Virus record (IMG/VR): IMGVR_UViG_3300017598_000124
Span: 1-44,938 of that record
Source of the DNA: a virus
DNA length: 44,938 bases
Strand: one strand, 5' to 3'
Part shown: positions 1 through 44,938 of the stretch, one piece after another
Numbering within the stretch: the stretch's first letter is position 1
How the letters are laid out: each line of letters starts with the position of its first letter
The notes under the pieces: generated by a model
Seen by the model: only the letters and a program-made list of their open reading frames with translations
The model's database searches: none
What the model was told of the DNA's origin: nothing
Translations under genes and position numbers: made by a program

Positions 1-493
1 AGACAGGCAAGGTAGGTGCGGGCCCGATAGAACGCGGGGCGGTACGCGGGGTCTGTATAAATAGCGTGAACCCGTCATGGTGGGTCAGTCCGTTTGTCGT
101 GGCACCAATCTAGGCCCAGAACACAAGGTTACAACCCCATGTAACAAAACTCGCAAACCTGTGATATATGTTACAGTTTACAACCTGAAGGAGACTATCA
201 CTCAACCTTAGAATTTAGACGACAAAAACATATACGAGACAGCGAATGTTAGCGGTAAACATAACATAATACAGCAAATATGCATTCTCGCAGAGCTGAT
301 AGAATGATAACGAGGGGGGGACGGACTATATGGTGCTCAGATCAAGAGACATAACAGGAACAAAGAACAGGGAGTGAACAGGGGGTGAACAAGTAGGGGG
401 CAATACCAGAACAGAAGTGGACATATAGGGTCCAAATAGTGAAGATAGGTTTTTATGGGTCAAGGTACCTGAAAAGTAATGAAGGCCCTCAGC

Positions 494-511
494 GAGGCTC
501 TCCGTGGCTCT
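494..511 (+). repeat. 18-bp copy of a sequence also present upstream of the first small cassette gene
   Basis: GAGGCTCTCCGTGGCTCT occurs here on the + strand and again, exactly, on the - strand at 43008-43025. Extending four bases leftward adds only one mismatch (CAGC versus CAGT). The second copy lies between the tRNA gene and the first LPxEFLE gene. Confidence 0.7.
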
Positions 512-786
512 CAGGGGTAATTCATGTTTTGTTCTCTAGTACCAGACAGAAAGGATAAGGTTAGATAACGGATAGGTGTCCAGTATAACGGATATGCGTA
601 AAGGGGATAGCTGAGTGAAACTGTAAAGAATACAATGGTATACAGAAAGAGTAGGGTATTAAGGTGTGTTACAATATAACATATGCAAGGAACCCTATAT
701 GAGAATGGTTCTCAACTGGTAACCCAATGGAAACAGTCAGGAATATAGGAAGGCTGGGACATTACATAACACTTATTATCGGAGGG

Positions 787-810
787 GGCACCAAGGGGGG
801 TCGGGGTGCC
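787..810 (+). terminator. Putative rho-independent terminator upstream of the late promoter
   Basis: GGCACC and GGTGCC form a 6-bp stem around a G-rich loop, followed by TTATATATT. The tract after the stem is AT-rich rather than pure T, so termination may be incomplete. It would insulate the late promoter at 895-923 from rightward transcription entering from the genome end. Confidence 0.45.
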
Positions 811-894
811 TTATATATTCTGAATGACACCTAAAGATTTTCTAGTAGTATTTTACCTAATGTCAATTATTTTAGAGAGAAGTGAAGAAAGTGC

Positions 895-923
895 TTGACA
901 TTTGCCGGGGTATAGTGTATAAT
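895..923 (+). promoter_or_regulatory. Near-consensus sigma70 promoter for the late (structural) arm
   Basis: TTGACA at 895-900 and TATAAT at 918-923 are separated by 17 bases, a perfect consensus. The -10 box lies inside a perfect 12-bp palindrome GTATAATTATAC (917-928), which could be an operator. A closely related element precedes the SSB operon on the other strand (32127-32155). The first gene starts about 190 bases downstream, so the leader is long. Confidence 0.85.
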
Positions 924-943
924 TATACTATAAGCTAACTTAG

Positions 944-971
944 AGATAACATTTCGCTCTTTAAGTTATCT
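944..971 (+). promoter_or_regulatory. Stem-loop in the late mRNA leader
   Basis: AGATAAC (944-950) pairs with GTTATCT (965-971) around a 14-base loop. Further short hairpins follow before TerS, such as GGAG/CTCC and AGGAC/GTCCT near 1062-1095. The leader could affect mRNA stability or act as an attenuator. Only the pairing is seen; the function is inferred. Confidence 0.4.
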
Positions 972-1118
972 TCAGTTATTTTATCTCTCTTATATAGTTA
1001 CTACGTAAGCATACACTTCAAGCTAACATAAAGTATAGAGAGTTTCTCTTAGAAGAATATTAGGAGTATTGTCTCCTCGAAGGACGGTAGTCCTGAGAAC
1101 CTTAGGGAGTAGCGCCGG

Positions 1119-1652
1119 ATGGCAGACACTAAAGACCTTAGCAGCATTGAGGGGATGATCCCTCGAAAGATCCTCTACTCAGATAATAACATCCCAAGGA
1201 CAGCAGCTCTCTTCAAGGAGATCGTTACATCTAATGGGGACACCTATGCTGTCTTCACTCTTCAGAAGGAACCGGGGTACATCAAGATTAAAGACCTCTA
1301 CCTTAAGTTCTGTGTAGAGGATCCATCAGAAGCTACCTTCGCTCTAACAGTCTTTGGTGACATTGCTCACTGGCATAGGATTAAAGAATGTGAATGGATG
1401 AAGCCTCACCTAGAAGCTTGGCAGCTACACTGTGATACAGTACGTAAGGCCCAAGCCTTCGAAGCTATCATCAATGAAGTTAAGACTGGTGGAAGATCAT
1501 CCTTCACCGCTGCTAAGTACTTGATCGAAGAACCTTGGAAGGATAAGCGTAATCCTGCCACCAAGAGGAAGGTTAAGGAGACAGCTACTAAAGCTCACGG
1601 TACTTACAAAGATGATATCAAGACTCTCAAGGAACAAGGGTTGATTAATTAA
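1119..1652 (+). CDS. terS: Terminase small subunit (T7 DNA maturase A-like)
   Basis: This 177-residue protein probably recognises phage DNA for packaging and recruits TerL to the procapsid. The central part has the pattern I associate with podoviral maturase A proteins: an acidic D-P-[ST]-E-x-T-F segment, then x-H-W and C-E-W-[MF]-K-P, then a helix leading to S-x-x-x-A-A-K-Y-L (about residues 85-135). The C-terminus is Lys-rich, consistent with DNA or TerL contact. ATG follows AGGGAG by 11 bases, and this is the first gene after the late promoter. TerL is not adjacent: a tailspike gene lies between the two subunits. Confidence 0.75.
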   Translation: MADTKDLSSIEGMIPRKILYSDNNIPRTAALFKEIVTSNGDTYAVFTLQKEPGYIKIKDLYLKFCVEDPSEATFALTVFGDIAHWHRIKECEWMKPHLEAWQLHCDTVRKAQAFEAIINEVKTGGRSSFTAAKYLIEEPWKDKRNPATKRKVKETATKAHGTYKDDIKTLKEQGLIN

Positions 1653-1653
1653 G

Positions 1654-3621
1654 ATGGCCAAGAAACCTACATACTCATCTGTCACCGACAGAGATCAGAA
1701 CGCTAGTGAGATCAATGCGGCCCTAGATGCTGTCAATGAAGGTTTCTCTAATACTTTGTCTCTCGATGGCAGCACACCTAATGCCATGAACTCAGACTTG
1801 GATATGAACTCCAATGATGTCTTGAACGCTAAGGACCTATACACACAGAGAGTGTACATCGGTGGTTCCCTCTTAGCCGCTGAGGCTGCTCAGTTGGTTG
1901 ACCTAGCTGTTAAGAAGGAATACACAACTGTAGCTAACATGCTGGCTGACACTACTGACTATGACTTCTTCATCACTGATGACTATATTCGTGTCTTGGA
2001 TGGAGACCATACCTACAAGGTAGCTGAGACAGGTGTAGGAGACAACCACCTAGTCAATGCTGGCGGTGTTAAGCTCTATGTCCTGCCGGGGGCTAGCGGT
2101 TACGACGTCGAAGCTTTTGGGTTTGCAGCTTCTGATGACGTTAGCGGTATCTTCGTGGCCCTATCGGCTGGGGAGAAAATATCCCTCGGTAATCAGACAT
2201 GGAAGATCAAGACCAACGCCGCGATCAATCATGAAGTCTACAACGGCACTCTGGAGTTAGACGGAGGCCGCTTTGTCCCTGTTGGGGCCTTCACGTTAGG
2301 CTGTAAGGTCACGCTATCTAATGCTCACCGGGGTGACTGGATCACAGCCACGAGCATCTCAGGGATCAACATCACATCGCAATTTGAGCTCGATGGTAAT
2401 GCCTCGGGGATCGGTGTTCTATCGGTAGACACAGATCAGTCGTGGGGCCGGTTCACTGGCTGCTCAAACATGAATGTCATCGGCGCTCGGTTCCACGATA
2501 GCAGCGCCACACCACTCTTTATCCGAGACAGCAGCGACTTCGATATCAGCGGGTGTAAGTTTGAAAACCTTCTGGGGCTGGTCGCTTTTGGCGGGACAGG
2601 TGTTGAAACTAGCGCAGGCATTTACACGCAGCGCTGCAATGATTTCACTATCACCGGCAATCGCGGCAGCATGATTGATGACAACGCTATCGCCTTGATT
2701 GGTGCGCAGCGGGCGACAGTTACCGGAAATCAGTTCAAGGATGTTCGTCTCCTAGTGATTATCCATGATGATGGCGGTCAGACTACGGAAGAAGTCGTTG
2801 TCTCAGAGAACACAGCGACTGGCTGTGACGGAGGGATTACTCTCGGCTGGTGGGATGGCGCGATTGGCTATCCCTGCCAAGACCTGACCCTAGCGAACAA
2901 CCGAACAACCTCTGAAACTGGATCGTCAACTCTTTGGACTAAGAATTACGGTATCCGCGTGAGGTACTCAACAACAGACTGCAAAATCTCAGGAAACAAT
3001 ATTGGTGCGAGGCTTGGGGCGTTTTTAGCTAATACGACACTCGACCCTAATTTACCCGTTGGCGGGTTTAGCGAGAATGACATTGACGGCAACTCATTCG
3101 TCAGTGGCGAGGGTGGACTGAATAACTCAGTTATTGCGGACGCAAGCGCAGGGGATGCTAACCGCTGGAAGGGGAACTACTTCGAGTCCCTTCAGTACAT
3201 CTCAGGAAGCATTCAAACTTTGTTCCTCGGCACTGATGATGAGTTCAAAGGCAACACGGTTAAAGCTCCTGCAAGCTATAACGAGGCCATTTTCAAAGCA
3301 GGCTCTGTTGTACGTGGAAATACCTTCGATACGGTTGGTGCTCTCGCCTCGTCAAATACATACGAGCTGGTGGGTAACGACTTCATCAACGGCGCAGATA
3401 TCAACGAGGCTGGGACGGCGGTTAAGATTTCAGGCAACCGAGGCAGTACCAACAACCAAGTGCTTTATACGAACAGGATTATTCGTGAGGGTAGTGGCTC
3501 ACCGGAGGGAGTTATTGCTGCGGTGGTAGGTTCAATATGGATGCGTAGAGACGGCGGAGCAGGTACGTCTATGTACGTCAAAGAAAGCGGCACGGGCAAC
3601 ACTGGATGGGTTGCGAAATAA
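1654..3621 (+). CDS. Tailspike / receptor-binding protein 1 (beta-helix type)
   Basis: A 655-residue structural protein. Residues 1-147 are a head-binding adaptor shared with the second tailspike at 23019-24686; both contain the segment N-T-L-S-L-D-G-S-T-P-N-A-M. From the LPGA hinge (bases 2083-2094) onward the two proteins are unrelated. This one continues with beta-helix-like repeats rich in G-N-x-F, S-G-N and T-G-N, and ends in a G-S-P-E-G-V ... T-G-N-T-G-W-V-A-K domain common in phage spikes. Codon use changes at the hinge, with more GC-rich third positions, which suggests the receptor domain was acquired separately. Its place between TerS and TerL is unusual. Any enzymatic activity on surface sugars is unproven. 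Confidence 0.8.
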   Translation: MAKKPTYSSVTDRDQNASEINAALDAVNEGFSNTLSLDGSTPNAMNSDLDMNSNDVLNAKDLYTQRVYIGGSLLAAEAAQLVDLAVKKEYTTVANMLADTTDYDFFITDDYIRVLDGDHTYKVAETGVGDNHLVNAGGVKLYVLPGASGYDVEAFGFAASDDVSGIFVALSAGEKISLGNQTWKIKTNAAINHEVYNGTLELDGGRFVPVGAFTLGCKVTLSNAHRGDWITATSISGINITSQFELDGNASGIGVLSVDTDQSWGRFTGCSNMNVIGARFHDSSATPLFIRDSSDFDISGCKFENLLGLVAFGGTGVETSAGIYTQRCNDFTITGNRGSMIDDNAIALIGAQRATVTGNQFKDVRLLVIIHDDGGQTTEEVVVSENTATGCDGGITLGWWDGAIGYPCQDLTLANNRTTSETGSSTLWTKNYGIRVRYSTTDCKISGNNIGARLGAFLANTTLDPNLPVGGFSENDIDGNSFVSGEGGLNNSVIADASAGDANRWKGNYFESLQYISGSIQTLFLGTDDEFKGNTVKAPASYNEAIFKAGSVVRGNTFDTVGALASSNTYELVGNDFINGADINEAGTAVKISGNRGSTNNQVLYTNRIIREGSGSPEGVIAAVVGSIWMRRDGGAGTSMYVKESGTGNTGWVAK

Positions 3622-3667
3622 TTAGTAACCCACGTGTCCCGCCTCGTACCAACGGAGCTAAGAACTA

Positions 3668-5215
3668 GTGACCCCAACACAAGTAAGAGAGAGAGCTGAG
3701 AAGGACCTAGAGTTCTTCATCAGTCTTGTCACATCAGGACAGAGAGCTCTAGGCTCATGTCATGTTGAGCTCCTCAACTGGTGGACTAGGGAAGATGCTA
3801 AGGATCATCAGCTTGTCTTGTTCCCTAGGGACCACGGTAAGTCAGCCCTAGTAGCCTACAGGGTAGCATGGGAACTAACCAAGGACCCAACACTAAGAGT
3901 CCTCTACATCTCAGCTACATCTAACCTAGCTCAGAAACAACTAGGGTTCATCAAGCAAGTCTTCGAGTCTGACGTGCATAGAACCTACTGGCCTGAACAT
4001 ATCCACCCTGAGGAAGGTAAGAGGAATAAGTGGACAGCTACTGAGATTGAACTTGATCATCCTCTCCGTAGAGTAGAGCAAGTCAGAGACCCATCCATTA
4101 TGACAGCTGGTCTGACTACTGGCATCACAGGTCTCCACTTCGACATTGCAGTCTTGGATGATGTTGTCGTCTATGAGAATGCTTACACTAAGGAAGGCAG
4201 GAATAGAGTTGAGACTCAGTACTCCCTCCTAGCCTCTATCGAAGGCACAGGGGCTCGTGAGTGGGTTGTAGGTACTAGGTACCACCCTAAGGATCTCTAC
4301 TCCCTCATGCTCAATATGATGGAGCCTGACTTCGATGAGGATGGCCAGATCACAGGTGAAGTAAACATCTACGAGGTCATGGAGAAAGCTGTAGAGGATA
4401 GAGGAGATGGCACAGGTCTGTTCCTCTGGCCCAAGCAACAACGTAGAGATGGTAAGTGGTTCGGCTTTGACATTAGAGAACTAGCACGTAAGAAGGCTAA
4501 GTATGTAGACAGGACACAGTTCAGAGCCCAGTACTACAACGACCCTACAGATCCTGATACTCGCCCTATTGACTACGATAAGTTCCAGTACTTCGACAAG
4601 GCATTCCTCAAACAAGACAGAGGACGTTGGTACTACAAGAGACAACCTCTTAACCTAGTAGCAGCTGTTGACTTCAACTACTCTAAACGTAAGGGTGCTG
4701 ACTATACAGCCATCGTAGTCATCGGTGTTGACTCAGACAATAACATCTTTGTCTTAGACATTAATAGATTCCAGACTGATCAGATCTCAACCTACTTCAG
4801 AGAGATCATGGCTATGAATAATAGATGGGGGTTCAAGAAGCTTAGAGCTGAGACTACAGCAGCCCAACAAGCTATCGTCACATCTCTTAAGCATGACTGG
4901 TTTGCTAAGCATGGTCTCACGATTAAGATTGAAGAGGTTAAGCCTACAAGACATGAAGGATCTAAAGAGGAACGTATGGAGGCTATCCTTACTCCTCGTT
5001 ATGACAACCTCCAAGTCTATCACTACAAGGGTGGAGATACTCAAGTCCTAGAGGATGAACTAGTCTCTAACAACCCACCCCACGATGATGTTAAGGATGC
5101 ACTAGCAACAGCCATAGAAGGCGCTGTACGCCCAGCTAGAACAATGAAACGATCTACGTCAGAGAACAGCAATGTGATCTTTGATTCTAGATTCGGAGGG
5201 AGAAGTTTCCGTTGA
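3668..5215 (+). CDS. terL: Terminase large subunit (DNA packaging ATPase and nuclease)
   Basis: A 515-residue packaging motor. The ATPase domain has a Walker A-like P-R-D-H-G-K-S (residues 53-59) and a Walker B I-A-V-L-D-D (160-165). The C-terminal half has an RNase H-like nuclease segment beginning A-A-V-D-F-N and a late conserved D-D motif in P-P-H-D-D-V-K-D-A. The start is GTG; no ATG lies nearby in frame. The stop overlaps the TTG start of the portal gene (TTGA), so the two are translationally coupled. Confidence 0.95.
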   Translation: MTPTQVRERAEKDLEFFISLVTSGQRALGSCHVELLNWWTREDAKDHQLVLFPRDHGKSALVAYRVAWELTKDPTLRVLYISATSNLAQKQLGFIKQVFESDVHRTYWPEHIHPEEGKRNKWTATEIELDHPLRRVEQVRDPSIMTAGLTTGITGLHFDIAVLDDVVVYENAYTKEGRNRVETQYSLLASIEGTGAREWVVGTRYHPKDLYSLMLNMMEPDFDEDGQITGEVNIYEVMEKAVEDRGDGTGLFLWPKQQRRDGKWFGFDIRELARKKAKYVDRTQFRAQYYNDPTDPDTRPIDYDKFQYFDKAFLKQDRGRWYYKRQPLNLVAAVDFNYSKRKGADYTAIVVIGVDSDNNIFVLDINRFQTDQISTYFREIMAMNNRWGFKKLRAETTAAQQAIVTSLKHDWFAKHGLTIKIEEVKPTRHEGSKEERMEAILTPRYDNLQVYHYKGGDTQVLEDELVSNNPPHDDVKDALATAIEGAVRPARTMKRSTSENSNVIFDSRFGGRSFR

Positions 5216-6924
5216 GAACCACTGTAGATGTACAACACCTGCTAGACTCAGATACTCTAGCTAAGGAGATCTCCAGTAAATGGACTCTCTGGAACAACAA
5301 CCGTGCTGAGTGGGTGGAGGAGAAGGAGGAGCTACGTAACTACGTCTTCGCTACTGACACACGTACTACCACCAACGCTAAGCTCCCTTGGGTGAATAGC
5401 ACTACCACACCTAAGCTCACACAGATCTATGACAACCTCAAGGCTAACTACACAGCTGCTCTGTTCCCTAACAGCAACTGGATGCGCTGGGAGGCTGACG
5501 ATAGTAACTCAGCTACAGCAGCTAAGAGAGATACTATCCAAGCCTATATGGAGAACAAGATCCGTCAGGGAGGTTTCGAGAAGACTGCTGACCAACTGGT
5601 TGATGACTTCATCCTCTACGGTAATTGCTTTGCGACTATTGAGTTCCAGAGTAACTACACTGAAGTAGATGAGGAACAGATCGTAGGTTACATCGGCCCT
5701 AAGATTGTCCGTGTCTCTCCTCACGATATTGTCTTCGACCCTACAGCTGCTGAGTTCAAGGACTCCCCTAAGATTACTCGTACTCTTATGTCCTTTGGTG
5801 AACTAGCTAAGAAGACTGAGTTTGCTGACACCTTCCGTAAGCTGGTCGACAACAGACAGAAGGTAGCTTCCGCTGACTATACATCTAAATCTAAAGGGTA
5901 CATTGCTGATGGCTTCGCCTCTATCGAACAGTACTACGACTCTGAGTATGTTGAACTCCTCACCTTCTACGGTGACATCTATGACCTAGAGTCTGAGGAG
6001 CTTATGGAGAAGAGACGTATCACTGTAGTAGATAGAGCCTACGTCCTCCACGATGAGCCTATCGCTTCATGGCTAGGTGCTGATCCTTTCTTCCATGCTA
6101 GCTGGCGTAGCCGCCCTGACAACCTCTACGGTATGGGCCCTCTTGATAACCTCGTAGGTATGCAGTACCGTATTGACCACCTTGAGAACCTTAAGGCTGA
6201 TGTCTTTGATCAGATCGCTCTGCCTATCCTCAAGGTCCAAGGAGATGTAGAAGACTTTGAGTATGCCCCCGGTGAGCGTATCATCATGGGTGAGGAAGGT
6301 AATGTAACTCCTCTGGTCCCTGACTCAACAGCTTTGAATGCTGACTTCCAGATTCAAACACTAGAGAATAAGATGGAAGAACTAGCTGGTGCTCCTCGTC
6401 AAGCTATGGGTATCCGTACTCCCGGTGAGAAGACAGCCTTTGAAGTACAGTCCTTGCAGAATGCAGCTGGACGTATCTTCCAACATAAGGCAGCTAAGTT
6501 CGAGAGAGAGTTCATTGAACCTGTCCTCAACTCTATGCTTGAAGCTTCTCGCCGTAACATGGACGTATCAGATGTTATCCGTGTACTAGACGATGAGACA
6601 GGAGCTCTCCTCTTCCAGAACATCACTAAAGAGGACATCACAGCTAAAGGTAAGATCGTCCCTGTAGGTGCTCGTCACTTCGCTGAGAGAGCTCAACGGG
6701 TACAGAACATCACTCAGCTTCTCCAACTTAAAGCTGATCCAACTATCGGAGCCCACCTCTCAGGTAAGAGTATTGCTAAACTCCTCGCTGAAGAACTGGG
6801 TGAAGAGGCTCTCTACGGAGAGAACATCGCAGTAGTTGAACAGGCTGAGACACAGAGTGCAGCCTTGGATGCTGAGGCTGACCTAGAAGAACAAATGCAA
6901 GTAGCAGCTGAAGAAGGACTGTAA
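5212..6924 (+). CDS. Portal protein (head-to-tail connector)
   Basis: A 570-residue protein that would form the dodecameric ring through which DNA enters and leaves the head. Length, position directly after TerL, and regions such as L-P-W-V-N-S, Y-G-M-G-P-L-D-N-L, G-A-P-R-Q-A-M-G-I-R and T-A-F-E-V match podoviral connectors of the T7 gp8 type. It starts with TTG overlapping the TerL stop codon. The acidic, Gln-rich C-terminus ends E-E-G-L. The bases at this end (GAAGGACTGTAAGATGCCT) resemble the 3' ends of the two 70-bp repeats just downstream. Confidence 0.92.
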   Translation: MRTTVDVQHLLDSDTLAKEISSKWTLWNNNRAEWVEEKEELRNYVFATDTRTTTNAKLPWVNSTTTPKLTQIYDNLKANYTAALFPNSNWMRWEADDSNSATAAKRDTIQAYMENKIRQGGFEKTADQLVDDFILYGNCFATIEFQSNYTEVDEEQIVGYIGPKIVRVSPHDIVFDPTAAEFKDSPKITRTLMSFGELAKKTEFADTFRKLVDNRQKVASADYTSKSKGYIADGFASIEQYYDSEYVELLTFYGDIYDLESEELMEKRRITVVDRAYVLHDEPIASWLGADPFFHASWRSRPDNLYGMGPLDNLVGMQYRIDHLENLKADVFDQIALPILKVQGDVEDFEYAPGERIIMGEEGNVTPLVPDSTALNADFQIQTLENKMEELAGAPRQAMGIRTPGEKTAFEVQSLQNAAGRIFQHKAAKFEREFIEPVLNSMLEASRRNMDVSDVIRVLDDETGALLFQNITKEDITAKGKIVPVGARHFAERAQRVQNITQLLQLKADPTIGAHLSGKSIAKLLAEELGEEALYGENIAVVEQAETQSAALDAEADLEEQMQVAAEEGL

Positions 6925-6925
6925 G

Positions 6926-7102
6926 ATGCCTAAAGGACAAACTAGTCGCCCAATAACACGTAAGTATAAAGGCAAGGGGAGTAATGCGATAACGGCCTCT
7001 AAAATGATGGAAGAGACTAGGAAGGACTTCGCTAAATCCCCTGGGTTTAGAAGGGCCGCCAATAGAGCTACCAACGAGATGCGACGGAAGAAGAGGAAGT
7101 AG
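6926..7102 (+). CDS. Small highly basic protein 1
   Basis: 58 residues beginning M-P-K-G-Q-T-S-R-P and ending R-R-K-K-R-K. It is the first of three consecutive small basic ORFs between portal and scaffold. ATG follows the portal stop by one base, with GAAGGA as ribosome site inside the portal end. The strong positive charge would suit DNA or RNA binding, for example a minor packaged protein, but I recognise no family. The stop codon lies inside the first copy of the 70-bp repeat. Confidence 0.7.
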   Translation: MPKGQTSRPITRKYKGKGSNAITASKMMEETRKDFAKSPGFRRAANRATNEMRRKKRK

Positions 7103-7159
7103 GCAGTGGACACCAAATGCCTTAGAACAACACCTCAAGAAGAAGGATTATAAGATGCC
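7090..7159 (+). repeat. 70-bp direct repeat, copy 1 (deletion derivative of the 7769 gene start)
   Basis: It matches 7389-7458 with one mismatch. The sequence is a chimera. The first 30 bases equal 7753-7782 (one mismatch), the end of a basic ORF plus the GTG start of the 7769 gene. The next 28 equal 7863-7890, inside that gene. The intervening 80 bases are missing, joined at a shared ATG. The remnant still has GTG followed by 15 codons (7106-7153) in a shifted frame, and its AAGAAGGA supplies the ribosome site for the next basic ORF. Confidence 0.9.
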
Positions 7160-7382
7160 TAGAAGTAAACAGAAAACACCGACCCGTAATAAAACAGCAG
7201 CCCGTAAGGGTGCTGCACATACTAAAGCTGCCCAAGAGATTAAGGAGTTTGGAAGGATTACACCTGAGGCGCGTAAGGCTATAGACGCTGCTCAAAAGAT
7301 TTCTGACAGCAAGGCTAAGCAGTTCAAACGCAAACGGCTCAAGGGCCGTACCCCACCCCAAGGCAACTTCGGCCAAATGTAG
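7155..7382 (+). CDS. Small highly basic protein 2
   Basis: 75 residues, rich in Lys, Arg, Ala and Thr, beginning M-P-R-S-K-Q-K-T. The start ATG and its AAGAAGGA ribosome site belong to repeat copy 1. The ORF ends G-Q-M just before repeat copy 2; bases after the stop still resemble the K-K-R-K coding end seen in its two neighbours. Its family is unknown. A role in condensing or accompanying packaged DNA is only a guess from charge and location. Confidence 0.65.
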   Translation: MPRSKQKTPTRNKTAARKGAAHTKAAQEIKEFGRITPEARKAIDAAQKISDSKAKQFKRKRLKGRTPPQGNFGQM

Positions 7383-7388
7383 GCTAAG

Positions 7389-7458
7389 GAAGAGGAAGTA
7401 GGCAGTGGACACCAAATGTCTTAGAACAACACCTCAAGAAGAAGGATTATAAGATGCC
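7389..7458 (+). repeat. 70-bp direct repeat, copy 2
   Basis: Second copy of the unit at 7090-7159. It carries the same internal deletion relative to the 7769 gene, so the deletion preceded the duplication. A 15-codon GTG remnant (7405-7452) is again followed, one base later, by the ATG of the next basic ORF. Confidence 0.9.
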
Positions 7459-7765
7459 AGCTGGAAGATCATCACGACCAGACAATCGTAAAGTAAAGAA
7501 GGCTATTACACGCCAGAAGCAACGGGCTGCTCTAACCGCGCGTGTGAAGAAACGTAAACCCGCTAAAGGCAACGAGGCCACCCAAAAGAAAAATACAACA
7601 AAGGTCTCTACTTCAGCTAAGGCTAGAGCAGATGCAAAGACTATCAAGGATTCCAAGCTGCGTAACGTTACGAGGCGAACAGCTAAGCAAGTAGGAGATA
7701 ACCTTCTGCTTGACGGAAGCTCCGCACGTACTCGTGAACGTATTAAACGGAAGAAGAGGAAGTAG
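7454..7765 (+). CDS. Small highly basic protein 3
   Basis: 103 residues, very rich in Lys and Arg, beginning M-P-A-G-R-S-S-R-P and ending I-K-R-K-K-R-K. It resembles basic protein 1 at both ends but has a longer middle (A-K-A-R-A-D-A-K-T-I and R-R-T-A-K-Q), so the two may be diverged duplicates. It is coupled to the upstream region by repeat copy 2 and is followed after three bases by the GTG of the next gene. A nucleic-acid-binding virion or packaging role is plausible but unproven. Confidence 0.7.
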   Translation: MPAGRSSRPDNRKVKKAITRQKQRAALTARVKKRKPAKGNEATQKKNTTKVSTSAKARADAKTIKDSKLRNVTRRTAKQVGDNLLLDGSSARTRERIKRKKRK

Positions 7766-7768
7766 GCA

Positions 7769-7999
7769 GTGGACACCAGATGGCTCAAGGGCTACACTGA
7801 TACTGAACGTAGAAAGAAGATCGTCAAGGGACATAAACCAGCACTAGACGATCTAAGGAATGTCTTAGAACAACACCTCAAGAAGAAGGAAGCAGTTCGA
7901 GACTATAGCTCTCCCGGTTGGGAACATGAGCAAATAGCTGTCAACGAGTACAACCAAGCACTCGATGACTTAATCAAACTAATCACAATTAAGGAATAG
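7769..7999 (+). CDS. Conserved-looking small protein between portal and scaffold
   Basis: 76 residues with a GTG start (M-D-T-R-W-L-K-G), mixed charge and probable helices; residues 27-45 and 60-76 look amphipathic. No family is recognised. Its first 14 bases and its segment 7863-7890 are the source of both 70-bp repeats upstream, so it is the intact parent of two internally deleted copies. GTG lies three bases after the basic ORF, whose AAGAAGAGGAAG end supplies the ribosome site. Confidence 0.65.
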   Translation: MDTRWLKGYTDTERRKKIVKGHKPALDDLRNVLEQHLKKKEAVRDYSSPGWEHEQIAVNEYNQALDDLIKLITIKE

Positions 8000-8006
8000 G
8001 ATCACC

Positions 8007-8771
8007 ATGTCCTCCGTATTCGATCAAGACTCCACCACAAGTCAAACCAGTGACGACACTTCTAGTCAATCAGAGACCAACGATGACTACATTAAGAAGG
8101 TCGTAGAACTCAAAGGAGATCAGTGGAATGATCCCCAAGCTCTGGCTAAAGGGTACCTGAACGCTCAGACCCACATCCAAGAACTTGAGGAGAAGGCCAA
8201 GGTAGCTGAAGCTGACAAGAATAAGGCTGACTACCAAGCTGAAATCCTAGAACTCCTGAAGGGCAAGGCACAGGCTACCGACCCTAACGGCACTGAACTT
8301 AAAGGTAGCGTCACCGAGCAGAAGGCTGATACCTCAGTTGCTCCTGTAGGTGAAGAGGATATTAAAAGCCTTGTTTCTAAAGCTCTGGCAGACCGAGAAG
8401 CTACTTCTCTTGCTGAAGCTAACCAAGTCAAAGCTGACTCTATGATGGTTGATGCCTTCGGAACTGAAGCTCACAGCACTATGGACAAGCGTTCTAAAGA
8501 ACTTGGTATGTCTGTTGACCGCCTCAAGGATATCGCTCAAGAGTCCCCTGACGCTTTCATGGCCCTTATGGGTCAGAGTCCAGCTAAGGAGACTAACCAA
8601 GGTATCCGAGGGACAGTCAATACAACTGGCAACTTCACTAAAGGCCACGACCGGAATAGTAAGTACTACTTCGATCTCATGCGTAAAGATCCTAAAACGT
8701 ATGGTCGCCGTGAAGTCCAACAACAAATGCTGGAAGACAAGAAACGTCTTGGTTCCCGCTTCTTCACATAA
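8007..8771 (+). CDS. Capsid assembly scaffolding protein
   Basis: 254 residues, acidic, Gln- and Lys-rich and largely helical, with a Ser/Thr/Asp-rich N-terminus and a predicted coiled segment around E-L-E-E-K-A-K-V-A-E-A-D-K. Its position directly before the major capsid gene and its composition are typical of podoviral scaffolds, which guide procapsid assembly and then leave. The C-terminus (K-K-R-L-G-S-R-F-F) is basic, as expected for the coat-binding end. Confidence 0.85.
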   Translation: MSSVFDQDSTTSQTSDDTSSQSETNDDYIKKVVELKGDQWNDPQALAKGYLNAQTHIQELEEKAKVAEADKNKADYQAEILELLKGKAQATDPNGTELKGSVTEQKADTSVAPVGEEDIKSLVSKALADREATSLAEANQVKADSMMVDAFGTEAHSTMDKRSKELGMSVDRLKDIAQESPDAFMALMGQSPAKETNQGIRGTVNTTGNFTKGHDRNSKYYFDLMRKDPKTYGRREVQQQMLEDKKRLGSRFFT

Positions 8772-8790
8772 CTTAACTAGGAGAAAATAA

Positions 8791-9735
8791 ATGGCTACTG
8801 AAACGGTATCCAATAACAGTCTTCTGATCGACGCGGATATCTATTCCTCGTTTATCAAAGAAGCTCTGATGGACGAGCTGATCGCCATGCAATGGGTCGA
8901 TTGGCTGAATGACTTTAACCAAGGTGCGCATACATACCGTATCCCGTCGATTGGTGAAGCAGTTGTTGATGATTATGTCGAGGGTGAGGCGATTAAGTTC
9001 CGTCCGTTCGACAAAGGTGAGTTCACCATGACCATCGACAAGCATAAGACCTCGGGTCACTCGATCTCAGATATTGCGATGGAAGATGTTGACTATGCTA
9101 CTCAGCTGGTCTCTAAGATTCCTTCGTCTGAGACTCGTGCTATCCTGAAGCAAGTTGAAGGTGATATCTTCAAACTGCAAGGTTCGCAAACTGCTGCTGA
9201 CACCAACCTGATTAACGGTGAGAAACACCGCTATGTGGCAACTGGTACAAGCAATGTGATTGGTGTCGAGGACTTTGCTCGCGCTAACCTGTCACTCAAC
9301 AAAGCGAACGTCTCTTCGCGTAACCGTATTGCCGTGGTTGATCCCTCGGTTGAATACACCCTGTCTACCTTGACTAACTTGTCTAACGTATCGAACAACC
9401 CCATGTGGGATGGTGTGGTACGTGATGGTATGACTTCGGGTATGCGCTTCTCGATGAACGTCTATGGCTGGGATGTTTACGTCTCCAACTATCTGGACGA
9501 GATTGAGACTGAGACTCTGGAGACTGTAGACGTCTCTGGCTTTAAGGCTAACATGTTCTTCTCTGCTGATGGTGATGAGAATCCCTTCAAAGGTGCATGG
9601 GCACGTATGCCTCGCTTTAAATCTTGGCGGGATGAGGACCGTGAAGAGACTAAGTATGCTACTTCGAGCCGTTATGGTTTGAGCCTGTATCGTCCTGAGT
9701 CGCTGATCGTTATTCCTTCCAACCCATCTGTATAA
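8791..9735 (+). CDS. Major capsid protein
   Basis: 314 residues after a strong site (AGGAGAAAATAA then ATG). Gene order (portal, scaffold, this protein, decoration) and length fit an HK97-fold coat of a podovirus. Codon use differs from neighbours: Arg is almost always CGT and Leu often CTG, while TerL and portal use many AGA, AGG and CTA codons. This is the usual mark of a very highly expressed gene adapted to host tRNAs. No cleavage site or insertion domain is obvious. Confidence 0.9.
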   Translation: MATETVSNNSLLIDADIYSSFIKEALMDELIAMQWVDWLNDFNQGAHTYRIPSIGEAVVDDYVEGEAIKFRPFDKGEFTMTIDKHKTSGHSISDIAMEDVDYATQLVSKIPSSETRAILKQVEGDIFKLQGSQTAADTNLINGEKHRYVATGTSNVIGVEDFARANLSLNKANVSSRNRIAVVDPSVEYTLSTLTNLSNVSNNPMWDGVVRDGMTSGMRFSMNVYGWDVYVSNYLDEIETETLETVDVSGFKANMFFSADGDENPFKGAWARMPRFKSWRDEDREETKYATSSRYGLSLYRPESLIVIPSNPSV

Positions 9736-9747
9736 GGAGAATACAAA

Positions 9748-10215
9748 ATGGCTAACTGGACTAATGACGACGGTATGCTGGTTCAATTCGGCAACCAAGA
9801 TACGGCGGACCAAGGTCTTACCTCCGCTGTTACTCGTCGCGTTATCGTAGACATCACTGGTACGGACGTAGCTTCGTCTGCTCCTGTTCCCGGTGCTTAC
9901 GATCCTTCCATCCCGGCTGGTGCTTACATCACTAAAGCCTACATTATCTCGGAGACGACCTTTACTTCAGGTGGCGCTGCTACTCTGACTGTTGGTCTTC
10001 AAGAGTCTGATGGTACTGCAATTGATGCCGATGGTATTGATGCTGCAATCGCTATCGCGGCTCTTACCGCAGGAGATGTAGTCCTCTGTGATGGTGCTCT
10101 AGCAGGCGGTGTCCTGACTGTGGGCTCCGAGGATGCTTATGTGTCGATGCTCTACGGTACTGCTGCCTACACGGCAGGAGCTGCCAAGCTTGTCATCGAG
10201 TACATCGAAGTATAA
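9748..10215 (+). CDS. Putative capsid decoration or minor head protein
   Basis: 155 residues, Ala/Gly/Thr-rich and predicted mostly beta, with low charge. It follows the major capsid gene by 12 bases with its own AAGGAGAATACAAA site and shares its CGT-rich, high-expression codon use. Abundant small beta proteins directly after the coat gene are usually decoration proteins. I do not recognise a specific family; a head-fibre component is an alternative. Confidence 0.55.
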   Translation: MANWTNDDGMLVQFGNQDTADQGLTSAVTRRVIVDITGTDVASSAPVPGAYDPSIPAGAYITKAYIISETTFTSGGAATLTVGLQESDGTAIDADGIDAAIAIAALTAGDVVLCDGALAGGVLTVGSEDAYVSMLYGTAAYTAGAAKLVIEYIEV

Positions 10216-10225
10216 TAAACCAAAG

Positions 10226-10249
10226 GGAGAGGGCTTCAGGGTCCTCTCC
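10226..10249 (+). terminator. Hairpin after the capsid genes
   Basis: GGAGAGG (10226-10232) pairs with CCTCTCC (10243-10249) around a 10-base loop. No T-tract follows, so it is more likely a 3' stabiliser or partial terminator that raises capsid and decoration mRNA relative to tail mRNA. Confidence 0.4.
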
Positions 10250-10272
10250 TACACCCTTAGGAGGATAATACT

Positions 10273-10965
10273 TTGCCCACCATTCAACACTCAGTACTCG
10301 GTAGCGGAGAGCTCCATGAACCTAAAGGTGCTTCAGGTGCCTCCTCCAACGAGACTTATGTGTCCGATGGTGCAGGATCAGGTACTTGGAAAGAACCGGA
10401 ACCTAAAGGCATTAGCTCTGCCACTGACGGTCAAATCTACGAGGCTGACGGAGCTGGCTCAGGTAGCTGGGTCACAGCACAGTCTACAGGAGTAGAGGAT
10501 AAGACTAATTCAGGAGGTCAACTAGCTACTGTCTCAGGAGTACCTAAACTCCTAGAGATTGATGGTGTAGGATACAGCTATGAAGACTTCATTCCTAGTC
10601 GCACGTCAGTCTGGGACCTAGCCTCTAACGAGATGGACTTCGGTGCAGCTGGTTGGTTAGTCGGGGATACAGCGCAAATCCGTATTGGCTTCACAGTCGT
10701 TACAGCATCGAACAACGATAACTTTCTCTTTGGGGTTGACTTCGCTGTCGGAGGAGTAAACCCATTCACAGTGCAGGCTATCGACCTTTACGAGAAGAGT
10801 CCCGGTACACACACACATAGCGTGAGCTTCCCCTTCTTTATTGGCTCAACAGACGTCCTAGATTTCCCAGCTCAGATTACTGTCACCTCGGACAATAGCT
10901 CCAACACAGCTAAGTTAGAGGCTGTAACTGTCTTCCACTACCCTAAGATTCTAGTGAGGACTTAA
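10273..10965 (+). CDS. Putative head fibre / decoration protein with DGAGSG repeats
   Basis: 230 residues with a TTG start after TAGGAGG. The N-terminal part has two repeats of about 25 residues, each E-P-K-G then x-[TD]-Y-x-x-D-G-A-G-S-G-x-W, a pattern I associate with trimeric fibre and decoration proteins. The C-terminal 130 residues look like a beta-sandwich, perhaps receptor- or glycan-binding. It lies between the decoration protein and the tail tube genes, so a head-attached or collar fibre is the best guess. Confidence 0.5.
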   Translation: MPTIQHSVLGSGELHEPKGASGASSNETYVSDGAGSGTWKEPEPKGISSATDGQIYEADGAGSGSWVTAQSTGVEDKTNSGGQLATVSGVPKLLEIDGVGYSYEDFIPSRTSVWDLASNEMDFGAAGWLVGDTAQIRIGFTVVTASNNDNFLFGVDFAVGGVNPFTVQAIDLYEKSPGTHTHSVSFPFFIGSTDVLDFPAQITVTSDNSSNTAKLEAVTVFHYPKILVRT

Positions 10966-10966
10966 G

Positions 10967-11692
10967 ATGAAGAAGACACTACTCCAGATAGTTCAAAGTA
11001 TTTTAAGTGACATGGACTCAGAGGATGTTAATAGTCTCTCTGACTCTATCGAGGCACAACAGGTAGCTTCTATTGTCGAGGATACATACTTCAACATCAT
11101 AGCTACTAGGGATATCCCTGAGCACTATGAACTCTTGAAGCTTACAGCTGCTTCAGACTCAGCTTACCCTACTCACTTCCACTACCCTACTCAGACTAAG
11201 GAGGTTAGTAACGTATGGTATGAGGACACTGATGGCTCCTACAGAGAGATCACATGGTGTGAGCCTATGGACTTCCTCACCCGTACAGACTCAGCTGGAT
11301 CAGAGTATGATACAGTCCTAGACAAGAATGGGTCTACTAAACTCCGTATCCGCAATAACCAAGATCCTACGTACTACACATCCTTTGACGATAACTGGAT
11401 GGTCTTCAACTCTTATGATAGCTCAGTAGACTCAACACTTCAAGAGTCCAAGGTGAGAGCTTACGGTGTTGTCTACCCAACCTTCACACGTTCAGATGGT
11501 TTCATCCCTGACCTAGACAACACTATGTTCCCTTACCTGATTGCTGAATCTAAATCAGTGGCTATGTCCCTCCTTAAAGGACAGTCAGACCCTAAGATTG
11601 AACAGGCTGCTAGACGTCAGAAGTCCTATGTACAGAATGATATGTACAAAACTAAGAGAGCTAACAAGTGGTCTAATTATGGCAGAAAGTAA
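10967..11692 (+). CDS. Tail tubular protein A (T7 gp11-like gatekeeper)
   Basis: 241 residues. Length, position before the very large tail tube B gene, and the N-terminal helix (L-Q-I-V-Q-S-I-L-S-D-M) followed by V-E-D-T-Y-F-N-I-I match gp11-type adaptors, which sit below the portal. The segment T-F-T-R-S-D-G-F-I-P-D-L and the later M-S-L-L-K-G-Q-S-D-P-K-I-E are also typical. ATG follows the preceding stop by one base. Confidence 0.8.
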   Translation: MKKTLLQIVQSILSDMDSEDVNSLSDSIEAQQVASIVEDTYFNIIATRDIPEHYELLKLTAASDSAYPTHFHYPTQTKEVSNVWYEDTDGSYREITWCEPMDFLTRTDSAGSEYDTVLDKNGSTKLRIRNNQDPTYYTSFDDNWMVFNSYDSSVDSTLQESKVRAYGVVYPTFTRSDGFIPDLDNTMFPYLIAESKSVAMSLLKGQSDPKIEQAARRQKSYVQNDMYKTKRANKWSNYGRK

Positions 11693-12035
11693 AGACGTCC
11701 AAGTAACCGAGTACCTAGATGAGTTCGGTAGGTTCGCTATCAAAGTACACAGCCCTAAGTACAAGACACCTTTCATCATCCATAAGACTGAGGATGGTCA
11801 TGCCATGTACTCCATTAAAGGTTCTTTGGGTCTGACAAGCACTGCTCTGGAGGGTTGGTTCACATCTTCTGATGACGCCCTTAGACACCTAAAGTCCTTT
11901 CTCCGTAGAAGCAAAGACTCAGATACTGTAACTAGAGACAAGACTAGAGCTCGCAGCAGGAAGTATAAAGAGAATGCCAAGGCAACAGCTAAACCAGACA
12001 ACTCGGAACACCTTCGTAAAGGGTCTGCTGACTGA
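11679..12035 (+). CDS. Small protein of unknown function nested between tail tube genes
   Basis: 118 residues starting M-A-E-S-K-D-V. It overlaps the tail tube A gene by 14 bases and the start of tail tube B by 62 bases, so all three are coupled. The N-terminal 75 residues look like a compact beta domain; the C-terminal third is strongly basic (R-R-S-K-D ... R-A-R-S-R-K-Y-K). No family is recognised. The start fits the overlap and ends a long upstream extension that would run inside the other gene. Confidence 0.6.
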   Translation: MAESKDVQVTEYLDEFGRFAIKVHSPKYKTPFIIHKTEDGHAMYSIKGSLGLTSTALEGWFTSSDDALRHLKSFLRRSKDSDTVTRDKTRARSRKYKENAKATAKPDNSEHLRKGSAD

Positions 12036-14151
12036 GTTCTCTGAGCTTAGTTTCCCCGATGAAGCCTCCATTGACGAACTCAACTGCTCCCTCTTTAAAG
12101 CTGGGAATAGATCTCGTCGTCTAGGTATTGAGTATGAGACAGGATCAGTCCTGAGCTCTGAGACTTACACAGAAGGGGGTCTCTTCAGTACACATACGTG
12201 GTCTAACGTAGGTGAGAGCTCCAGTGTGGAGTTCCTTGTCGTTCAGGCTGAGGCTACCCTAAGGTTCTACAAGAGAGGCTCAGACGCCCTCTCTAACTCT
12301 GAGGTCCCTATCTCAGACTCCAATGCTAACCCTTACATCGTAGACCTGTCTGCCTACAATAAGGCTGGTGGCCTAGGTGCTGGGGCTTCTCATGTTGAGG
12401 TTGCCTCTATTAAAGGTAGACTAGTAGTTACTTCCCCTCAGATTGAGACCTTCTACATTGAGAGAGATACTTCAGACAACTCCTTCACTGAGACTTCTAT
12501 TGAGTTCAAGATCAGAGACTTCACCTACCTGTCAGATAAGACTGACCTAATAGAAGAGGCTGCAACCCCTGTGTCTGTCGAGAGAGAGTACGACACCCTT
12601 AACTGTGGTTGGGTAGGGGACAAAGGTACAGCAGCCCTCACAGCATACGAGACAGCTAACACTGCCTACCCTCCTCTCACACACCCTTGGTACTCAGGTA
12701 AGAACTCTGGTGGGAACTTCAGTGTAACCGAGTGGGAGAAGATCTACTCAGGTAACACACTTATTGTTAATGGTCATTATATCCTAGACCTCTTCAACCA
12801 AGATAGAGCAGGAGCCTCAGGCATTGGAGGGGTAGCATCTACCACCTTATCCGACAGGTTCTCATCAACAGCTTCTTACGCTGGTCGAGTATTCTTCGGT
12901 GGGGTAGGCACTAGAGTTTACTTCTCAAGTATCCTCTCAGACATGAATGATGTAGGGGACTTCTATCAAGTTAATGACCCTACCTCTGAGGAGATCTCAG
13001 ACCTCCTAGATACAGACGGTGGTTGGATTGATATCCCTGATGCAGCTGGTATCAATAAGCTTCATGTCTTTGGTTCGTCTCTCTTAGTCTTCGCACGTAA
13101 TGGTGTATGGAGAATCTCAGGGGTAGATGATGTCTTCAGGTCTACTGAGTTCTCAGTTTATAAAGTAACTGATGAGGGCTTAGCTCAACGTAGAAGCTTT
13201 GTAGCTGGTCAGAATGCTGTCCCCTTCTGGTGGTCCTTCACAGGTATCCATACTGTACAGGTAACAGACCAAGGCGGCATGGTGGCAGCTAACCTAAGCA
13301 GAGATACTATCCAGACCTTCTGGGATGACATTGATGGTACCTCCAAAGGGTTTGTCCAAGGTGAGTATGATGGCCGTAACGATAGGGTTGTCTGGCTGTA
13401 CCCTAACGAAGGGGAGAGCGTAGAGTTTAAGCTCAATAGGTTCCTCTTCCTTGACATCACACTAGGAGCCTTCTACCCTTGGACAGTATCTGATAAGGAA
13501 GCTGATACCCCTCAGATCTTAGGTACGTCCTTCTTCGATGAGGCAGGTGCCCAGCTGGTGGACTACAGTGTCATTGACTCCAACGGAGATACTGTACAAG
13601 ACTCTTCAGGTAATGATGTTATCGTCTCTCTAGAGTCTGGTATCATTGTATCCTCGGAGGTTAAGCTCCTCACACGGGATAGTACAGGAGCTCTAACCTT
13701 CTCCACCTTTGCAAGCCCTACCTTCTTAGACTGGGGAGAAGCTGATTACTCCTCCTACGCTGAGTCAGCCTACAACTTCATCGGTGATCTAGGTAGACGT
13801 AAGAACTCTCCTTACATCACCATCTTCATGAGGACTACTGAGTCTAGTTGGGTACTCCAAGGAGATGGCGCTTACCTCTTTGATAGGCCTTCCTCCCTTA
13901 AGGTGTCTTCCTTCTGGGACTTCAAGAAGATTGCCTCATCGTCTAAGCAGGAAGCTTACAGACTTAAGCACCCTATCGTAGTAGACCCCTTAGATCTTAA
14001 CACTGTAGACTATCCGACCACTGTAGTGGCTACTCGTCTTAAGACTAGAGGCAGAGGCAGAGTCATGAGACTACGCTTCGAGAGCTCTACAGGTGATGAC
14101 TTTAATCTACTTGGCTGGGAAACTTTAGACAGCAGGAACTCATCTTATTGA
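11974..14151 (+). CDS. Tail tubular protein B (T7 gp12-like nozzle)
   Basis: 725 residues. The N-terminus N-T-F-V-K-G-L-L-T-E-F-S and F-P-x-E-A-S-I-D-E-L-N-C is a recognisable start of podoviral nozzle proteins. The rest is beta-rich, with the F-A-R-N-G-V-W-R-I-S-G and Q-R-S-F-V-A-G-Q-N-A-V-P-F-W-W segments I associate with this family. It forms the distal part of the short tail, to which spikes attach. It starts inside the preceding small gene and ends TATTGA, overlapping the TTG of the acetyltransferase gene. Confidence 0.88.
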   Translation: MPRQQLNQTTRNTFVKGLLTEFSELSFPDEASIDELNCSLFKAGNRSRRLGIEYETGSVLSSETYTEGGLFSTHTWSNVGESSSVEFLVVQAEATLRFYKRGSDALSNSEVPISDSNANPYIVDLSAYNKAGGLGAGASHVEVASIKGRLVVTSPQIETFYIERDTSDNSFTETSIEFKIRDFTYLSDKTDLIEEAATPVSVEREYDTLNCGWVGDKGTAALTAYETANTAYPPLTHPWYSGKNSGGNFSVTEWEKIYSGNTLIVNGHYILDLFNQDRAGASGIGGVASTTLSDRFSSTASYAGRVFFGGVGTRVYFSSILSDMNDVGDFYQVNDPTSEEISDLLDTDGGWIDIPDAAGINKLHVFGSSLLVFARNGVWRISGVDDVFRSTEFSVYKVTDEGLAQRRSFVAGQNAVPFWWSFTGIHTVQVTDQGGMVAANLSRDTIQTFWDDIDGTSKGFVQGEYDGRNDRVVWLYPNEGESVEFKLNRFLFLDITLGAFYPWTVSDKEADTPQILGTSFFDEAGAQLVDYSVIDSNGDTVQDSSGNDVIVSLESGIIVSSEVKLLTRDSTGALTFSTFASPTFLDWGEADYSSYAESAYNFIGDLGRRKNSPYITIFMRTTESSWVLQGDGAYLFDRPSSLKVSSFWDFKKIASSSKQEAYRLKHPIVVDPLDLNTVDYPTTVVATRLKTRGRGRVMRLRFESSTGDDFNLLGWETLDSRNSSY

Positions 14152-14591
14152 CCCAAGTCCGTAAAGCACGATCATCCGACTCCCTAGACTTCGCTCTACT
14201 AGCTAAAGCATTCCTCAAAGAGAGTAAGTTTCCTTTCAACCTAGACGTGGCTAAACTCCTAGAGAACTTTGAGTTAGCCATTGAGAATCCTGACTTCTGT
14301 TTGTTCCTTCTAGAAGATGGAGGAGACTTAGTTGGTATGTTAGTAGGAGGGATTGCCTCACCTCTCTTCTCAAAGGACCGGGTAGCCACTGAGCTAGCGT
14401 GGTTCGTTGAGCCAGAACATAGGGACGGGAGAGCGGCTTATAAGCTACTAGCTTCCTATGAAAAGTGGGCTAAGGACTCTGGTTGCAGTTTTGTTACAAT
14501 GGTTGACATAGACACACTTGAATCTCTAGAGCCCCTCTACACACGTAAGGGCTATACTTTAACTGAAAAGACATACGTAAAGGAAATTTGA
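14148..14591 (+). CDS. GNAT-family N-acetyltransferase
   Basis: 147 residues, TTG start overlapping the tail tube stop codon (TTGA). The fold order fits GNAT: an N-terminal basic strand and helices, a central L-V-G-M-L-V-G-G-I strand, E-L-A-W-F-V-E-P-E-H-R then G-R-A-A-Y-K-L-L for the acetyl-CoA pyrophosphate loop (normally Q/R-x-x-G-x-G/A), and a C-terminal L-Y-x-R-K-G-Y. Substrate unknown. Placement among tail genes suggests either modification of a virion protein or simple passenger status. Confidence 0.75.
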   Translation: MTQVRKARSSDSLDFALLAKAFLKESKFPFNLDVAKLLENFELAIENPDFCLFLLEDGGDLVGMLVGGIASPLFSKDRVATELAWFVEPEHRDGRAAYKLLASYEKWAKDSGCSFVTMVDIDTLESLEPLYTRKGYTLTEKTYVKEI

Positions 14592-14592
14592 T

Positions 14593-15039
14593 ATGGCTGC
14601 TTTCACGGCTTTGGCTCTTGGAGCCGCTGCGTCTACCATAGGCACTCTATCCTCTATCTCAGGACAACGTAAAGCCGCTAAGGCTCAACAACAGCAGCAG
14701 GCCCTAGCCACACAGAGAAGCCGTAGGCAGGCCATCAGGCAGGCTCAGCTCCAGAGAGCACAGGCTACAGCCACAGCTCAAGGACAGGGCTCACTGGGCA
14801 GCTCAGGGGCTATAGGAGGCATTGGAGCCTTGGGGTCTCAGCTGGGCGAGCAGTTCGGCTTCTCTACTCAGATGTCAGGACTCTCAGCTAATATAGCTTC
14901 AGGACAAAAGCAAGCCTCATTCGGGCAAGGACTAGCTCAACTAGGGGCCTTCGGGGTTAACTATGGTATGAGTCAAGGAGCAACCTTCGGTGGTCTCTTC
15001 CCGCCTAAACCTAAGATTAGCGGTGGAGGTGGAAAGTGA
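14593..15039 (+). CDS. Small internal virion protein (T7 gp14-like)
   Basis: 148 residues: an Ala/Gly-rich hydrophobic N-terminus (A-A-F-T-A-L-A-L-G-A-A-A-S-T-I), a Gln/Ala/Arg-rich helical middle, then Gly-rich sequence ending G-G-G-G-K. This matches the ejected core protein that forms the outer-membrane part of the trans-envelope channel in T7-like phages. It is followed by two very large proteins, the expected order. The stop overlaps the GTG start of the next gene (GTGA). Confidence 0.7.
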   Translation: MAAFTALALGAAASTIGTLSSISGQRKAAKAQQQQQALATQRSRRQAIRQAQLQRAQATATAQGQGSLGSSGAIGGIGALGSQLGEQFGFSTQMSGLSANIASGQKQASFGQGLAQLGAFGVNYGMSQGATFGGLFPPKPKISGGGGK

Positions 15040-18000
15040 CTATTTTTCCTGTCAACAAACTCCCCTCTCTTCCTCTTGAAGAAAACGGGGATGATGCTCC
15101 AGTAGATACTCGGAGTGCAGCTGTAGCTGATAGGGCTCTGACCTTACCTGCTGTTATCGAGACAACTCCTTTAGACACTATTGAAAATGCTGTTCTTAAG
15201 GACGGCACAAACATCACTGACGCTAAGAGCAAATCCTCAGTGGATATCGAGGCTATGGTCAACACTGCTTTACAGGAGGAAGTTACAGCAGAAGAGCTTG
15301 AGGAGTCGTTTGGCTCTGTTGTAGGGAAGACGAAAGTTTACCAAGAACTTGAAGACTACTACATAGAGCTGGGGATTCTGTTAGAAGACACAGAATATAC
15401 CGAGACTGATATCAGGTACACGACGAACCTCATGATTGCTGAACAGGTCTTCAGGGATCGTCTGTCTGATGTTGAACGGGATACTGGAGTCGTTGGATAC
15501 TTCGGAGACTTTGTTGATCGGTACATCATTAGACAGATTCCTATTGGAGCCTTGGAGGACTTAACCTTTAGAAGCGAGAGGAAAGGTGCTGATCTTCTGC
15601 AAGCTGCTCTAACTATGAACCCTAAAGAGTACAAGTCTTTCATAGAGGCTTACGCCGATGAGGCTGCTTCCGAGGGTTTCTTCGTTTCAGACAACTACTT
15701 CGCCCTACAGGCCGCTTATGATGAAGCTGTCAATGCAGGGTACGATCCGTTCGCAAAGCTTAACTCTATCCTCGCAGCAGCTGAACTAGTTCCCGGTGTT
15801 AAAGCAATACTTAAGTCAGGTAAAGCTTTGAAGTCCGGTAAGTCTTTATCTCAGGCTGACTCTGTGGTTGGTCGTGTAGCAGCCCTCGAAGGACAAGAAG
15901 CTGCGGCTGAAGTAGGGGAGAGAATCCTTAGGAACTCCCCAGAGGCTGACCCTGAAATCATAACTAAGATGGGGCCATCAGCTAACGATCCGGGGACAGC
16001 TCTTGTACGCCCCCAATCTGCTAAGGTCACTGAGATCCTCGAGGAGAATAACCTAGCTAGGACTGTTCTTGAGATGAATAGGAAAGGTGTCTTCGGTCGT
16101 GTAGCTGATCCTAAACAAATAGGAGCCTTGGCTAAGAGGGTATCAGACGACTACAAAGGGCGGGTAACTAACGCCCTCAACGACTATAAGATAAGGTACG
16201 ACAATATAGGGAACCCCGTCCTTCACGTAGACTTTGGTACTCTTAAGAAAGGAACGCCCTTCACAGGTAAGAGAGCTGAAGCTAATGCAACAAAAGCAGC
16301 TCAACGGACAGGTGTCGCTGAGGCTAAAGCCGCGCCAGTAGACCCTGAGGACCTCAGTAAGGGTTACGTAGTTAGGGTAGAGAAGCGTCTAGACACCACA
16401 GGTTTGGCTGATGAGTTCGATGTGAACCAAGTAGAGTATGGCTTTCTTCGGGAAACTATGGCTCGTCTCTTCGGTTCTAACGCAGCTCTAGACGACGAGT
16501 ACTTGACAGCTCTGGCTAACATGGCTGAAGCTGGTCAGTCGGCTATCAAGAAGGAAGCGAAGGTCTTTGAGAAGGCTCTTGTCGGGATTCCCCGTAACAG
16601 CCGGAAGGCTATCGTAAGAGTCTTTAAAGAGTTACGGGATGGCAAGGATGCCGCCCTTAAGGAGGGTTACACTCAACAAGAGTTTGCTGATAAGTTTAAG
16701 TCTCTGCACCCTGAAGGGTTGGCCCCTACCCAGAAGGATCTTGACGCCTTCGGAGCCCTTACCCACTTCGAGGATACTGCTTGGCTCCTCCGGGCTAACG
16801 AAGCACTTACTCGGTATGTCAAGAAGGACTACTGGTCCTTGGAGCTTCCCTCGGGGCGCACTATTGGTAAGCGTGTAGACACTGTAGACCCTGAGACTAA
16901 GGTCCTCAATGTCCATACTAATGCTGTCGAGGTGATTGACGAAGTAGGTGAGGTTGACATCTGGAGACTGGACATACCTCTTGAGGACGGCACCCAGTAC
17001 ATTTCTAATCCTTTGGACGTATCCATCCTAGACCATGCTGATGTTATGGGTTTCAACAGTGGTGGTCGTAGGATCAACCCTAAAGCTAATTACTTCATCA
17101 CCCTTGATGGGGACACACCTAGGGCTATCATCACAGCCTTCAGTGGTAAGCAAGCTAAGAAAGGTGTTGACCAACTGAACAATATCCGTCTTCGTCTGAA
17201 AGAACTAGGTAAGGATATAAAAGACATCAAACCTACCGACGAGTTGGATGACCTTATCACGAAGAACAACGACTGGAATCCTTCTATCACCTCCTTTGAA
17301 GAGTTCGCAGCTCTGGTTTCCTCTAAAGGATGGGACCTTACTAAAAAGATCTCTTTCAAGGAGAGAGGGGAAGAGATCGTTGATGAGGCTGTCGACTCTC
17401 TACACCAAGGAGAGAAGTGGGATACGTATGTACGTACACAGCTCCACCGTTATGACGATGTCCTTATGGATTTTGGAGGAGGAGAAGCTTACAACGTAGA
17501 CCCTGTTAATGCCATCCTCGACGAGTTTGCTAGTGCTACTTCACACTACACTCACAGGGCTTACACATACAATGCAGCTGCTGCTTGGACTAAGAGAGCA
17601 CTCCGTAAGGGGTCAGGTGTGCGACGAAGTGAGGCATACCCTAAAGATGATTATCTAAACCAAGTACAACACGCCGAGATTACGGGGACTAGTCAAGTAG
17701 CTAACCGTCTACGTCACCAACGTAGTGTCATTAGGCGTAGACTTAAGATGAAAGGACCTCTCGAACAAAGGTTTGCTTCATACGGTCGAGAGGCTTCTGA
17801 GTATGTCTTTGACAAGACTGGTTTGAAGCTCACTCTATCTGATCCTTCAAACGCTCTGTTGAACATAGGCTTCCAGTCAGCCTTCGGCTTCTTTAATACC
17901 TCCCAGTTTTTCATGCAAGGTATGCATGCAGCTACTATCATAGCTATCTCCCCTAAACAAGGGGTGAGAGGAGCAGCAGCTGTCCTCCCCCTTCGGTTAG

Positions 18001-19388
18001 CCATGTCTGCTCCTACACCAGCTGCACGTAAGCTTGCTGTTAAACGTCTAGCCAAAGCTATGGGTGAGACTGAAGAGAACATGGATGAACTCGTAGAGTA
18101 CATGCAGTCCTCTGGACGTACTGTCATGGAAGGAGACGCTATGGAGCTAGGTACTGGCCCTTCTTATGGTGCGTCAGGCTGGAAAGGGGAGAATTACCTT
18201 CCTTCAGCTGTGTCAGAAGGCCTAGATAAAGCTACTGTGGCAGGGCGTAAGGTCCTCGACCTTGGTTTGATCCCCTTCAACGCAGGGGAACGTCTAAGCC
18301 GTATGACTGGTATCAATACAGCCTTCTTCGAGTTCAAGGCTAAGTACCCTAATACGTCCGCTCTGTCTGACAAAGGTCGTGCGTGGATTACCGCAAGGGA
18401 GCAGAGACTCACCTTTGACATGACTGCTGCTGGTCGGTCTTACTTCCAGTCCGGTATCATGAAAGTACCTACTCAGTGGCTCTCGTATAGCTTCAGGTCT
18501 ATGGAGGCTGTAGTCCTCGGGCGAGGCTTCACAGCAGCTGAGAGAGCTCGTCTGTTCGGTATGCTTGTCCCCTTCTACGGTCTGACAGGCCTAGGTTTGG
18601 AGAGTGCTGCTGACTGGGCTACGGAGAAGTTTGGTGTTGAGGACAAGGAAGCGTTCATCGCTATGAAGTACGGTGTCCTTGACTACTTGATCGCTGAACT
18701 GACCCCAGTGGAGACTGCGGTGTCCCGTAGGTTGGCCCCTATTACAGCCTTTACGGACCTGTACTCTAACATAGTAGGAGGAGAAGCTACTGCCCTAGAG
18801 GTCTTAGGCGGTCCCTCAGGGTCTATCGCTTCAGGTATCCTAGGGCAGTTCCACGAGGCTCTCCAAGAAGTAGCTGGAGGACATACCGTATCTCTAACAC
18901 AGGATGCACTTAGAGTCCTTAGACAACCCTCAGGTATCGACAATGTAGCTAAAGGGGTCGGTATCATGGTCAATGGGATGTATCGTTCTAAAACGGGTAC
19001 CGTGGTCCCTGTCGAACTAAAGACTTCTGATGCCCTCATCTCCTTCCTAGGCTTCTCTCCTCTTGAGGTAGCAGAATTCTACTCAAGACAAGGAGGTAAG
19101 TTCAACAGCTCTAAGGATTTGAAAGTCTTCTCCAAGGAGATGATGAAGGACTGGGACTCAGCCTTGCTTTTCTATGAGACCGATGAAGACAAGGGGGCTA
19201 AGATGTTGAGGGAGATCCACACTAAGATTGCTCTCTCGGGTTTCTCTGCCGACCAACAACAGAAGATCCGAAGGGACTTGATGAAGTCTCGTCCTGACAA
19301 GATCTACTTACTAGAACTAGACCTCATACGCAGAGAGAAGAACCTGTCTGCTACTATCCTTAATAAAACTTTAAGAGGTGAAGAATAA
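15036..19388 (+). CDS. Large internal virion protein (ejection protein)
   Basis: 1450 residues with a GTG start overlapping the previous stop. Size, place after the gp14-like gene, and the mostly helical, Ala/Glu/Lys-rich composition fit a T7 gp16-type ejection protein that passes into the host ahead of DNA. I could not identify a lytic transglycosylase motif in it; that activity seems to be in the next protein. A hydrophobic stretch around residues 960-1010 (S-A-F-G-F-F-N-T-S-Q-F-F-M-Q-G) could contact membrane. Confidence 0.75.
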   Translation: MTIFPVNKLPSLPLEENGDDAPVDTRSAAVADRALTLPAVIETTPLDTIENAVLKDGTNITDAKSKSSVDIEAMVNTALQEEVTAEELEESFGSVVGKTKVYQELEDYYIELGILLEDTEYTETDIRYTTNLMIAEQVFRDRLSDVERDTGVVGYFGDFVDRYIIRQIPIGALEDLTFRSERKGADLLQAALTMNPKEYKSFIEAYADEAASEGFFVSDNYFALQAAYDEAVNAGYDPFAKLNSILAAAELVPGVKAILKSGKALKSGKSLSQADSVVGRVAALEGQEAAAEVGERILRNSPEADPEIITKMGPSANDPGTALVRPQSAKVTEILEENNLARTVLEMNRKGVFGRVADPKQIGALAKRVSDDYKGRVTNALNDYKIRYDNIGNPVLHVDFGTLKKGTPFTGKRAEANATKAAQRTGVAEAKAAPVDPEDLSKGYVVRVEKRLDTTGLADEFDVNQVEYGFLRETMARLFGSNAALDDEYLTALANMAEAGQSAIKKEAKVFEKALVGIPRNSRKAIVRVFKELRDGKDAALKEGYTQQEFADKFKSLHPEGLAPTQKDLDAFGALTHFEDTAWLLRANEALTRYVKKDYWSLELPSGRTIGKRVDTVDPETKVLNVHTNAVEVIDEVGEVDIWRLDIPLEDGTQYISNPLDVSILDHADVMGFNSGGRRINPKANYFITLDGDTPRAIITAFSGKQAKKGVDQLNNIRLRLKELGKDIKDIKPTDELDDLITKNNDWNPSITSFEEFAALVSSKGWDLTKKISFKERGEEIVDEAVDSLHQGEKWDTYVRTQLHRYDDVLMDFGGGEAYNVDPVNAILDEFASATSHYTHRAYTYNAAAAWTKRALRKGSGVRRSEAYPKDDYLNQVQHAEITGTSQVANRLRHQRSVIRRRLKMKGPLEQRFASYGREASEYVFDKTGLKLTLSDPSNALLNIGFQSAFGFFNTSQFFMQGMHAATIIAISPKQGVRGAAAVLPLRLAMSAPTPAARKLAVKRLAKAMGETEENMDELVEYMQSSGRTVMEGDAMELGTGPSYGASGWKGENYLPSAVSEGLDKATVAGRKVLDLGLIPFNAGERLSRMTGINTAFFEFKAKYPNTSALSDKGRAWITAREQRLTFDMTAAGRSYFQSGIMKVPTQWLSYSFRSMEAVVLGRGFTAAERARLFGMLVPFYGLTGLGLESAADWATEKFGVEDKEAFIAMKYGVLDYLIAELTPVETAVSRRLAPITAFTDLYSNIVGGEATALEVLGGPSGSIASGILGQFHEALQEVAGGHTVSLTQDALRVLRQPSGIDNVAKGVGIMVNGMYRSKTGTVVPVELKTSDALISFLGFSPLEVAEFYSRQGGKFNSSKDLKVFSKEMMKDWDSALLFYETDEDKGAKMLREIHTKIALSGFSADQQQKIRRDLMKSRPDKIYLLELDLIRREKNLSATILNKTLRGEE

Positions 19389-22021
19389 TGGGAAGCCTTA
19401 ATCCTACTCTCCAGTCTAATGTTCGTTTCTCTGAGGCGAGTTCACAGCCAGCCTCTCCTTTAGGCGCTGTTGCTGAGCTTGCCGGTTTGTTCACACAGAA
19501 ACCTCCAGAGGCTAAAGGGCCTACAGCTGCTGAAGTCAAGTTTGAGAGGGAGTTAAACCTACGTCAAGGCTTAGCTGAGGGGTTGAACACAGCGGCTGAA
19601 ATGAGGCGTCAGGGGGACGAGAAGGGGGCTTTACGGTTTGAGAGACAGACGAAGTCTCGCTTTGCCTTAGCCGGTGGAGACTTAGCTGACCCGGACATTG
19701 CGGCTATGGTCTTTAATCAGACTGGTCAGGATATGGGAGACCTAGGTTTCTCTCCTGAGGAGCAGACCTTTCAAGAGCTTCGTAACTCCCCTGAGTTCTC
19801 TAAACATTTCCTTGCTGCGAAAAACCGTAGTCCTGACGCTAGTCAACAAGAACTTGAGAGCATGGCTCTAGTGGACCTTCAAGGGTCTATCGTCAACGAA
19901 CAACGTATTGCTCAGACTAAGGTCAACTGGAACACTAGAGAGGGCCAGCAGTCTCGTGTTGAGAAGATTACTACTTGGCGTGAAAGCAACCTAGGAGCCT
20001 TGTCTGCTATTGGTGATACTGGACGTAAGATTGGCCGACAAGATATTCAAGCTACGATCCTAGACTTCGAGAACCTTAAAGCTGAAGTCTTAGGGAGTCG
20101 TCCAGTTGGGCTGTCTGCTGAGGAGTGGGCTCCTATTGAAAAGCTTATGGCTCAGACTACCTCCCAGCTTAAGACGGTAGAGACACTTACGTCTAACACT
20201 GAGCTAGGTGCTGAGGCTGTTGGTGGTTTTGTTGAGGCTCTTGACTTCCTCCACCAAGAAGGAGATATCACTCTCGTTGAACGTAACATCGCTGTTGCTA
20301 CCCTTACCACCAAAGAGGGTTCCACCCTTATGACTACAGGGGCTGTCCCTATCGACAGACTCAAAGGAATCTTCTCAGCAGCTATAGGTGTTACTACTGA
20401 AGACCTCCAAGCTAGTATTGATGTCGGCAACGGGGACAGTACTGACCCTGCTGAGACAAGTCTGACGCCCTTCTCCACCACAGAGCTTAATCAAGCCTCT
20501 GAAGGAGACCCTAAGATAAACCTCCAAAAAGCTAATGACCTTATCTTCCTATCTTCTAGGGCTCCTATCACTAACAACCCTGAATCGACTGAGAGGTGGG
20601 TAGCTCTAACTCAAGCTGGCCTAGCCAACACCTACGCTATGGCTGCTGACCATGAGGGGTGGCTGACAGGCAAGGGGTACAGAGATCTATTCAACTCTAA
20701 GTTCTTTAGAGGCCTTGAGGATGTTGGTGCTTTGGATAAGAGGGTTTACACGAGTCTTTACAACAAGACTATTGAAGCTATCGACGTAAACCTAGCGGCT
20801 GTACGAGCTAACATCTCCTCTCGTGCAGGGGAAGGTCTTGTCCAGTATGATCGTAGGACGAACAGCCTCTCCTTTGACATCGAAGCTTTCAGAGTAGACC
20901 CTAGGTTCCCTCCCCATGTCAAAGATAAGTTTCTGGAGAGGCTCGACTTCTACGGAGGAGACATCCAAAGGTTTTTCAAAACTGAGGCTTCTGATATTAG
21001 TTATCAGATGCTAGGTACCCTACAGGACGAAGGTATCCTAGACCGTATTGATGCTGTGAGGCAGCTAGAGGGTATCAAGAAACGCCTTAACAATCTTCCT
21101 CTTAGTCAAGAGCTGTTGTCTGGTGGTGATGGTGTTACGGATGCTGGCGGTTCTCAGGAAGCAGACGCCCTTGCTCCTTCAGCCACCGGTGCTCGCCCTA
21201 TCATCTTAGACACCTTGGATAAGGTAGAAGGAGGAGGTAACTATGACACTCTCTTCGGTCACTCGCAAAGAGAAGGGGGCCAGTTCGCTGGTGTTCGTGT
21301 TAGTCAGATGACTATCGGGGATCTCCTAGCCTTCTCCGGTGATAGGACTGAAGGATCGTATGGTAAGTGGGTACAAGGGAGAAACCCCAAGGGAGCTCTG
21401 GCTACCCCAATGGGTCGTTACCAGATTGTAGGAACCACCCTTGCTCAGACAGCTAAAGAGATGGGGCTTCATAGCAATATCCGGTTCACTGAAGAGGTTC
21501 AGGATGCTATGTTCCATCACCTAGCTAAGAAGTCCTTGGCAGGTAAGACAACAGATGCTGCTAAACGTAAGGCTATGCGAGGCACTTGGGACGGTTTCAA
21601 CCACGTATCAGACGCTGAACTAGATGCAGCTATCGCTGACTTCGAGGGTCGTCCTGTACCAGCATATACTGAGCTTCAAGGCTCTGTGGGGGTAGGGGAA
21701 ACAAGTCCACGTCCTGTGGCTCGCCCTGAGAATCTGGTCACAACCCAGAACCAAGCTCCTGACACCTCTATCCGCCCTGTAGCACGCCCTGAGAGCCCTT
21801 CAGAGGCCCTCTCAGGTGAGCTTGAGGAACCTCAGGCTACCGAGGTACCTAAGAGGGGGGAGGAGGCTCCTAAGCGCTCTCCTGAGGTAGCACGAGAGAT
21901 CTTAGAAACTGTAGCAGCTGAGCAGAAAGCTTTCCTTCAGCGTATCTTCGGTACTGAGGAGCTGCTTCTTAAAGCTATCCAAGATGGTACTATCACACTG
22001 GAGGACTTGAAGGGTGTATAA
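19388..22021 (+). CDS. Internal virion protein with lysozyme-like domain
   Basis: 877 residues, ATG overlapping the preceding stop (TAATG). The first 600 residues are helical. About residues 615-755 carry a lysozyme-superfamily signature: V-E-G-G-G-N-Y-D-T-L-F-G, then G-R-Y-Q-I-V-G-T-T-L and x-F-x-E-E-V-Q-D-A-M. It would open peptidoglycan during DNA entry. Downstream are two R-P-V-A-R-P-E linker repeats and an acidic C-terminal helix. The M15 peptidase gene begins inside its last codons. Confidence 0.75.
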   Translation: MGSLNPTLQSNVRFSEASSQPASPLGAVAELAGLFTQKPPEAKGPTAAEVKFERELNLRQGLAEGLNTAAEMRRQGDEKGALRFERQTKSRFALAGGDLADPDIAAMVFNQTGQDMGDLGFSPEEQTFQELRNSPEFSKHFLAAKNRSPDASQQELESMALVDLQGSIVNEQRIAQTKVNWNTREGQQSRVEKITTWRESNLGALSAIGDTGRKIGRQDIQATILDFENLKAEVLGSRPVGLSAEEWAPIEKLMAQTTSQLKTVETLTSNTELGAEAVGGFVEALDFLHQEGDITLVERNIAVATLTTKEGSTLMTTGAVPIDRLKGIFSAAIGVTTEDLQASIDVGNGDSTDPAETSLTPFSTTELNQASEGDPKINLQKANDLIFLSSRAPITNNPESTERWVALTQAGLANTYAMAADHEGWLTGKGYRDLFNSKFFRGLEDVGALDKRVYTSLYNKTIEAIDVNLAAVRANISSRAGEGLVQYDRRTNSLSFDIEAFRVDPRFPPHVKDKFLERLDFYGGDIQRFFKTEASDISYQMLGTLQDEGILDRIDAVRQLEGIKKRLNNLPLSQELLSGGDGVTDAGGSQEADALAPSATGARPIILDTLDKVEGGGNYDTLFGHSQREGGQFAGVRVSQMTIGDLLAFSGDRTEGSYGKWVQGRNPKGALATPMGRYQIVGTTLAQTAKEMGLHSNIRFTEEVQDAMFHHLAKKSLAGKTTDAAKRKAMRGTWDGFNHVSDAELDAAIADFEGRPVPAYTELQGSVGVGETSPRPVARPENLVTTQNQAPDTSIRPVARPESPSEALSGELEEPQATEVPKRGEEAPKRSPEVAREILETVAAEQKAFLQRIFGTEELLLKAIQDGTITLEDLKGV

Positions 22022-22385
22022 ACTAGGAAGTAGAAGCATCAAGAGACTGGAGGGGGTACACCCTGATCTAGTCAAGGTGGTTGAGAGAGCCATCGAGATT
22101 AGTGAGATTGACTTCACAGTTTTGGAAGGTAGACGTACTTACCAGAAGCAGAAGGAGTACTATGCAGCTGGTAAGACAACTACTATGAACTCAAGACATC
22201 TAACAGGTCATGCTGTAGACCTAGCTCCTTGGCCTATCTCATGGGCTTGGCCTAAGTTCCACCTAATCTCTAACGCTATGTTCCAAGCAGCTGATGAACT
22301 GGTCATCCCTCTTCAATGGGGTGGTCACTGGAAGTCCTTCCCGGATGGCCCACATCACCAATTGCCTTGGTCGGAGTATTCATGA
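22014..22385 (+). CDS. Endolysin: M15-family (VanY/L-alanyl-D-glutamate) peptidase
   Basis: 123 residues. The zinc-binding motif S-R-H-L-T-G-H-A-V-D-L and the downstream D-G-P-H-H-Q-L define the M15 peptidase family; F-T-V-L-E-G-R-R-T-Y-Q-K-Q is the usual substrate-loop region. It would cut peptide stems in peptidoglycan at lysis. No signal peptide is seen, so it needs a holin for release. The start is GTG (TAT AAA following), overlapping the end of the virion protein. Confidence 0.92.
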   Translation: MYKLGSRSIKRLEGVHPDLVKVVERAIEISEIDFTVLEGRRTYQKQKEYYAAGKTTTMNSRHLTGHAVDLAPWPISWAWPKFHLISNAMFQAADELVIPLQWGGHWKSFPDGPHHQLPWSEYS

Positions 22386-22549
22386 TGCCTACAGGTCCTG
22401 CAACAGACAACAAAGTAGTTAATGGTATTCTAACAGCTGCCATCCTCGGTCTTATCTCTTGGAATCTACTGACTACCCACGAGCTAAGTCTTCACGTTGC
22501 TCGAATTGAGGCTCAGATGGATCTCTTCCATACGGGTAATATCCGGTAG
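22382..22549 (+). CDS. Small membrane protein, holin candidate
   Basis: 55 residues with one membrane segment (about residues 14-31, G-I-L-T-A-A-I-L-G-L-I-S-W-N-L-L) and an amphipathic C-terminal helix (H-V-A-R-I-E-A-Q-M-D-L-F). ATGATG overlaps the stop of the endolysin gene, so it is part of the lysis cassette. It could be a small holin or an antiholin; the next gene is the other candidate. Confidence 0.6.
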   Translation: MMPTGPATDNKVVNGILTAAILGLISWNLLTTHELSLHVARIEAQMDLFHTGNIR

Positions 22550-22561
22550 AGAGAGAAGACT

Positions 22562-22822
22562 ATGAAGACTAAGAAGACAGGGAAGAGGGAACTAGGTTGG
22601 TTATTTGCCGGGATACTATGTTATGAAATCTTTATCGGTAATGCTGAAATGGTTGAGGTCATTGTCTGGCCCTTCGTTACGTTCATTGCTGCTGCTGCTA
22701 GTATTCATGTCTATGGTGGGTTGCACAAAGATGGGAGCACTTTCGTTTCTAACAGGGGGAGGACCCAACGTAGCGGCGAACACACAGATAGGGAAGACCA
22801 ACAACCAGACCCTAGGAAGTAA
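22562..22822 (+). CDS. Two-segment membrane protein, probable holin
   Basis: 86 residues: a basic N-terminus (K-T-K-K-T-G-K-R), a first hydrophobic segment (L-G-W-L-F-A-G-I-L-C-Y-E-I-F-I), a short acidic turn, a second segment (V-E-V-I-V-W-P-F-V-T-F-I-A-A-A-A-S-I) and a charged tail. This layout fits a class II holin. The last 200 bases also encode, in another frame, the signal peptide and first part of the putative spanin, so the two proteins share DNA. Confidence 0.65.
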   Translation: MKTKKTGKRELGWLFAGILCYEIFIGNAEMVEVIVWPFVTFIAAAASIHVYGGLHKDGSTFVSNRGRTQRSGEHTDREDQQPDPRK

Positions 22823-23015
22823 TATAACCAATGCCCCATCTGTCTCTATCAGACCTAAGGCTAGGGTCGATACAGTAGATCAGAGTTCAGATACAACTAA
22901 CAACTACCAGCTACCTACATGGGTATGGATCATAGGTGGTATCCTCTTCATCATAGGCTGGGTAACAGATACTCCAGCTACCTACATCTCCAGATTCAGC
23001 AGAAGGAACAAATGA
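22623..23015 (+). CDS. Putative unimolecular spanin (u-spanin)
   Basis: 130 residues. A hydrophobic signal (L-L-L-L-L-V-F-M-S-M-V-G-C, lipobox cysteine at residue 34) predicts an outer-membrane lipoprotein. A single C-terminal membrane segment (W-V-W-I-I-G-G-I-L-F-I-I-G-W-V) would sit in the inner membrane. A lipid anchor at one end and a membrane helix at the other is the u-spanin layout (as in phage T1 gp11), which fuses the two membranes at lysis. The start is uncertain (ATG 22623 or 22641). Most of the N-terminal half overlaps the holin gene out of frame, as spanin genes often do. Confidence 0.65.
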   Translation: MKSLSVMLKWLRSLSGPSLRSLLLLLVFMSMVGCTKMGALSFLTGGGPNVAANTQIGKTNNQTLGSNITNAPSVSIRPKARVDTVDQSSDTTNNYQLPTWVWIIGGILFIIGWVTDTPATYISRFSRRNK

Positions 23016-23018
23016 GTC

Positions 23019-24686
23019 ATGGCTAAGAAAGCAACCATCACTGACGTATCCACTGGGTACCAGTCTAACACTACTATGAATGATAACTTCGAAGCCTTAA
23101 ATGATGCCTTCGATAATACTTTATCCTTGGACGGATCAACCCCTAATGCTATGGGTGCTGATCTTGATATGAATGCTAATGATGTCCTCAATGCTGGGGT
23201 AGTCAACTCAGGTAGGCTAGTCTTAGGGGGTACTGAGGTGTCCGTCTCTGATCTAGCTAATGCAGCATTCATCTACGCTAAGGAGTATGGTACTGTATCT
23301 AACATGTTAGATGACACTCAAGTCTTTACAGCTGGTCAGTACCTTCATGTGATTGAGGGAGACTTCTCCTATAAGGTTGTTCTTAGCTCAGGTCATGTGT
23401 CTAATGCTGGTGGGGTGCAGTTGAATGTGCTGCCGGGTGCTGACGGGAAGTTTCAAGCTGAAGCTTTTGGCGCAAAGGGTGACGGCACCACAGACAACAG
23501 CCCCGTGTTTGTAAAGATCAACACCTACCTGAGCACCCTCGGTGGAGGTGTGGTTACTACAGGCGGGGGCACGTTTAGTTTTAACTCTAATGTTCCCATC
23601 ACAACATTCTTCGATCTAGACCCGCTTAACACGACAATTTTTGAGAGGAACTATTCCCCGAGTGTGGATGCCGATGGTATTTTTTCTTACGGGACTGGGA
23701 GTTCATACTCAAGCATCCGGCGAGGCATTCTCCGGTCGAAGATTGGCCAAACCGGAGGCTGTCTAATCAGTATTGTTGCTGGCGCAAGTGACGCATTGGG
23801 TCTGTATGACTTTCAGGACGTTAACTTCACAACGACTGACGCGGCAGGCACCACTGGGACGCATGACTACACCATCTACATGGACGGCACCGCTAAAACA
23901 TCCGCTCCCGTAGGTATTCGCGGCGTGACCTTTAGGGGATGCTCTGCCTTCGGTGCTGCAACAGCCACGCTTCATGCTCATGGAGTCTTAAAAGGCGGCT
24001 GGTTCGGTGGTGGTACATATACTGCCGGGGGTGCGGCCACAAGCAAGGTTGAGTTTAGCGGAACATCTGGCGTGAAGTCGGAAGCGTGGAAGTTTGATCC
24101 AACAGACAACACCTGCCCGATTAATGTTGATTATGCTGAGTATGCTGAACTCTCACCACCAAAAGCTGGCGCTGTGACAAACACCAGCAATGCACAATAC
24201 TGCTCCTTTAAAGGGTATACGACAAGTATTCAGAATAATTGGTCAGACAGTGTTATTCATTCCATGAATCCTGCGGATGGCCTAAATCAAGATGTTCCAA
24301 TAAAGGTTCGCGGCGGAAAGTCTCTAACTGGTGAGTATGCAAGCGGAAATGTTACGCTTGGGCATGTTGGTCAGGAAGGAACGACTGTCGTGGCATCCGG
24401 GGAGACGTTTACATTTGACTGCGGGTCTAATAAGCTTTTCACAATCCATAAGGGCGGCGGGCAGGCGGCGCTGTGTTTTGCGTCTTATACAGGCTCGACT
24501 GTATCCATCCTTGCAGGCGAAACTTCCGTGTATGTTAATACTGCGACACCTAGCGCATCTGAAATAGGCATCTCTACAAGCACTAACGATCATACGGTTA
24601 GTATAAAGAACGGGACGGGTAGCCTTGAAAACATCTCAGTTTCGCTTTTGGGGACAACCCCAACAGGTTCAACCGATCCTGTTTAA
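23019..24686 (+). CDS. Tailspike / receptor-binding protein 2
   Basis: 555 residues. Residues 1-141 are clearly related to tailspike 1 (shared N-T-L-S-L-D-G-S-T-P-N-A-M, L-D-M-N-x-N-D-V-L-N-A, N-A-G-G-V-x-L-x-V-L-P-G-A). After the LPGA hinge at 23430-23441 comes A-E-A-F-G-A-K-G-D-G-T-T-D-N, the usual entry to a pectate-lyase-like beta-helix, then a domain unrelated to spike 1. Codon use becomes GC-richer after the hinge. It is the last gene of the late arm. Confidence 0.8.
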   Translation: MAKKATITDVSTGYQSNTTMNDNFEALNDAFDNTLSLDGSTPNAMGADLDMNANDVLNAGVVNSGRLVLGGTEVSVSDLANAAFIYAKEYGTVSNMLDDTQVFTAGQYLHVIEGDFSYKVVLSSGHVSNAGGVQLNVLPGADGKFQAEAFGAKGDGTTDNSPVFVKINTYLSTLGGGVVTTGGGTFSFNSNVPITTFFDLDPLNTTIFERNYSPSVDADGIFSYGTGSSYSSIRRGILRSKIGQTGGCLISIVAGASDALGLYDFQDVNFTTTDAAGTTGTHDYTIYMDGTAKTSAPVGIRGVTFRGCSAFGAATATLHAHGVLKGGWFGGGTYTAGGAATSKVEFSGTSGVKSEAWKFDPTDNTCPINVDYAEYAELSPPKAGAVTNTSNAQYCSFKGYTTSIQNNWSDSVIHSMNPADGLNQDVPIKVRGGKSLTGEYASGNVTLGHVGQEGTTVVASGETFTFDCGSNKLFTIHKGGGQAALCFASYTGSTVSILAGETSVYVNTATPSASEIGISTSTNDHTVSIKNGTGSLENISVSLLGTTPTGSTDPV

Positions 24687-24712
24687 GGGATCACCCGTGC
24701 ATCTACAAACAA

Positions 24713-24745
24713 AAGGCCCCTTGGAAAACAAATCCTTGGGGCCTT
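24713..24745. terminator. Bidirectional terminator between the convergent arms
   Basis: AAGGCCCC (24713-24720) pairs with GGGGCCTT (24738-24745), an 8-bp GC-rich stem. The - strand transcript runs into TTGTTTG and the + strand into AAGTTATTTTA, so it can stop transcripts from both arms. Confidence 0.8.
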
Positions 24746-24753
24746 AAGTTATT

Positions 24754-24999
24754 TTATGATCCTTGATTTAAGTCAGGTCTATCAACTGAGATACACTCTA
24801 GAAGTGCTACGTAGAACTGCTTATCAGGGGCTAGCTTCTTGTTAGTTGTGTGGATGTTCTGCATGACCGCTTTGTTGGCTGTCTCACAGGCCTCCATAGT
24901 AGGGAAGGGACGAGTAACAGCAACACATGATGTCTCAGGTGACTGGATAGCCAGAGAGTTACTACATATGAGAGCTATCGCTAAGGCGACGTTAGACAT
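24754..24999 (-). CDS. Small exported protein
   Basis: 81 residues with a signal-peptide-like start (V-A-L-A-I-A-L-I-C-S-N-S-L-A, probable cleavage after residue 17) and a mature part holding three Cys. It would act in the periplasm or be secreted. It is the last gene of the - strand arm. No family is recognised. A periplasmic inhibitor or superinfection-related protein is possible, but this is inference only. Confidence 0.6.
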   Translation of the reverse strand: MSNVALAIALICSNSLAIQSPETSCVAVTRPFPTMEACETANKAVMQNIHTTNKKLAPDKQFYVALLECISVDRPDLNQGS

Positions 25000-25000
25000 G

Positions 25001-25180
25001 TCAGTTCACCGGAGTCAGGTGAGTGACTGTTGAGGTCCCCTCAAGGGCCTTATCGTCTACTTCCTGTCCTTCTTGGACCCACTTCACAAGCCACTCGCAT
25101 GTCTCCTTGTAGTCCTCAGGGCTATACTTAGCGTGTACTAGTTCTAGGGCAACAGTAAGCCGTAGGGATACTTCATTCAT
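25001..25180 (-). CDS. Small protein of unknown function
   Basis: 59 residues beginning M-N-E-V-S-L-R-L-T-V-A-L-E-L. ATG 25180 follows GAGGAG by 10 bases and lies inside the end of the DUF3310 gene. The protein is acidic and probably helical (Y-K-E-T-C-E-W-L-V-K-W-V-Q). No recognisable motif. Confidence 0.55.
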   Translation of the reverse strand: MNEVSLRLTVALELVHAKYSPEDYKETCEWLVKWVQEGQEVDDKALEGTSTVTHLTPVN

Positions 25181-25394
25181 TATTGTCAATCTCCTCTAAT
25201 AGTAGTTCTAGGTAGTGGATGGCTTTGAGGATGTCCTCCTTACCATTCTTCTGTTTATAACGGCACACATATTTAATCGCATTACCCTCATACCACCCTA
25301 TTCCATTCTTCCTGATGAACTCACCGGGTTGGATGGGTAGGGTTTTATAATGCTCGCCTCCAATCTGCTTCTCTGATGCTTTATCCTTTGTCAT
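25173..25394 (-). CDS. DUF3310 (SaV-like) protein
   Basis: 73 residues with the family signature I-G-G-E-H-Y-K ... I-Q-P-x-E-F-I ... G-N-A-I-K-Y-V-C-R-Y-K-x-K-N-G-x-x-D-I-x-K-A-x-H-Y-L. These proteins are common in phages, often beside nucleotide-metabolism genes, and are sometimes labelled nucleotide kinase without proof. Here it overlaps the end of thyX by 14 bases, which supports a link with dNTP supply. The biochemical function is unknown. Confidence 0.85.
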   Translation of the reverse strand: MTKDKASEKQIGGEHYKTLPIQPGEFIRKNGIGWYEGNAIKYVCRYKQKNGKEDILKAIHYLELLLEEIDNNE

Positions 25395-26052
25395 TAGTCA
25401 AGGCCTTCCATGATACAGGGTACAATAGTGACATCTCCTTATCCATCTCCTGAGCTACTAGTCTGCTCTCATACTGTGTGTCTTCCTTAAGACGTAGGTT
25501 ACACATGTCAGCGAATGCGTCTAAGCTACCTGACCAGTACCACTCTGTCATCATAGACTGAGGGAGGACCATACGTGCTTGCTCTGGTGCGCAACCGTCA
25601 TAGATCATCTGGTCATACAAGTCTTTAACCTGCTCCATCGCATCGTCTAGCTGATTAAAGTCTGGTTGCCATGACCCTTCACTCCCCTGTTTCTTATCGG
25701 AACTGCGTCCACGCCATACATCAGGTACATAGAACTCAGGCTCACTATCCACATACCTCCGAGAGATCTCATTCCACCTAAGGAACTTATGTTTCACCAG
25801 CTGCCTAGCTACAAAGACAGGAGCCTTGACATGGAAACTAGCGAAGCAATGACCGAAGGGTGAGATGTGTTTATGTTTAGCTAGGTACTCAATAAGCTTC
25901 TCATCCTTACTCTTCAATCTTAGGAGAGAAGGATCACAGTCCTCGAAGGGTTCCTCTAACTCACTCTGTTTACCGAAGGAGACCCGTGCTGCGTTAACAA
26001 CACTAAGGTCTCCTCCCATACTATCAATAAGTGTTGCTTTAATCCCTGTCAT
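25381..26052 (-). CDS. thyX: Flavin-dependent thymidylate synthase
   Basis: 223 residues; makes dTMP from dUMP with FAD, NADPH and methylene-THF. The signature region reads V-K-H-K-F-L-R-W-N-E-I-S-R-R-Y (residues 86-100). Spacing fits the ThyX motif R-H-R-(x7)-S, but both Arg are Lys. H-I-S-P-F-G-H-C upstream and a late R-M-V-L-P pocket are as expected. ATG 26052 follows GGGAG of the RNR end by 5 bases; a slightly longer ORF start lacks a site. It sits directly after the RNR gene, so the two feed the dTTP pool together. Confidence 0.93.
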   Translation of the reverse strand: MTGIKATLIDSMGGDLSVVNAARVSFGKQSELEEPFEDCDPSLLRLKSKDEKLIEYLAKHKHISPFGHCFASFHVKAPVFVARQLVKHKFLRWNEISRRYVDSEPEFYVPDVWRGRSSDKKQGSEGSWQPDFNQLDDAMEQVKDLYDQMIYDGCAPEQARMVLPQSMMTEWYWSGSLDAFADMCNLRLKEDTQYESRLVAQEMDKEMSLLYPVSWKALTNDKG

Positions 26053-26053
26053 G

Positions 26054-27919
26054 TTAACTCCCAATATCTACAATTTCACAAACATCTCCTGAGCAAGCAA
26101 GACTCTGCATTGCCACTGTGTTGTCCTCTTCTTCATAAGCCCCTAGCCCAGTCCAATCAATAGAGTCAGGAGAGAGCTTAACCATCTGGGTGTAGTCTGT
26201 CTTACCAATCTCCTCGTAGGGTGCCTGCTGGTATACATGGTCATCATAAGGGAGGAAGGATACACCTGACATCTCATCGAAGTGTTCATAGACAAAGGCT
26301 CCCACCTCAAACCACTCATCAGGTTTAACATTGATAGTGACTGATGGTTTATGCTCACACCAATGACGTTGGAAGATGAGCCAAGTCTTCAGTTGATCCA
26401 GTGCTGTCAAGTCCTTGGTCACTGTTGCACCCTTAGGTGCCTTAACAGGGAAGGAGAAGACAGTAGTGGAGTCTCCCTTGTAGACACATGGTTCACTCAT
26501 CACACCCTTATCAATCATAAACTGAGTCATGGGGTCTTTATTGTCCCCTCTCACCCGCCGGATATAGTATGGAGCGTAACGAGCATGGATACCGCTAGCA
26601 GAATCCACGAGCTGAGAAACAGTGCCACTTGGTTTGACGCATGTGATTGCTGTGGCAGCAGGGATATCAAACTTGTCAGCCCACTCACGATTAGTATCCA
26701 CGGCAACAGACTTAAGATGCTCAAGGGTCTCCTCCAGTCCTTTGTTCTTCACAGTAAGAAGCTTATTGTCCATGATCCCTGTAAGAGACACACCTAGGAG
26801 TCTTTCTTCTTCAGTGTTTCTCTGCCAGATCTTCCGTAGATATGGGAACTTTGTGTAGGTAGACTGGATAGTCCCCAGAATTGTTGCCAAGCGGACCTTT
26901 CGTTCCAGATCTTCTAGGGTATCTTCAGCACGTACTACTACCTCCGTTAGGTTACAGAATTGATAAGGGCGTAGGATGATCTCAGAGCATGGGTTAGTAC
27001 CAAACTCATAGTCAGCTTCCCGTCTACCATTCTTAGCTGCTTGTTTCTTACTAGCCTCACGGTTAAACACTCCTCGCTCACCTGACCCACTCTCAGCTAG
27101 TGCTGTCCATTCACGAAGGAAGGACATAGCATCAGGCTTCTCAGTGTAGGCTACTGAGTTGTTAGCCAAGAACCTATGCTCAGGGAAATGCCCAGTCTTA
27201 GCATGACGCATACGGTCATCACTCAGGTTAGACAGAGAGATCATAGCACTTCGACGTACACCACCTACTACCACTACCTCACCGATCTTGCACATAAGGT
27301 CATGAGCCTCAATAGAGGAGAGCTTACGTCCTTGAGCACCCTTGAAGGTGGCTACTGTGAAGTTGAATAGATCAACCAAAGGAGCTGGACCTGAGGCTCT
27401 ACCACCGAAGGTCTTAAGCTTAGCACCAGCTGGACGTACCTTAGAGACATCCCACTTAGGTACTTCACCTGAGTAGAGGAGGGCGACTACTTGACGCAGA
27501 CCCTTAGCCCAACCTTCCTTGCTGTCAGGCACCACCACTGTTGTCTCACTCTCGTAGAGGTCAGGTACATCAGGTAGCTTAGAGACGTACTGTCGCTCTA
27601 CTGAGAACCCTACACCTGTCCCGCAGAGGAGGATGAACATAGCCTCATCGAAGGACTTAGGGTCATCTACTGGCAGGTAGGAGCAGTTATACCCGCATGT
27701 GTTGTCTCTCTCAAGGGCCTTGCCAGCCGTCATCATGGCTCGCATCGAGGGCATTACCTCTAGGTTTACCACAGCTTCGTATAGTTCTGTGCTATCCATA
27801 GGTCCTACTACATTCTCAAAGTACCGTTGGACAGTCTCCTCCCAAGTCTCTCGTCGCCCCTCCTCAGGGAGCCATCGAGCATAGCGTGAGGTGGCGATAA
27901 AGGTCATATAGTCGTTCAT
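26054..27919 (-). CDS. nrdJ: Class II (adenosylcobalamin-dependent) ribonucleotide reductase
   Basis: 621 residues; reduces ribonucleotides to deoxyribonucleotides using B12 to make the thiyl radical. Catalytic F-G-T-N-P-C-S-E-I (307-315) gives the radical Cys311 and Glu313. Cys99 (L-L-C-G-T-G-V-G-F) and Cys322 (F-C-N-L-T) fit the active-site redox pair, and the C-terminal C-S-G-D-V-C (609-614) has the shuttle-pair spacing of monomeric RTPR enzymes. V-R-R-S-A-M-I-S-L and K-P-S-G-T-V-S-Q are also present. No small subunit gene exists nearby, as expected for class II. The start overlaps the DUF1127 stop (ATGA). Confidence 0.95.
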   Translation of the reverse strand: MNDYMTFIATSRYARWLPEEGRRETWEETVQRYFENVVGPMDSTELYEAVVNLEVMPSMRAMMTAGKALERDNTCGYNCSYLPVDDPKSFDEAMFILLCGTGVGFSVERQYVSKLPDVPDLYESETTVVVPDSKEGWAKGLRQVVALLYSGEVPKWDVSKVRPAGAKLKTFGGRASGPAPLVDLFNFTVATFKGAQGRKLSSIEAHDLMCKIGEVVVVGGVRRSAMISLSNLSDDRMRHAKTGHFPEHRFLANNSVAYTEKPDAMSFLREWTALAESGSGERGVFNREASKKQAAKNGRREADYEFGTNPCSEIILRPYQFCNLTEVVVRAEDTLEDLERKVRLATILGTIQSTYTKFPYLRKIWQRNTEEERLLGVSLTGIMDNKLLTVKNKGLEETLEHLKSVAVDTNREWADKFDIPAATAITCVKPSGTVSQLVDSASGIHARYAPYYIRRVRGDNKDPMTQFMIDKGVMSEPCVYKGDSTTVFSFPVKAPKGATVTKDLTALDQLKTWLIFQRHWCEHKPSVTINVKPDEWFEVGAFVYEHFDEMSGVSFLPYDDHVYQQAPYEEIGKTDYTQMVKLSPDSIDWTGLGAYEEEDNTVAMQSLACSGDVCEIVDIGS

Positions 27920-28098
27920 GTATGTTTACTTCCTCGTTCTTGTTTGTCAGTCTCTAGCCAGATGATACGATCAATGTCTCCACGGTTGATACCGATGTCT
28001 GCTAGTTCTCTATCTGTCAGCTTGTTGAGTTGTTTGATAGCGTCCCGGTGCTTACGCCATGAGCACAGGTACAGCCAGTATCGTTGTACGATATTCAT
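27916..28098 (-). CDS. DUF1127 small basic protein
   Basis: 60 residues; the core L-T-D-R-E-L-A-D-I-G-I-N-R-G-D-I-D-R-I (about residues 27-45) matches the DUF1127 consensus L-x-D-R-x-L-x-D-I-G-[IL]-x-R-x-[DE]-I. The N-terminus is rich in Trp, Tyr and Arg. DUF1127 proteins are abundant in alphaproteobacteria, and at least one from Rhodobacter has been linked to RNA binding and RNA turnover. Here it overlaps both RNR (ATGA) and the MazG-like gene, so it is co-expressed with dNTP synthesis. A role in host RNA handling is inference. Confidence 0.85.
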   Translation of the reverse strand: MNIVQRYWLYLCSWRKHRDAIKQLNKLTDRELADIGINRGDIDRIIWLETDKQERGSKHT

Positions 28099-28457
28099 AC
28101 TAGGTCTCCTAGGTCTACCTTAGGGTAGCTCTTATTCTTAATAATCTTACCATCTTCTCTTCGTTTAATGGTGCCATCAGGTTGGCGCATACGACCCATG
28201 TTATTCTCATGTACTCTCTTGATAGCCTCGTCTAGGTTCCACCCTTTAGCGTACGCATAGCCATAGATGACATAGACGAGATCACTAAGTTCTTTGATCT
28301 CTTCTTCGTCTTCATCTGCATATATCCACTCTTCGTACTCTTCCAGAATCAATTCGACATAGAGAGCCTCTGTGGGTTCCTGCCCACTCACAGCTTGGTA
28401 CTCTTCTACCATATCAGCTGGTGTGTTAATAAATAGGTCTAGTTGTTTCTCACCCAT
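28095..28457 (-). CDS. MazG-like nucleotide pyrophosphohydrolase
   Basis: 120 residues; an all-alpha NTP pyrophosphohydrolase fold is suggested by E-L-I-L-E-E-Y-E-E-W (metal-binding E-x-x-E-x type), E-E-E-I-K-E-L-S-D-L-V-Y-V-I-Y-G and the later W-N-L-D-E-A-I-K-R-V-H-x-N-N-M-G. The C-terminal D-G-K-I-I-K-N-K-S-Y-x-x-x-D-L is typical of phage members. It could clean or recycle nucleotides, or lower (p)ppGpp signals. ATG 28457 follows GAGGAAGAAC; longer forms begin inside the upstream gene. Confidence 0.8.
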   Translation of the reverse strand: MGEKQLDLFINTPADMVEEYQAVSGQEPTEALYVELILEEYEEWIYADEDEEEIKELSDLVYVIYGYAYAKGWNLDEAIKRVHENNMGRMRQPDGTIKRREDGKIIKNKSYPKVDLGDLV

Positions 28458-28605
28458 GTTCTTCCTCAAAGTACTTGTCCGCATCAATCATCGCCTCCTC
28501 TATCAACCATCTAAGCACGTACTCTTGCTCAATGTCATTGTCCTCTAAGATCTTCTCTAGTCCATATGACAAGATGAGTAACTCCAGTTGTTCATCGCTT
28601 AGCAT
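28450..28605 (-). CDS. Small acidic protein of unknown function
   Basis: 51 residues starting M-L-S-D-E-Q-L-E-L-L, predicted helical and strongly acidic, ending F-E-E-E-H-G. ATG 28605 lies inside the end of the phosphoesterase gene and the stop overlaps the MazG-like start, so it is a coupled linker gene. No family is recognised. Confidence 0.6.
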   Translation of the reverse strand: MLSDEQLELLILSYGLEKILEDNDIEQEYVLRWLIEEAMIDADKYFEEEHG

Positions 28606-29362
28606 ATTCTCTCTCAAGTCTGTCCATTGAGATGAACTCAGGTTCGAACATACCACCCTCAGTGTCTCTCATGAGGACTACTCCATGCCACCAATCTAGA
28701 TTCGCTTGCCCGGCCCATGATTCCTCATGTCCTTTGTAGCACCCGACCACCATACCAATACTGCTTGCACCATCTTTAAAGTACAGATTACGTTTATGAG
28801 AATGACCACAGACAGAAGAATTATGGCGATTGTTGATGACTGAATAAGCATGATGTAGGCCAGAAGTAGCTGAGCCAAAGTTACCAGAACTAAAGAAGTG
28901 GCTGAAATCGACACCATTGTAGTTAGCGATGGCGGGGCCACCATTTTGGTACTCGTGGTACTCGTCGAACCACTTGCCTGTTTGAAGATGGCCGAAGGAT
29001 ACCCCGTGTTTCTGTCCCTCCATCCGTGGGTACTCTGCAAGGTACTTCCTGATCCTATTCTCATGGTTCCCTTCGAAGCCGATCCACGTAGGCCTCTTCT
29101 TCTTAGACTTTTTAAACCTTTTCCTAAGCCTTTCTTGAGAGTCATTGTACACCTCAATATCTTTCTCGTATGACTGAGCTACTAGAGCCTGTGGGTACCG
29201 TGTATCGTAGGAGTTAAGGGACTTCATGTCAGCCCCATCCCCTAGGTCAATAACCATATCAGGTTTAGTGTCGTGTATGTAGCTGCCTAGCCAGTCGAAC
29301 CTCTCATTAGAGAAGGATGGATCCGCATGTGCGCAGCTGTATACTAGAATATCTTTACTCAT
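28592..29362 (-). CDS. Calcineurin-like metallophosphoesterase
   Basis: 256 residues. Metal-binding motifs appear in order: S-C-A-H-A-D near the N-terminus (in place of D-x-H), G-D-G-A-D (41-45), G-N-H-E-N-R (about 102) and C-G-H-S-H (about 190). The missing first Asp is an oddity: the usual D-x-H becomes C-A-H. It could be a nuclease (SbcD/Mre11-like) or phosphatase; neighbours in DNA metabolism favour the former. ATG 29362 follows GAAAGGAAAGAAG. Confidence 0.8.
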   Translation of the reverse strand: MSKDILVYSCAHADPSFSNERFDWLGSYIHDTKPDMVIDLGDGADMKSLNSYDTRYPQALVAQSYEKDIEVYNDSQERLRKRFKKSKKKRPTWIGFEGNHENRIRKYLAEYPRMEGQKHGVSFGHLQTGKWFDEYHEYQNGGPAIANYNGVDFSHFFSSGNFGSATSGLHHAYSVINNRHNSSVCGHSHKRNLYFKDGASSIGMVVGCYKGHEESWAGQANLDWWHGVVLMRDTEGGMFEPEFISMDRLEREYAKR

Positions 29363-29498
29363 CTTCTTTCCTTTCATACTTACCTATGAAGGTGTAATCC
29401 TCAAACCCGTCCTGAGTCTCTTCGTCACACCACTGCCAATCGTCGTACTCCTCATGGTACCATAACCAGACAACTTTAGGGTGTTCCACACTACTCAT
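29355..29498 (-). CDS. Small Trp/Asp-rich protein
   Basis: 47 residues starting M-S-S-V-E-H-P-K and ending E-R-K-E-D-E. Very acidic, with many aromatics (V-V-W-L-W-Y-H, D-D-W-Q-W). It overlaps the phosphoesterase start by 8 bases and the upstream small gene by 8, which supports it being real although it is short. Function unknown. Confidence 0.55.
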   Translation of the reverse strand: MSSVEHPKVVWLWYHEEYDDWQWCDEETQDGFEDYTFIGKYERKEDE

Positions 29499-29646
29499 CT
29501 CTCTTCACCTCCTCATAGTAGAACTCTAGGTTCTCTACATACCAAGTCATCGTGTCCGGTTTAGTCTTCTTGTAAGAGACTACCTCCTCTTGACAGGTAT
29601 GTAGGTTAAGCTTGACTAGGACGTAGATATGATCATCAGTACTCAT
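29491..29646 (-). CDS. Small protein of unknown function
   Basis: 51 residues starting M-S-T-D-D-H-I-Y-V and ending V-K-R-D-E. Acidic, probably alpha/beta. It fills the space between two genes with 8- and 11-base overlaps, the pattern of the rest of the arm. No family is recognised. Confidence 0.55.
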   Translation of the reverse strand: MSTDDHIYVLVKLNLHTCQEEVVSYKKTKPDTMTWYVENLEFYYEEVKRDE

Positions 29647-29863
29647 AGACTTTATCCTCCAGTCTAGTATCTGCTAGTTCCTTCTTAGCATCCTTGATAA
29701 GTTTCTTAGTTACAGAGCAATCCTGAAGCCAGTAACCTAGGAGGCCGTATAGCTCCTCTGCTTGGTCAAGAGTAAGGACAACATTGACATCGTCATCAAA
29801 CCCTGCATCCTTAAGCACTAACCATACATCACCCTTGTTATCGTCTACATCAATTAGTTGCAT
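29636..29863 (-). CDS. Small acidic protein downstream of endonuclease I
   Basis: 75 residues starting M-Q-L-I-D-V-D-D. ATG 29863 overlaps the endonuclease stop (TAATG), with AGGA seven bases upstream. The protein is acidic, with L-T-L-D-Q-A-E-E-L-Y-G-L-L-G-Y forming a likely helix. It could be an accessory or inhibitor of the nuclease, judging only from coupling. Confidence 0.6.
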   Translation of the reverse strand: MQLIDVDDNKGDVWLVLKDAGFDDDVNVVLTLDQAEELYGLLGYWLQDCSVTKKLIKDAKKELADTRLEDKVYEY

Positions 29864-30285
29864 TATACAAGTCCTTCCATTTCCCAATCCTCTTTACACG
29901 ATTCTTCTAACCACTCATCAGGTATAGTCTTGGCTGCGTACTGGAAGTCATGTCGCTTACACCATTGAGCATATGTCGTCTTGCTTACCTTGCTAAGCCT
30001 AGCGTTAGGGTTAGAGAAGACAAACCTGATGTCTAGGTGAGGGAACTGCTTCTTGATACTAAGGTGCTTGGCTCTATCAGTTGCCACAAACCTACCTTTA
30101 GTCTCAACCACAATCCCATTACCAAGGATGAAGTCAGGTGTGTACGTTCGTACCTTGAAGTCCTCCCACTTAATCTTACGCTCCTCATAGGTGAACTTAA
30201 CCTTCTTCTTCCTTAGGTAGCTGGCTGTGTCCTTCTCTAGTCCGCTACGATAACCATACTTAAGAGCTGCTTGTCTAGCCTTCAA
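29863..30285 (-). CDS. Endodeoxyribonuclease I (T7 gp3-like Holliday junction resolvase)
   Basis: 140 residues. The catalytic layout of T7 gp3 is visible: Y-R-S-G-L-E near the N-terminus (Glu17), Y-T-P-D-F-I-L (Asp51), V-E-T-K-G-R-F (Glu61, Lys63), then D-R-A-K-H. It would resolve branched DNA and degrade host DNA. The start is TTG 30285, six bases after AGGA. The later C-terminal C-K-R-H-D-F segment is also usual. Confidence 0.92.
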   Translation of the reverse strand: MKARQAALKYGYRSGLEKDTASYLRKKKVKFTYEERKIKWEDFKVRTYTPDFILGNGIVVETKGRFVATDRAKHLSIKKQFPHLDIRFVFSNPNARLSKVSKTTYAQWCKRHDFQYAAKTIPDEWLEESCKEDWEMEGLV

Positions 30286-30327
30286 TGCTTTTCCTGTCTG
30301 ATGCTTAGTGATCCGCTGTTACCTCCA

Positions 30328-30627
30328 TCATTCTAGGTCCTCAACACTACGTTCCTTGCCCTTCTCTAGGACCAAAACGTCTAGGTAGTAATACTTAGGG
30401 GCTCCTGTGGGGCCCTTGTACATTACACCGACCTTCTCCACTTGGCAGTAACGGTTGACCTTAGCAAGGGGCTTGTAGACTTCCCCAAAATACTCTGGGT
30501 TGCCTTTGTGAAACACTCTGTCTCCTTCTCGGAAGTAATCAAACTCAATGTCAGCGCACTCTACAGAGTAGTCAGGCACACACGCTGTGACTAGAACTAG
30601 GGGTACTATTAGAATTAATTTTCTCAT
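30328..30627 (-). CDS. Small predicted lipoprotein
   Basis: 99 residues with a signal peptide ending in a lipobox (L-V-T-A-C, Cys16), followed by a beta-rich domain. It would be lipid-anchored in the envelope. Phage lipoproteins expressed with early genes often block superinfection; here that is inference only. ATG overlaps the nuclease stop (ATGA). It ends E-D-L-E but lacks the L-P-x-E-F core of the cassette family. Confidence 0.7.
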   Translation of the reverse strand: MRKLILIVPLVLVTACVPDYSVECADIEFDYFREGDRVFHKGNPEYFGEVYKPLAKVNRYCQVEKVGVMYKGPTGAPKYYYLDVLVLEKGKERSVEDLE

Positions 30628-31514
30628 GTCACTTCTTGCATCCTAGGTTTATGTTTCAAATCGGTGAAGAAGACAGGACCACGAGCACTGACGAAGGTAC
30701 GTAGTCCGGTATGACAAGAATGTTTGTGGTCACAGTATGAACAATTGACCCCCAGCTTGTAGCTACCATTGTGTCTGAAGTCTCCATCAGCTTTACGTCC
30801 TTTCCAGTATCCATCTTCCTCGGGTTCAAAGCCTCTGACAGGAGGTTCGGGTGCATCTACCATTTCCTTTCTCTCTTTGATGAACTCTTCCTTAGTCTCT
30901 AGCTCAGGGGTCAGGTCATACATGTCGAGGCATAGGGTGCCATGCACCTTGTCGATCACGAGGAACCCAGCATTTACTTTGTCCTCTACCAGTGGGTCAT
31001 CTTGGCTGGAGTAGAGGTAGGAAGATAACTGACCGATGTAGCCGAAGGGATCGTCACCTCTTAGTTTGTGCTCCTTAAACTTCTTGAAGGAGAAGGGAGA
31101 AGCTGACTTAACGTCGATCAAGACACCATCAATAACACAGTCTCTATGTCCTTTGATACCTTGGATCTCACATACATCTTGCTCTCCTTCAACTGTATGT
31201 CCAGCTGCTAGGGCTAGAGAGATGAGCAAGTCCTCGAGGATATCTCCGTACAAGAACTTTAAGTGTGTGTTAGCTGATAGCTCCTCTCCTCCTTCATGTT
31301 GGTTGACAGTATACCAGAGCTTACGAGCACATGGTTGACCAGCGTTAGACATCCTGATAGAAGGCTTGTACTCCTTACCAGAGGAGGGTGAGAGACGGGA
31401 CATCATGGTGTCACCCAGACGTCCCTTGAAGTAATCATTGATCACCTCGTCCCACCCTCCCTTGGAGGAGACAACCTCGTAGATGTCAGCTACGAGAGTG
31501 TCTAGTGTTTTCAT
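30624..31514 (-). CDS. PD-(D/E)XK exonuclease, RecB/Cas4-like
   Basis: 296 residues. The nuclease motif reads H-R-D-C-V-I-D-G-V-L-I-D-V-K-S (about residues 123-137), with an upstream G-D-I-L-E-D-L helix carrying the acidic metal ligand. G-Q-P-C-A-R-K-L-W-Y and a C-terminal C-x-x-C-x-x-x-x-x-C suggest a 4Fe-4S site as in Cas4 and AddB. It probably replaces the T7 gp6 exonuclease in host DNA breakdown and recombination. ATG 31514 overlaps the SSB-like gene end; an upstream ATG has no site. Confidence 0.8.
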   Translation of the reverse strand: MKTLDTLVADIYEVVSSKGGWDEVINDYFKGRLGDTMMSRLSPSSGKEYKPSIRMSNAGQPCARKLWYTVNQHEGGEELSANTHLKFLYGDILEDLLISLALAAGHTVEGEQDVCEIQGIKGHRDCVIDGVLIDVKSASPFSFKKFKEHKLRGDDPFGYIGQLSSYLYSSQDDPLVEDKVNAGFLVIDKVHGTLCLDMYDLTPELETKEEFIKERKEMVDAPEPPVRGFEPEEDGYWKGRKADGDFRHNGSYKLGVNCSYCDHKHSCHTGLRTFVSARGPVFFTDLKHKPRMQEVT

Positions 31515-31515
31515 A

Positions 31516-31971
31516 CTAGTCCCAAGACTCCTCGTCACTTACACGTTCTTCAATCTCAACAGCCTTGAGTACCTTCACTGACTCCAAGCGAGTACCCGGA
31601 CGGTAGGCTGTAGTGTAGACGGACAACTCAACTTCAATCTCTGAGCCATTACCAAGAGAACCATCATCCTCAAAGGACCATGCTGTCCCATCAGCTTTAG
31701 TTACCTGAGGGGCACCTGATGCCCAGTCAAAACGATCCTTATGTTTACGGACAAACTTGACAGAGAAGTTACCATCGTCATCGAACTTCCCTTTCTTAGC
31801 TGACCCTGAGTCTTTAAGGATCTGCTTATTCTCCTTATCCAAGACAACATCAATAGTGTATGCCCCATCAAACTCTACATAAGCACCTTCGAAACCTTGC
31901 ATGTCACGGTTATCTTCGAAGACACGAGCCCATTGAGCTTGACCTTTAAGTGTAATTTTCTTTGTAGCCAT
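31516..31971 (-). CDS. Single-stranded DNA-binding protein (T7 gp2.5-like)
   Basis: 151 residues, predicted OB-fold beta-rich, with an acidic C-terminal tail ending V-S-D-E-E-S-W-D, the usual contact point for polymerase and helicase. It lies first but one in the operon driven by the promoter at 32127-32155, followed by the exonuclease and resolvase: the recombination set of T7-like phages. The identification rests on tail, size and context. Confidence 0.75.
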   Translation of the reverse strand: MATKKITLKGQAQWARVFEDNRDMQGFEGAYVEFDGAYTIDVVLDKENKQILKDSGSAKKGKFDDDGNFSVKFVRKHKDRFDWASGAPQVTKADGTAWSFEDDGSLGNGSEIEVELSVYTTAYRPGTRLESVKVLKAVEIEERVSDEESWD

Positions 31972-32108
31972 TAGTATAGTACCTTTCTTTGTTCTTCTTT
32001 ATAAGACAATAAGAAGTCTATAAGACTCTCATGTATCTCTTCTCCATCAAGAATATAATAACCTTCTAAGTCATCCTTGATGATATCTGGTGTTTCATCT
32101 ACCTCCAT
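31971..32108 (-). CDS. Small acidic protein, first gene after the internal promoter
   Basis: 45 residues starting M-E-V-D-E-T-P-D-I. ATG follows AAGGAGAGCAA, and the stop overlaps the SSB start (TAATG). It is strongly acidic with a helix at D-F-L-L-S-Y-K-E-E-Q. No family is recognised; the excellent ribosome site and the promoter 20 bases upstream suggest high expression. Confidence 0.65.
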   Translation of the reverse strand: MEVDETPDIIKDDLEGYYILDGEEIHESLIDFLLSYKEEQRKVLY

Positions 32109-32126
32109 TTGCTCTCCTTAAGTATA

Positions 32127-32155
32127 GTTATACACTAAGAATCCCCTCTTGTCAA
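32127..32155 (-). promoter_or_regulatory. Sigma70 promoter for the SSB-recombination operon
   Basis: On the - strand TTGACA (32155-32150) and TATAAC (32132-32127) are 17 bases apart. Bases around the -10 (TTAGTGTATAACTATACT) closely match those of the late promoter at 895-923, including the near-palindromic GTATAACTATAC. The shared element may bind a phage or host regulator. Confidence 0.8.
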
Positions 32156-32170
32156 GGGAAATCTTTAACA

Positions 32171-33184
32171 TCAGTGAGTTTCTTTCCAATCTTTACCGAT
32201 TACATAGTCTCCTGCTAGGGGGCAGAAGAGATCAAACTTCTCCCCAGTTTCTTCTAGAGCCTTACACTTCAGCTCACCTAAACGTACCGCTTCCTCGTAT
32301 GTAGGGCACTCAGACTGCCACTCATCATGCACCATATCTACTTGTCTGAACCTGATGCCTTCATCCTTAGCTAACTGTCTCCATAATACATTGGCATGTT
32401 TCATAATCACAGCTTCACCATTCTGTAGGTACCCAGCTAACATGAGGTGTTGGCTTGAGCACATAACCTTACGACCATCTAGTCCGTAGAAGTATCCTCT
32501 TACAGCATCCCTAGGGATCATACTAGTCTTGATCTTCTTAAGTTCAGGGAGGCTGTCAAGGAAATTCTTCTCAGCTGTCTTAGCTTGGGCTACTGAGCAC
32601 TGGAGGATAGATGCAATCTTAGGGAGACCAGCACCTAGGAGCCACGCATAGATGAAAGTCTTCGAGTCATCCCTAGTCCTACAGATAGGACCTAAGGCTT
32701 GCTTGTTAAGGTTGTGGATGTCAGTCTCATCTTCCTTCTTACCTGACACAATAGCGTCACGATAGGCTTCTGACTGCATGTAGTGAGCTAGGATACGTAG
32801 TTGGATACCCTCAGCATCAGCACCTACAAGGTAATGATCAGTCTTGAAGAGAGCCCTAAGGTCAGCATCATACTTAGCCTTAACTTCTTCGACAGCCGAC
32901 CGTGGTTTACCTGAGAAGATAGAAGGAATGTTAGCTTGGTTAGGGGAGCTGTGAGACATACGTCCTGTCCATGCACCAATGTGCCAGAACTTACCATGTA
33001 TCCTACTGTCCTCTTGGACAGCCTGTAGCCACTCCTCAAGGCTGCTCCTGCGTCCTTCTAGGGTGAGCCACTTGGCAAGGTCCTTAGCAGCCTCAGGGGC
33101 GCTCTCAGGGAGTGTCTTAAGGTTCTCCTCTGAGCACTTCCATCCGTAGTGTTTGTAGTGATCAAGGTCTCTTGGTTTACCCAA
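32171..33184 (-). CDS. DNA polymerase family A, C-terminal (polymerase) fragment
   Basis: 337 residues holding all three polymerase motifs. Motif A is G-A-D-A-E-G-I-Q-L-R (Asp123), motif B R-D-D-S-K-T-F-I-Y-A-W-L-L-G-A-G (Lys175, Tyr179), motif C V-H-D-E (286-288). The exonuclease half is a separate gene at 36385-37254. Compared with T7 polymerase, the steric-gate Glu is Gln128 and Tyr530 is Leu183. The N-terminus begins in a linker region (K-P-R-D-L-D-H-Y). TTG start overlapping the upstream cassette gene; AGAATTCTT precedes it. Confidence 0.9.
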   Translation of the reverse strand: MGKPRDLDHYKHYGWKCSEENLKTLPESAPEAAKDLAKWLTLEGRRSSLEEWLQAVQEDSRIHGKFWHIGAWTGRMSHSSPNQANIPSIFSGKPRSAVEEVKAKYDADLRALFKTDHYLVGADAEGIQLRILAHYMQSEAYRDAIVSGKKEDETDIHNLNKQALGPICRTRDDSKTFIYAWLLGAGLPKIASILQCSVAQAKTAEKNFLDSLPELKKIKTSMIPRDAVRGYFYGLDGRKVMCSSQHLMLAGYLQNGEAVIMKHANVLWRQLAKDEGIRFRQVDMVHDEWQSECPTYEEAVRLGELKCKALEETGEKFDLFCPLAGDYVIGKDWKETH

Positions 33185-33380
33185 AGAATTCTCCCGGTAA
33201 TTTAAAGTCCATAGGATGATTCAACCACTTCTCAACTTTCTCTTCATACGCCCACTTAGCTTCCTTATCTTGAATGGAGAGCCACAGGGAGCCATACCCC
33301 GCCCCGTCTTGCATTGTTCCTTTCTCGTGGTTACAGAACACCCAGCCTTTATCTCTATATCGGTGTAGATGTTGTGTCAT
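33177..33380 (-). CDS. LPxEFLE cassette protein 13
   Basis: 67 residues from M-T-Q-H-L-H-R-Y; ATG overlaps the stop of cassette 12. Early strand R-Y-R-D-K-G-W-V-F-C-N, C-terminus F-K-L-P-G-E-F-F-G. Its end (GGAGAATTCTTTGGGTAA) contains the TTG start of the polymerase fragment, so it is directly coupled to it. The final Gly replaces the usual Glu, and the stop is TAA rather than TGA. Function unknown. Confidence 0.75.
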   Translation of the reverse strand: MTQHLHRYRDKGWVFCNHEKGTMQDGAGYGSLWLSIQDKEAKWAYEEKVEKWLNHPMDFKLPGEFFG

Positions 33381-33592
33381 TCTAAGAACTCCGCTGGTAG
33401 AGTAAGTTTGAACGCATCTCCCGTCGTATAAGGCCAGATACATCCCATCTTTAAGTCCCGAGAGAGGAGACTGGCGTGTGTGTAAATTCCTCGAAGACCA
33501 TCTGACAAGACATAATCTCCGTCACGTTCCTTGCTCTTTCGATAAAGTGACAGTCTTCCCTTTGTCTTCCGTATCTCTATAACTTCTACCAT
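33377..33592 (-). CDS. LPxEFLE cassette protein 12
   Basis: 71 residues. ATG 33592 is chosen because AGAGGAG lies nine bases upstream, the same junction layout as other family members. It overlaps the zinc-finger gene by 71 bases in another frame. Early strand S-L-Y-R-K-S-K, then D-G-D-Y-V-L-S-D-G, C-terminus L-T-L-P-A-E-F-L-E. The stop overlaps the next ATG (GAATGA). Confidence 0.75.
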   Translation of the reverse strand: MVEVIEIRKTKGRLSLYRKSKERDGDYVLSDGLRGIYTHASLLSRDLKMGCIWPYTTGDAFKLTLPAEFLE

Positions 33593-33719
33593 ATTCAAAG
33601 GACTCCTCTATCCATGCGTCTTCAGCTATTGTTTCTTTGATTGAGGCTGCACAACTAGAACAGTAGTAGTCGTCACCCCACTTAGCAGTCTTCTGTGCGT
33701 TACAACATTTACATCTCAT
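33522..33719 (-). CDS. Small zinc-ribbon protein inside the cassette cluster
   Basis: 65 residues with C-x-x-C (3-6) and C-x-x-C (20-23), a zinc ribbon. ATG 33719 overlaps the stop of cassette 11. About residue 42 it reads W-I-E-E-S-F-E-Y-G, and the bases there (GAGGAGTCCTTTGAATATGG) look like a degenerate cassette junction that also starts cassette 12. The ORF may once have ended there and now runs on 20 codons. Zinc binding suggests nucleic-acid or protein contact. Confidence 0.65.
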   Translation of the reverse strand: MRCKCCNAQKTAKWGDDYYCSSCAASIKETIAEDAWIEESFEYGRSYRDTEDKGKTVTLSKEQGT

Positions 33720-33928
33720 TCTAGGAACTCCTCGGGGATAAAGGATATACAACAGGTGACTCCTTTAAGGCTTCTATTTTCAACCCAACCTTGTATGTCC
33801 TTGCCAGTCCTTAAGTCTTTGAAGTAGCCTACACGAGACAGTTTAACGTAGACCCCATCATGGCCTTTGTTCCATATAAGGGTAGTCCCTGCTCCATAGT
33901 TCTCGTAGTCTTTCTCTCTCAGTTTCAT
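33716..33928 (-). CDS. LPxEFLE cassette protein 11
   Basis: 70 residues. Early segment T-T-L-I-W-N-K-G-H-D-G-V-Y-V, a central Q-G-W-V-E-N and C-terminus S-F-I-P-E-E-F-L-E. The stop overlaps the ATG of the zinc-ribbon gene, with GAGGAG in the E-E codons as its ribosome site. Function unknown. Confidence 0.78.
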   Translation of the reverse strand: MKLREKDYENYGAGTTLIWNKGHDGVYVKLSRVGYFKDLRTGKDIQGWVENRSLKGVTCCISFIPEEFLE

Positions 33929-34161
33929 TCGAAGAACTCATACGGCATGTAGAAACTTTTACTTCTGTCACCGTAGGCCAAGCTTGTGCCATTCTGAAAA
34001 GAATCTTTATTAAAGAAGGTCTTTCGCTTTGACATACTCAACCCACCGGACACACCGTAGGCTCTCTTCACGCTAATACATCCATCCTCTTTAATCACTC
34101 CAGCTCCGTTAGGTAGTTCCCGCCATGTGAGCCCCCCGCAGTACTCTTTATATTCCTTCAT
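33925..34161 (-). CDS. LPxEFLE cassette protein 10
   Basis: 78 residues, first gene after the primase-helicase, whose end supplies GAGGAGG. Early segment G-G-L-T-W-R-E, then several Gly and basic residues, C-terminus S-F-Y-M-P-Y-E-F-F-E. Here the residue before Glu is Tyr, so the ribosome site for the next gene is weak (ATGAG) although the peptide tail is kept. This favours selection on the protein, not only on the ribosome site. Confidence 0.78.
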   Translation of the reverse strand: MKEYKEYCGGLTWRELPNGAGVIKEDGCISVKRAYGVSGGLSMSKRKTFFNKDSFQNGTSLAYGDRSKSFYMPYEFFE

Positions 34162-34163
34162 CC

Positions 34164-35753
34164 TTAGTCTACCTCCTCTAGTGTAAATGTTTCAGGGTCA
34201 AAGATAACCTGACCAGCGTAACCAGTATACGATGTAGGTCTATTCTTAACTACTGTCAGTGTTGTAGTGTTCTTCACATCCTCGTCAGTAGACATCTTAT
34301 CCCTGCTTAGCTTGACAACAACATGTGCTCTCTTGCTGATCATACGTGAGTCTCTGACCTGACCATCATCATTCTCATGTGCAATGGTGATGATACCTAC
34401 GTTAAGCTCGGCAGACATCCTAGCTAGTTGGGAAGACATGTCCCTGAGTATAGGCTCAACCCCATCCTTAGCGTCAAGAGAGTAAGCCAAGTCTTGGATA
34501 GGCTCGAACATAATGTACTTACAGTCGCACACCTCAGCAAAGTACCTGACTCTATCCAAGATGAAGCTAGCATCAGCGTCAGTGTCAACACCAAACTGAT
34601 AGAAGTTACCATCAGCTGTCATCTCTTCGATAGCCTCTAGTACTTCTTCTTCAGGTGTCCCTCTGTAGGATGGGAGAAAGACTTGAGCTAAGTTACCCTT
34701 CTCATCAGGTTGGAACTCCGAGTCTTGGATAGTTACATTCTTCTTCAAGTGGTAAGATGCAATGCCTAGGAGGCCTCTCTTCTTAGTCTCTTCAAGGTGC
34801 ATAGTAGCGAAGGGGATAGTAGGATACTCAGACAAGAGGGTGTACTCCAGCTTCCTCATCAACTCAGTCTTACCGACACCCTCTGGCGCTTGGATAACTG
34901 TGAAGGCACCTTGAGCTATGCCACCTACTGAGTCATCAAAGTCCTTGATACCTGTCGGTACCATAGCGTAACCAGTGTCCCCTTTGATAATGTCCTTGAA
35001 CTCAGCGGGAGAGTTGAAGACACCTGAGGGTGTGAACTTAGTCTTAGTATTCCAGAAGGCAAACTTGAAGTCGTCCCCATCACCAGCCTGAAGGAACTCA
35101 TTAGCATCCTTGTGTTTAGTGAGAAGTACTCGGTAGGTCTTAGAAGGGAAAGCCTTATAGATCTTCTCCGCTGCCTTAGCCCCAGCTGGGTCATTCTCCA
35201 TACACAAGACAATATGATCGAAGGAGTCTAGGTAATCATGGCAGTTCTTAAGGAGATGTTTAGAGATACCAGCTGAAGGTAGACCAACAACAGGGATCTT
35301 ACCTTCAAGCATCTGATAGGCACTGGCTGTATCTTCTTCTCCCTCTACAATGACAATGAACTTGTGAGACCCAGCGTTGAACTTATCCATACCGAAGAGG
35401 TGGTCCCCTGTGAACCCTCTATTCTTGGTGAAGTCCTTGGGTAGGTATCGGTACTTGTCCTTGTGGGGATAAGGATAGACACGTCTAACCATCTTACCTT
35501 TGTCATCAAAGGAGGTGAGGATACCGTACTTCCTAGCAGCCCTAGGTTTAATACTCCGGTACTCAACACCTTCTCTGTCGTCTAGTTCAGGGTGCATGTA
35601 GCTACTCCCTCCTGTTTCTCTATTAGACCCACCACTCTTCTCGCATTGGTGACAGAAGAAACCTCCATCAGCCCACAAGGAGTAGCACTCATGTCCCTTG
35701 CAGTGAGGACAATCAAGGTGCGTCTTAATAGGGTCATCTGTTCTTGCATTCAT
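34164..35753 (-). CDS. Primase-helicase (T7 gp4-like)
   Basis: 529 residues joining primase and replicative helicase. Zinc motif C-P-H-C (residues 15-18) with C-x-x-C about 17 residues on; TOPRIM E-G-E-E-D (about 136) and M-E-N-D-P-A-G; RecA-like helicase Walker A A-P-E-G-V-G-K-T-E (about 288-296), followed by a Walker B-like I-M-F-E-P and the C-terminal I-I-T-I-A-H-E-N segment. It unwinds the fork and primes lagging-strand synthesis. It sits between the two halves of DNA polymerase with cassette genes on both sides. Confidence 0.93.
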   Translation of the reverse strand: MNARTDDPIKTHLDCPHCKGHECYSLWADGGFFCHQCEKSGGSNRETGGSSYMHPELDDREGVEYRSIKPRAARKYGILTSFDDKGKMVRRVYPYPHKDKYRYLPKDFTKNRGFTGDHLFGMDKFNAGSHKFIVIVEGEEDTASAYQMLEGKIPVVGLPSAGISKHLLKNCHDYLDSFDHIVLCMENDPAGAKAAEKIYKAFPSKTYRVLLTKHKDANEFLQAGDGDDFKFAFWNTKTKFTPSGVFNSPAEFKDIIKGDTGYAMVPTGIKDFDDSVGGIAQGAFTVIQAPEGVGKTELMRKLEYTLLSEYPTIPFATMHLEETKKRGLLGIASYHLKKNVTIQDSEFQPDEKGNLAQVFLPSYRGTPEEEVLEAIEEMTADGNFYQFGVDTDADASFILDRVRYFAEVCDCKYIMFEPIQDLAYSLDAKDGVEPILRDMSSQLARMSAELNVGIITIAHENDDGQVRDSRMISKRAHVVVKLSRDKMSTDEDVKNTTTLTVVKNRPTSYTGYAGQVIFDPETFTLEEVD

Positions 35754-35974
35754 CTGAAGAATCCTTCTGGTAATCTGAAAGAAAAAGACTCACCTTCAGC
35801 AGACTGAGGGACCCAAGCATGGAAAGACTCCTCAACTTCTGGTGCGTCAATAAGGTATACGGCTTCCTCTAATCCGAGGCGGCCTAAACCCTCTTGCATC
35901 CACTCTTCGTGGATATCAAGGAAGACCCAATCCCTAGACTGATCCCATTTATAAAGTGCCTTGCCCGTACTCAT
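35750..35974 (-). CDS. LPxEFLE cassette protein 9
   Basis: 74 residues. Early strand K-A-L-Y-K-W-D-Q-S-R-D-W-V-F-L-D, acidic middle, C-terminus F-R-L-P-E-G-F-F-R, the most divergent tail (E-G for x-E, final Arg). AGAAGGA in the tail serves the primase-helicase start, whose ATG overlaps this stop. Confidence 0.75.
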   Translation of the reverse strand: MSTGKALYKWDQSRDWVFLDIHEEWMQEGLGRLGLEEAVYLIDAPEVEESFHAWVPQSAEGESFSFRLPEGFFR

Positions 35975-36201
35975 TCTAAGAATTCTCCCGGTACCCTGAA
36001 CCTCAGGTTACCTTCTCTATGGTAGCCATTAACCTCTAAGATTCCTTTAAAAGTGCCACAAGGGTCGACACTGAACATATCCTCAAACCAGCCTTGTGTA
36101 CGAAAACCTTTTGTATAGCCAAAGATATTCCTTGACCACTCATCAGGTTTATTATAGTCATCACTTCTCCCTTGGTATAGTCCGGGCCTAAGCTCTGTCA
36201 T
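35971..36201 (-). CDS. LPxEFLE cassette protein 8
   Basis: 76 residues. Early strand P-G-L-Y-Q-G-R-S, a central T-Q-G-W-F-E-D-M-F, C-terminus L-R-F-R-V-P-G-E-F-L-E. ATG overlaps the stop of cassette 7 with AAGGAG upstream; its own stop overlaps cassette 9. Confidence 0.8.
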   Translation of the reverse strand: MTELRPGLYQGRSDDYNKPDEWSRNIFGYTKGFRTQGWFEDMFSVDPCGTFKGILEVNGYHREGNLRFRVPGEFLE

Positions 36202-36392
36202 TCTAAGAACTCCTTTGGTAGTAGGTAACTGCTAGGTTGACGATAGGACCAACCTGTACTTGTTAAATCACTATGTATACGAAGGTTGCCGACGACACGA
36301 GCGAAGCTATTCATAGTGATCACCCCTTGCCCCTCCCGGTATAGACCGCAACAGTCCTCAAAAGTCTTCATCAAATCAGAATTTCTAGGCAT
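36198..36392 (-). CDS. LPxEFLE cassette protein 7
   Basis: 64 residues from M-P-R-N-S-D-L. ATG lies inside the last codons of the polymerase exonuclease fragment, preceded by AAAGGAGG. Early strand C-G-L-Y-R-E-G-Q-G-V-I, then S-T-G-W-S-Y, C-terminus Y-L-L-P-K-E-F-L-E. This cassette marks the break in the DNA polymerase gene. Confidence 0.8.
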   Translation of the reverse strand: MPRNSDLMKTFEDCCGLYREGQGVITMNSFARVVGNLRIHSDLTSTGWSYRQPSSYLLPKEFLE

Positions 36393-37254
36393 ACGTACCT
36401 CCTTTACGTGCTTCTCTGATAGCCTTGATATGACCTTCTGTCTTCTCATGTGGGTTCCACCCAGCTTCCCATAGGGTATCAATCCTATCTTGAGGAGACC
36501 CCGGATTGAAATCTTTGTAGTCGTAGCACACTAACTCATCCCCTTCTATCTCAGTCTTAGGGTGCTCAGACAGAGCTGTTATGACATTGGAGAAGAGAGA
36601 ACCATCCTTCTTAGTACGATACTTAATGCGTTTAGACTCAACCAGCTTAGACCCGAAGGCTGCTCTAAAGGACACCTCAAGCTCCTCCTTCTCTTCCTTG
36701 ATCTGGTCAAGTAACTCCTTAGCTCTGTCAACATCAAACAAGAAACCATTACGCTGCATGTTAGAGCAGATAGCAGCCATCTCATGTTCAACCTTCAAGG
36801 CTTGTTCCCACTTAGGGTCCTTGATATACTTCCAGAAGTAGTTGACAATAGCTTCCTCAACGATAACGTCTTGGTCACAGTAGTCTCCCATCTCTTCAGT
36901 GTACTCATCCCAGCCTCCTGTGTAGTCTCCCTTGTATACTCTGAGGTACTCCCCTAACTCCTTGAGACTATGTGTCCTGAACTTAGAGTAGTTAACTGTA
37001 CGGCTCACTACGAAGGTGTCAATGATGCTCTCAGGCTTGATGTCTAGCCCTGTAAGCTTGTTGATGACAGGTAGGTCAGAGGACATACCATTATGGAACA
37101 CCCACTTCTCAGGTTCCTTGTCTAGTACAAAGTCCTTGAAGTAGCCCATGTCAGTGAACCTCTGCACCCCACCTTTGTTCAACTCCTTCAAGGAGATGCA
37201 GTGTATCTTACTCTCCCTGTCTCCATCCCATTCAGCATCAGCTACTAAGATCAT
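36385..37254 (-). CDS. DNA polymerase family A, N-terminal (3'-5' exonuclease) fragment
   Basis: 289 residues with the three exonuclease motifs: A-D-A-E-W-D (Exo I), F-H-N-G-M-S-S-D-L-P-V (Exo II) and Y-C-D-Q-D-V (Exo III). It runs through the region before the polymerase palm (L-W-E-A-G-W-N-P-H-E-K-T-E-G-H-I) and stops at A-R-K-G-G-T-Y-A, which holds the AAAGGAGG site for cassette 7. The rest of the enzyme is at 32171-33184. Together the parts give 626 residues, about full length for phage relatives, with all motifs present, so a two-subunit enzyme is likely rather than a dead gene. Confidence 0.92.
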   Translation of the reverse strand: MILVADAEWDGDRESKIHCISLKELNKGGVQRFTDMGYFKDFVLDKEPEKWVFHNGMSSDLPVINKLTGLDIKPESIIDTFVVSRTVNYSKFRTHSLKELGEYLRVYKGDYTGGWDEYTEEMGDYCDQDVIVEEAIVNYFWKYIKDPKWEQALKVEHEMAAICSNMQRNGFLFDVDRAKELLDQIKEEKEELEVSFRAAFGSKLVESKRIKYRTKKDGSLFSNVITALSEHPKTEIEGDELVCYDYKDFNPGSPQDRIDTLWEAGWNPHEKTEGHIKAIREARKGGTYA

Positions 37255-37490
37255 TCTAAGAACTCCTGCGGTATCAGCAAGTCAGCCCCTTTAAGTTTTC
37301 TATCGTCATCAAACCCCCTACTCCAAGGACGCCACATATCTTTAGTGAAGCGATCCAAGACTGTTTTGTAAGCGTTCTTGTATGAGACAGATCTACCCCC
37401 TCCTTCTGTAATACGGTCCTCCTTTCGTACGAAGATGCAGCTCTCTGCCTTGATTAGGCCGTCATGGGCCATTGCTGAGGGATACGACAT
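37251..37490 (-). CDS. LPxEFLE cassette protein 6
   Basis: 79 residues, starting four bases after the CobT-like gene with AGAGGTGAGAAG as ribosome site. Early segment S-C-I-F-V-R-K-E-D, middle R-P-W-S-R-G-F-D, C-terminus D-L-L-I-P-Q-E-F-L-E. Its CAGGAG and overlapping GAATGA drive the start of the exonuclease fragment. Confidence 0.78.
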   Translation of the reverse strand: MSYPSAMAHDGLIKAESCIFVRKEDRITEGGGRSVSYKNAYKTVLDRFTKDMWRPWSRGFDDDRKLKGADLLIPQEFLE

Positions 37491-37494
37491 CTTC

Positions 37495-39321
37495 TCACCT
37501 CTTCACTTTCTTAGTCAACAACTGCGTAAGTTTATTGAACACACTCGATGACAGCTCATTAACATTCTGAACTACGACATGGTCCTTGTAGATCTTAGAC
37601 ACTGAGTTATCGCAGATCCCAATACCTACACACTCAACACCTTGTTTATTAGCTGTCTCAGTCGCATCCTTACAGAACTTGATAAGCTGCTGACGTGTTC
37701 CTCCCCCTGAGTTAGCTGGGTGGCCATCACTAAGGACGAACAGCACCTTACGTTCTTCAGGTCTCTTCTTCAGATCATTAACAGCATTGACAATGAAATC
37801 ATAATCAGAGTTGTTTCCTCCTACAGCCTCAGGGATAAGCTCGATAGAAGCCCTGCAAGTACGGAGGTTATCATCAAAGTCTTTGAAGAACAATGTGTCG
37901 AGAGGTTCAGGTCTATGGTATTCGTACCTGTCAACTTCATTAGGGTACCTCTTGTTGCAGAACCCTACCACATTGTACGCAATACTAGAGCCTTCCAAGC
38001 ATTCAGCCAGTGCAACAACACAGTCTCTGGCTACCTCAGCCCTGTCTCCATACATAGAGCCTGACAAGTCGACGAGGATAGTCACAGCTGTGTCTTCTTC
38101 CTCTCTATCAGTACGCTGCTTGAAGACTGAACGGTGCCCTGCGTAGGCTGCTACCAGTCTCTTGCTGTCCAACCTACCTACCTCACGACCAGTGTCCCAG
38201 TCTCTGCGCTGCTTAGCTAACAAGGCCCGCTTAAGCTTAGACTTCATGGTCATGATGTTGCCGCTAATAGAAGACTTACGGTTATCATAATCTGCATGGT
38301 TTGTCGAGTCAATAACTCTTTGTGTGTCACGGTCAGCGAAGGGTGGTGGATTCTTACCTCGGCGGTACTGAACATCCTTCTCAGTGGTGTACACTTTATA
38401 ACCACCACTAAGGCCCGGTCCTTCACCACCTACACAACCTGAGGCACCATCACCGGGTTCATTGAGAGCATCATCCATCTGCTCACCCTTAGCCCATACT
38501 GGTTCTCCCTCTCCTTCACCCTCTCCTTCCTTAGCCTCCAAAGATTTAGAAGCGAAAGGATTCTCACCATCCATCTGGCCTCGTTGGTACTCAGGGCTAT
38601 TCTCTCCTTCGTCCATACCTTCACCAGCTTGAGGATCAAAGTCTTCAGGGTTAGATTGAAGGTCAGGATCATCTTCCTTCAGGAGTTTGTATACACTCTT
38701 AGCTAAGGTGATAACCTCACCAGAGTTCTTACACTTAAGAGCCTCTTCGCACCACTTGTCAGCATGATCCTTCAAGTTATCTGGAAGTACATCCATCAGC
38801 TTCTCAAGGTTCTCACCCCCATAAGACTTACGTCCTACAGTTGTGATGCCTAGGCCAGCTGCTTGTACGCTCATCTTTTCGAGAGGGTCCTTACCCCCTA
38901 GCTTCTTACGTGTCTCCTCAAGGGCATCGTACTCTTTGCCTTTGACCAACTCAGTAACTTGAGTGATGTTCTTACGTGACCCAGCATAGTCATCCATCAC
39001 TCTCTCTTCCATCCAGATATCTTCAAGAGCATTGTGAAGATTCTTCAAGTCTTCCTTACCATTATGAAGACAACGATCATAGAACTCCATCACTCGTGGC
39101 ATATCAGAGTGACGAATGTGGCCAGCCTCATGGTCAACATAGCCACGCATAGCCCTCACTTGAGCTGGTGAAAGTTTCTTATCCAAAGGTAGGGCTGGGA
39201 GCATGATAGTCTTACCATCAGTACCCGCTTGATCCCCTTTGAATACTACATTGATACCATGTTGACGACCGAAGACAGCTGATGTGACAGCCATCTCGTG
39301 CATAAATTCATGCGCTTGCAT
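37495..39321 (-). CDS. cobT: CobT-like protein with VWA domain
   Basis: 608 residues. An N-terminal Y-V-D-H-E-A-G-H-I-R-H (HExxH at 64-68) is followed by a helical part, a long acidic Glu/Gly-rich linker (about 215-300) and a von Willebrand A domain with the MIDAS motif D-L-S-G-S (418-422). This layout matches phage relatives of the cobaltochelatase subunit CobT. It pairs with the AAA+ protein at 39731-41335. No CobN subunit is encoded, so it would need host CobN to insert cobalt, or it acts elsewhere. Start ATG follows AAGGAGTAAGACC. Confidence 0.85.
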   Translation of the reverse strand: MQAHEFMHEMAVTSAVFGRQHGINVVFKGDQAGTDGKTIMLPALPLDKKLSPAQVRAMRGYVDHEAGHIRHSDMPRVMEFYDRCLHNGKEDLKNLHNALEDIWMEERVMDDYAGSRKNITQVTELVKGKEYDALEETRKKLGGKDPLEKMSVQAAGLGITTVGRKSYGGENLEKLMDVLPDNLKDHADKWCEEALKCKNSGEVITLAKSVYKLLKEDDPDLQSNPEDFDPQAGEGMDEGENSPEYQRGQMDGENPFASKSLEAKEGEGEGEGEPVWAKGEQMDDALNEPGDGASGCVGGEGPGLSGGYKVYTTEKDVQYRRGKNPPPFADRDTQRVIDSTNHADYDNRKSSISGNIMTMKSKLKRALLAKQRRDWDTGREVGRLDSKRLVAAYAGHRSVFKQRTDREEEDTAVTILVDLSGSMYGDRAEVARDCVVALAECLEGSSIAYNVVGFCNKRYPNEVDRYEYHRPEPLDTLFFKDFDDNLRTCRASIELIPEAVGGNNSDYDFIVNAVNDLKKRPEERKVLFVLSDGHPANSGGGTRQQLIKFCKDATETANKQGVECVGIGICDNSVSKIYKDHVVVQNVNELSSSVFNKLTQLLTKKVKR

Positions 39322-39342
39322 GGTCTTACTCCTTGTTTGCTA

Positions 39343-39540
39343 TTACTCGAAGAAATCGCTAGGGATATACCCCAGCGCCTTCCTTTTGCTTGCATTAGGG
39401 TATGGTGGCACGGAGAAGTCCCTAGTCCCTAGTCGAAGATTAAAGAAAATATAAGGGTCCTTAGTGTTGCAGATAGGGGTACCTGACCGGGACAAGTAGA
39501 AGTGCCCCGGTGGATAAGGTTTGTCAGGGTCGTACCTCAT
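39343..39540 (-). CDS. LPxEFLE cassette protein 5
   Basis: 65 residues. Early segment G-H-F-Y-L-S-R-S-G-T-P, C-terminus G-Y-I-P-S-D-F-F-E with Asp for Glu. It ends in TAA, not TGA, and the next gene (CobT-like) has its own separate AAGGAG 15-20 bases later. So here the peptide tail persists without coupling, which points to a protein role for it. Confidence 0.72.
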   Translation of the reverse strand: MRYDPDKPYPPGHFYLSRSGTPICNTKDPYIFFNLRLGTRDFSVPPYPNASKRKALGYIPSDFFE

Positions 39541-39734
39541 TTAACAAACTCCTCAGGTAGCCAGAACCTATCACCCTCTCCTTCTCGCATGTACTCCTCA
39601 AATCTTTCATCTTCCCAAGGTTCGGGGAACATGGGTTTAAAGTTATCCACCCAGTAGTTTGAATGTCCTTCAGAAAAGAGAAGGAAGAGATTATTGTATC
39701 TCTCCTTCTTATAGACCCCTTTAAGGTAGCTCAT
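39537..39734 (-). CDS. LPxEFLE cassette protein 4
   Basis: 65 residues. ATG overlaps the stop of the CobS-like gene (AAATGA). Early strand K-G-V-Y-K-K-E-R, then L-F-L-L-F-S-E-G, C-terminus F-W-L-P-E-E-F-V-K. GAGGAG in the tail serves cassette 5, whose ATG overlaps this stop. Confidence 0.75.
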   Translation of the reverse strand: MSYLKGVYKKERYNNLFLLFSEGHSNYWVDNFKPMFPEPWEDERFEEYMREGEGDRFWLPEEFVK

Positions 39735-41335
39735 TTGATCACACGGTCAGCGATACCTTTCAGGACACTACGTTCATCCTTGTTAGCTTTGTCCAAGACT
39801 ACCATCTTGAAGGCAGTGTTAGTGTCACCAAGCATGACAGTAGCCTCAGCAAAGGCTAGCATACCACGAGGGGAGATAGGTTGCAAGATGTCTCCATTCT
39901 CAAAGGCTGCAAGATGTTCATCGACATACTTACCGATGACCTTAGCGTCAGCTTCTTTGAGTGCTGGTACTACACGCTTGACAAGACTACGACGTTCCTT
40001 GTCAGTCAGGTAGTCAACCTTCAACCATACTGTGAAGCGATCCAAGAGGGCGAGAGATTGAGGACGAGCACCTTGGTACATACCTTCTTCGTCACCTTGC
40101 CCAACAGTGTTACCTGTTGCAAACATACGCATCATAGGATGAGGTTTAACAAGACGATCACCATCTTCAGTGATACGTAGACCGTTACCCTCCAAAGCAG
40201 CTTGCATTACGTAAGCTACATCAGGCCGAACAAAGTCAATCTCGTCGCAGCAAAGGATACAAGGAGCTGACATAGCACGAGGCAGCATACCGTCAACAAA
40301 CTCAGAGACTGTCCGACCGTCAGTGTCCACCTTTAAGGTATCACGACCGATCAGATCCATACGAGAGATCTCACTGTCGAAGTTGACACGTACAAAGGGG
40401 TAGCCCAGATGTGCGGCCACCTGTTCAATGAGTGTCGTCTTACCTGAACCAGTATGTCCTTGCAGGTAGGCACGCTTGTTGGTTACGATAGAGTAGATGA
40501 CACGGATCAGGTAGTCAGGACGGAAGATGTAGTGTTTGTCAATCTTAGGTACATCAGGGTGTACACCATCCCACTCCCATACTGGTACCTCAAAGTCTTG
40601 AACCATGTCAACACCTTTGAACACTTCAGAAGCTTTCTTGTATGTGACCTTACCATCAGGCACCTCACCTGTCCCTTCGATCTCAAAGTCCATAGCTGGC
40701 ATAGACAAGGCTTTAGCTGCTGCATCACGAAGTTCTTGAGATAGACGAGCAACCTCTTTAATCTCCTCCCCTAGTTTGTTAACAGCATCTCGCTCATGAA
40801 GGGTTGCCTCTTGAGACTTACGAGTAGCATCACCAAGAGCATCAAGGATAGTGTCAATCTCAGGGAGATCAGAACCAGCAAGCAGGCTATCAATAGCTGT
40901 CTTCGATGGGCCATCAGGGATAGTCAGCTCACCCAAAGATGATTCAACTTTCTTGATAGCCCCAGCCTCAGTGATAATACCTTGAGCCTTACGCCAGAAG
41001 TCAACAGTTTCTTCTGAAGCACCTCGGACAAAAGGATACTTACCATTCTCAAGTTTATCTTCGTCCATCATAGGAAGGAGGTCATCAACTGTAAGCTCAT
41101 GAGCCATGAGACACACAAGCTCCCCAAAGAAGAAGCCTTGGAGAGACTTGTACAGGGTATCACCAGTCTTTGCAGTGAAGTCCTTCTCTCGACCTAACGC
41201 TTGGACATACCGTTTGACTACATGAGTAGCTTTAGTACGATTGATCTCAACATGAGGGGTCAAACCCTCTTCAGCTGGATCCCATACTACATGGGAAGCG
41301 AACTCACGTTGATACTTATTCAGGATATCTCGCAT
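39731..41335 (-). CDS. cobS: CobS-like AAA+ ATPase (MoxR type)
   Basis: 534 residues: a helical N-terminal half, then an AAA+ module with Walker A G-H-T-G-S-G-K-T (293-300), Walker B C-I-L-C-C-D-E-I-D (359-367) and a sensor region F-A-T-G-N-T. Phage genes of this kind resemble the cobaltochelatase subunit CobS and MoxR ATPases, which act with a VWA partner; that partner is at 37495-39321, separated by two cassette genes. With a B12-dependent RNR in the same genome, help in cobalamin supply is plausible. A chaperone role on another substrate is the alternative. Confidence 0.85.
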   Translation of the reverse strand: MRDILNKYQREFASHVVWDPAEEGLTPHVEINRTKATHVVKRYVQALGREKDFTAKTGDTLYKSLQGFFFGELVCLMAHELTVDDLLPMMDEDKLENGKYPFVRGASEETVDFWRKAQGIITEAGAIKKVESSLGELTIPDGPSKTAIDSLLAGSDLPEIDTILDALGDATRKSQEATLHERDAVNKLGEEIKEVARLSQELRDAAAKALSMPAMDFEIEGTGEVPDGKVTYKKASEVFKGVDMVQDFEVPVWEWDGVHPDVPKIDKHYIFRPDYLIRVIYSIVTNKRAYLQGHTGSGKTTLIEQVAAHLGYPFVRVNFDSEISRMDLIGRDTLKVDTDGRTVSEFVDGMLPRAMSAPCILCCDEIDFVRPDVAYVMQAALEGNGLRITEDGDRLVKPHPMMRMFATGNTVGQGDEEGMYQGARPQSLALLDRFTVWLKVDYLTDKERRSLVKRVVPALKEADAKVIGKYVDEHLAAFENGDILQPISPRGMLAFAEATVMLGDTNTAFKMVVLDKANKDERSVLKGIADRVIK

Positions 41336-41583
41336 TATTCTTCGTCCTTTTGAGAAGGGGTCAAGTTAAAACCCATAGTGTTGCTGTTGTCATCAGAGTC
41401 TTGAGGCTGTTGCACCATCATCTGTTGTTGCTGCGATACAAGCTGCTGTTGGATAGCTTCAGTAGCCTCGACCACGCCCAGCTTATAGTAACTAAGCTTA
41501 GTTCTGTTCCTTTGATAGCTGCCAATGATGTACCCTAAGCAGAATACAGATAAGAAGACAGCCCATGATTCAAAGCCTGTCAT
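41335..41583 (-). CDS. Small membrane protein with Gln-rich tail
   Basis: 82 residues from M-T-G-F-E-S-W. One membrane segment (W-A-V-F-L-S-V-F-C-L-G-Y-I-I-G-S-Y, residues 6-22) and a cytoplasmic Gln-rich stretch likely to form a coiled coil. The start is chosen by overlap with the preceding gene; the stop overlaps the CobS-like start. Function unknown. Confidence 0.6.
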   Translation of the reverse strand: MTGFESWAVFLSVFCLGYIIGSYQRNRTKLSYYKLGVVEATEAIQQQLVSQQQQMMVQQPQDSDDNSNTMGFNLTPSQKDEE

Positions 41584-41764
41584 TTTGTTTCTCCAATCCT
41601 TCTTTGTAAGTTTCAGTATAATGCTCAGCAAGGTACGCACCGATATCAAAGGGCCAACATACAGCATCAAAGAAAGAGGTGAGCCGCCCAGTCCCTTGAT
41701 TACGGGCTCTTATGTACATCCCCACAATTCCTCCAGCCCACAATAGGCTTATGAACGCCGTCAT
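41570..41764 (-). CDS. Small membrane protein
   Basis: 64 residues: an N-terminal membrane segment (A-F-I-S-L-L-W-A-G-G-I-V-G-M-Y-I) and an amphipathic C-terminal part. ATG overlaps the stop of the coiled-coil gene (ATGA), and it overlaps the next gene by 14 bases. Unknown function; it may act with the neighbouring membrane protein. Confidence 0.6.
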   Translation of the reverse strand: MTAFISLLWAGGIVGMYIRARNQGTGRLTSFFDAVCWPFDIGAYLAEHYTETYKEGLEKQNDRL

Positions 41765-41931
41765 TTGTTAATCCTTTCTCTTTCCATTGACCGACCAGCA
41801 TTAGCATCACGCCATGTCTTACCTGATCGTTCATCTTTCAGTTGCTCTTGAGCACGGGATAGTTGTCGTTTCAATAGAGCAATCTCACCTTCAAGTTCAG
41901 TCACTCTACGCTCTAGCATTTGTTGTTTCAT
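41761..41931 (-). CDS. Small coiled-coil protein
   Basis: 56 residues starting M-K-Q-Q-M-L-E-R-R-V. Heptad-like L/V spacing (V-T-E-L-E-G-E-I-A-L-L-K-R-Q-L) predicts a coiled coil across most of it. The stop overlaps the next ATG. It could oligomerise or bind a host protein; no family is recognised. Confidence 0.6.
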   Translation of the reverse strand: MKQQMLERRVTELEGEIALLKRQLSRAQEQLKDERSGKTWRDANAGRSMERERINK

Positions 41932-41932
41932 G

Positions 41933-42307
41933 TCACTCTCCTAACCAGTTAGCTACATACTCAACATCAGGGTTGAAGCCCCAAGCATTGAGGGTATCGA
42001 GCAGAGCATCAGTGTCAGGACCATTACCTTCACGAGTGCCTTGCTCAACCTCCTTGTAGGCCTGTCCCCTGATGATAGCACGAGCCAAGTGAAGATACCG
42101 TTGACATTGACGCACCTCCAGCCTCATGTTGTAGGTAAACAGACGACGTTCACCCCATGTCGGGTAGTTGCTAACCCCTCGTGCATTAGCTTGACGTTGA
42201 GCATCCCGGCACTTAACCTCTTGCTTACGTAGCTCACGCTGTTGCACAGAGTTAACGTTGTACTGTAGTTTCATCTCATAGAGCATTGATTTCATTCTCC
42301 TTTTCAT
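41933..42307 (-). CDS. Basic helical protein of unknown function
   Basis: 124 residues, Arg/Gln-rich in the first 60 and acidic at the end (N-P-D-V-E-Y-V-A-N-W-L-G-E). AAGGAG lies inside the ORF 10 bases before the ATG at 42286, so M-L-Y-E-M-K may be the true start; 42307 is the longest form, preceded by GAAGAGAAC. No domain is recognised. Confidence 0.6.
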   Translation of the reverse strand: MKRRMKSMLYEMKLQYNVNSVQQRELRKQEVKCRDAQRQANARGVSNYPTWGERRLFTYNMRLEVRQCQRYLHLARAIIRGQAYKEVEQGTREGNGPDTDALLDTLNAWGFNPDVEYVANWLGE

Positions 42308-42322
42308 GTTCTCTTCGGTTTG

Positions 42323-42529
42323 TCAATCAAAAAATTCCATTGGCAGTACGTGCTTCTTTAGCTGCCTTTTGAACCAGTCGGTATTCACGGTAGTCGTTCT
42401 CCAGTCAACCTGTACCAGTTTCAGCCATGTTACAAGCGAAGTGTTGCAGGAAGATAGTTTATCCTCAGGACAGTAGAAGATGAGGTCCTTTTGGTTATCC
42501 CTCCCCATGTGGTAAGTCTTCTCAGTCAT
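42323..42529 (-). CDS. LPxEFLE cassette protein 3
   Basis: 68 residues. Early T-Y-H-M-G-R-D ... L-I-F-Y-C, middle V-D-W-R-T, C-terminus H-V-L-P-M-E-F-F-D. ATG overlaps the stop of a 21-codon ORF. The tail is not used to start another gene at once; the next ATG is 16 bases away. Confidence 0.75.
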   Translation of the reverse strand: MTEKTYHMGRDNQKDLIFYCPEDKLSSCNTSLVTWLKLVQVDWRTTTVNTDWFKRQLKKHVLPMEFFD

Positions 42530-42591
42530 AGCTTATCCAATCTATCAGTCCAGTCATCGTGCGGGTCGTCAACGTATACTTTCTTGGTCAT
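42526..42591 (-). CDS. 21-residue micro-ORF between two cassettes
   Basis: M-T-K-K-V-Y-V-D-D-P-H-D-D-W ending D-K-L. Its ATG overlaps the stop of cassette 2 and its stop overlaps the ATG of cassette 3, the same coupling as full genes. It begins like a family member but lacks the tail. It may be a truncated cassette or simply a linker that keeps translation coupled. Confidence 0.45.
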   Translation of the reverse strand: MTKKVYVDDPHDDWTDRLDKL

Positions 42592-42788
42592 TCGAAGAAC
42601 TCCCTAGGAAGAGAATAAGAACAGTCGTACTCCCATGTACTGATGTCATACCAAGCACCAAACCAACCCCGGTCATGCAAAATGCGGTCAAATGTACCGA
42701 CAGGATTAAGGGGGTATACTTCTCTGCCGTTGCTGATATACGAACCTTCAGCATGAGGGTCCTTAACCAAACAAGTCCACTTAGTCAT
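42588..42788 (-). CDS. LPxEFLE cassette protein 2
   Basis: 66 residues from M-T-K-W-T-C-L-V-K. Middle I-L-H-D-R-G-W-F-G-A-W-Y-D, C-terminus Y-S-L-P-R-E-F-F-E. ATG overlaps the stop of cassette 1 with GGGAG nine bases upstream; the stop overlaps the micro-ORF start. Confidence 0.8.
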   Translation of the reverse strand: MTKWTCLVKDPHAEGSYISNGREVYPLNPVGTFDRILHDRGWFGAWYDISTWEYDCSYSLPREFFE

Positions 42789-42988
42789 TCGAAGAACTCC
42801 CATGGTAGGGCATAATCAAAACCTCTCTCCAGAATCTGATCAGTTAGGTCGAAGCCCCTGAACCTGAAAGAGTCTTTAATATGGGTGAAGAAGGTCTCAG
42901 TTTCCATAGAATCATAGTAGTCTACTCCATCAGAAGGACAAAGATCTCCTTCATCATCTCTCACCACACAAGTAGGGTACATCGACAT
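42785..42988 (-). CDS. LPxEFLE cassette protein 1
   Basis: 67 residues from M-S-M-Y-P-T-C. ATG 42988 is chosen because AAGGAG lies nine bases upstream in the text GTAAGGAGTTTAGTGATATG, which reads K-E-F-S-D in frame and looks like the tail of a lost cassette. C-terminus Y-A-L-P-W-E-F-F-E. It is the first family member in transcription order, after the tRNA. Confidence 0.78.
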   Translation of the reverse strand: MSMYPTCVVRDDEGDLCPSDGVDYYDSMETETFFTHIKDSFRFRGFDLTDQILERGFDYALPWEFFE

Positions 42989-43007
42989 ATCACTAAACTC
43001 CTTACAC

Positions 43008-43025
43008 AGAGCCACGGAGAGCCTC
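43008..43025 (-). repeat. 18-bp sequence shared with the left noncoding region
   Basis: Exact - strand copy of 494-511. It forms part of an inverted repeat that can pair AGAGCCTC with GAGGCTCT between the tRNA gene and cassette 1. Confidence 0.7.
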
Positions 43026-43102
43026 ACTGAGTAGCCATCTAGGTGTTCTCCTAGGGTACCCTACCTGAGAGGCTCTTAGCTGTGCTCTATGAGCTCTATT
43101 AA

Positions 43103-43179
43103 TGGAGGCCTCGGAGGGACTCGAACCCTCAACCTGCTGATTAGAAGTCAGCTGCTCTATCCAGTTGAGCTACGAGGCC
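43103..43179 (-). tRNA. tRNA-Arg (anticodon UCU)
   Basis: Cloverleaf on the - strand: acceptor GGCCTCG/CGAGGCC, anticodon stem GCTGA/TCAGC with loop CTTCTAA (anticodon TCT), T arm with GGTTCGAGTCC, and an encoded CCA end. The base before CCA is T, unusual for a bacterial Arg tRNA. It reads AGA and AGG, which the phage uses often (TerL, portal) and GC-rich alphaproteobacterial hosts use rarely. Confidence 0.95.
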
Positions 43180-43185
43180 ATTACC

Positions 43186-43296
43186 TTACTCACCTAGCAA
43201 GAGGCAGATCCATTCTGTGGCAACTAAGGTGGTCACAGCAATGAGGAAGGGGGCCCACAAAGGAGCTAGGATTAGCAACCACACCCATGTCTCCAT
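43186..43296 (-). CDS. Small hydrophobic membrane peptide
   Basis: 36 residues, almost all hydrophobic (M-E-T-W-V-W-L-L-I-L-A-P-L-W-A-P-F-L), with acidic ends. ATG overlaps the stop of the preceding gene (TGATG). It probably spans the inner membrane once. Short length makes it uncertain, but the exact overlap supports it. Confidence 0.5.
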   Translation of the reverse strand: METWVWLLILAPLWAPFLIAVTTLVATEWICLLLGE

Positions 43297-43439
43297 CACT
43301 CTCGAACCTTACGCTGGACAAGACGGGCCTTGATCATGGTAGCCGCTGTCCTCCAATCACTCCTAGTCTCCAAGACATGAGTGACTGTCTCCTTGTCATG
43401 TGTGATAGTCACACCTTTAGCTGTCATGTTGATCTTCAT
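43296..43439 (-). CDS. Small basic protein of unknown function
   Basis: 47 residues starting M-K-I-N-M-T-A-K-G-V-T-I-T, ending L-V-Q-R-K-V-R-E. The leader GAAGGATAAGACT is nearly the same as in the duplicated leaders just upstream. Likely a beta-hairpin plus helix; no family is recognised. Confidence 0.55.
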   Translation of the reverse strand: MKINMTAKGVTITHDKETVTHVLETRSDWRTAATMIKARLVQRKVRE

Positions 43440-43443
43440 AGTC

Positions 43444-43749
43444 TTATCCTTCCTTCTTTAGTCTATAGCAAAGATACGGGTTGAACGTATCGCCTTCGGC
43501 AACCTCTCTCCACCCTCCAGTTTCAACGTCCCCTAAGTCTGAGTAAGAGTAAACCTCAACAGGAACCCTGTTGATAAAAGCTGACACTATCACCGATTGT
43601 TCATGTGGGGGCATGTCACAGAAGAAGTCTCTAATTGCATCTGTCATAGTCTTATCCTTTCTCTCTTCACAAAATATTCGTCCCGGTTTGTGCAGTTCTA
43701 AGAACGAACTAATTAGCAATTCTTCACGCATGTTTGACTTGACAGACAT
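43444..43749 (-). CDS. Small protein with internal duplicated leader
   Basis: 101 residues from M-S-V-K-S-N; an internal ATG at 43647 gives a 67-residue form (M-T-D-A-I-R). Each ATG is preceded by the same 45-bp leader holding GAGAGAAAGGATA, and the reading frame stays open through the second leader (R-I-F-C-E-E-R-K-D-K-T). The C-terminal half, V-E-V-Y-S-Y-S-D ... G-G-W-R-E-V ... Y-L-C-Y-R-L, resembles small phage proteins ending in Y-R-[IL]. Either or both starts may be used. Confidence 0.55.
   Translation of the reverse strand: MSVKSNMREELLISSFLELHKPGRIFCEERKDKTMTDAIRDFFCDMPPHEQSVIVSAFINRVPVEVYSYSDLGDVETGGWREVAEGDTFNPYLCYRLKKEG
43645..43689 (-). repeat. 45-bp leader repeat, copy 2
   Basis: It matches 43747-43791 at all but two positions. 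It contains the ribosome site (GAGAGAAAGGATA) and the start codon of the internal ORF. Confidence 0.85.
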
Positions 43750-43791
43750 AGTCCTATCCTTTCTCTCTTCACAAAATATTCGTGCCGGTTT
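43747..43791 (-). repeat. 45-bp leader repeat, copy 1
   Basis: First copy in transcription order. AACCGGCACGAATATTTTG then GAGAGAAAGGATA and ATG. A shorter form of the same ribosome site (AAGGATAAGACTATG) precedes the next gene at 43439. Confidence 0.85.
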
Positions 43792-43818
43792 TAGCAAGGG
43801 TATCCGGCTCCCTGTCCT

Positions 43819-44025
43819 TTAGAACTGGTAGTTCAAGCGCTTTAGAGCGGAGACGAGGGCTTCCTGTGTGCCATCAGTGGTCACGATACGCGTCAACCCA
43901 TAGTGCTCACGGGCAATAGCCTCTTCCTCACGCACCTCACCTTTGAGATACGATCCGAACTCATCGAACCACTGCCCCATTTCCTCATCATAGACAGCCA
44001 GCGTATGATACTCTTCCATTTCCAT
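43819..44025 (-). CDS. Small acidic protein of unknown function
   Basis: 68 residues starting M-E-M-E-E-Y-H-T-L-A-V-Y-D-E-E-M-G-Q-W-F. AAGGAA precedes the ATG. The early A-V-Y-D-E strand and the W-F segment recall the cassette family, but the C-terminus is L-N-Y-Q-F, so it is not counted as a member. Confidence 0.6.
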   Translation of the reverse strand: MEMEEYHTLAVYDEEMGQWFDEFGSYLKGEVREEEAIAREHYGLTRIVTTDGTQEALVSALKRLNYQF

Positions 44026-44055
44026 GTTCCTTCCTTGTGTTAAGTATACAAAAGA

Positions 44056-44084
44056 AAAGGCACTAAGGTTTACTTACTGCCTTT
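44056..44084 (-). terminator. Rho-independent terminator after the first early gene
   Basis: On the - strand AAAGGCA (44084-44078) pairs with TGCCTTT (44062-44056), extended by TAAG/CTTA across one mismatch, then TTCTTTTG. It separates the first gene of the arm from the rest, so it probably limits or delays downstream transcription. Confidence 0.75.
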
Positions 44085-44105
44085 ATCTATTGTTTACTCT
44101 ATAGC

Positions 44106-44618
44106 TTATCCTTTAAGGGCTACAATGGCTGCGCGGATGGATTCGTTACCCTTCTTCGAGTAGTCATCACCGTCAACAGATTCCTTGTCGTGCTTCTGTT
44201 GTTTCTTGAGTATACCTTCAAGCATCTTCACTACCATCTCATCAGTGAGAGGATTAGCTTTAGGGGGTGGTGAAACTTCCCAGAATGGATTGATTTTAGC
44301 ACTGTCAAGAGCATCTTTCTTGAGCTTCTGACCCTCTTGGATATACCAAGTCTCAGTCTCCTCCGCCCACTGCATACCCAGCATGGACACCCATGAGGCA
44401 AAGGCCTTCGAGTGATAGGGTGACGCTTGCTGAAGTTCAGTCAACAGTTTAGCGCAAGCCCGTCCATCGGTAGGGTGACTTGCCCAGCGTGCTGCAATGG
44501 TGACGCCAAGTGAGTGTATCTTCACCTTCAGTGATGTAGCATTCTTGCCGACTGAGACAATATGTTTCTCAACGTCTTCCCACTTATACGAAGTGACTTT
44601 GATTTTCTTGCTAGTCAT
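44106..44618 (-). CDS. First early gene, unknown function
   Basis: 170 residues, mixed charge, mostly helical, with a Lys-rich start (T-S-K-K-I-K-V-T) and a C-terminal helix. AGGAGAAATATC precedes the ATG. It is the promoter-proximal gene of the - arm and is followed by a terminator, so it may be made at once after infection and alone, as host-takeover proteins are. No domain is recognised. Confidence 0.7.
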   Translation of the reverse strand: MTSKKIKVTSYKWEDVEKHIVSVGKNATSLKVKIHSLGVTIAARWASHPTDGRACAKLLTELQQASPYHSKAFASWVSMLGMQWAEETETWYIQEGQKLKKDALDSAKINPFWEVSPPPKANPLTDEMVVKMLEGILKKQQKHDKESVDGDDYSKKGNESIRAAIVALKG

Positions 44619-44638
44619 GATATTTCTCCTAGGTTTAC

Positions 44639-44653
44639 TTATCCACTATACCC
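44639..44653 (-). promoter_or_regulatory. Candidate early promoter element
   Basis: The - strand text GGGTATAGTGGATAA matches 14 of 15 bases of the late promoter region at 908-922 (GGGTATAGTGTATAA). TATAGT could be a -10 box, but no good -35 lies upstream. It is placed correctly for the first early gene. Confidence 0.4.
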
Positions 44654-44671
44654 AATTCACTTAGGCACAGT

Positions 44672-44740
44672 GGAAAGCAAACCTCCTGCCATGTCATAAA
44701 GACAAGTCCGGGTTGGCCCAGATTACAGGGGTTTGCTTCC
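44672..44740. repeat. Large inverted repeat near the right end
   Basis: GGAAAGCAAACCTCCTG (44672-44688) pairs with CAGGGGTTTGCTTCC (44726-44740): 15 pairs with two single-base bulges and a 37-base loop. It lies just upstream of the early candidate promoter and could be an operator, origin element or packaging or terminus structure. Confidence 0.65.
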
Positions 44741-44938
44741 TAGAAAATTTCGTGTGATGACGCACATATTATTCAACGCCACGGCCCTACATCCATAGGA
44801 ACCTCAAACAACATACCGCGACACCCATGGACCCAGACATAAGACGTACTGATCCGCAATAGGCAACGCTAAGGCTTCACAAGACAATGGCCCGTAGGCA
44901 CTGTTATATTCCCTTGATCCACACGCGGTGTGACACCT

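Follow-up and report, generated by a model that had tools for sequence, protein, structure and literature searches.

Composite Repeats Between Small Basic Genes Point to Unequal Recombination in the Head-Assembly Operon of a Marine Phage

Results

A Repeat Built From the Ends of Two Neighboring Genes

Two 70-bp direct repeats (7090–7159 and 7389–7458) separate three small lysine/arginine-rich ORFs between the portal gene and gene 7769 of a marine phage, and we consider it probable that they are recombination scars built from the ends of these two neighboring genes, left when microhomology-driven unequal recombination between co-infecting phages brought three unrelated basic ORFs together. Recombination of this kind is already known, and the composite scar and the locus that carries it represent a new form of it. 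The features of the locus are listed in Table 1; the window referred to throughout is the whole 44,938-nt IMG/VR record. The phage is Zobellviridae, Cobavirinae-like in its terminase-portal-gene 7769-scaffold-capsid order, an arrangement that the annotations of CRP-4 and T5S1 (Zobellviridae; Cobavirinae) share. The best DNA matches of the window are SIO1/Lentibacter phages, and cobaltochelatase-like genes are present in it.

Table 1. Coordinates of the features at and around the repeats.
Feature	Coordinates	Strand	Remarks
Portal gene, upstream neighbor	5212..6924	+	PHROG 332 head-tail adaptor, E 8e-100; last codons contribute to part C
Donor-like copy of part C: portal end/ORF1 start, GAAGAAGGACTGTAAGATGCC	6910..6930	+	19/21 to both repeats
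ORF1, 58 aa basic protein, K+R 33%	6926..7102	+	
Repeat copy 1	7090..7159	+	Part A 7084–7115, part B 7116–7147, part C 7139–7159; B and C share 9 nt
Mini-ORF in copy 1, 15 codons, GTG...TAA	7106..7153	+	Stops 1 nt before ORF2 ATG
ORF2, 75 aa basic protein, K+R 28%	7155..7382	+	
Repeat copy 2	7389..7458	+	69/70 identical to copy 1
Mini-ORF in copy 2, 15 codons	7405..7452	+	Stops 1 nt before ORF3 ATG
ORF3, 103 aa basic protein, K+R 35%	7454..7765	+	
Intact part A source: ORF3 end, Shine-Dalgarno-like GAGGAAG, gene 7769 GTG start	7747..7778	+	
Gene 7769, 76 aa, conserved three-helix protein, PHROG 8956	7769..7999	+	53-sequence alignment; AlphaFold pLDDT 93.8
80-nt segment missing from both repeats	7779..7858	+	
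Intact part B source	7859..7890	+	32/32 to copy 2, 31/32 to copy 1
Microhomology with portal end, GAAGAAGGA, last 9 nt of part B source	7882..7890	+	
Putative scaffold gene, downstream neighbor	8007..8771	+	PHROG 7931, E 5e-36; homologous position in PQ867845 annotated scaffold

The repeats had been reported in a preliminary description of this DNA, and they proved to be real: the copies differ at a single base, and the full record contains no further one. Base-by-base alignment to the neighborhood resolved three parts. Part A, the first 26 nt of both repeats, matches 7753–7778 exactly, and in copy 1 the match runs leftwards to 32 nt; it spans the last codons of a basic ORF, a Shine-Dalgarno-like GAGGAAG and the start codon (GTG) of gene 7769. 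Part B is a 32-nt piece of the gene 7769 interior, with 80 nt of the gene absent where it adjoins A. An exact 32-nt match, set against a shuffled maximum score of 12, rules out chance. The earlier reading was right in that the repeats contain the beginning of gene 7769 shortened by 80 nt and were duplicated; the exact joint lies at 7778/7859. Its derivation from 7753–7782 joined to 7863–7890 identified two of the parts correctly, but leaves one mismatch (G7779 is A in the repeat) and explains only 58 of the 70 bases; the last 12, TTATAAGATGCC, are absent from gene 7769. Each copy retains, as also described, the GTG (7106 and 7405) followed by 15 codons that end in TAA (7151 and 7450), with a single base separating this stop from the ATG of the ORF downstream.

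What the preliminary description missed is the portal-derived part C, and it is this part that shows how the pieces were joined. Its sequence, GAAGAAGGATTATAAGATGCC, agrees with the portal 3′ end/ORF1 start (6910–6930) at 19/21 positions, and no other site in the record matched its 21-mer with ≤6 mismatches on the plus strand or ≤5 on the minus strand. Parts B and C overlap in the 9-nt sequence GAAGAAGGA, found at 6910–6918, at 7882–7890 and once in each repeat. In the portal gene these nine bases encode EEG, followed by a final leucine and the stop codon, whereas in gene 7769 they fall in a conserved KKKE motif. This is the geometry that an unequal crossover between a portal end and gene 7769 would leave, with a short sequence identical in both partners kept once at the joint. 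It also changes the account of what each repeat supplies to the ORF downstream: AAGAAGGA does come from gene 7769, as had been proposed, but the ATG that follows it comes from the portal-side boundary.

The two differences between part C and the phage's own portal end are synonymous (CTG vs. TTA, both leucine). The closest relative, L034, whose portal gene is 73% identical, carries GAAGAAGGATTGTAAGATGCC, which matches at 20/21 positions. Part C is thus one base closer to this portal end than to the phage's own, which suggests that its form of the boundary came from an ancestor or from another phage. One feature counts against our preferred explanation: the 9-nt match is purine-rich, and portal ends and gene 7769 homologues share a stretch of at least 9 nt in 6 of 120 intervals from the locus.

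The scar was carried by one contig only. The part A 21-mer GGAAGTAGGCAGTGGACACCA was absent from all other viral contigs, although its absence elsewhere is not strong evidence, and searches for a parental or intermediate genome found none. Among the relatives there was no second scar or intermediate either; in shuffle tests of intervals ≥160 nt (15–40 shuffles per interval), only the window stood clearly above its shuffles. A portal-end-like leader (19/23) before one cassette of the relative L007 was considered as a second scar and rejected, its score of 11 lying below the shuffled maximum of 14.

Other repeats occur elsewhere in the window. A 36-nt repeat at 33372, 36193, 42583 and 42780, the minus strand of which holds GGAGTTCTTNGAATGAC, is a repeated ribosome-binding and start region ahead of several short ORFs, and a 50-nt direct repeat near the right end (43645–43694 and 43747–43796) has copies 92% identical and 102 nt apart. 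The DNA polymerase is seemingly in two pieces, one exonuclease and one polymerase (36385–37254 and 32171–33184, both on the minus strand), with a primase/helicase (34164–35753) between them.

The Basic ORFs Are Too Dissimilar to Be Mutual Copies

The preliminary description held that duplication had created or multiplied the basic genes, and here our results disagree. DNA identities between the ORFs (ORF1-2 46%, ORF1-3 41%, ORF2-3 45%) were close to the codon-shuffled means (45, 39, and 45%, respectively), and only the ORF1/ORF3 pair exceeded its shuffled maximum, barely (0.413 vs. 0.411). Protein comparisons were also weak, with shuffle fractions of 0.34, 0.04, and 0.01. The gene 7769 fragments lying between the ORFs are, in contrast, 97–100% identical to the intact gene. 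Since these functionless fragments have stayed nearly unchanged while the ORFs sit at about the shuffled background, the ORFs were not duplicated along with them, and the segments between the joints are not the mutual copies that a plain tandem duplication would give. Some room is left for a shared ancestor of ORF1 and ORF3, which would be old, in view of their identical 3′ ends, a DNA identity just above the shuffled maximum and an N-terminal likeness (6/11 residues after MP identical, shuffle fraction 5e-5).

We found no significant relatives of ORF1, ORF2 or ORF3 in PHROGs, Pfam, phage records or viral contigs, nor of ORF3 in genome contigs, and our searches yielded no donor for any of them. 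Codon preference was slightly positive for ORF2 and ORF3, above that of their other frames, and negative for ORF1. A second open frame over the last 39 codons of the ORF2 region (7155–7401) would end in LRKRK like ORF1 and ORF3, and it is possible that this frame is the frameshifted original end of ORF2.

The Same Interval Varies Among Relatives

We collected 163 loci with a portal gene and a gene 7769 homologue (IMG/VR relatives and the window), which gave 120 distinct intervals. The preliminary description had called for a comparison of ORF numbers at this interval, and they do differ: by mechanical count, 57 intervals contain no small ORF, 57 contain one, two contain two and four contain three. 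The three-ORF intervals are those of the window (844 nt), L007 (850 nt), L122 (813 nt), and L029 (646 nt), the last with one ORF that is not basic. Across the 73 interval ORFs the median K+R content was 35%, and 92% of them reached at least 20%. CRP-4 and T5S1, both annotated as Cobavirinae, have no ORF in the interval, which implies that these genes are dispensable at that level.

Six near-identical contigs (L003–L008) show change at this site. Their portal 3′ ends are 97.8–100% identical and their gene 7769 homologues 99–100% identical, while their cassette sets differ (A-B, B′, B-C, and A-B-C), so that cassettes were gained or lost while the flanks hardly changed. Such presence or absence between near-identical genomes, a mark of exchangeable, moron-like cassettes, was seen in these relatives, not in the window itself. 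L009 and L049 share a basic ORF that is 93.2% identical at the DNA level, compared with 71% for the portal ends and 57% for the gene 7769 homologues, showing that phages with distant backbones have exchanged such an ORF here; ORF1–3 have no relatives with which to make the same comparison. Cassette C of L005 and L007, in turn, has relatives in unrelated gene neighborhoods of other phage contigs. Taken together, the cassette variation, the exchange and the neighborhoods of cassette C support movement of basic ORFs between phages in these relatives, and by extension we infer it for the window.

Two short motifs recur in the interval ORFs. One resembling APKTSxRPKARP occurs in basic ORFs of 12/73 intervals (those of L003–L008, L018–L020, L123, L151, L152, and L157; also L116–L119) and in relatives elsewhere in other phages; the window's ORFs are without it. 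A start of the form MPYxxGKVxxYxNxT is common to 30/73 intervals (e.g., L009, L049, L071, and L144), and in L144 the C-terminal part that follows it is a different one. By eye, we also noted HNH-endonuclease-like ORFs between the gene 7769 homologue and the scaffold gene in three contigs (at 913–1362 after the portal end in L038 and 403–891 in L039 and L041), suggesting that the gene 7769-scaffold boundary is also an insertion site.

Translation Signals Carried by the Scar

The same arrangement, a TAA-G-ATG junction with AGAAGGA upstream, leads into each basic ORF, whether from the portal gene (ORF1), from copy 1 (ORF2) or from copy 2 (ORF3). The scar keeps the gene 7769 initiation region unchanged, followed by its 15 codons to TAA. 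In the 53-sequence alignment, the GTG of this conserved gene lines up with the start of its homologues, and the scar GTG is therefore probably in use, bridging the ~50 nt that separate ORF2 from the end of ORF1; the 15-codon remnant is probably translated and passes ribosomes to the next basic ORF. Gene 7769 itself was confidently modeled by AlphaFold as three helices; its fold had no relative among solved structures, and its homologues were found in phages only.

The putative products of ORF1–3 are most likely lysine/arginine-rich accessory proteins made together with the head-assembly proteins. Their charge and their place in the head-assembly operon allow a guess at a head-associated, virion-internal or DNA-binding role.

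Discussion

What can be read directly from the DNA is a composite scar, present twice, with different ORFs in between, at a locus that varies among relatives. These findings are consistent with an assembly of the locus in three steps, the order of which we infer by parsimony. Two phages infecting one cell would have undergone an unequal join at GAAGAAGGA that connected the gene 7769 interior of one to the portal end of the other, giving portal, basic ORF a, a truncated gene 7769 start running into a portal end, basic ORF b and intact gene 7769. The truncated copy, at a point in the order that is likewise conjectural, lost the 80 nt now missing and so became the 70-nt scar. A second unequal crossover, between scar part A and the true gene 7769 start, could then have added another scar and a different ORF, since over its first 26–32 nt the scar does not differ from the start of the intact gene. 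The basic ORFs would thus be imported or allelic cassettes rather than mutual duplicates, and each insertion would have been immediately expressible through the gene 7769 initiation region in the scar and the portal-type TAA-G-ATG coupling.

Several other histories deserve consideration. Two rounds of tandem duplication within one genome, each copying a basic ORF with the gene 7769 start, and subsequent divergence of the ORF copies would account for three K/R-rich ORFs that all begin MP after TAAGATGCC, as well as for the N-terminal similarity and identical DNA ends of ORF1 and ORF3. The shared ends, however, belong to the scar itself, and the preservation of gene 7769 fragments beside ORFs at shuffled background strongly disfavors this history, leaving it unlikely in our estimation. 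We find it slightly harder still to credit that a single tandem duplication within the genome produced the scar and that unrelated ORFs later took the place of the duplicated ones by homologous exchange across conserved boundaries, which would give the same outcome in a different order: exchange between distant backbones was seen in L009 and L049, and boundary sequences do flank every ORF in the window, but more steps are needed than for one unequal join between two phages.

A functional origin of the repeats, as a conserved promoter, processing site or structured leader, appears very improbable. Both copies do precede ORFs and hold initiation signals, and the leader is slightly more folded than its shuffles (z −1.8); against this, the element is missing in relatives that keep gene 7769 and basic ORFs, promoter and terminator scans were at chance level with no strong structure, and neighboring coding DNA accounts for the sequence base by base. 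We regard an artefact of metagenomic contig assembly as the least credible of all, even with the repeat confined to one contig, given that the copies differ at one base and lie in different unique contexts, that mis-assembly more readily collapses repeats than creates them, and that similar three-ORF intervals occur in independent contigs. Unequal recombination between co-infecting phages remains the reading we prefer. It would be a speculative step further to see the portal-gene 7769 boundary as a dedicated expansion site, driven by chance homology between the conserved portal EEGL and gene 7769 KKKE motifs, where basic genes may be added, swapped, lost and expressed at once, their products entering the virion to act on the DNA or defenses of the next host; this we think improbable.

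Most mosaic joints in phages are without traces of their origin, whereas the joint in the window shows base by base which gene ends met, and translation signals are already in place for the genes that were added. At this locus the 120 distinct relatives record how often genes were gained, lost and exchanged, which makes it a tractable case of small accessory gene acquisition inside an otherwise conserved head-assembly operon.

The joint resembles those of phage T4, in which segmental amplifications arise at 6–10-bp microhomologies (PMC9391042). The T4 dmd-tifA amplification shares with the window a tandem structure and a short sequence kept once at the joint (6–10 bp vs. 9 nt); the repeated T4 genes, however, are copies of one segment, whereas in the window the repetition is confined to the boundary scar and the genes between are unrelated. 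A close precedent is gene 68 of Island3, a cluster I mycobacteriophage, which compared with Brujita is an extra small gene without homologues, its end repeating ~50 bp of the neighboring gene end, and which was attributed to recombination between the repeats, intra- or intermolecular (PMC3029335). There, too, an extra small gene is bounded by a repeated gene end, but Island3 has one extra gene and one gene end repeated, compared with two extra genes and a three-part scar from two neighboring genes in the window.

As variable sets of small proteins, the ORFs at this locus also recall, by analogy and not by membership, the T-even internal proteins IPI, IPII, and IPIII, of which IPI and IPIII counter host defenses and which share a capsid-targeting sequence (PMC3012670; PMC9391042). 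ORF1–3 show no shared N-terminal targeting sequence, their first 13 residues having only MP and proline 9 in common. Finally, the short conserved sequences at gene boundaries that are discussed with the mosaicism of tailed phages (PMC3029335) have their counterpart in the window, where conserved gene-boundary DNA likewise flanks exchangeable genes; unlike the usual boundary sequences, the boundary here has itself been duplicated into a chimeric scar.

Follow-up and report, generated by a model that had tools for sequence, protein, structure and literature searches.

Small early-region proteins of cobavirus-like phages share a C-terminal tail that differs between lineages

Thirteen small open reading frames (ORFs) in the early region of one virus genome end in variants of a single short peptide, and the bodies that precede this peptide are barely alike. 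Why should so many unlike proteins finish in the same way? The window analyzed here is a 44,938-base virus record, read at its full length. By its gene content and by the closest relative with an annotation, PQ867845.1 (Zobellviridae, Cobavirinae; helicase 69% identical), it is a cobavirus-like podovirus. The phage was described as marine-type.

The tail consensus of the 13 ORFs is [LIVM]-P-x-[E/D]-F-[LF]-x. A search of all six frames, covering open frames of at least 50 codons, with the pattern [LIVMF]PxxF[LFVIM]x-stop returned exactly 13 matches, and these were the 13 ORFs, against a chance expectation of 0.06 in randomized sequences with matched trinucleotide composition. All 13 were confirmed on the minus strand with related tails at the ends given by the first-pass annotation (Table 1). 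Its description of the tail as exact was too strong, given that P and F alone are invariant across the window ORFs and the other positions vary. For instance, the ORF ending at 39343 has D for E, the one ending at 35750 has P-E-G-F for P-x-E-F, and the final residue can be E, D, K, R or G. The same annotation had listed the ends and the tails in opposite orders, such that LPWEFFE belongs to 42785 and LPGEFFG to 33177. A Gly-[LV]-Tyr near the start and a Gly-Trp in the middle of the proteins, both pointed out in that annotation, were frequent but not universal. The lengths of 64 to 79 amino acids assume a start overlapping the previous stop wherever such a start exists.

Table 1. Positions in the window of the 13 tail-bearing ORFs and of the CobS-like and CobT-like genes
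Position	Strand	Feature	Tail	Length (aa)	Remarks
42785..42988	-	family member	LPWEFFE	67	next ATG overlaps stop by 4 nt
42588..42788	-	family member	LPREFFE	66	overlapping ATG opens a short frame only; next called ORF 58 nt downstream
42323..42529	-	family member	LPMEFFD	68	no overlap with next gene
39731..41335	-	CobS-like MoxR-type AAA+ ATPase			Pfam AAA_5 (1.4e-15); homologues in all long carrier genomes
39537..39734	-	family member	LPEEFVK	65	between CobS and CobT; AlphaFold pLDDT 66
39343..39540	-	family member	IPSDFFE	65	between CobS and CobT; no overlap with next gene
37495..39321	-	CobT-like VWA protein, MIDAS DLSGS			Pfam CobT_C (8e-21), CobT (5.6e-11), VWA
37251..37490	-	family member	IPQEFLE	79	
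36198..36392	-	family member	LPKEFLE	64	shorter start
35971..36201	-	family member	VPGEFLE	76	
35750..35974	-	family member	LPEGFFR	74	overlaps helicase start
33925..34161	-	family member	MPYEFFE	78	
33716..33928	-	family member	IPEEFLE	70	
33377..33592	-	family member	LPAEFLE	71	
33177..33380	-	family member	LPGEFFG	67	AlphaFold pLDDT 61

Other cobavirus-like phages related to this one have sets of the same kind, lodged between the same core genes and each marked by a tail class of its own. Relatives were gathered by scans with helicase, CobS and polB, which yielded about 250 loci, and shared C-terminal patterns among their small ORFs were sought in a blind test. The same PxEF tail was found in further members, 16 in L002 and 11 in L003, and the blind test picked both of these together with L082/L094 (PxEYx), L152 (IPKEYx), L015/L183 (FPMEFLI type), L016/L092 (VPxEML) and L096 (GPxExxxW), as well as weaker sets in L095 (xCLVxW) and L025 (IPxxL). 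Three sets were added by eye, namely, L091 (PKEF plus 0 to 10 residues), L187 and L197; further residues can follow the motif in these three, so the motif need not abut the stop codon. The collected set comprised 119 proteins from 13 contigs, and because members were picked by their tails, some of those in the weaker sets may be there by chance. The cross-table of tail classes was nearly diagonal, each genome holding almost solely its own class, and tails were similar within genomes (z=19), a value that is partly circular owing to the selection by tail. In every carrier genome, the family genes lie alone or a few together, flanking and separating CobS, CobT, polA, helicase and polB, in the early replication region and outside the structural arm. 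Besides the L003 contig, the DNA pattern of the tail junction gave single matches only, so close relatives of the exact tail look rare.

A short peptide at a gene end could arise from demands on translation, and the tail might be a gene-junction cassette, consisting of a ribosome site and a start-stop overlap that passed from gene to gene by copying or recombination, with the peptide being incidental. The codons were examined in a pool of 40 PxEF-tail members from the window, L002 and L003, of which 27 overlap the next start by 1 to 5 nt and 13 do not. GGAG was present in the tail codons of 22/27 overlapping versus 2/13 non-overlapping members (Fisher p=1e-4), spanning the x and E codons and typically lying 8 nt from the overlapping ATG, which speaks for a cassette, as do the many next genes in L095 and L096 that begin within tail codons. 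However, P-x-[E/D]-F was kept in 13/13 non-overlapping members, whereas a P..F tail was found in 0/25 non-family genes with a 4-nt overlap onto the following start (window, L002 and L003), which argues that the peptide itself is selected. Moreover, the Pro codon is located upstream of the ribosome site, and its first two bases are invariant (40/40 members), while the third is free (A12 C4 T12 G12). E or D occupied the acidic position in 39/40 members of this class, and the member at 39343..39540 retains its tail even though the tail codons (AGC GAT) lack GGAG and no next gene overlaps them. The tail peptide is under selection and is not a ribosome-site by-product, and the earlier claim of selection on the protein was thus borne out. 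The cassette was rejected as a full account, since the tail is independent of overlap with the next gene, and it is very improbable as the explanation of the tail. It remains as an added layer: where the stop overlaps the next gene, the tail codons additionally serve as the ribosome site of that gene, such that one short stretch is selected for both protein and translation.

With the tails removed, pairwise matches among the bodies were weak, 11 pairs falling under E 0.01 where one or two were expected. A leave-one-genome-out body profile told the bodies of the omitted genome apart from small ORFs in CobS-CobT-negative relatives (AUC 0.88, p=8e-30) and from their own shuffled versions (AUC 0.73, p=3e-7); it reached L095 clearly and L091 weakly, and it distinguished L096 from the decoy ORFs only, not from shuffles. 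Body similarity was 22.6 within genomes versus 21.9 between them (z=3.2), and positional orthologues in the window, L002 and L003 (22.7) were no more alike than other pairs (23.0), so the bodies do not track gene position. Across genomes, the tail-free bodies follow a weak common grammar, and they hardly cluster by genome. The 13 ORFs belong to a single, strongly diverged family of small phage proteins from the early region, in line with the diverged paralogous set proposed in the first-pass annotation, as the profile recognizes genomes that were held out of it. One body match, L187_1848 with L025_7598 (z=10), was the sole clearly significant pair across lineages with different tails (MPLEFLT in L187 and IPWCLR in L025), the polB proteins of the two lineages being 58% identical.

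Database searches placed the members in no described family. Pfam gave no match among the 13 window members and none credible among 52 members, and it likewise gave none for the L183, L203 and L088 members. PHROG and NCBIfam returned no credible family, with single-member matches only (E 0.01 or worse), and no credible relative of family members was found in the PDB. AlphaFold models of two members, both of low confidence, showed two to three strands followed by a helix and then by a last strand or extended segment that runs into a Pro turn; Foldseek found no fold with these two low-confidence models (best PDB E 3.2). The members are reminiscent of small beta domains of the SH3/KOW type in their size (50 to 80 amino acids), early xLY strand, mid Gly-Trp and hydrophobic-Pro-x-x-aromatic end, and a few look KOW-like, e.g., 'FKVGDKVIVQSDHGLICGRM' in L183. 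An SH3 domain was tempting by eye but gained no support: no match was obtained in Pfam or the PDB, and the low-confidence models suggest strands, a helix and a final strand rather than a barrel.

The genes of the family surround a CobS-like and a CobT-like gene, and the occurrence of the set was compared with that of this pair in 125 distinct contigs with a polymerase, including 98 CobS-CobT-negative ones. All CobS-CobT-positive contigs of at least 17 kb carried a set (11/11), while L202 has CobT and no family member in its 5-kb fragment. At the blind threshold, 10/12 positive contigs passed, since L025 narrowly missed it; L184 (=L091) and L095 passed narrowly, with detected patterns weaker than the tails seen by eye. 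Four of the 98 negative contigs also passed, comprising a further fragment of the L094 contig, two with unrelated tails (L203 and L088) and one with an acidic pattern, and none of the four combined a P-x-E-type set with a lack of CobS-CobT. Most CobS-CobT-negative contigs group in one part of the polB tree, and therefore the link may reflect one or two events rather than many. The co-occurrence is confounded by phylogeny, with few evolutionary events behind it. In the stretches read from other CobS-CobT phage lineages (CRP-810, ICP2 and L097-L170), no set was present. The DxSxS of the MIDAS was intact in 7/7 aligned CobT homologues.

Up to 16 unlike proteins per genome share one tail, which shifts in step between genomes and is independent of gene overlap, as would be expected of a docking element read by one partner. 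We infer that the tail could be such an element for some common partner, a reading that we hold to be evenly balanced between right and wrong. The body, which evolves fast, would probably bear the individual activity of each protein, for which the anti-defence or host-takeover roles raised in the first-pass annotation are hypothetical, and the C-terminal strand with its P-x-E-[F/Y/M] turn would be the shared element matched to something genome-specific, for which reason the tail would change as a set between lineages. Through this element, many unlike small proteins, whose genes are inserted alone or a few together among the core genes CobS, CobT, polA, helicase and polB, might be brought to a single shared partner. 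For this role, the best candidate would be the phage's own CobS-CobT motor (MoxR AAA+ plus VWA), since it is encoded in the midst of the family and since the related CbbQ-CbbO engages its clients via the VWA MIDAS and an acidic residue of the client. MoxR AAA+/VWA machines with clients include CbbQ-CbbO with rubisco, in which the VWA MIDAS engages an acidic client residue (PMC4660213), and NorQ-NorD (PMC9976466). Similarly, the carriers encode CobS (AAA+) and CobT (VWA, with the DxSxS of the MIDAS), and a Glu is conserved in most tails. In contrast, the known clients of such machines have no common C-terminal tail, and the tail Glu is absent in some lineages; the acidic residue is missing from most L095 and L025 tails, which counts against a simple MIDAS-Glu model. 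CobS-CobT is thus the leading candidate for the partner, yet a doubtful one. A client system in which up to 16 interchangeable effectors per genome bear a genome-specific C-terminal key read by the phage CobS-CobT motor, with key and reader changing together and the bodies diversifying freely, is proposed just as tentatively.

The main rival to docking is a structural role, with the tail being the last beta strand and closing turn of a small fold and the paralogues having expanded lineage by lineage with no common partner. The bodies would then have drifted too far apart to be recognized as related, and the core element would have stayed as it was in the ancestor of each lineage. The hydrophobic strand that precedes the tail, the strand or extended stretch plus short turn at the end of both low-confidence models and the slightly greater likeness of bodies within genomes are all consistent with such a role. 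SH3-type domains can end in GYIPSNYV, which tail residues such as GYIPSDFFE resemble. However, the tail class follows the genome and body similarity barely does, a homologous body bears each lineage's own tail in the L187-L025 pair (the one clearly significant case), and the models that would illustrate the fold are of low confidence and gave no fold with Foldseek. A structural role is possible but, in our judgment, rather unlikely. The C-terminal position in most members and the AAA+ machine encoded alongside would also suit a tail that makes early proteins short-lived by marking them for degradation or for recognition by a protease; nevertheless, the motif can precede further residues in L091, L187 and L197, and we know of no AAA+ machine of the CobS-CobT type that feeds a protease, making this reading highly unlikely. 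As for sorting into a compartment or the virion, unrelated encapsulin cargo proteins are sorted by a common short C-terminal peptide, and the tails here resemble such peptides. Unlike encapsulin cargo, the family has no shell protein nearby and no shell or scaffold link was found, its tail class varies by genome, and in every carrier its genes belong to the early replication region rather than to the structural arm, so that sorting is the least probable of these explanations.

Apart from the tail, whether or not it acts in docking, the set is similar to the early accessory arrays of small ORFs in lytic phages (T7, SPO1 and others), which are tiny, fast-evolving, tightly packed and near replication genes. 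We know of no genome-wide common C-terminal signature in those arrays, and the genome-specific common tail is, to our knowledge, new with respect to them. Within incomplete coverage of the open-access literature on cobaviruses, CobS-CobT and shared C-terminal tails, no account of such a set was found. Most phage early genes are tiny orphans without a functional handle, and a tail that can be cut or swapped between members and lineages provides a handle on dozens of them together. Moreover, the set offers possible clients for the phage CobS-CobT genes, which are usually annotated as cobalamin genes.

Thirteen small ORFs (70 to 121 aa) of the Rhizobium phage RHph_I3_11 share the C-terminal end GD[TR][DEG][DE]DI and constitute a second shared-tail set, independent of the window-type set. 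Several of these ORFs display KOW-like features ("FKVGDRVxxx"); the phage also encodes amidoligase and ATP-grasp genes, and CobS-CobT was not found in the 50 kb read. Seven small KOW-like ORFs were observed in another viral contig, L203, with an acidic stretch followed by L-[YF]-Y or similar at the C terminus (e.g., DEDLYY, DEVLYY, EDLFY, and GEDLLY), and no CobS-CobT was seen within its 21 kb. Moreover, a different small paralogous family (100 to 120 aa, "KGFVxFxxKxxG") was detected in CobS-CobT-negative relatives, occupying the same early region as the tail-bearing sets.

Features of the window and of compared viral loci
Feature	Sequence	Positions	Strand
Cys-rich small protein gene	Window	33522-33734	-
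DNA polymerase, two genes	Window	32171-33184 and 36385-37254	-
Small-ORF set	L088 (RHph_I3_11, MN988510)	7291-32676	+
Small KOW-like ORFs	L203 (IMGVR_UViG_3300025018_000022)	4981-11237	+
"KGFVxFxxKxxG" family	L007	2804-3435 and 12155-12517	
"KGFVxFxxKxxG" family	L192	1718-2020	
"KGFVxFxxKxxG" family	L195	7679-7981	

The DNA polymerase of the window is encoded by two separate genes, between which the helicase gene and seven tail-bearing ORFs are located. Close to helicase and polymerase genes, in both carriers and non-carriers of the set, lies a gene for a conserved small Cys-rich protein with the N-terminal start MRCxxC(D/N) and a likely four-Cys zinc site; this protein also occurs in loci L002, L003, L015, L082, L096, L152, L188, and others. 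In the CobT-positive relative L202 (IMGVR_UViG_3300022200_007077), CobT, polA, helicase, and polB are nearly contiguous, the Cys-rich gene being the sole intervening gene. With CobT present and the tail-bearing set absent from its 5 kb, this fragment is a useful natural control.

Follow-up and report, generated by a model that had tools for sequence, protein, structure and literature searches.

In the window, that is, the whole 44.9 kb stretch of DNA analysed here (a Cobavirinae-like virus record), two genes encode a T7-type family A DNA polymerase. The reading we favour, at a probability of about 0.75, is that the two products form a two-chain replicative polymerase which arose by a frameshift in a linker and a re-start of translation, and that other genes gathered at the junction later. 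The exonuclease and polymerase genes are separated by nine genes, namely seven small cassettes, a zinc ribbon and a primase-helicase:

36385 to 37254, minus strand: exonuclease chain, 289 aa, ending in GHIKAIREARKGGTYA before the stop; PF01612, phrog_17
36390 to 36405, minus strand: ribosome-binding site AAAGGAGG and ATG inside the 3' end of the exonuclease gene, in the +1 frame, starting the first cassette
36198 to 36392, minus strand: cassette, tail LPKEFLE, first after the exonuclease gene
35971 to 36201, minus strand: cassette, tail VPGEFLE
35750 to 35974, minus strand: cassette, tail LPEGFFR
34164 to 35753, minus strand: primase-helicase, 529 aa; phrog_239 (E 1.5e-95), Toprim and DnaB_C
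33925 to 34161, minus strand: cassette, tail MPYEFFE
33716 to 33928, minus strand: cassette, tail IPEEFLE
33522 to 33719, minus strand: small zinc-ribbon-like protein with C-x-x-C pairs, so described from its sequence, family matches being weak
33377 to 33592, minus strand: cassette, tail LPAEFLE
33177 to 33380, minus strand: last cassette, tail LPGEFFG, with GGGAG and the polymerase TTG in its 3' end
32171 to 33184, minus strand: polymerase chain, 337 aa, TTG start, beginning with LGKPRDLDHYKHYGW; PF00476

The first chain contains a DEDD 3'-5' exonuclease, the N-terminal palm strand and thumb, equivalent to T7 gp5 residues 1 to about 361, and the second the remaining thumb, palm and fingers, equivalent to about 362 to 704. 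PF01612 matched the exonuclease half with an E-value of 2.6e-5 and PF00476 the polymerase half with 7e-30, and both halves matched phrog_17 in succession, at profile positions 673–942 and 912–1233. The polymerase half was 48–76% identical to its relatives. Residues D6, E8, D60, Y125 and D129 of the exonuclease fall in conserved alignment columns, with D6, E8, D60 and D129 together with PF01612 marking the DEDD type. In the polymerase half the family A motifs A (D123), B (R171, K175 and Y179) and C (D287) are intact and align with T7 D475, R518, K522, Y526 and D654. The split loci in general retain these catalytic residues. The thumb segment of the exonuclease chain is likewise conserved (F249, P251, W266 and P268). 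For all informative pairs dN/dS was below about 0.33 in both halves, which are under purifying selection. The two open reading frames, both conserved, jointly cover one polymerase, as in split phage polymerases of the 43A/43B type, and at a distance of 3.2 kb exonuclease and polymerase do not share one polypeptide. Such a separation onto two chains is unusual for family A, yet does not exclude an enzyme from it. An assembly error is ruled out, because the layout recurs in PQ867845, deposited as a complete circular genome, and in other contigs. The initial annotation had described a polymerase gene split into these two halves, with intact catalytic motifs, the nine intervening genes and the junctions as listed, and all of this was borne out. 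A complete polymerase gene elsewhere in the genome, named there as counter-evidence, is absent, PF00476 matching once in the whole record. Its proposal of a two-subunit enzyme is still the best reading, both halves looking functional as judged from their sequences.

To locate the cut, MAFFT L-INS-i and structure were used instead of HMMER, whose alignment of the linker to T7 was misplaced; both placed the split site at about T7 gp5 residue 361. The site lies in a lineage-specific linker of 25–45 aa, which T7 and SIO1 do not have. The AF2 model of the exonuclease chain aligned to residues 1 to 361 of T7 gp5 (6p7e) with a Z-score of 19.0, but with an rmsd of 12.1 Å over 262 residues. For L003, a fused relative, the predicted model (pLDDT 92.9) aligned to T7 polymerase (2ajq) with a Z-score of 36.8 and 2.8 Å over 546 residues, and the two models together are consistent with a T7 polymerase fold. 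The loop of about 75 aa that binds thioredoxin in the thumb of T7-like polymerases is much shorter in the window's group. When the exonuclease chain was modelled alone, confidence dropped over the last 40 residues (blocks of 76, 68, 65 and 50), whereas the same region in the fused L003 model had a confidence of 92–95. This drop is as expected if the C terminus packs on the second chain, and it may partly be an end effect.

Comparison with related phage polymerases, the check proposed with the initial annotation, covered 87 loci classified for polymerase layout. It showed a split at the linker near residue 361 to be common (26 of the 87 loci), and it spoke against cassettes as its origin. In 12 of the split loci the halves are adjacent or overlapping (L010, ICBM2, CRP-5, L046–L048, L052–L056 and L082), 8 have small or HNH genes between them, and 6 have the primase between them. 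In each of these 12 the polymerase is read in the +1 frame and starts inside the exonuclease gene, at an internal start that is ATG in 11, with an AAAGGA-like sequence before most. From their sequences, some 25 relatives in public collections appear to make their polymerase as two proteins cut at one flexible link. L010, with nothing between the halves, and L017/L018, with the primase as the sole gene between them, belong to the window's own exonuclease clade or share its layout; L017 and L018 have identical exonuclease segments and primases and were counted as one lineage. L010 is the single insert-free member of that clade, and a secondary loss of its insert is possible. An HNH endonuclease gene (PF02945) lies precisely at the split in L057 and L105, and in these two loci only; in the second split clade the HNH-bearing L057 adjoins the insert-free L056. 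In L026 an HNH open reading frame breaks the polymerase gene at a different site, and the Rfam search of this locus reported no match.

A single clade of split loci was rejected (p-AU 0.0004), and therefore splitting recurred or some lineages re-fused. The exonuclease, polymerase and primase trees disagree, and L014, which is fused, groups with the split clade in the exonuclease tree, so that recombination blurs the history. A mirror-tree analysis of physical pairing between the two chains was dropped as evidence. Its first run gave a partial r of 0.785 for exonuclease and polymerase given the primase, and the signal hinged on L083; without this locus the three genes correlated alike (r 0.87–0.89), and co-evolution of exonuclease and polymerase was not specific. 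The L083 primase groups with another lineage.

At the upstream junction of the window, AAAGGAGG occupies 36405–36398 and the ATG of the first cassette 36392–36390, overlapping the exonuclease stop, which is the position where the polymerase starts in the adjacent-split relatives. At the downstream junction the polymerase TTG (33184–33182) lies within the 3' end of the last cassette, 6 nt past GGGAG (33195–33191). The polymerase likewise starts within the tail of the last cassette in L002, L006 and L027, and open reading frames resembling the zinc-ribbon-like protein were also found in L002 and L027. An HMM of 13 cassettes found few relatives beyond the seed, the cassette bodies showing no clear likeness, and no PHROG family was matched. 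The idea that the P-x-E-F tail of the cassettes is a mere translation of the next gene's ribosome site was rejected. It looks instead like a protein motif, in many cases doubling as a Shine-Dalgarno sequence, because its Glu codon is GAG in 44 of 59 cases against a background of 63%, its Pro codon is free to vary, and the motif stays where no gene overlaps.

The course of events would then be as follows. The ancestral single gene would have been broken in the linker by a frameshift as the first event, with a re-start at a ribosome-binding site and start codon pre-existing in the 3' end of the exonuclease part, giving overlapping and presumably translationally coupled exonuclease and polymerase reading frames. 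Genes would have been inserted at this start junction later, cassettes in the window's clade and, in certain relatives resembling Veravirus, an HNH endonuclease, and in the window's lineage the primase-helicase would also have ended up between the halves. At present the 3' end of the last cassette provides the ribosome site and TTG for the polymerase chain. The two polypeptides would assemble into one T7-type replicative polymerase, the first contributing the proofreading exonuclease together with the initial part of the palm and most of the thumb, the second the other thumb part, palm and fingers. Split and insertion are separate events, the split most likely preceding the insertion; for the window's own clade we infer this order.

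The initial annotation had attributed the split to a single insertion of the nine genes that interrupted an intact polymerase gene. In the window, both breaks do fall at cassette ends, and cassettes stand at both junctions in four lineages (the window, L002, L006 and L027). Yet the linker is also broken in relatives that have no cassettes there (L010, ICBM2, CRP-5 and nine others), and cassettes also occupy many ordinary gene junctions, so that landing at one more needs no gene breakage. Apart from the loci with the primase in the gap, where L017/L018 have it alone, the primase lies upstream of the exonuclease wherever it was seen. The window's order of exonuclease, primase and polymerase is therefore a change in gene order rather than a piece of a nine-gene insertion, and one event cannot give the layout. 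This origin is thus very improbable, and the split probably does not owe its existence to the small genes now in the gap. A homing endonuclease gene that broke the polymerase and was then lost, leaving overlapping frames or room for genes, is unlikely but deserves more weight, given the HNH genes of L057, L105 and L026 and the homing endonuclease origin proposed for split T4-like genes (PMC2988022). Against it, the loci with an HNH gene are nested among loci without inserts, no HNH gene turned up at the junction either in the window or in its clade, and a single frame relation with an internal start is common to the 12 adjacent loci, which is the pattern expected of a point frameshift; such an endonuclease gene may also invade a gene already split (PMC2988022).

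That the chains do not assemble, the second being an exonuclease-free polymerase and the first an independent nuclease, could draw on stand-alone exonuclease subunit families (phrog_403) and on jumbo phage polymerases reported with a separate exonuclease (PMC7824862). The first chain, however, holds the palm entry and the conserved thumb segment which the second chain does not have, and we regard this reading as highly unlikely. A full-length polymerase made through trans-splicing, by a split intein or by programmed frameshifting in the adjacent loci is the most remote of the readings considered. Split inteins in phage polymerases have been reported (MIJ3, PMC6892783), and one frame relation is kept in the adjacent loci. 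However, only some 10–15 aa of either chain lie outside the aligned core, leaving no space for Int-N or Int-C; coding genes fill the interval between the halves; and the overlap region has no obvious conserved slippery site. Rfam at gathering thresholds matched only a tRNA in the window, with no group I or II intron between the halves, in line with the intein and intron features not seen in the initial annotation.

Split phage polymerases are already known. In Aeromonas phages 25 and 44RR gene 43 is split as 43A/43B, in Aeh1 NrdA is split, and the 43A and 43B of phage 25 were reported to co-purify and to be active (PMC2988022). These are two-chain replicative enzymes like the one proposed for the window, but the polymerase is of family B, and a homing endonuclease gene or untranslated sequence occupies the junction. 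Another DNA polymerase encoded as two polypeptides, PolB of Methanothermobacter thermautotrophicus (PMC7776575), differs in being archaeal and of family B. The marine, Zobellviridae-related OM43 phages MEP401 and MEP402 have a family A polymerase in two open reading frames with a small one between (PMC10580990); their cut lies inside the palm, before motif A, whereas that of the window lies in the thumb linker. T7 gp5 shares fold and motifs with the window's polymerase, but is a single chain with a large thioredoxin-binding loop. The closest counterpart is phage T5S1-k141_653015 (PQ867845, Cobavirinae), which has exonuclease, small genes, primase/helicase, small genes and polymerase in the same order (polymerase 75.5% and exonuclease 62% identical), but one cassette ahead of the primase where the window has three; no description of its split was found in the literature. 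Lentibacter phage ICBM2 and Roseobacter phage CRP-5 (Veravirus) are split at the window's linker and annotated as two genes, but with adjacent, overlapping halves, an upstream primase and a place in a separate split clade; the word 'split' is absent from the searched portions of the papers on both phages. For this linker site and layout no description was found in the literature.

It is possible, though doubtful, that the split, far from being an accident that the phages tolerate, is a recurrently selected two-subunit design and the junction a standing site for gene gain. If so, a phage translating the chains apart would set its ratio of proofreading to catalytic subunit, and gene gain at the junction would extend to a primase-helicase inside the polymerase operon unit. 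Closely related marine phages offer a graded series of fused, split-adjacent, split with small inserts and split with primase inside, which makes the steps from a single-chain to a two-chain enzyme directly testable. Automated annotation can be corrected accordingly: where such phages have two genes labelled 'DNA polymerase', these make up one enzyme, and an exonuclease half misread as a separate nuclease would mislead studies of replication and fidelity. Finally, the linker site offers a natural position at which to divide a family A polymerase in two.

The replication module lies on the minus strand of the virus record, which is 44,938 bases long, in the following gene order.

Genes of the replication module
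Ahead of the exonuclease-half gene, (-): CobS-like AAA ATPase, cassettes (small ORFs with a shared C-terminal tail), CobT-like protein, one cassette
36385-37254 (-): exonuclease-half gene (chain 1), then three cassettes
34164-35753 (-): primase-helicase, then two cassettes, a zinc ribbon and two cassettes
32171-33184 (-): polymerase-half gene (chain 2), after the last two cassettes
31516-31971 (-): Gp2.5-like SSB, with more replication and nucleotide genes beyond

The same layout is found in the closest annotated phage, T5S1-k141_653015 (PQ867845, Zobellviridae; Cobavirinae), whose pol and exo genes show 75.5% and 62% identity to those of the window. A tRNA gene is located at 43106-43179 (-), where the early region begins.

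The two chains match successive parts of phrog_17. Motifs A (D123), B (R171, K175 and Y179) and C (D287) are found in chain 2, and the DEDD set D6, E8, D60 and D129 with Y125 in chain 1. These residues align with T7 gp5, and the split relatives retain them, except for one locus with N in place of the first Asp. No second family A polymerase is present, the whole record giving a single PF00476 match. The two genes are parts of one polymerase, as the initial annotation had proposed. Estimates of dN/dS were below about 0.33 in both halves for every pair with estimable dS, values that are rough since many dS exceed 1; the closest pair, L057 and L105, gave 0.03-0.07. Because dN/dS is low in both halves, both genes are kept. 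Co-evolution of the halves was dropped as evidence, the test not being specific.

When the two chains were aligned to T7 gp5 and to sixteen fused relatives, the cut fell between T7 residues ~355 and ~363. This position lies in a variable-length linker present in the window's lineage and missing from T7 and SIO1. The model of chain 1 covered T7 residues 1 to 361 (Z 19.0) with an rmsd of 12.1 Å over 262 residues, high because the domains are placed differently. The fused relative L003 is predicted to form a full T7-like polymerase (pLDDT 92.9; Z 36.8, 2.8 Å over 546 residues), in which the cut site corresponds to a short loop (about 288-300) joining two helices. From the cut position in alignment and models, chain 1 comprises the exonuclease, the palm entry and the thumb and is thus more than an exonuclease, and chain 2 is an incomplete polymerase domain. 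In chain 1 folded alone, the last 40 residues fall to pLDDT 76-50, the same part reaching 92-95 in the fused model; the thumb segment probably needs chain 2. In three fused polymerases (L022, L024, L087) the thumb contains extra in-frame sequence, roughly 140-170 aa long, that lies about 20 residues downstream from the position of the split.

Related loci from IMG/VR and reference phages, 87 of them non-identical, were classed by reading frame. The polymerase is fused in 61, including CRP-4, CRP-9, CRP-13 and SIO1, and split into adjacent, overlapping ORFs in 12, including ICBM2 and CRP-5. Small genes separate the halves in 8 loci and the primase lies between them in the remaining 6 (window, L002, L006, L017, L018, L027). 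In all 12 adjacent loci the pol gene is read in the +1 frame with respect to exo, with its start codon (ATG in 11, GTG in L054) within the exo 3' end, in most of them behind AAAGGA encoded by a conserved exo K-G-H. The end of the window's exo gene retains AAAGGAGG-N5-ATG in the +1 frame, this ATG now being the start of the first cassette; its pol gene starts at a TTG inside the 3' end of the last cassette. These start codons match an insertion of genes at the pol start after the gene had already been split, which would have left the present arrangement; within the window's clade, the insert-free state is seen in L010 only. The inserts vary among split loci at one identical junction.

Content of the junction in split loci
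L010: no insert
L017/L018: primase only
L007, L008, L009, L011: cassette-like small ORFs
L083: other small ORFs
L057, L105: HNH (PF02945)
Window, L002, L006, L027: cassettes and primase

In a further locus, L051, the gap measures 665 bases, and a search for complete ORFs of 40 codons found none in it. The proposal that a nine-gene cassette insertion created the split must be corrected, since the same junction is insert-free in L010, ICBM2 and CRP-5 and holds only the primase in L017/L018.

In the exo tree the split loci fall into two groups, a Veravirus-like one and that of the window (support 100/97), which includes the fused L014 and has a fully fused clade as sister. One clade of all split loci was rejected (p-AU 0.00036; 0.03 with three fused loci allowed inside), and the pol tree required five fused/split changes (bootstrap 4-6), so that the linker broke at least twice, or once with re-fusion; the change counts fit either. 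The loci with the primase between the halves form one clade in the exo tree (97/80). L018 groups with L009 in the pol tree, and L006 and L018 stand apart from the window in a primase tree made by a quick method. With the trees thus discordant, either recombination or two arrivals of the primase is possible. In L083, exo lies inside the window's split clade and the primase with CRP-9/CRP-13-type phages, an apparent primase replacement. The pol halves of L056 and L057 are close (dS 0.37) and their exo halves distant (dS 1.32), which suggests recombination at the junction, where L057 carries its HNH gene.

The window contains 13 cassette ORFs of ~65-80 aa (33177-43027, (-)), and such ORFs also occur in L002, L006, L007, L009, L011 and L027. 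Their bodies are unlike, with a common C-terminal P-x-E-[FY] motif found in the window 13 times on the gene strand versus 0 on the opposite strand. The tail DNA GGAGTTCTTMGAATGA occurs 8 times versus 0.12 expected. The tail version is genome-specific (EFLE, EFLS, EYLL, KEYT), and many tails contain an SD and overlap the start codon of the next gene. Other insertions were seen among the relatives. In L026 the pol gene is interrupted at its motif B, KTFIYA, by an HNH (PF02945) ORF (10520-11156), in the manner of an intron insertion, although an Rfam search of this locus reported no intron; its primase ORF (5770-8271) has an intein-like insert at the Walker A site. In L013 (12820-14490) a metallophosphoesterase match in two pieces ~900 bases apart suggests another inserted element.

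Split phage polymerases are already known. Gp43A/43B from Aeromonas phages purify together and have activity, and NrdA, too, is fully functional in a split form (PMC2988022); PolB of M. thermautotrophicus consists of two polypeptides (PMC7776575). MEP401-type phages encode a family A polymerase as two ORFs (PMC10580990), cut before motif A, unlike the linker cut of the window. ICBM2 and CRP-5 each have two genes annotated as polymerase in their records, and the portions of the corresponding papers that were searched do not discuss the split. In a literature only partially covered, no description was found of this linker split, its recurrence or a primase between the halves. Taken together, we regard the system as a two-chain family A polymerase that recurs among these phages and whose junction collects genes.
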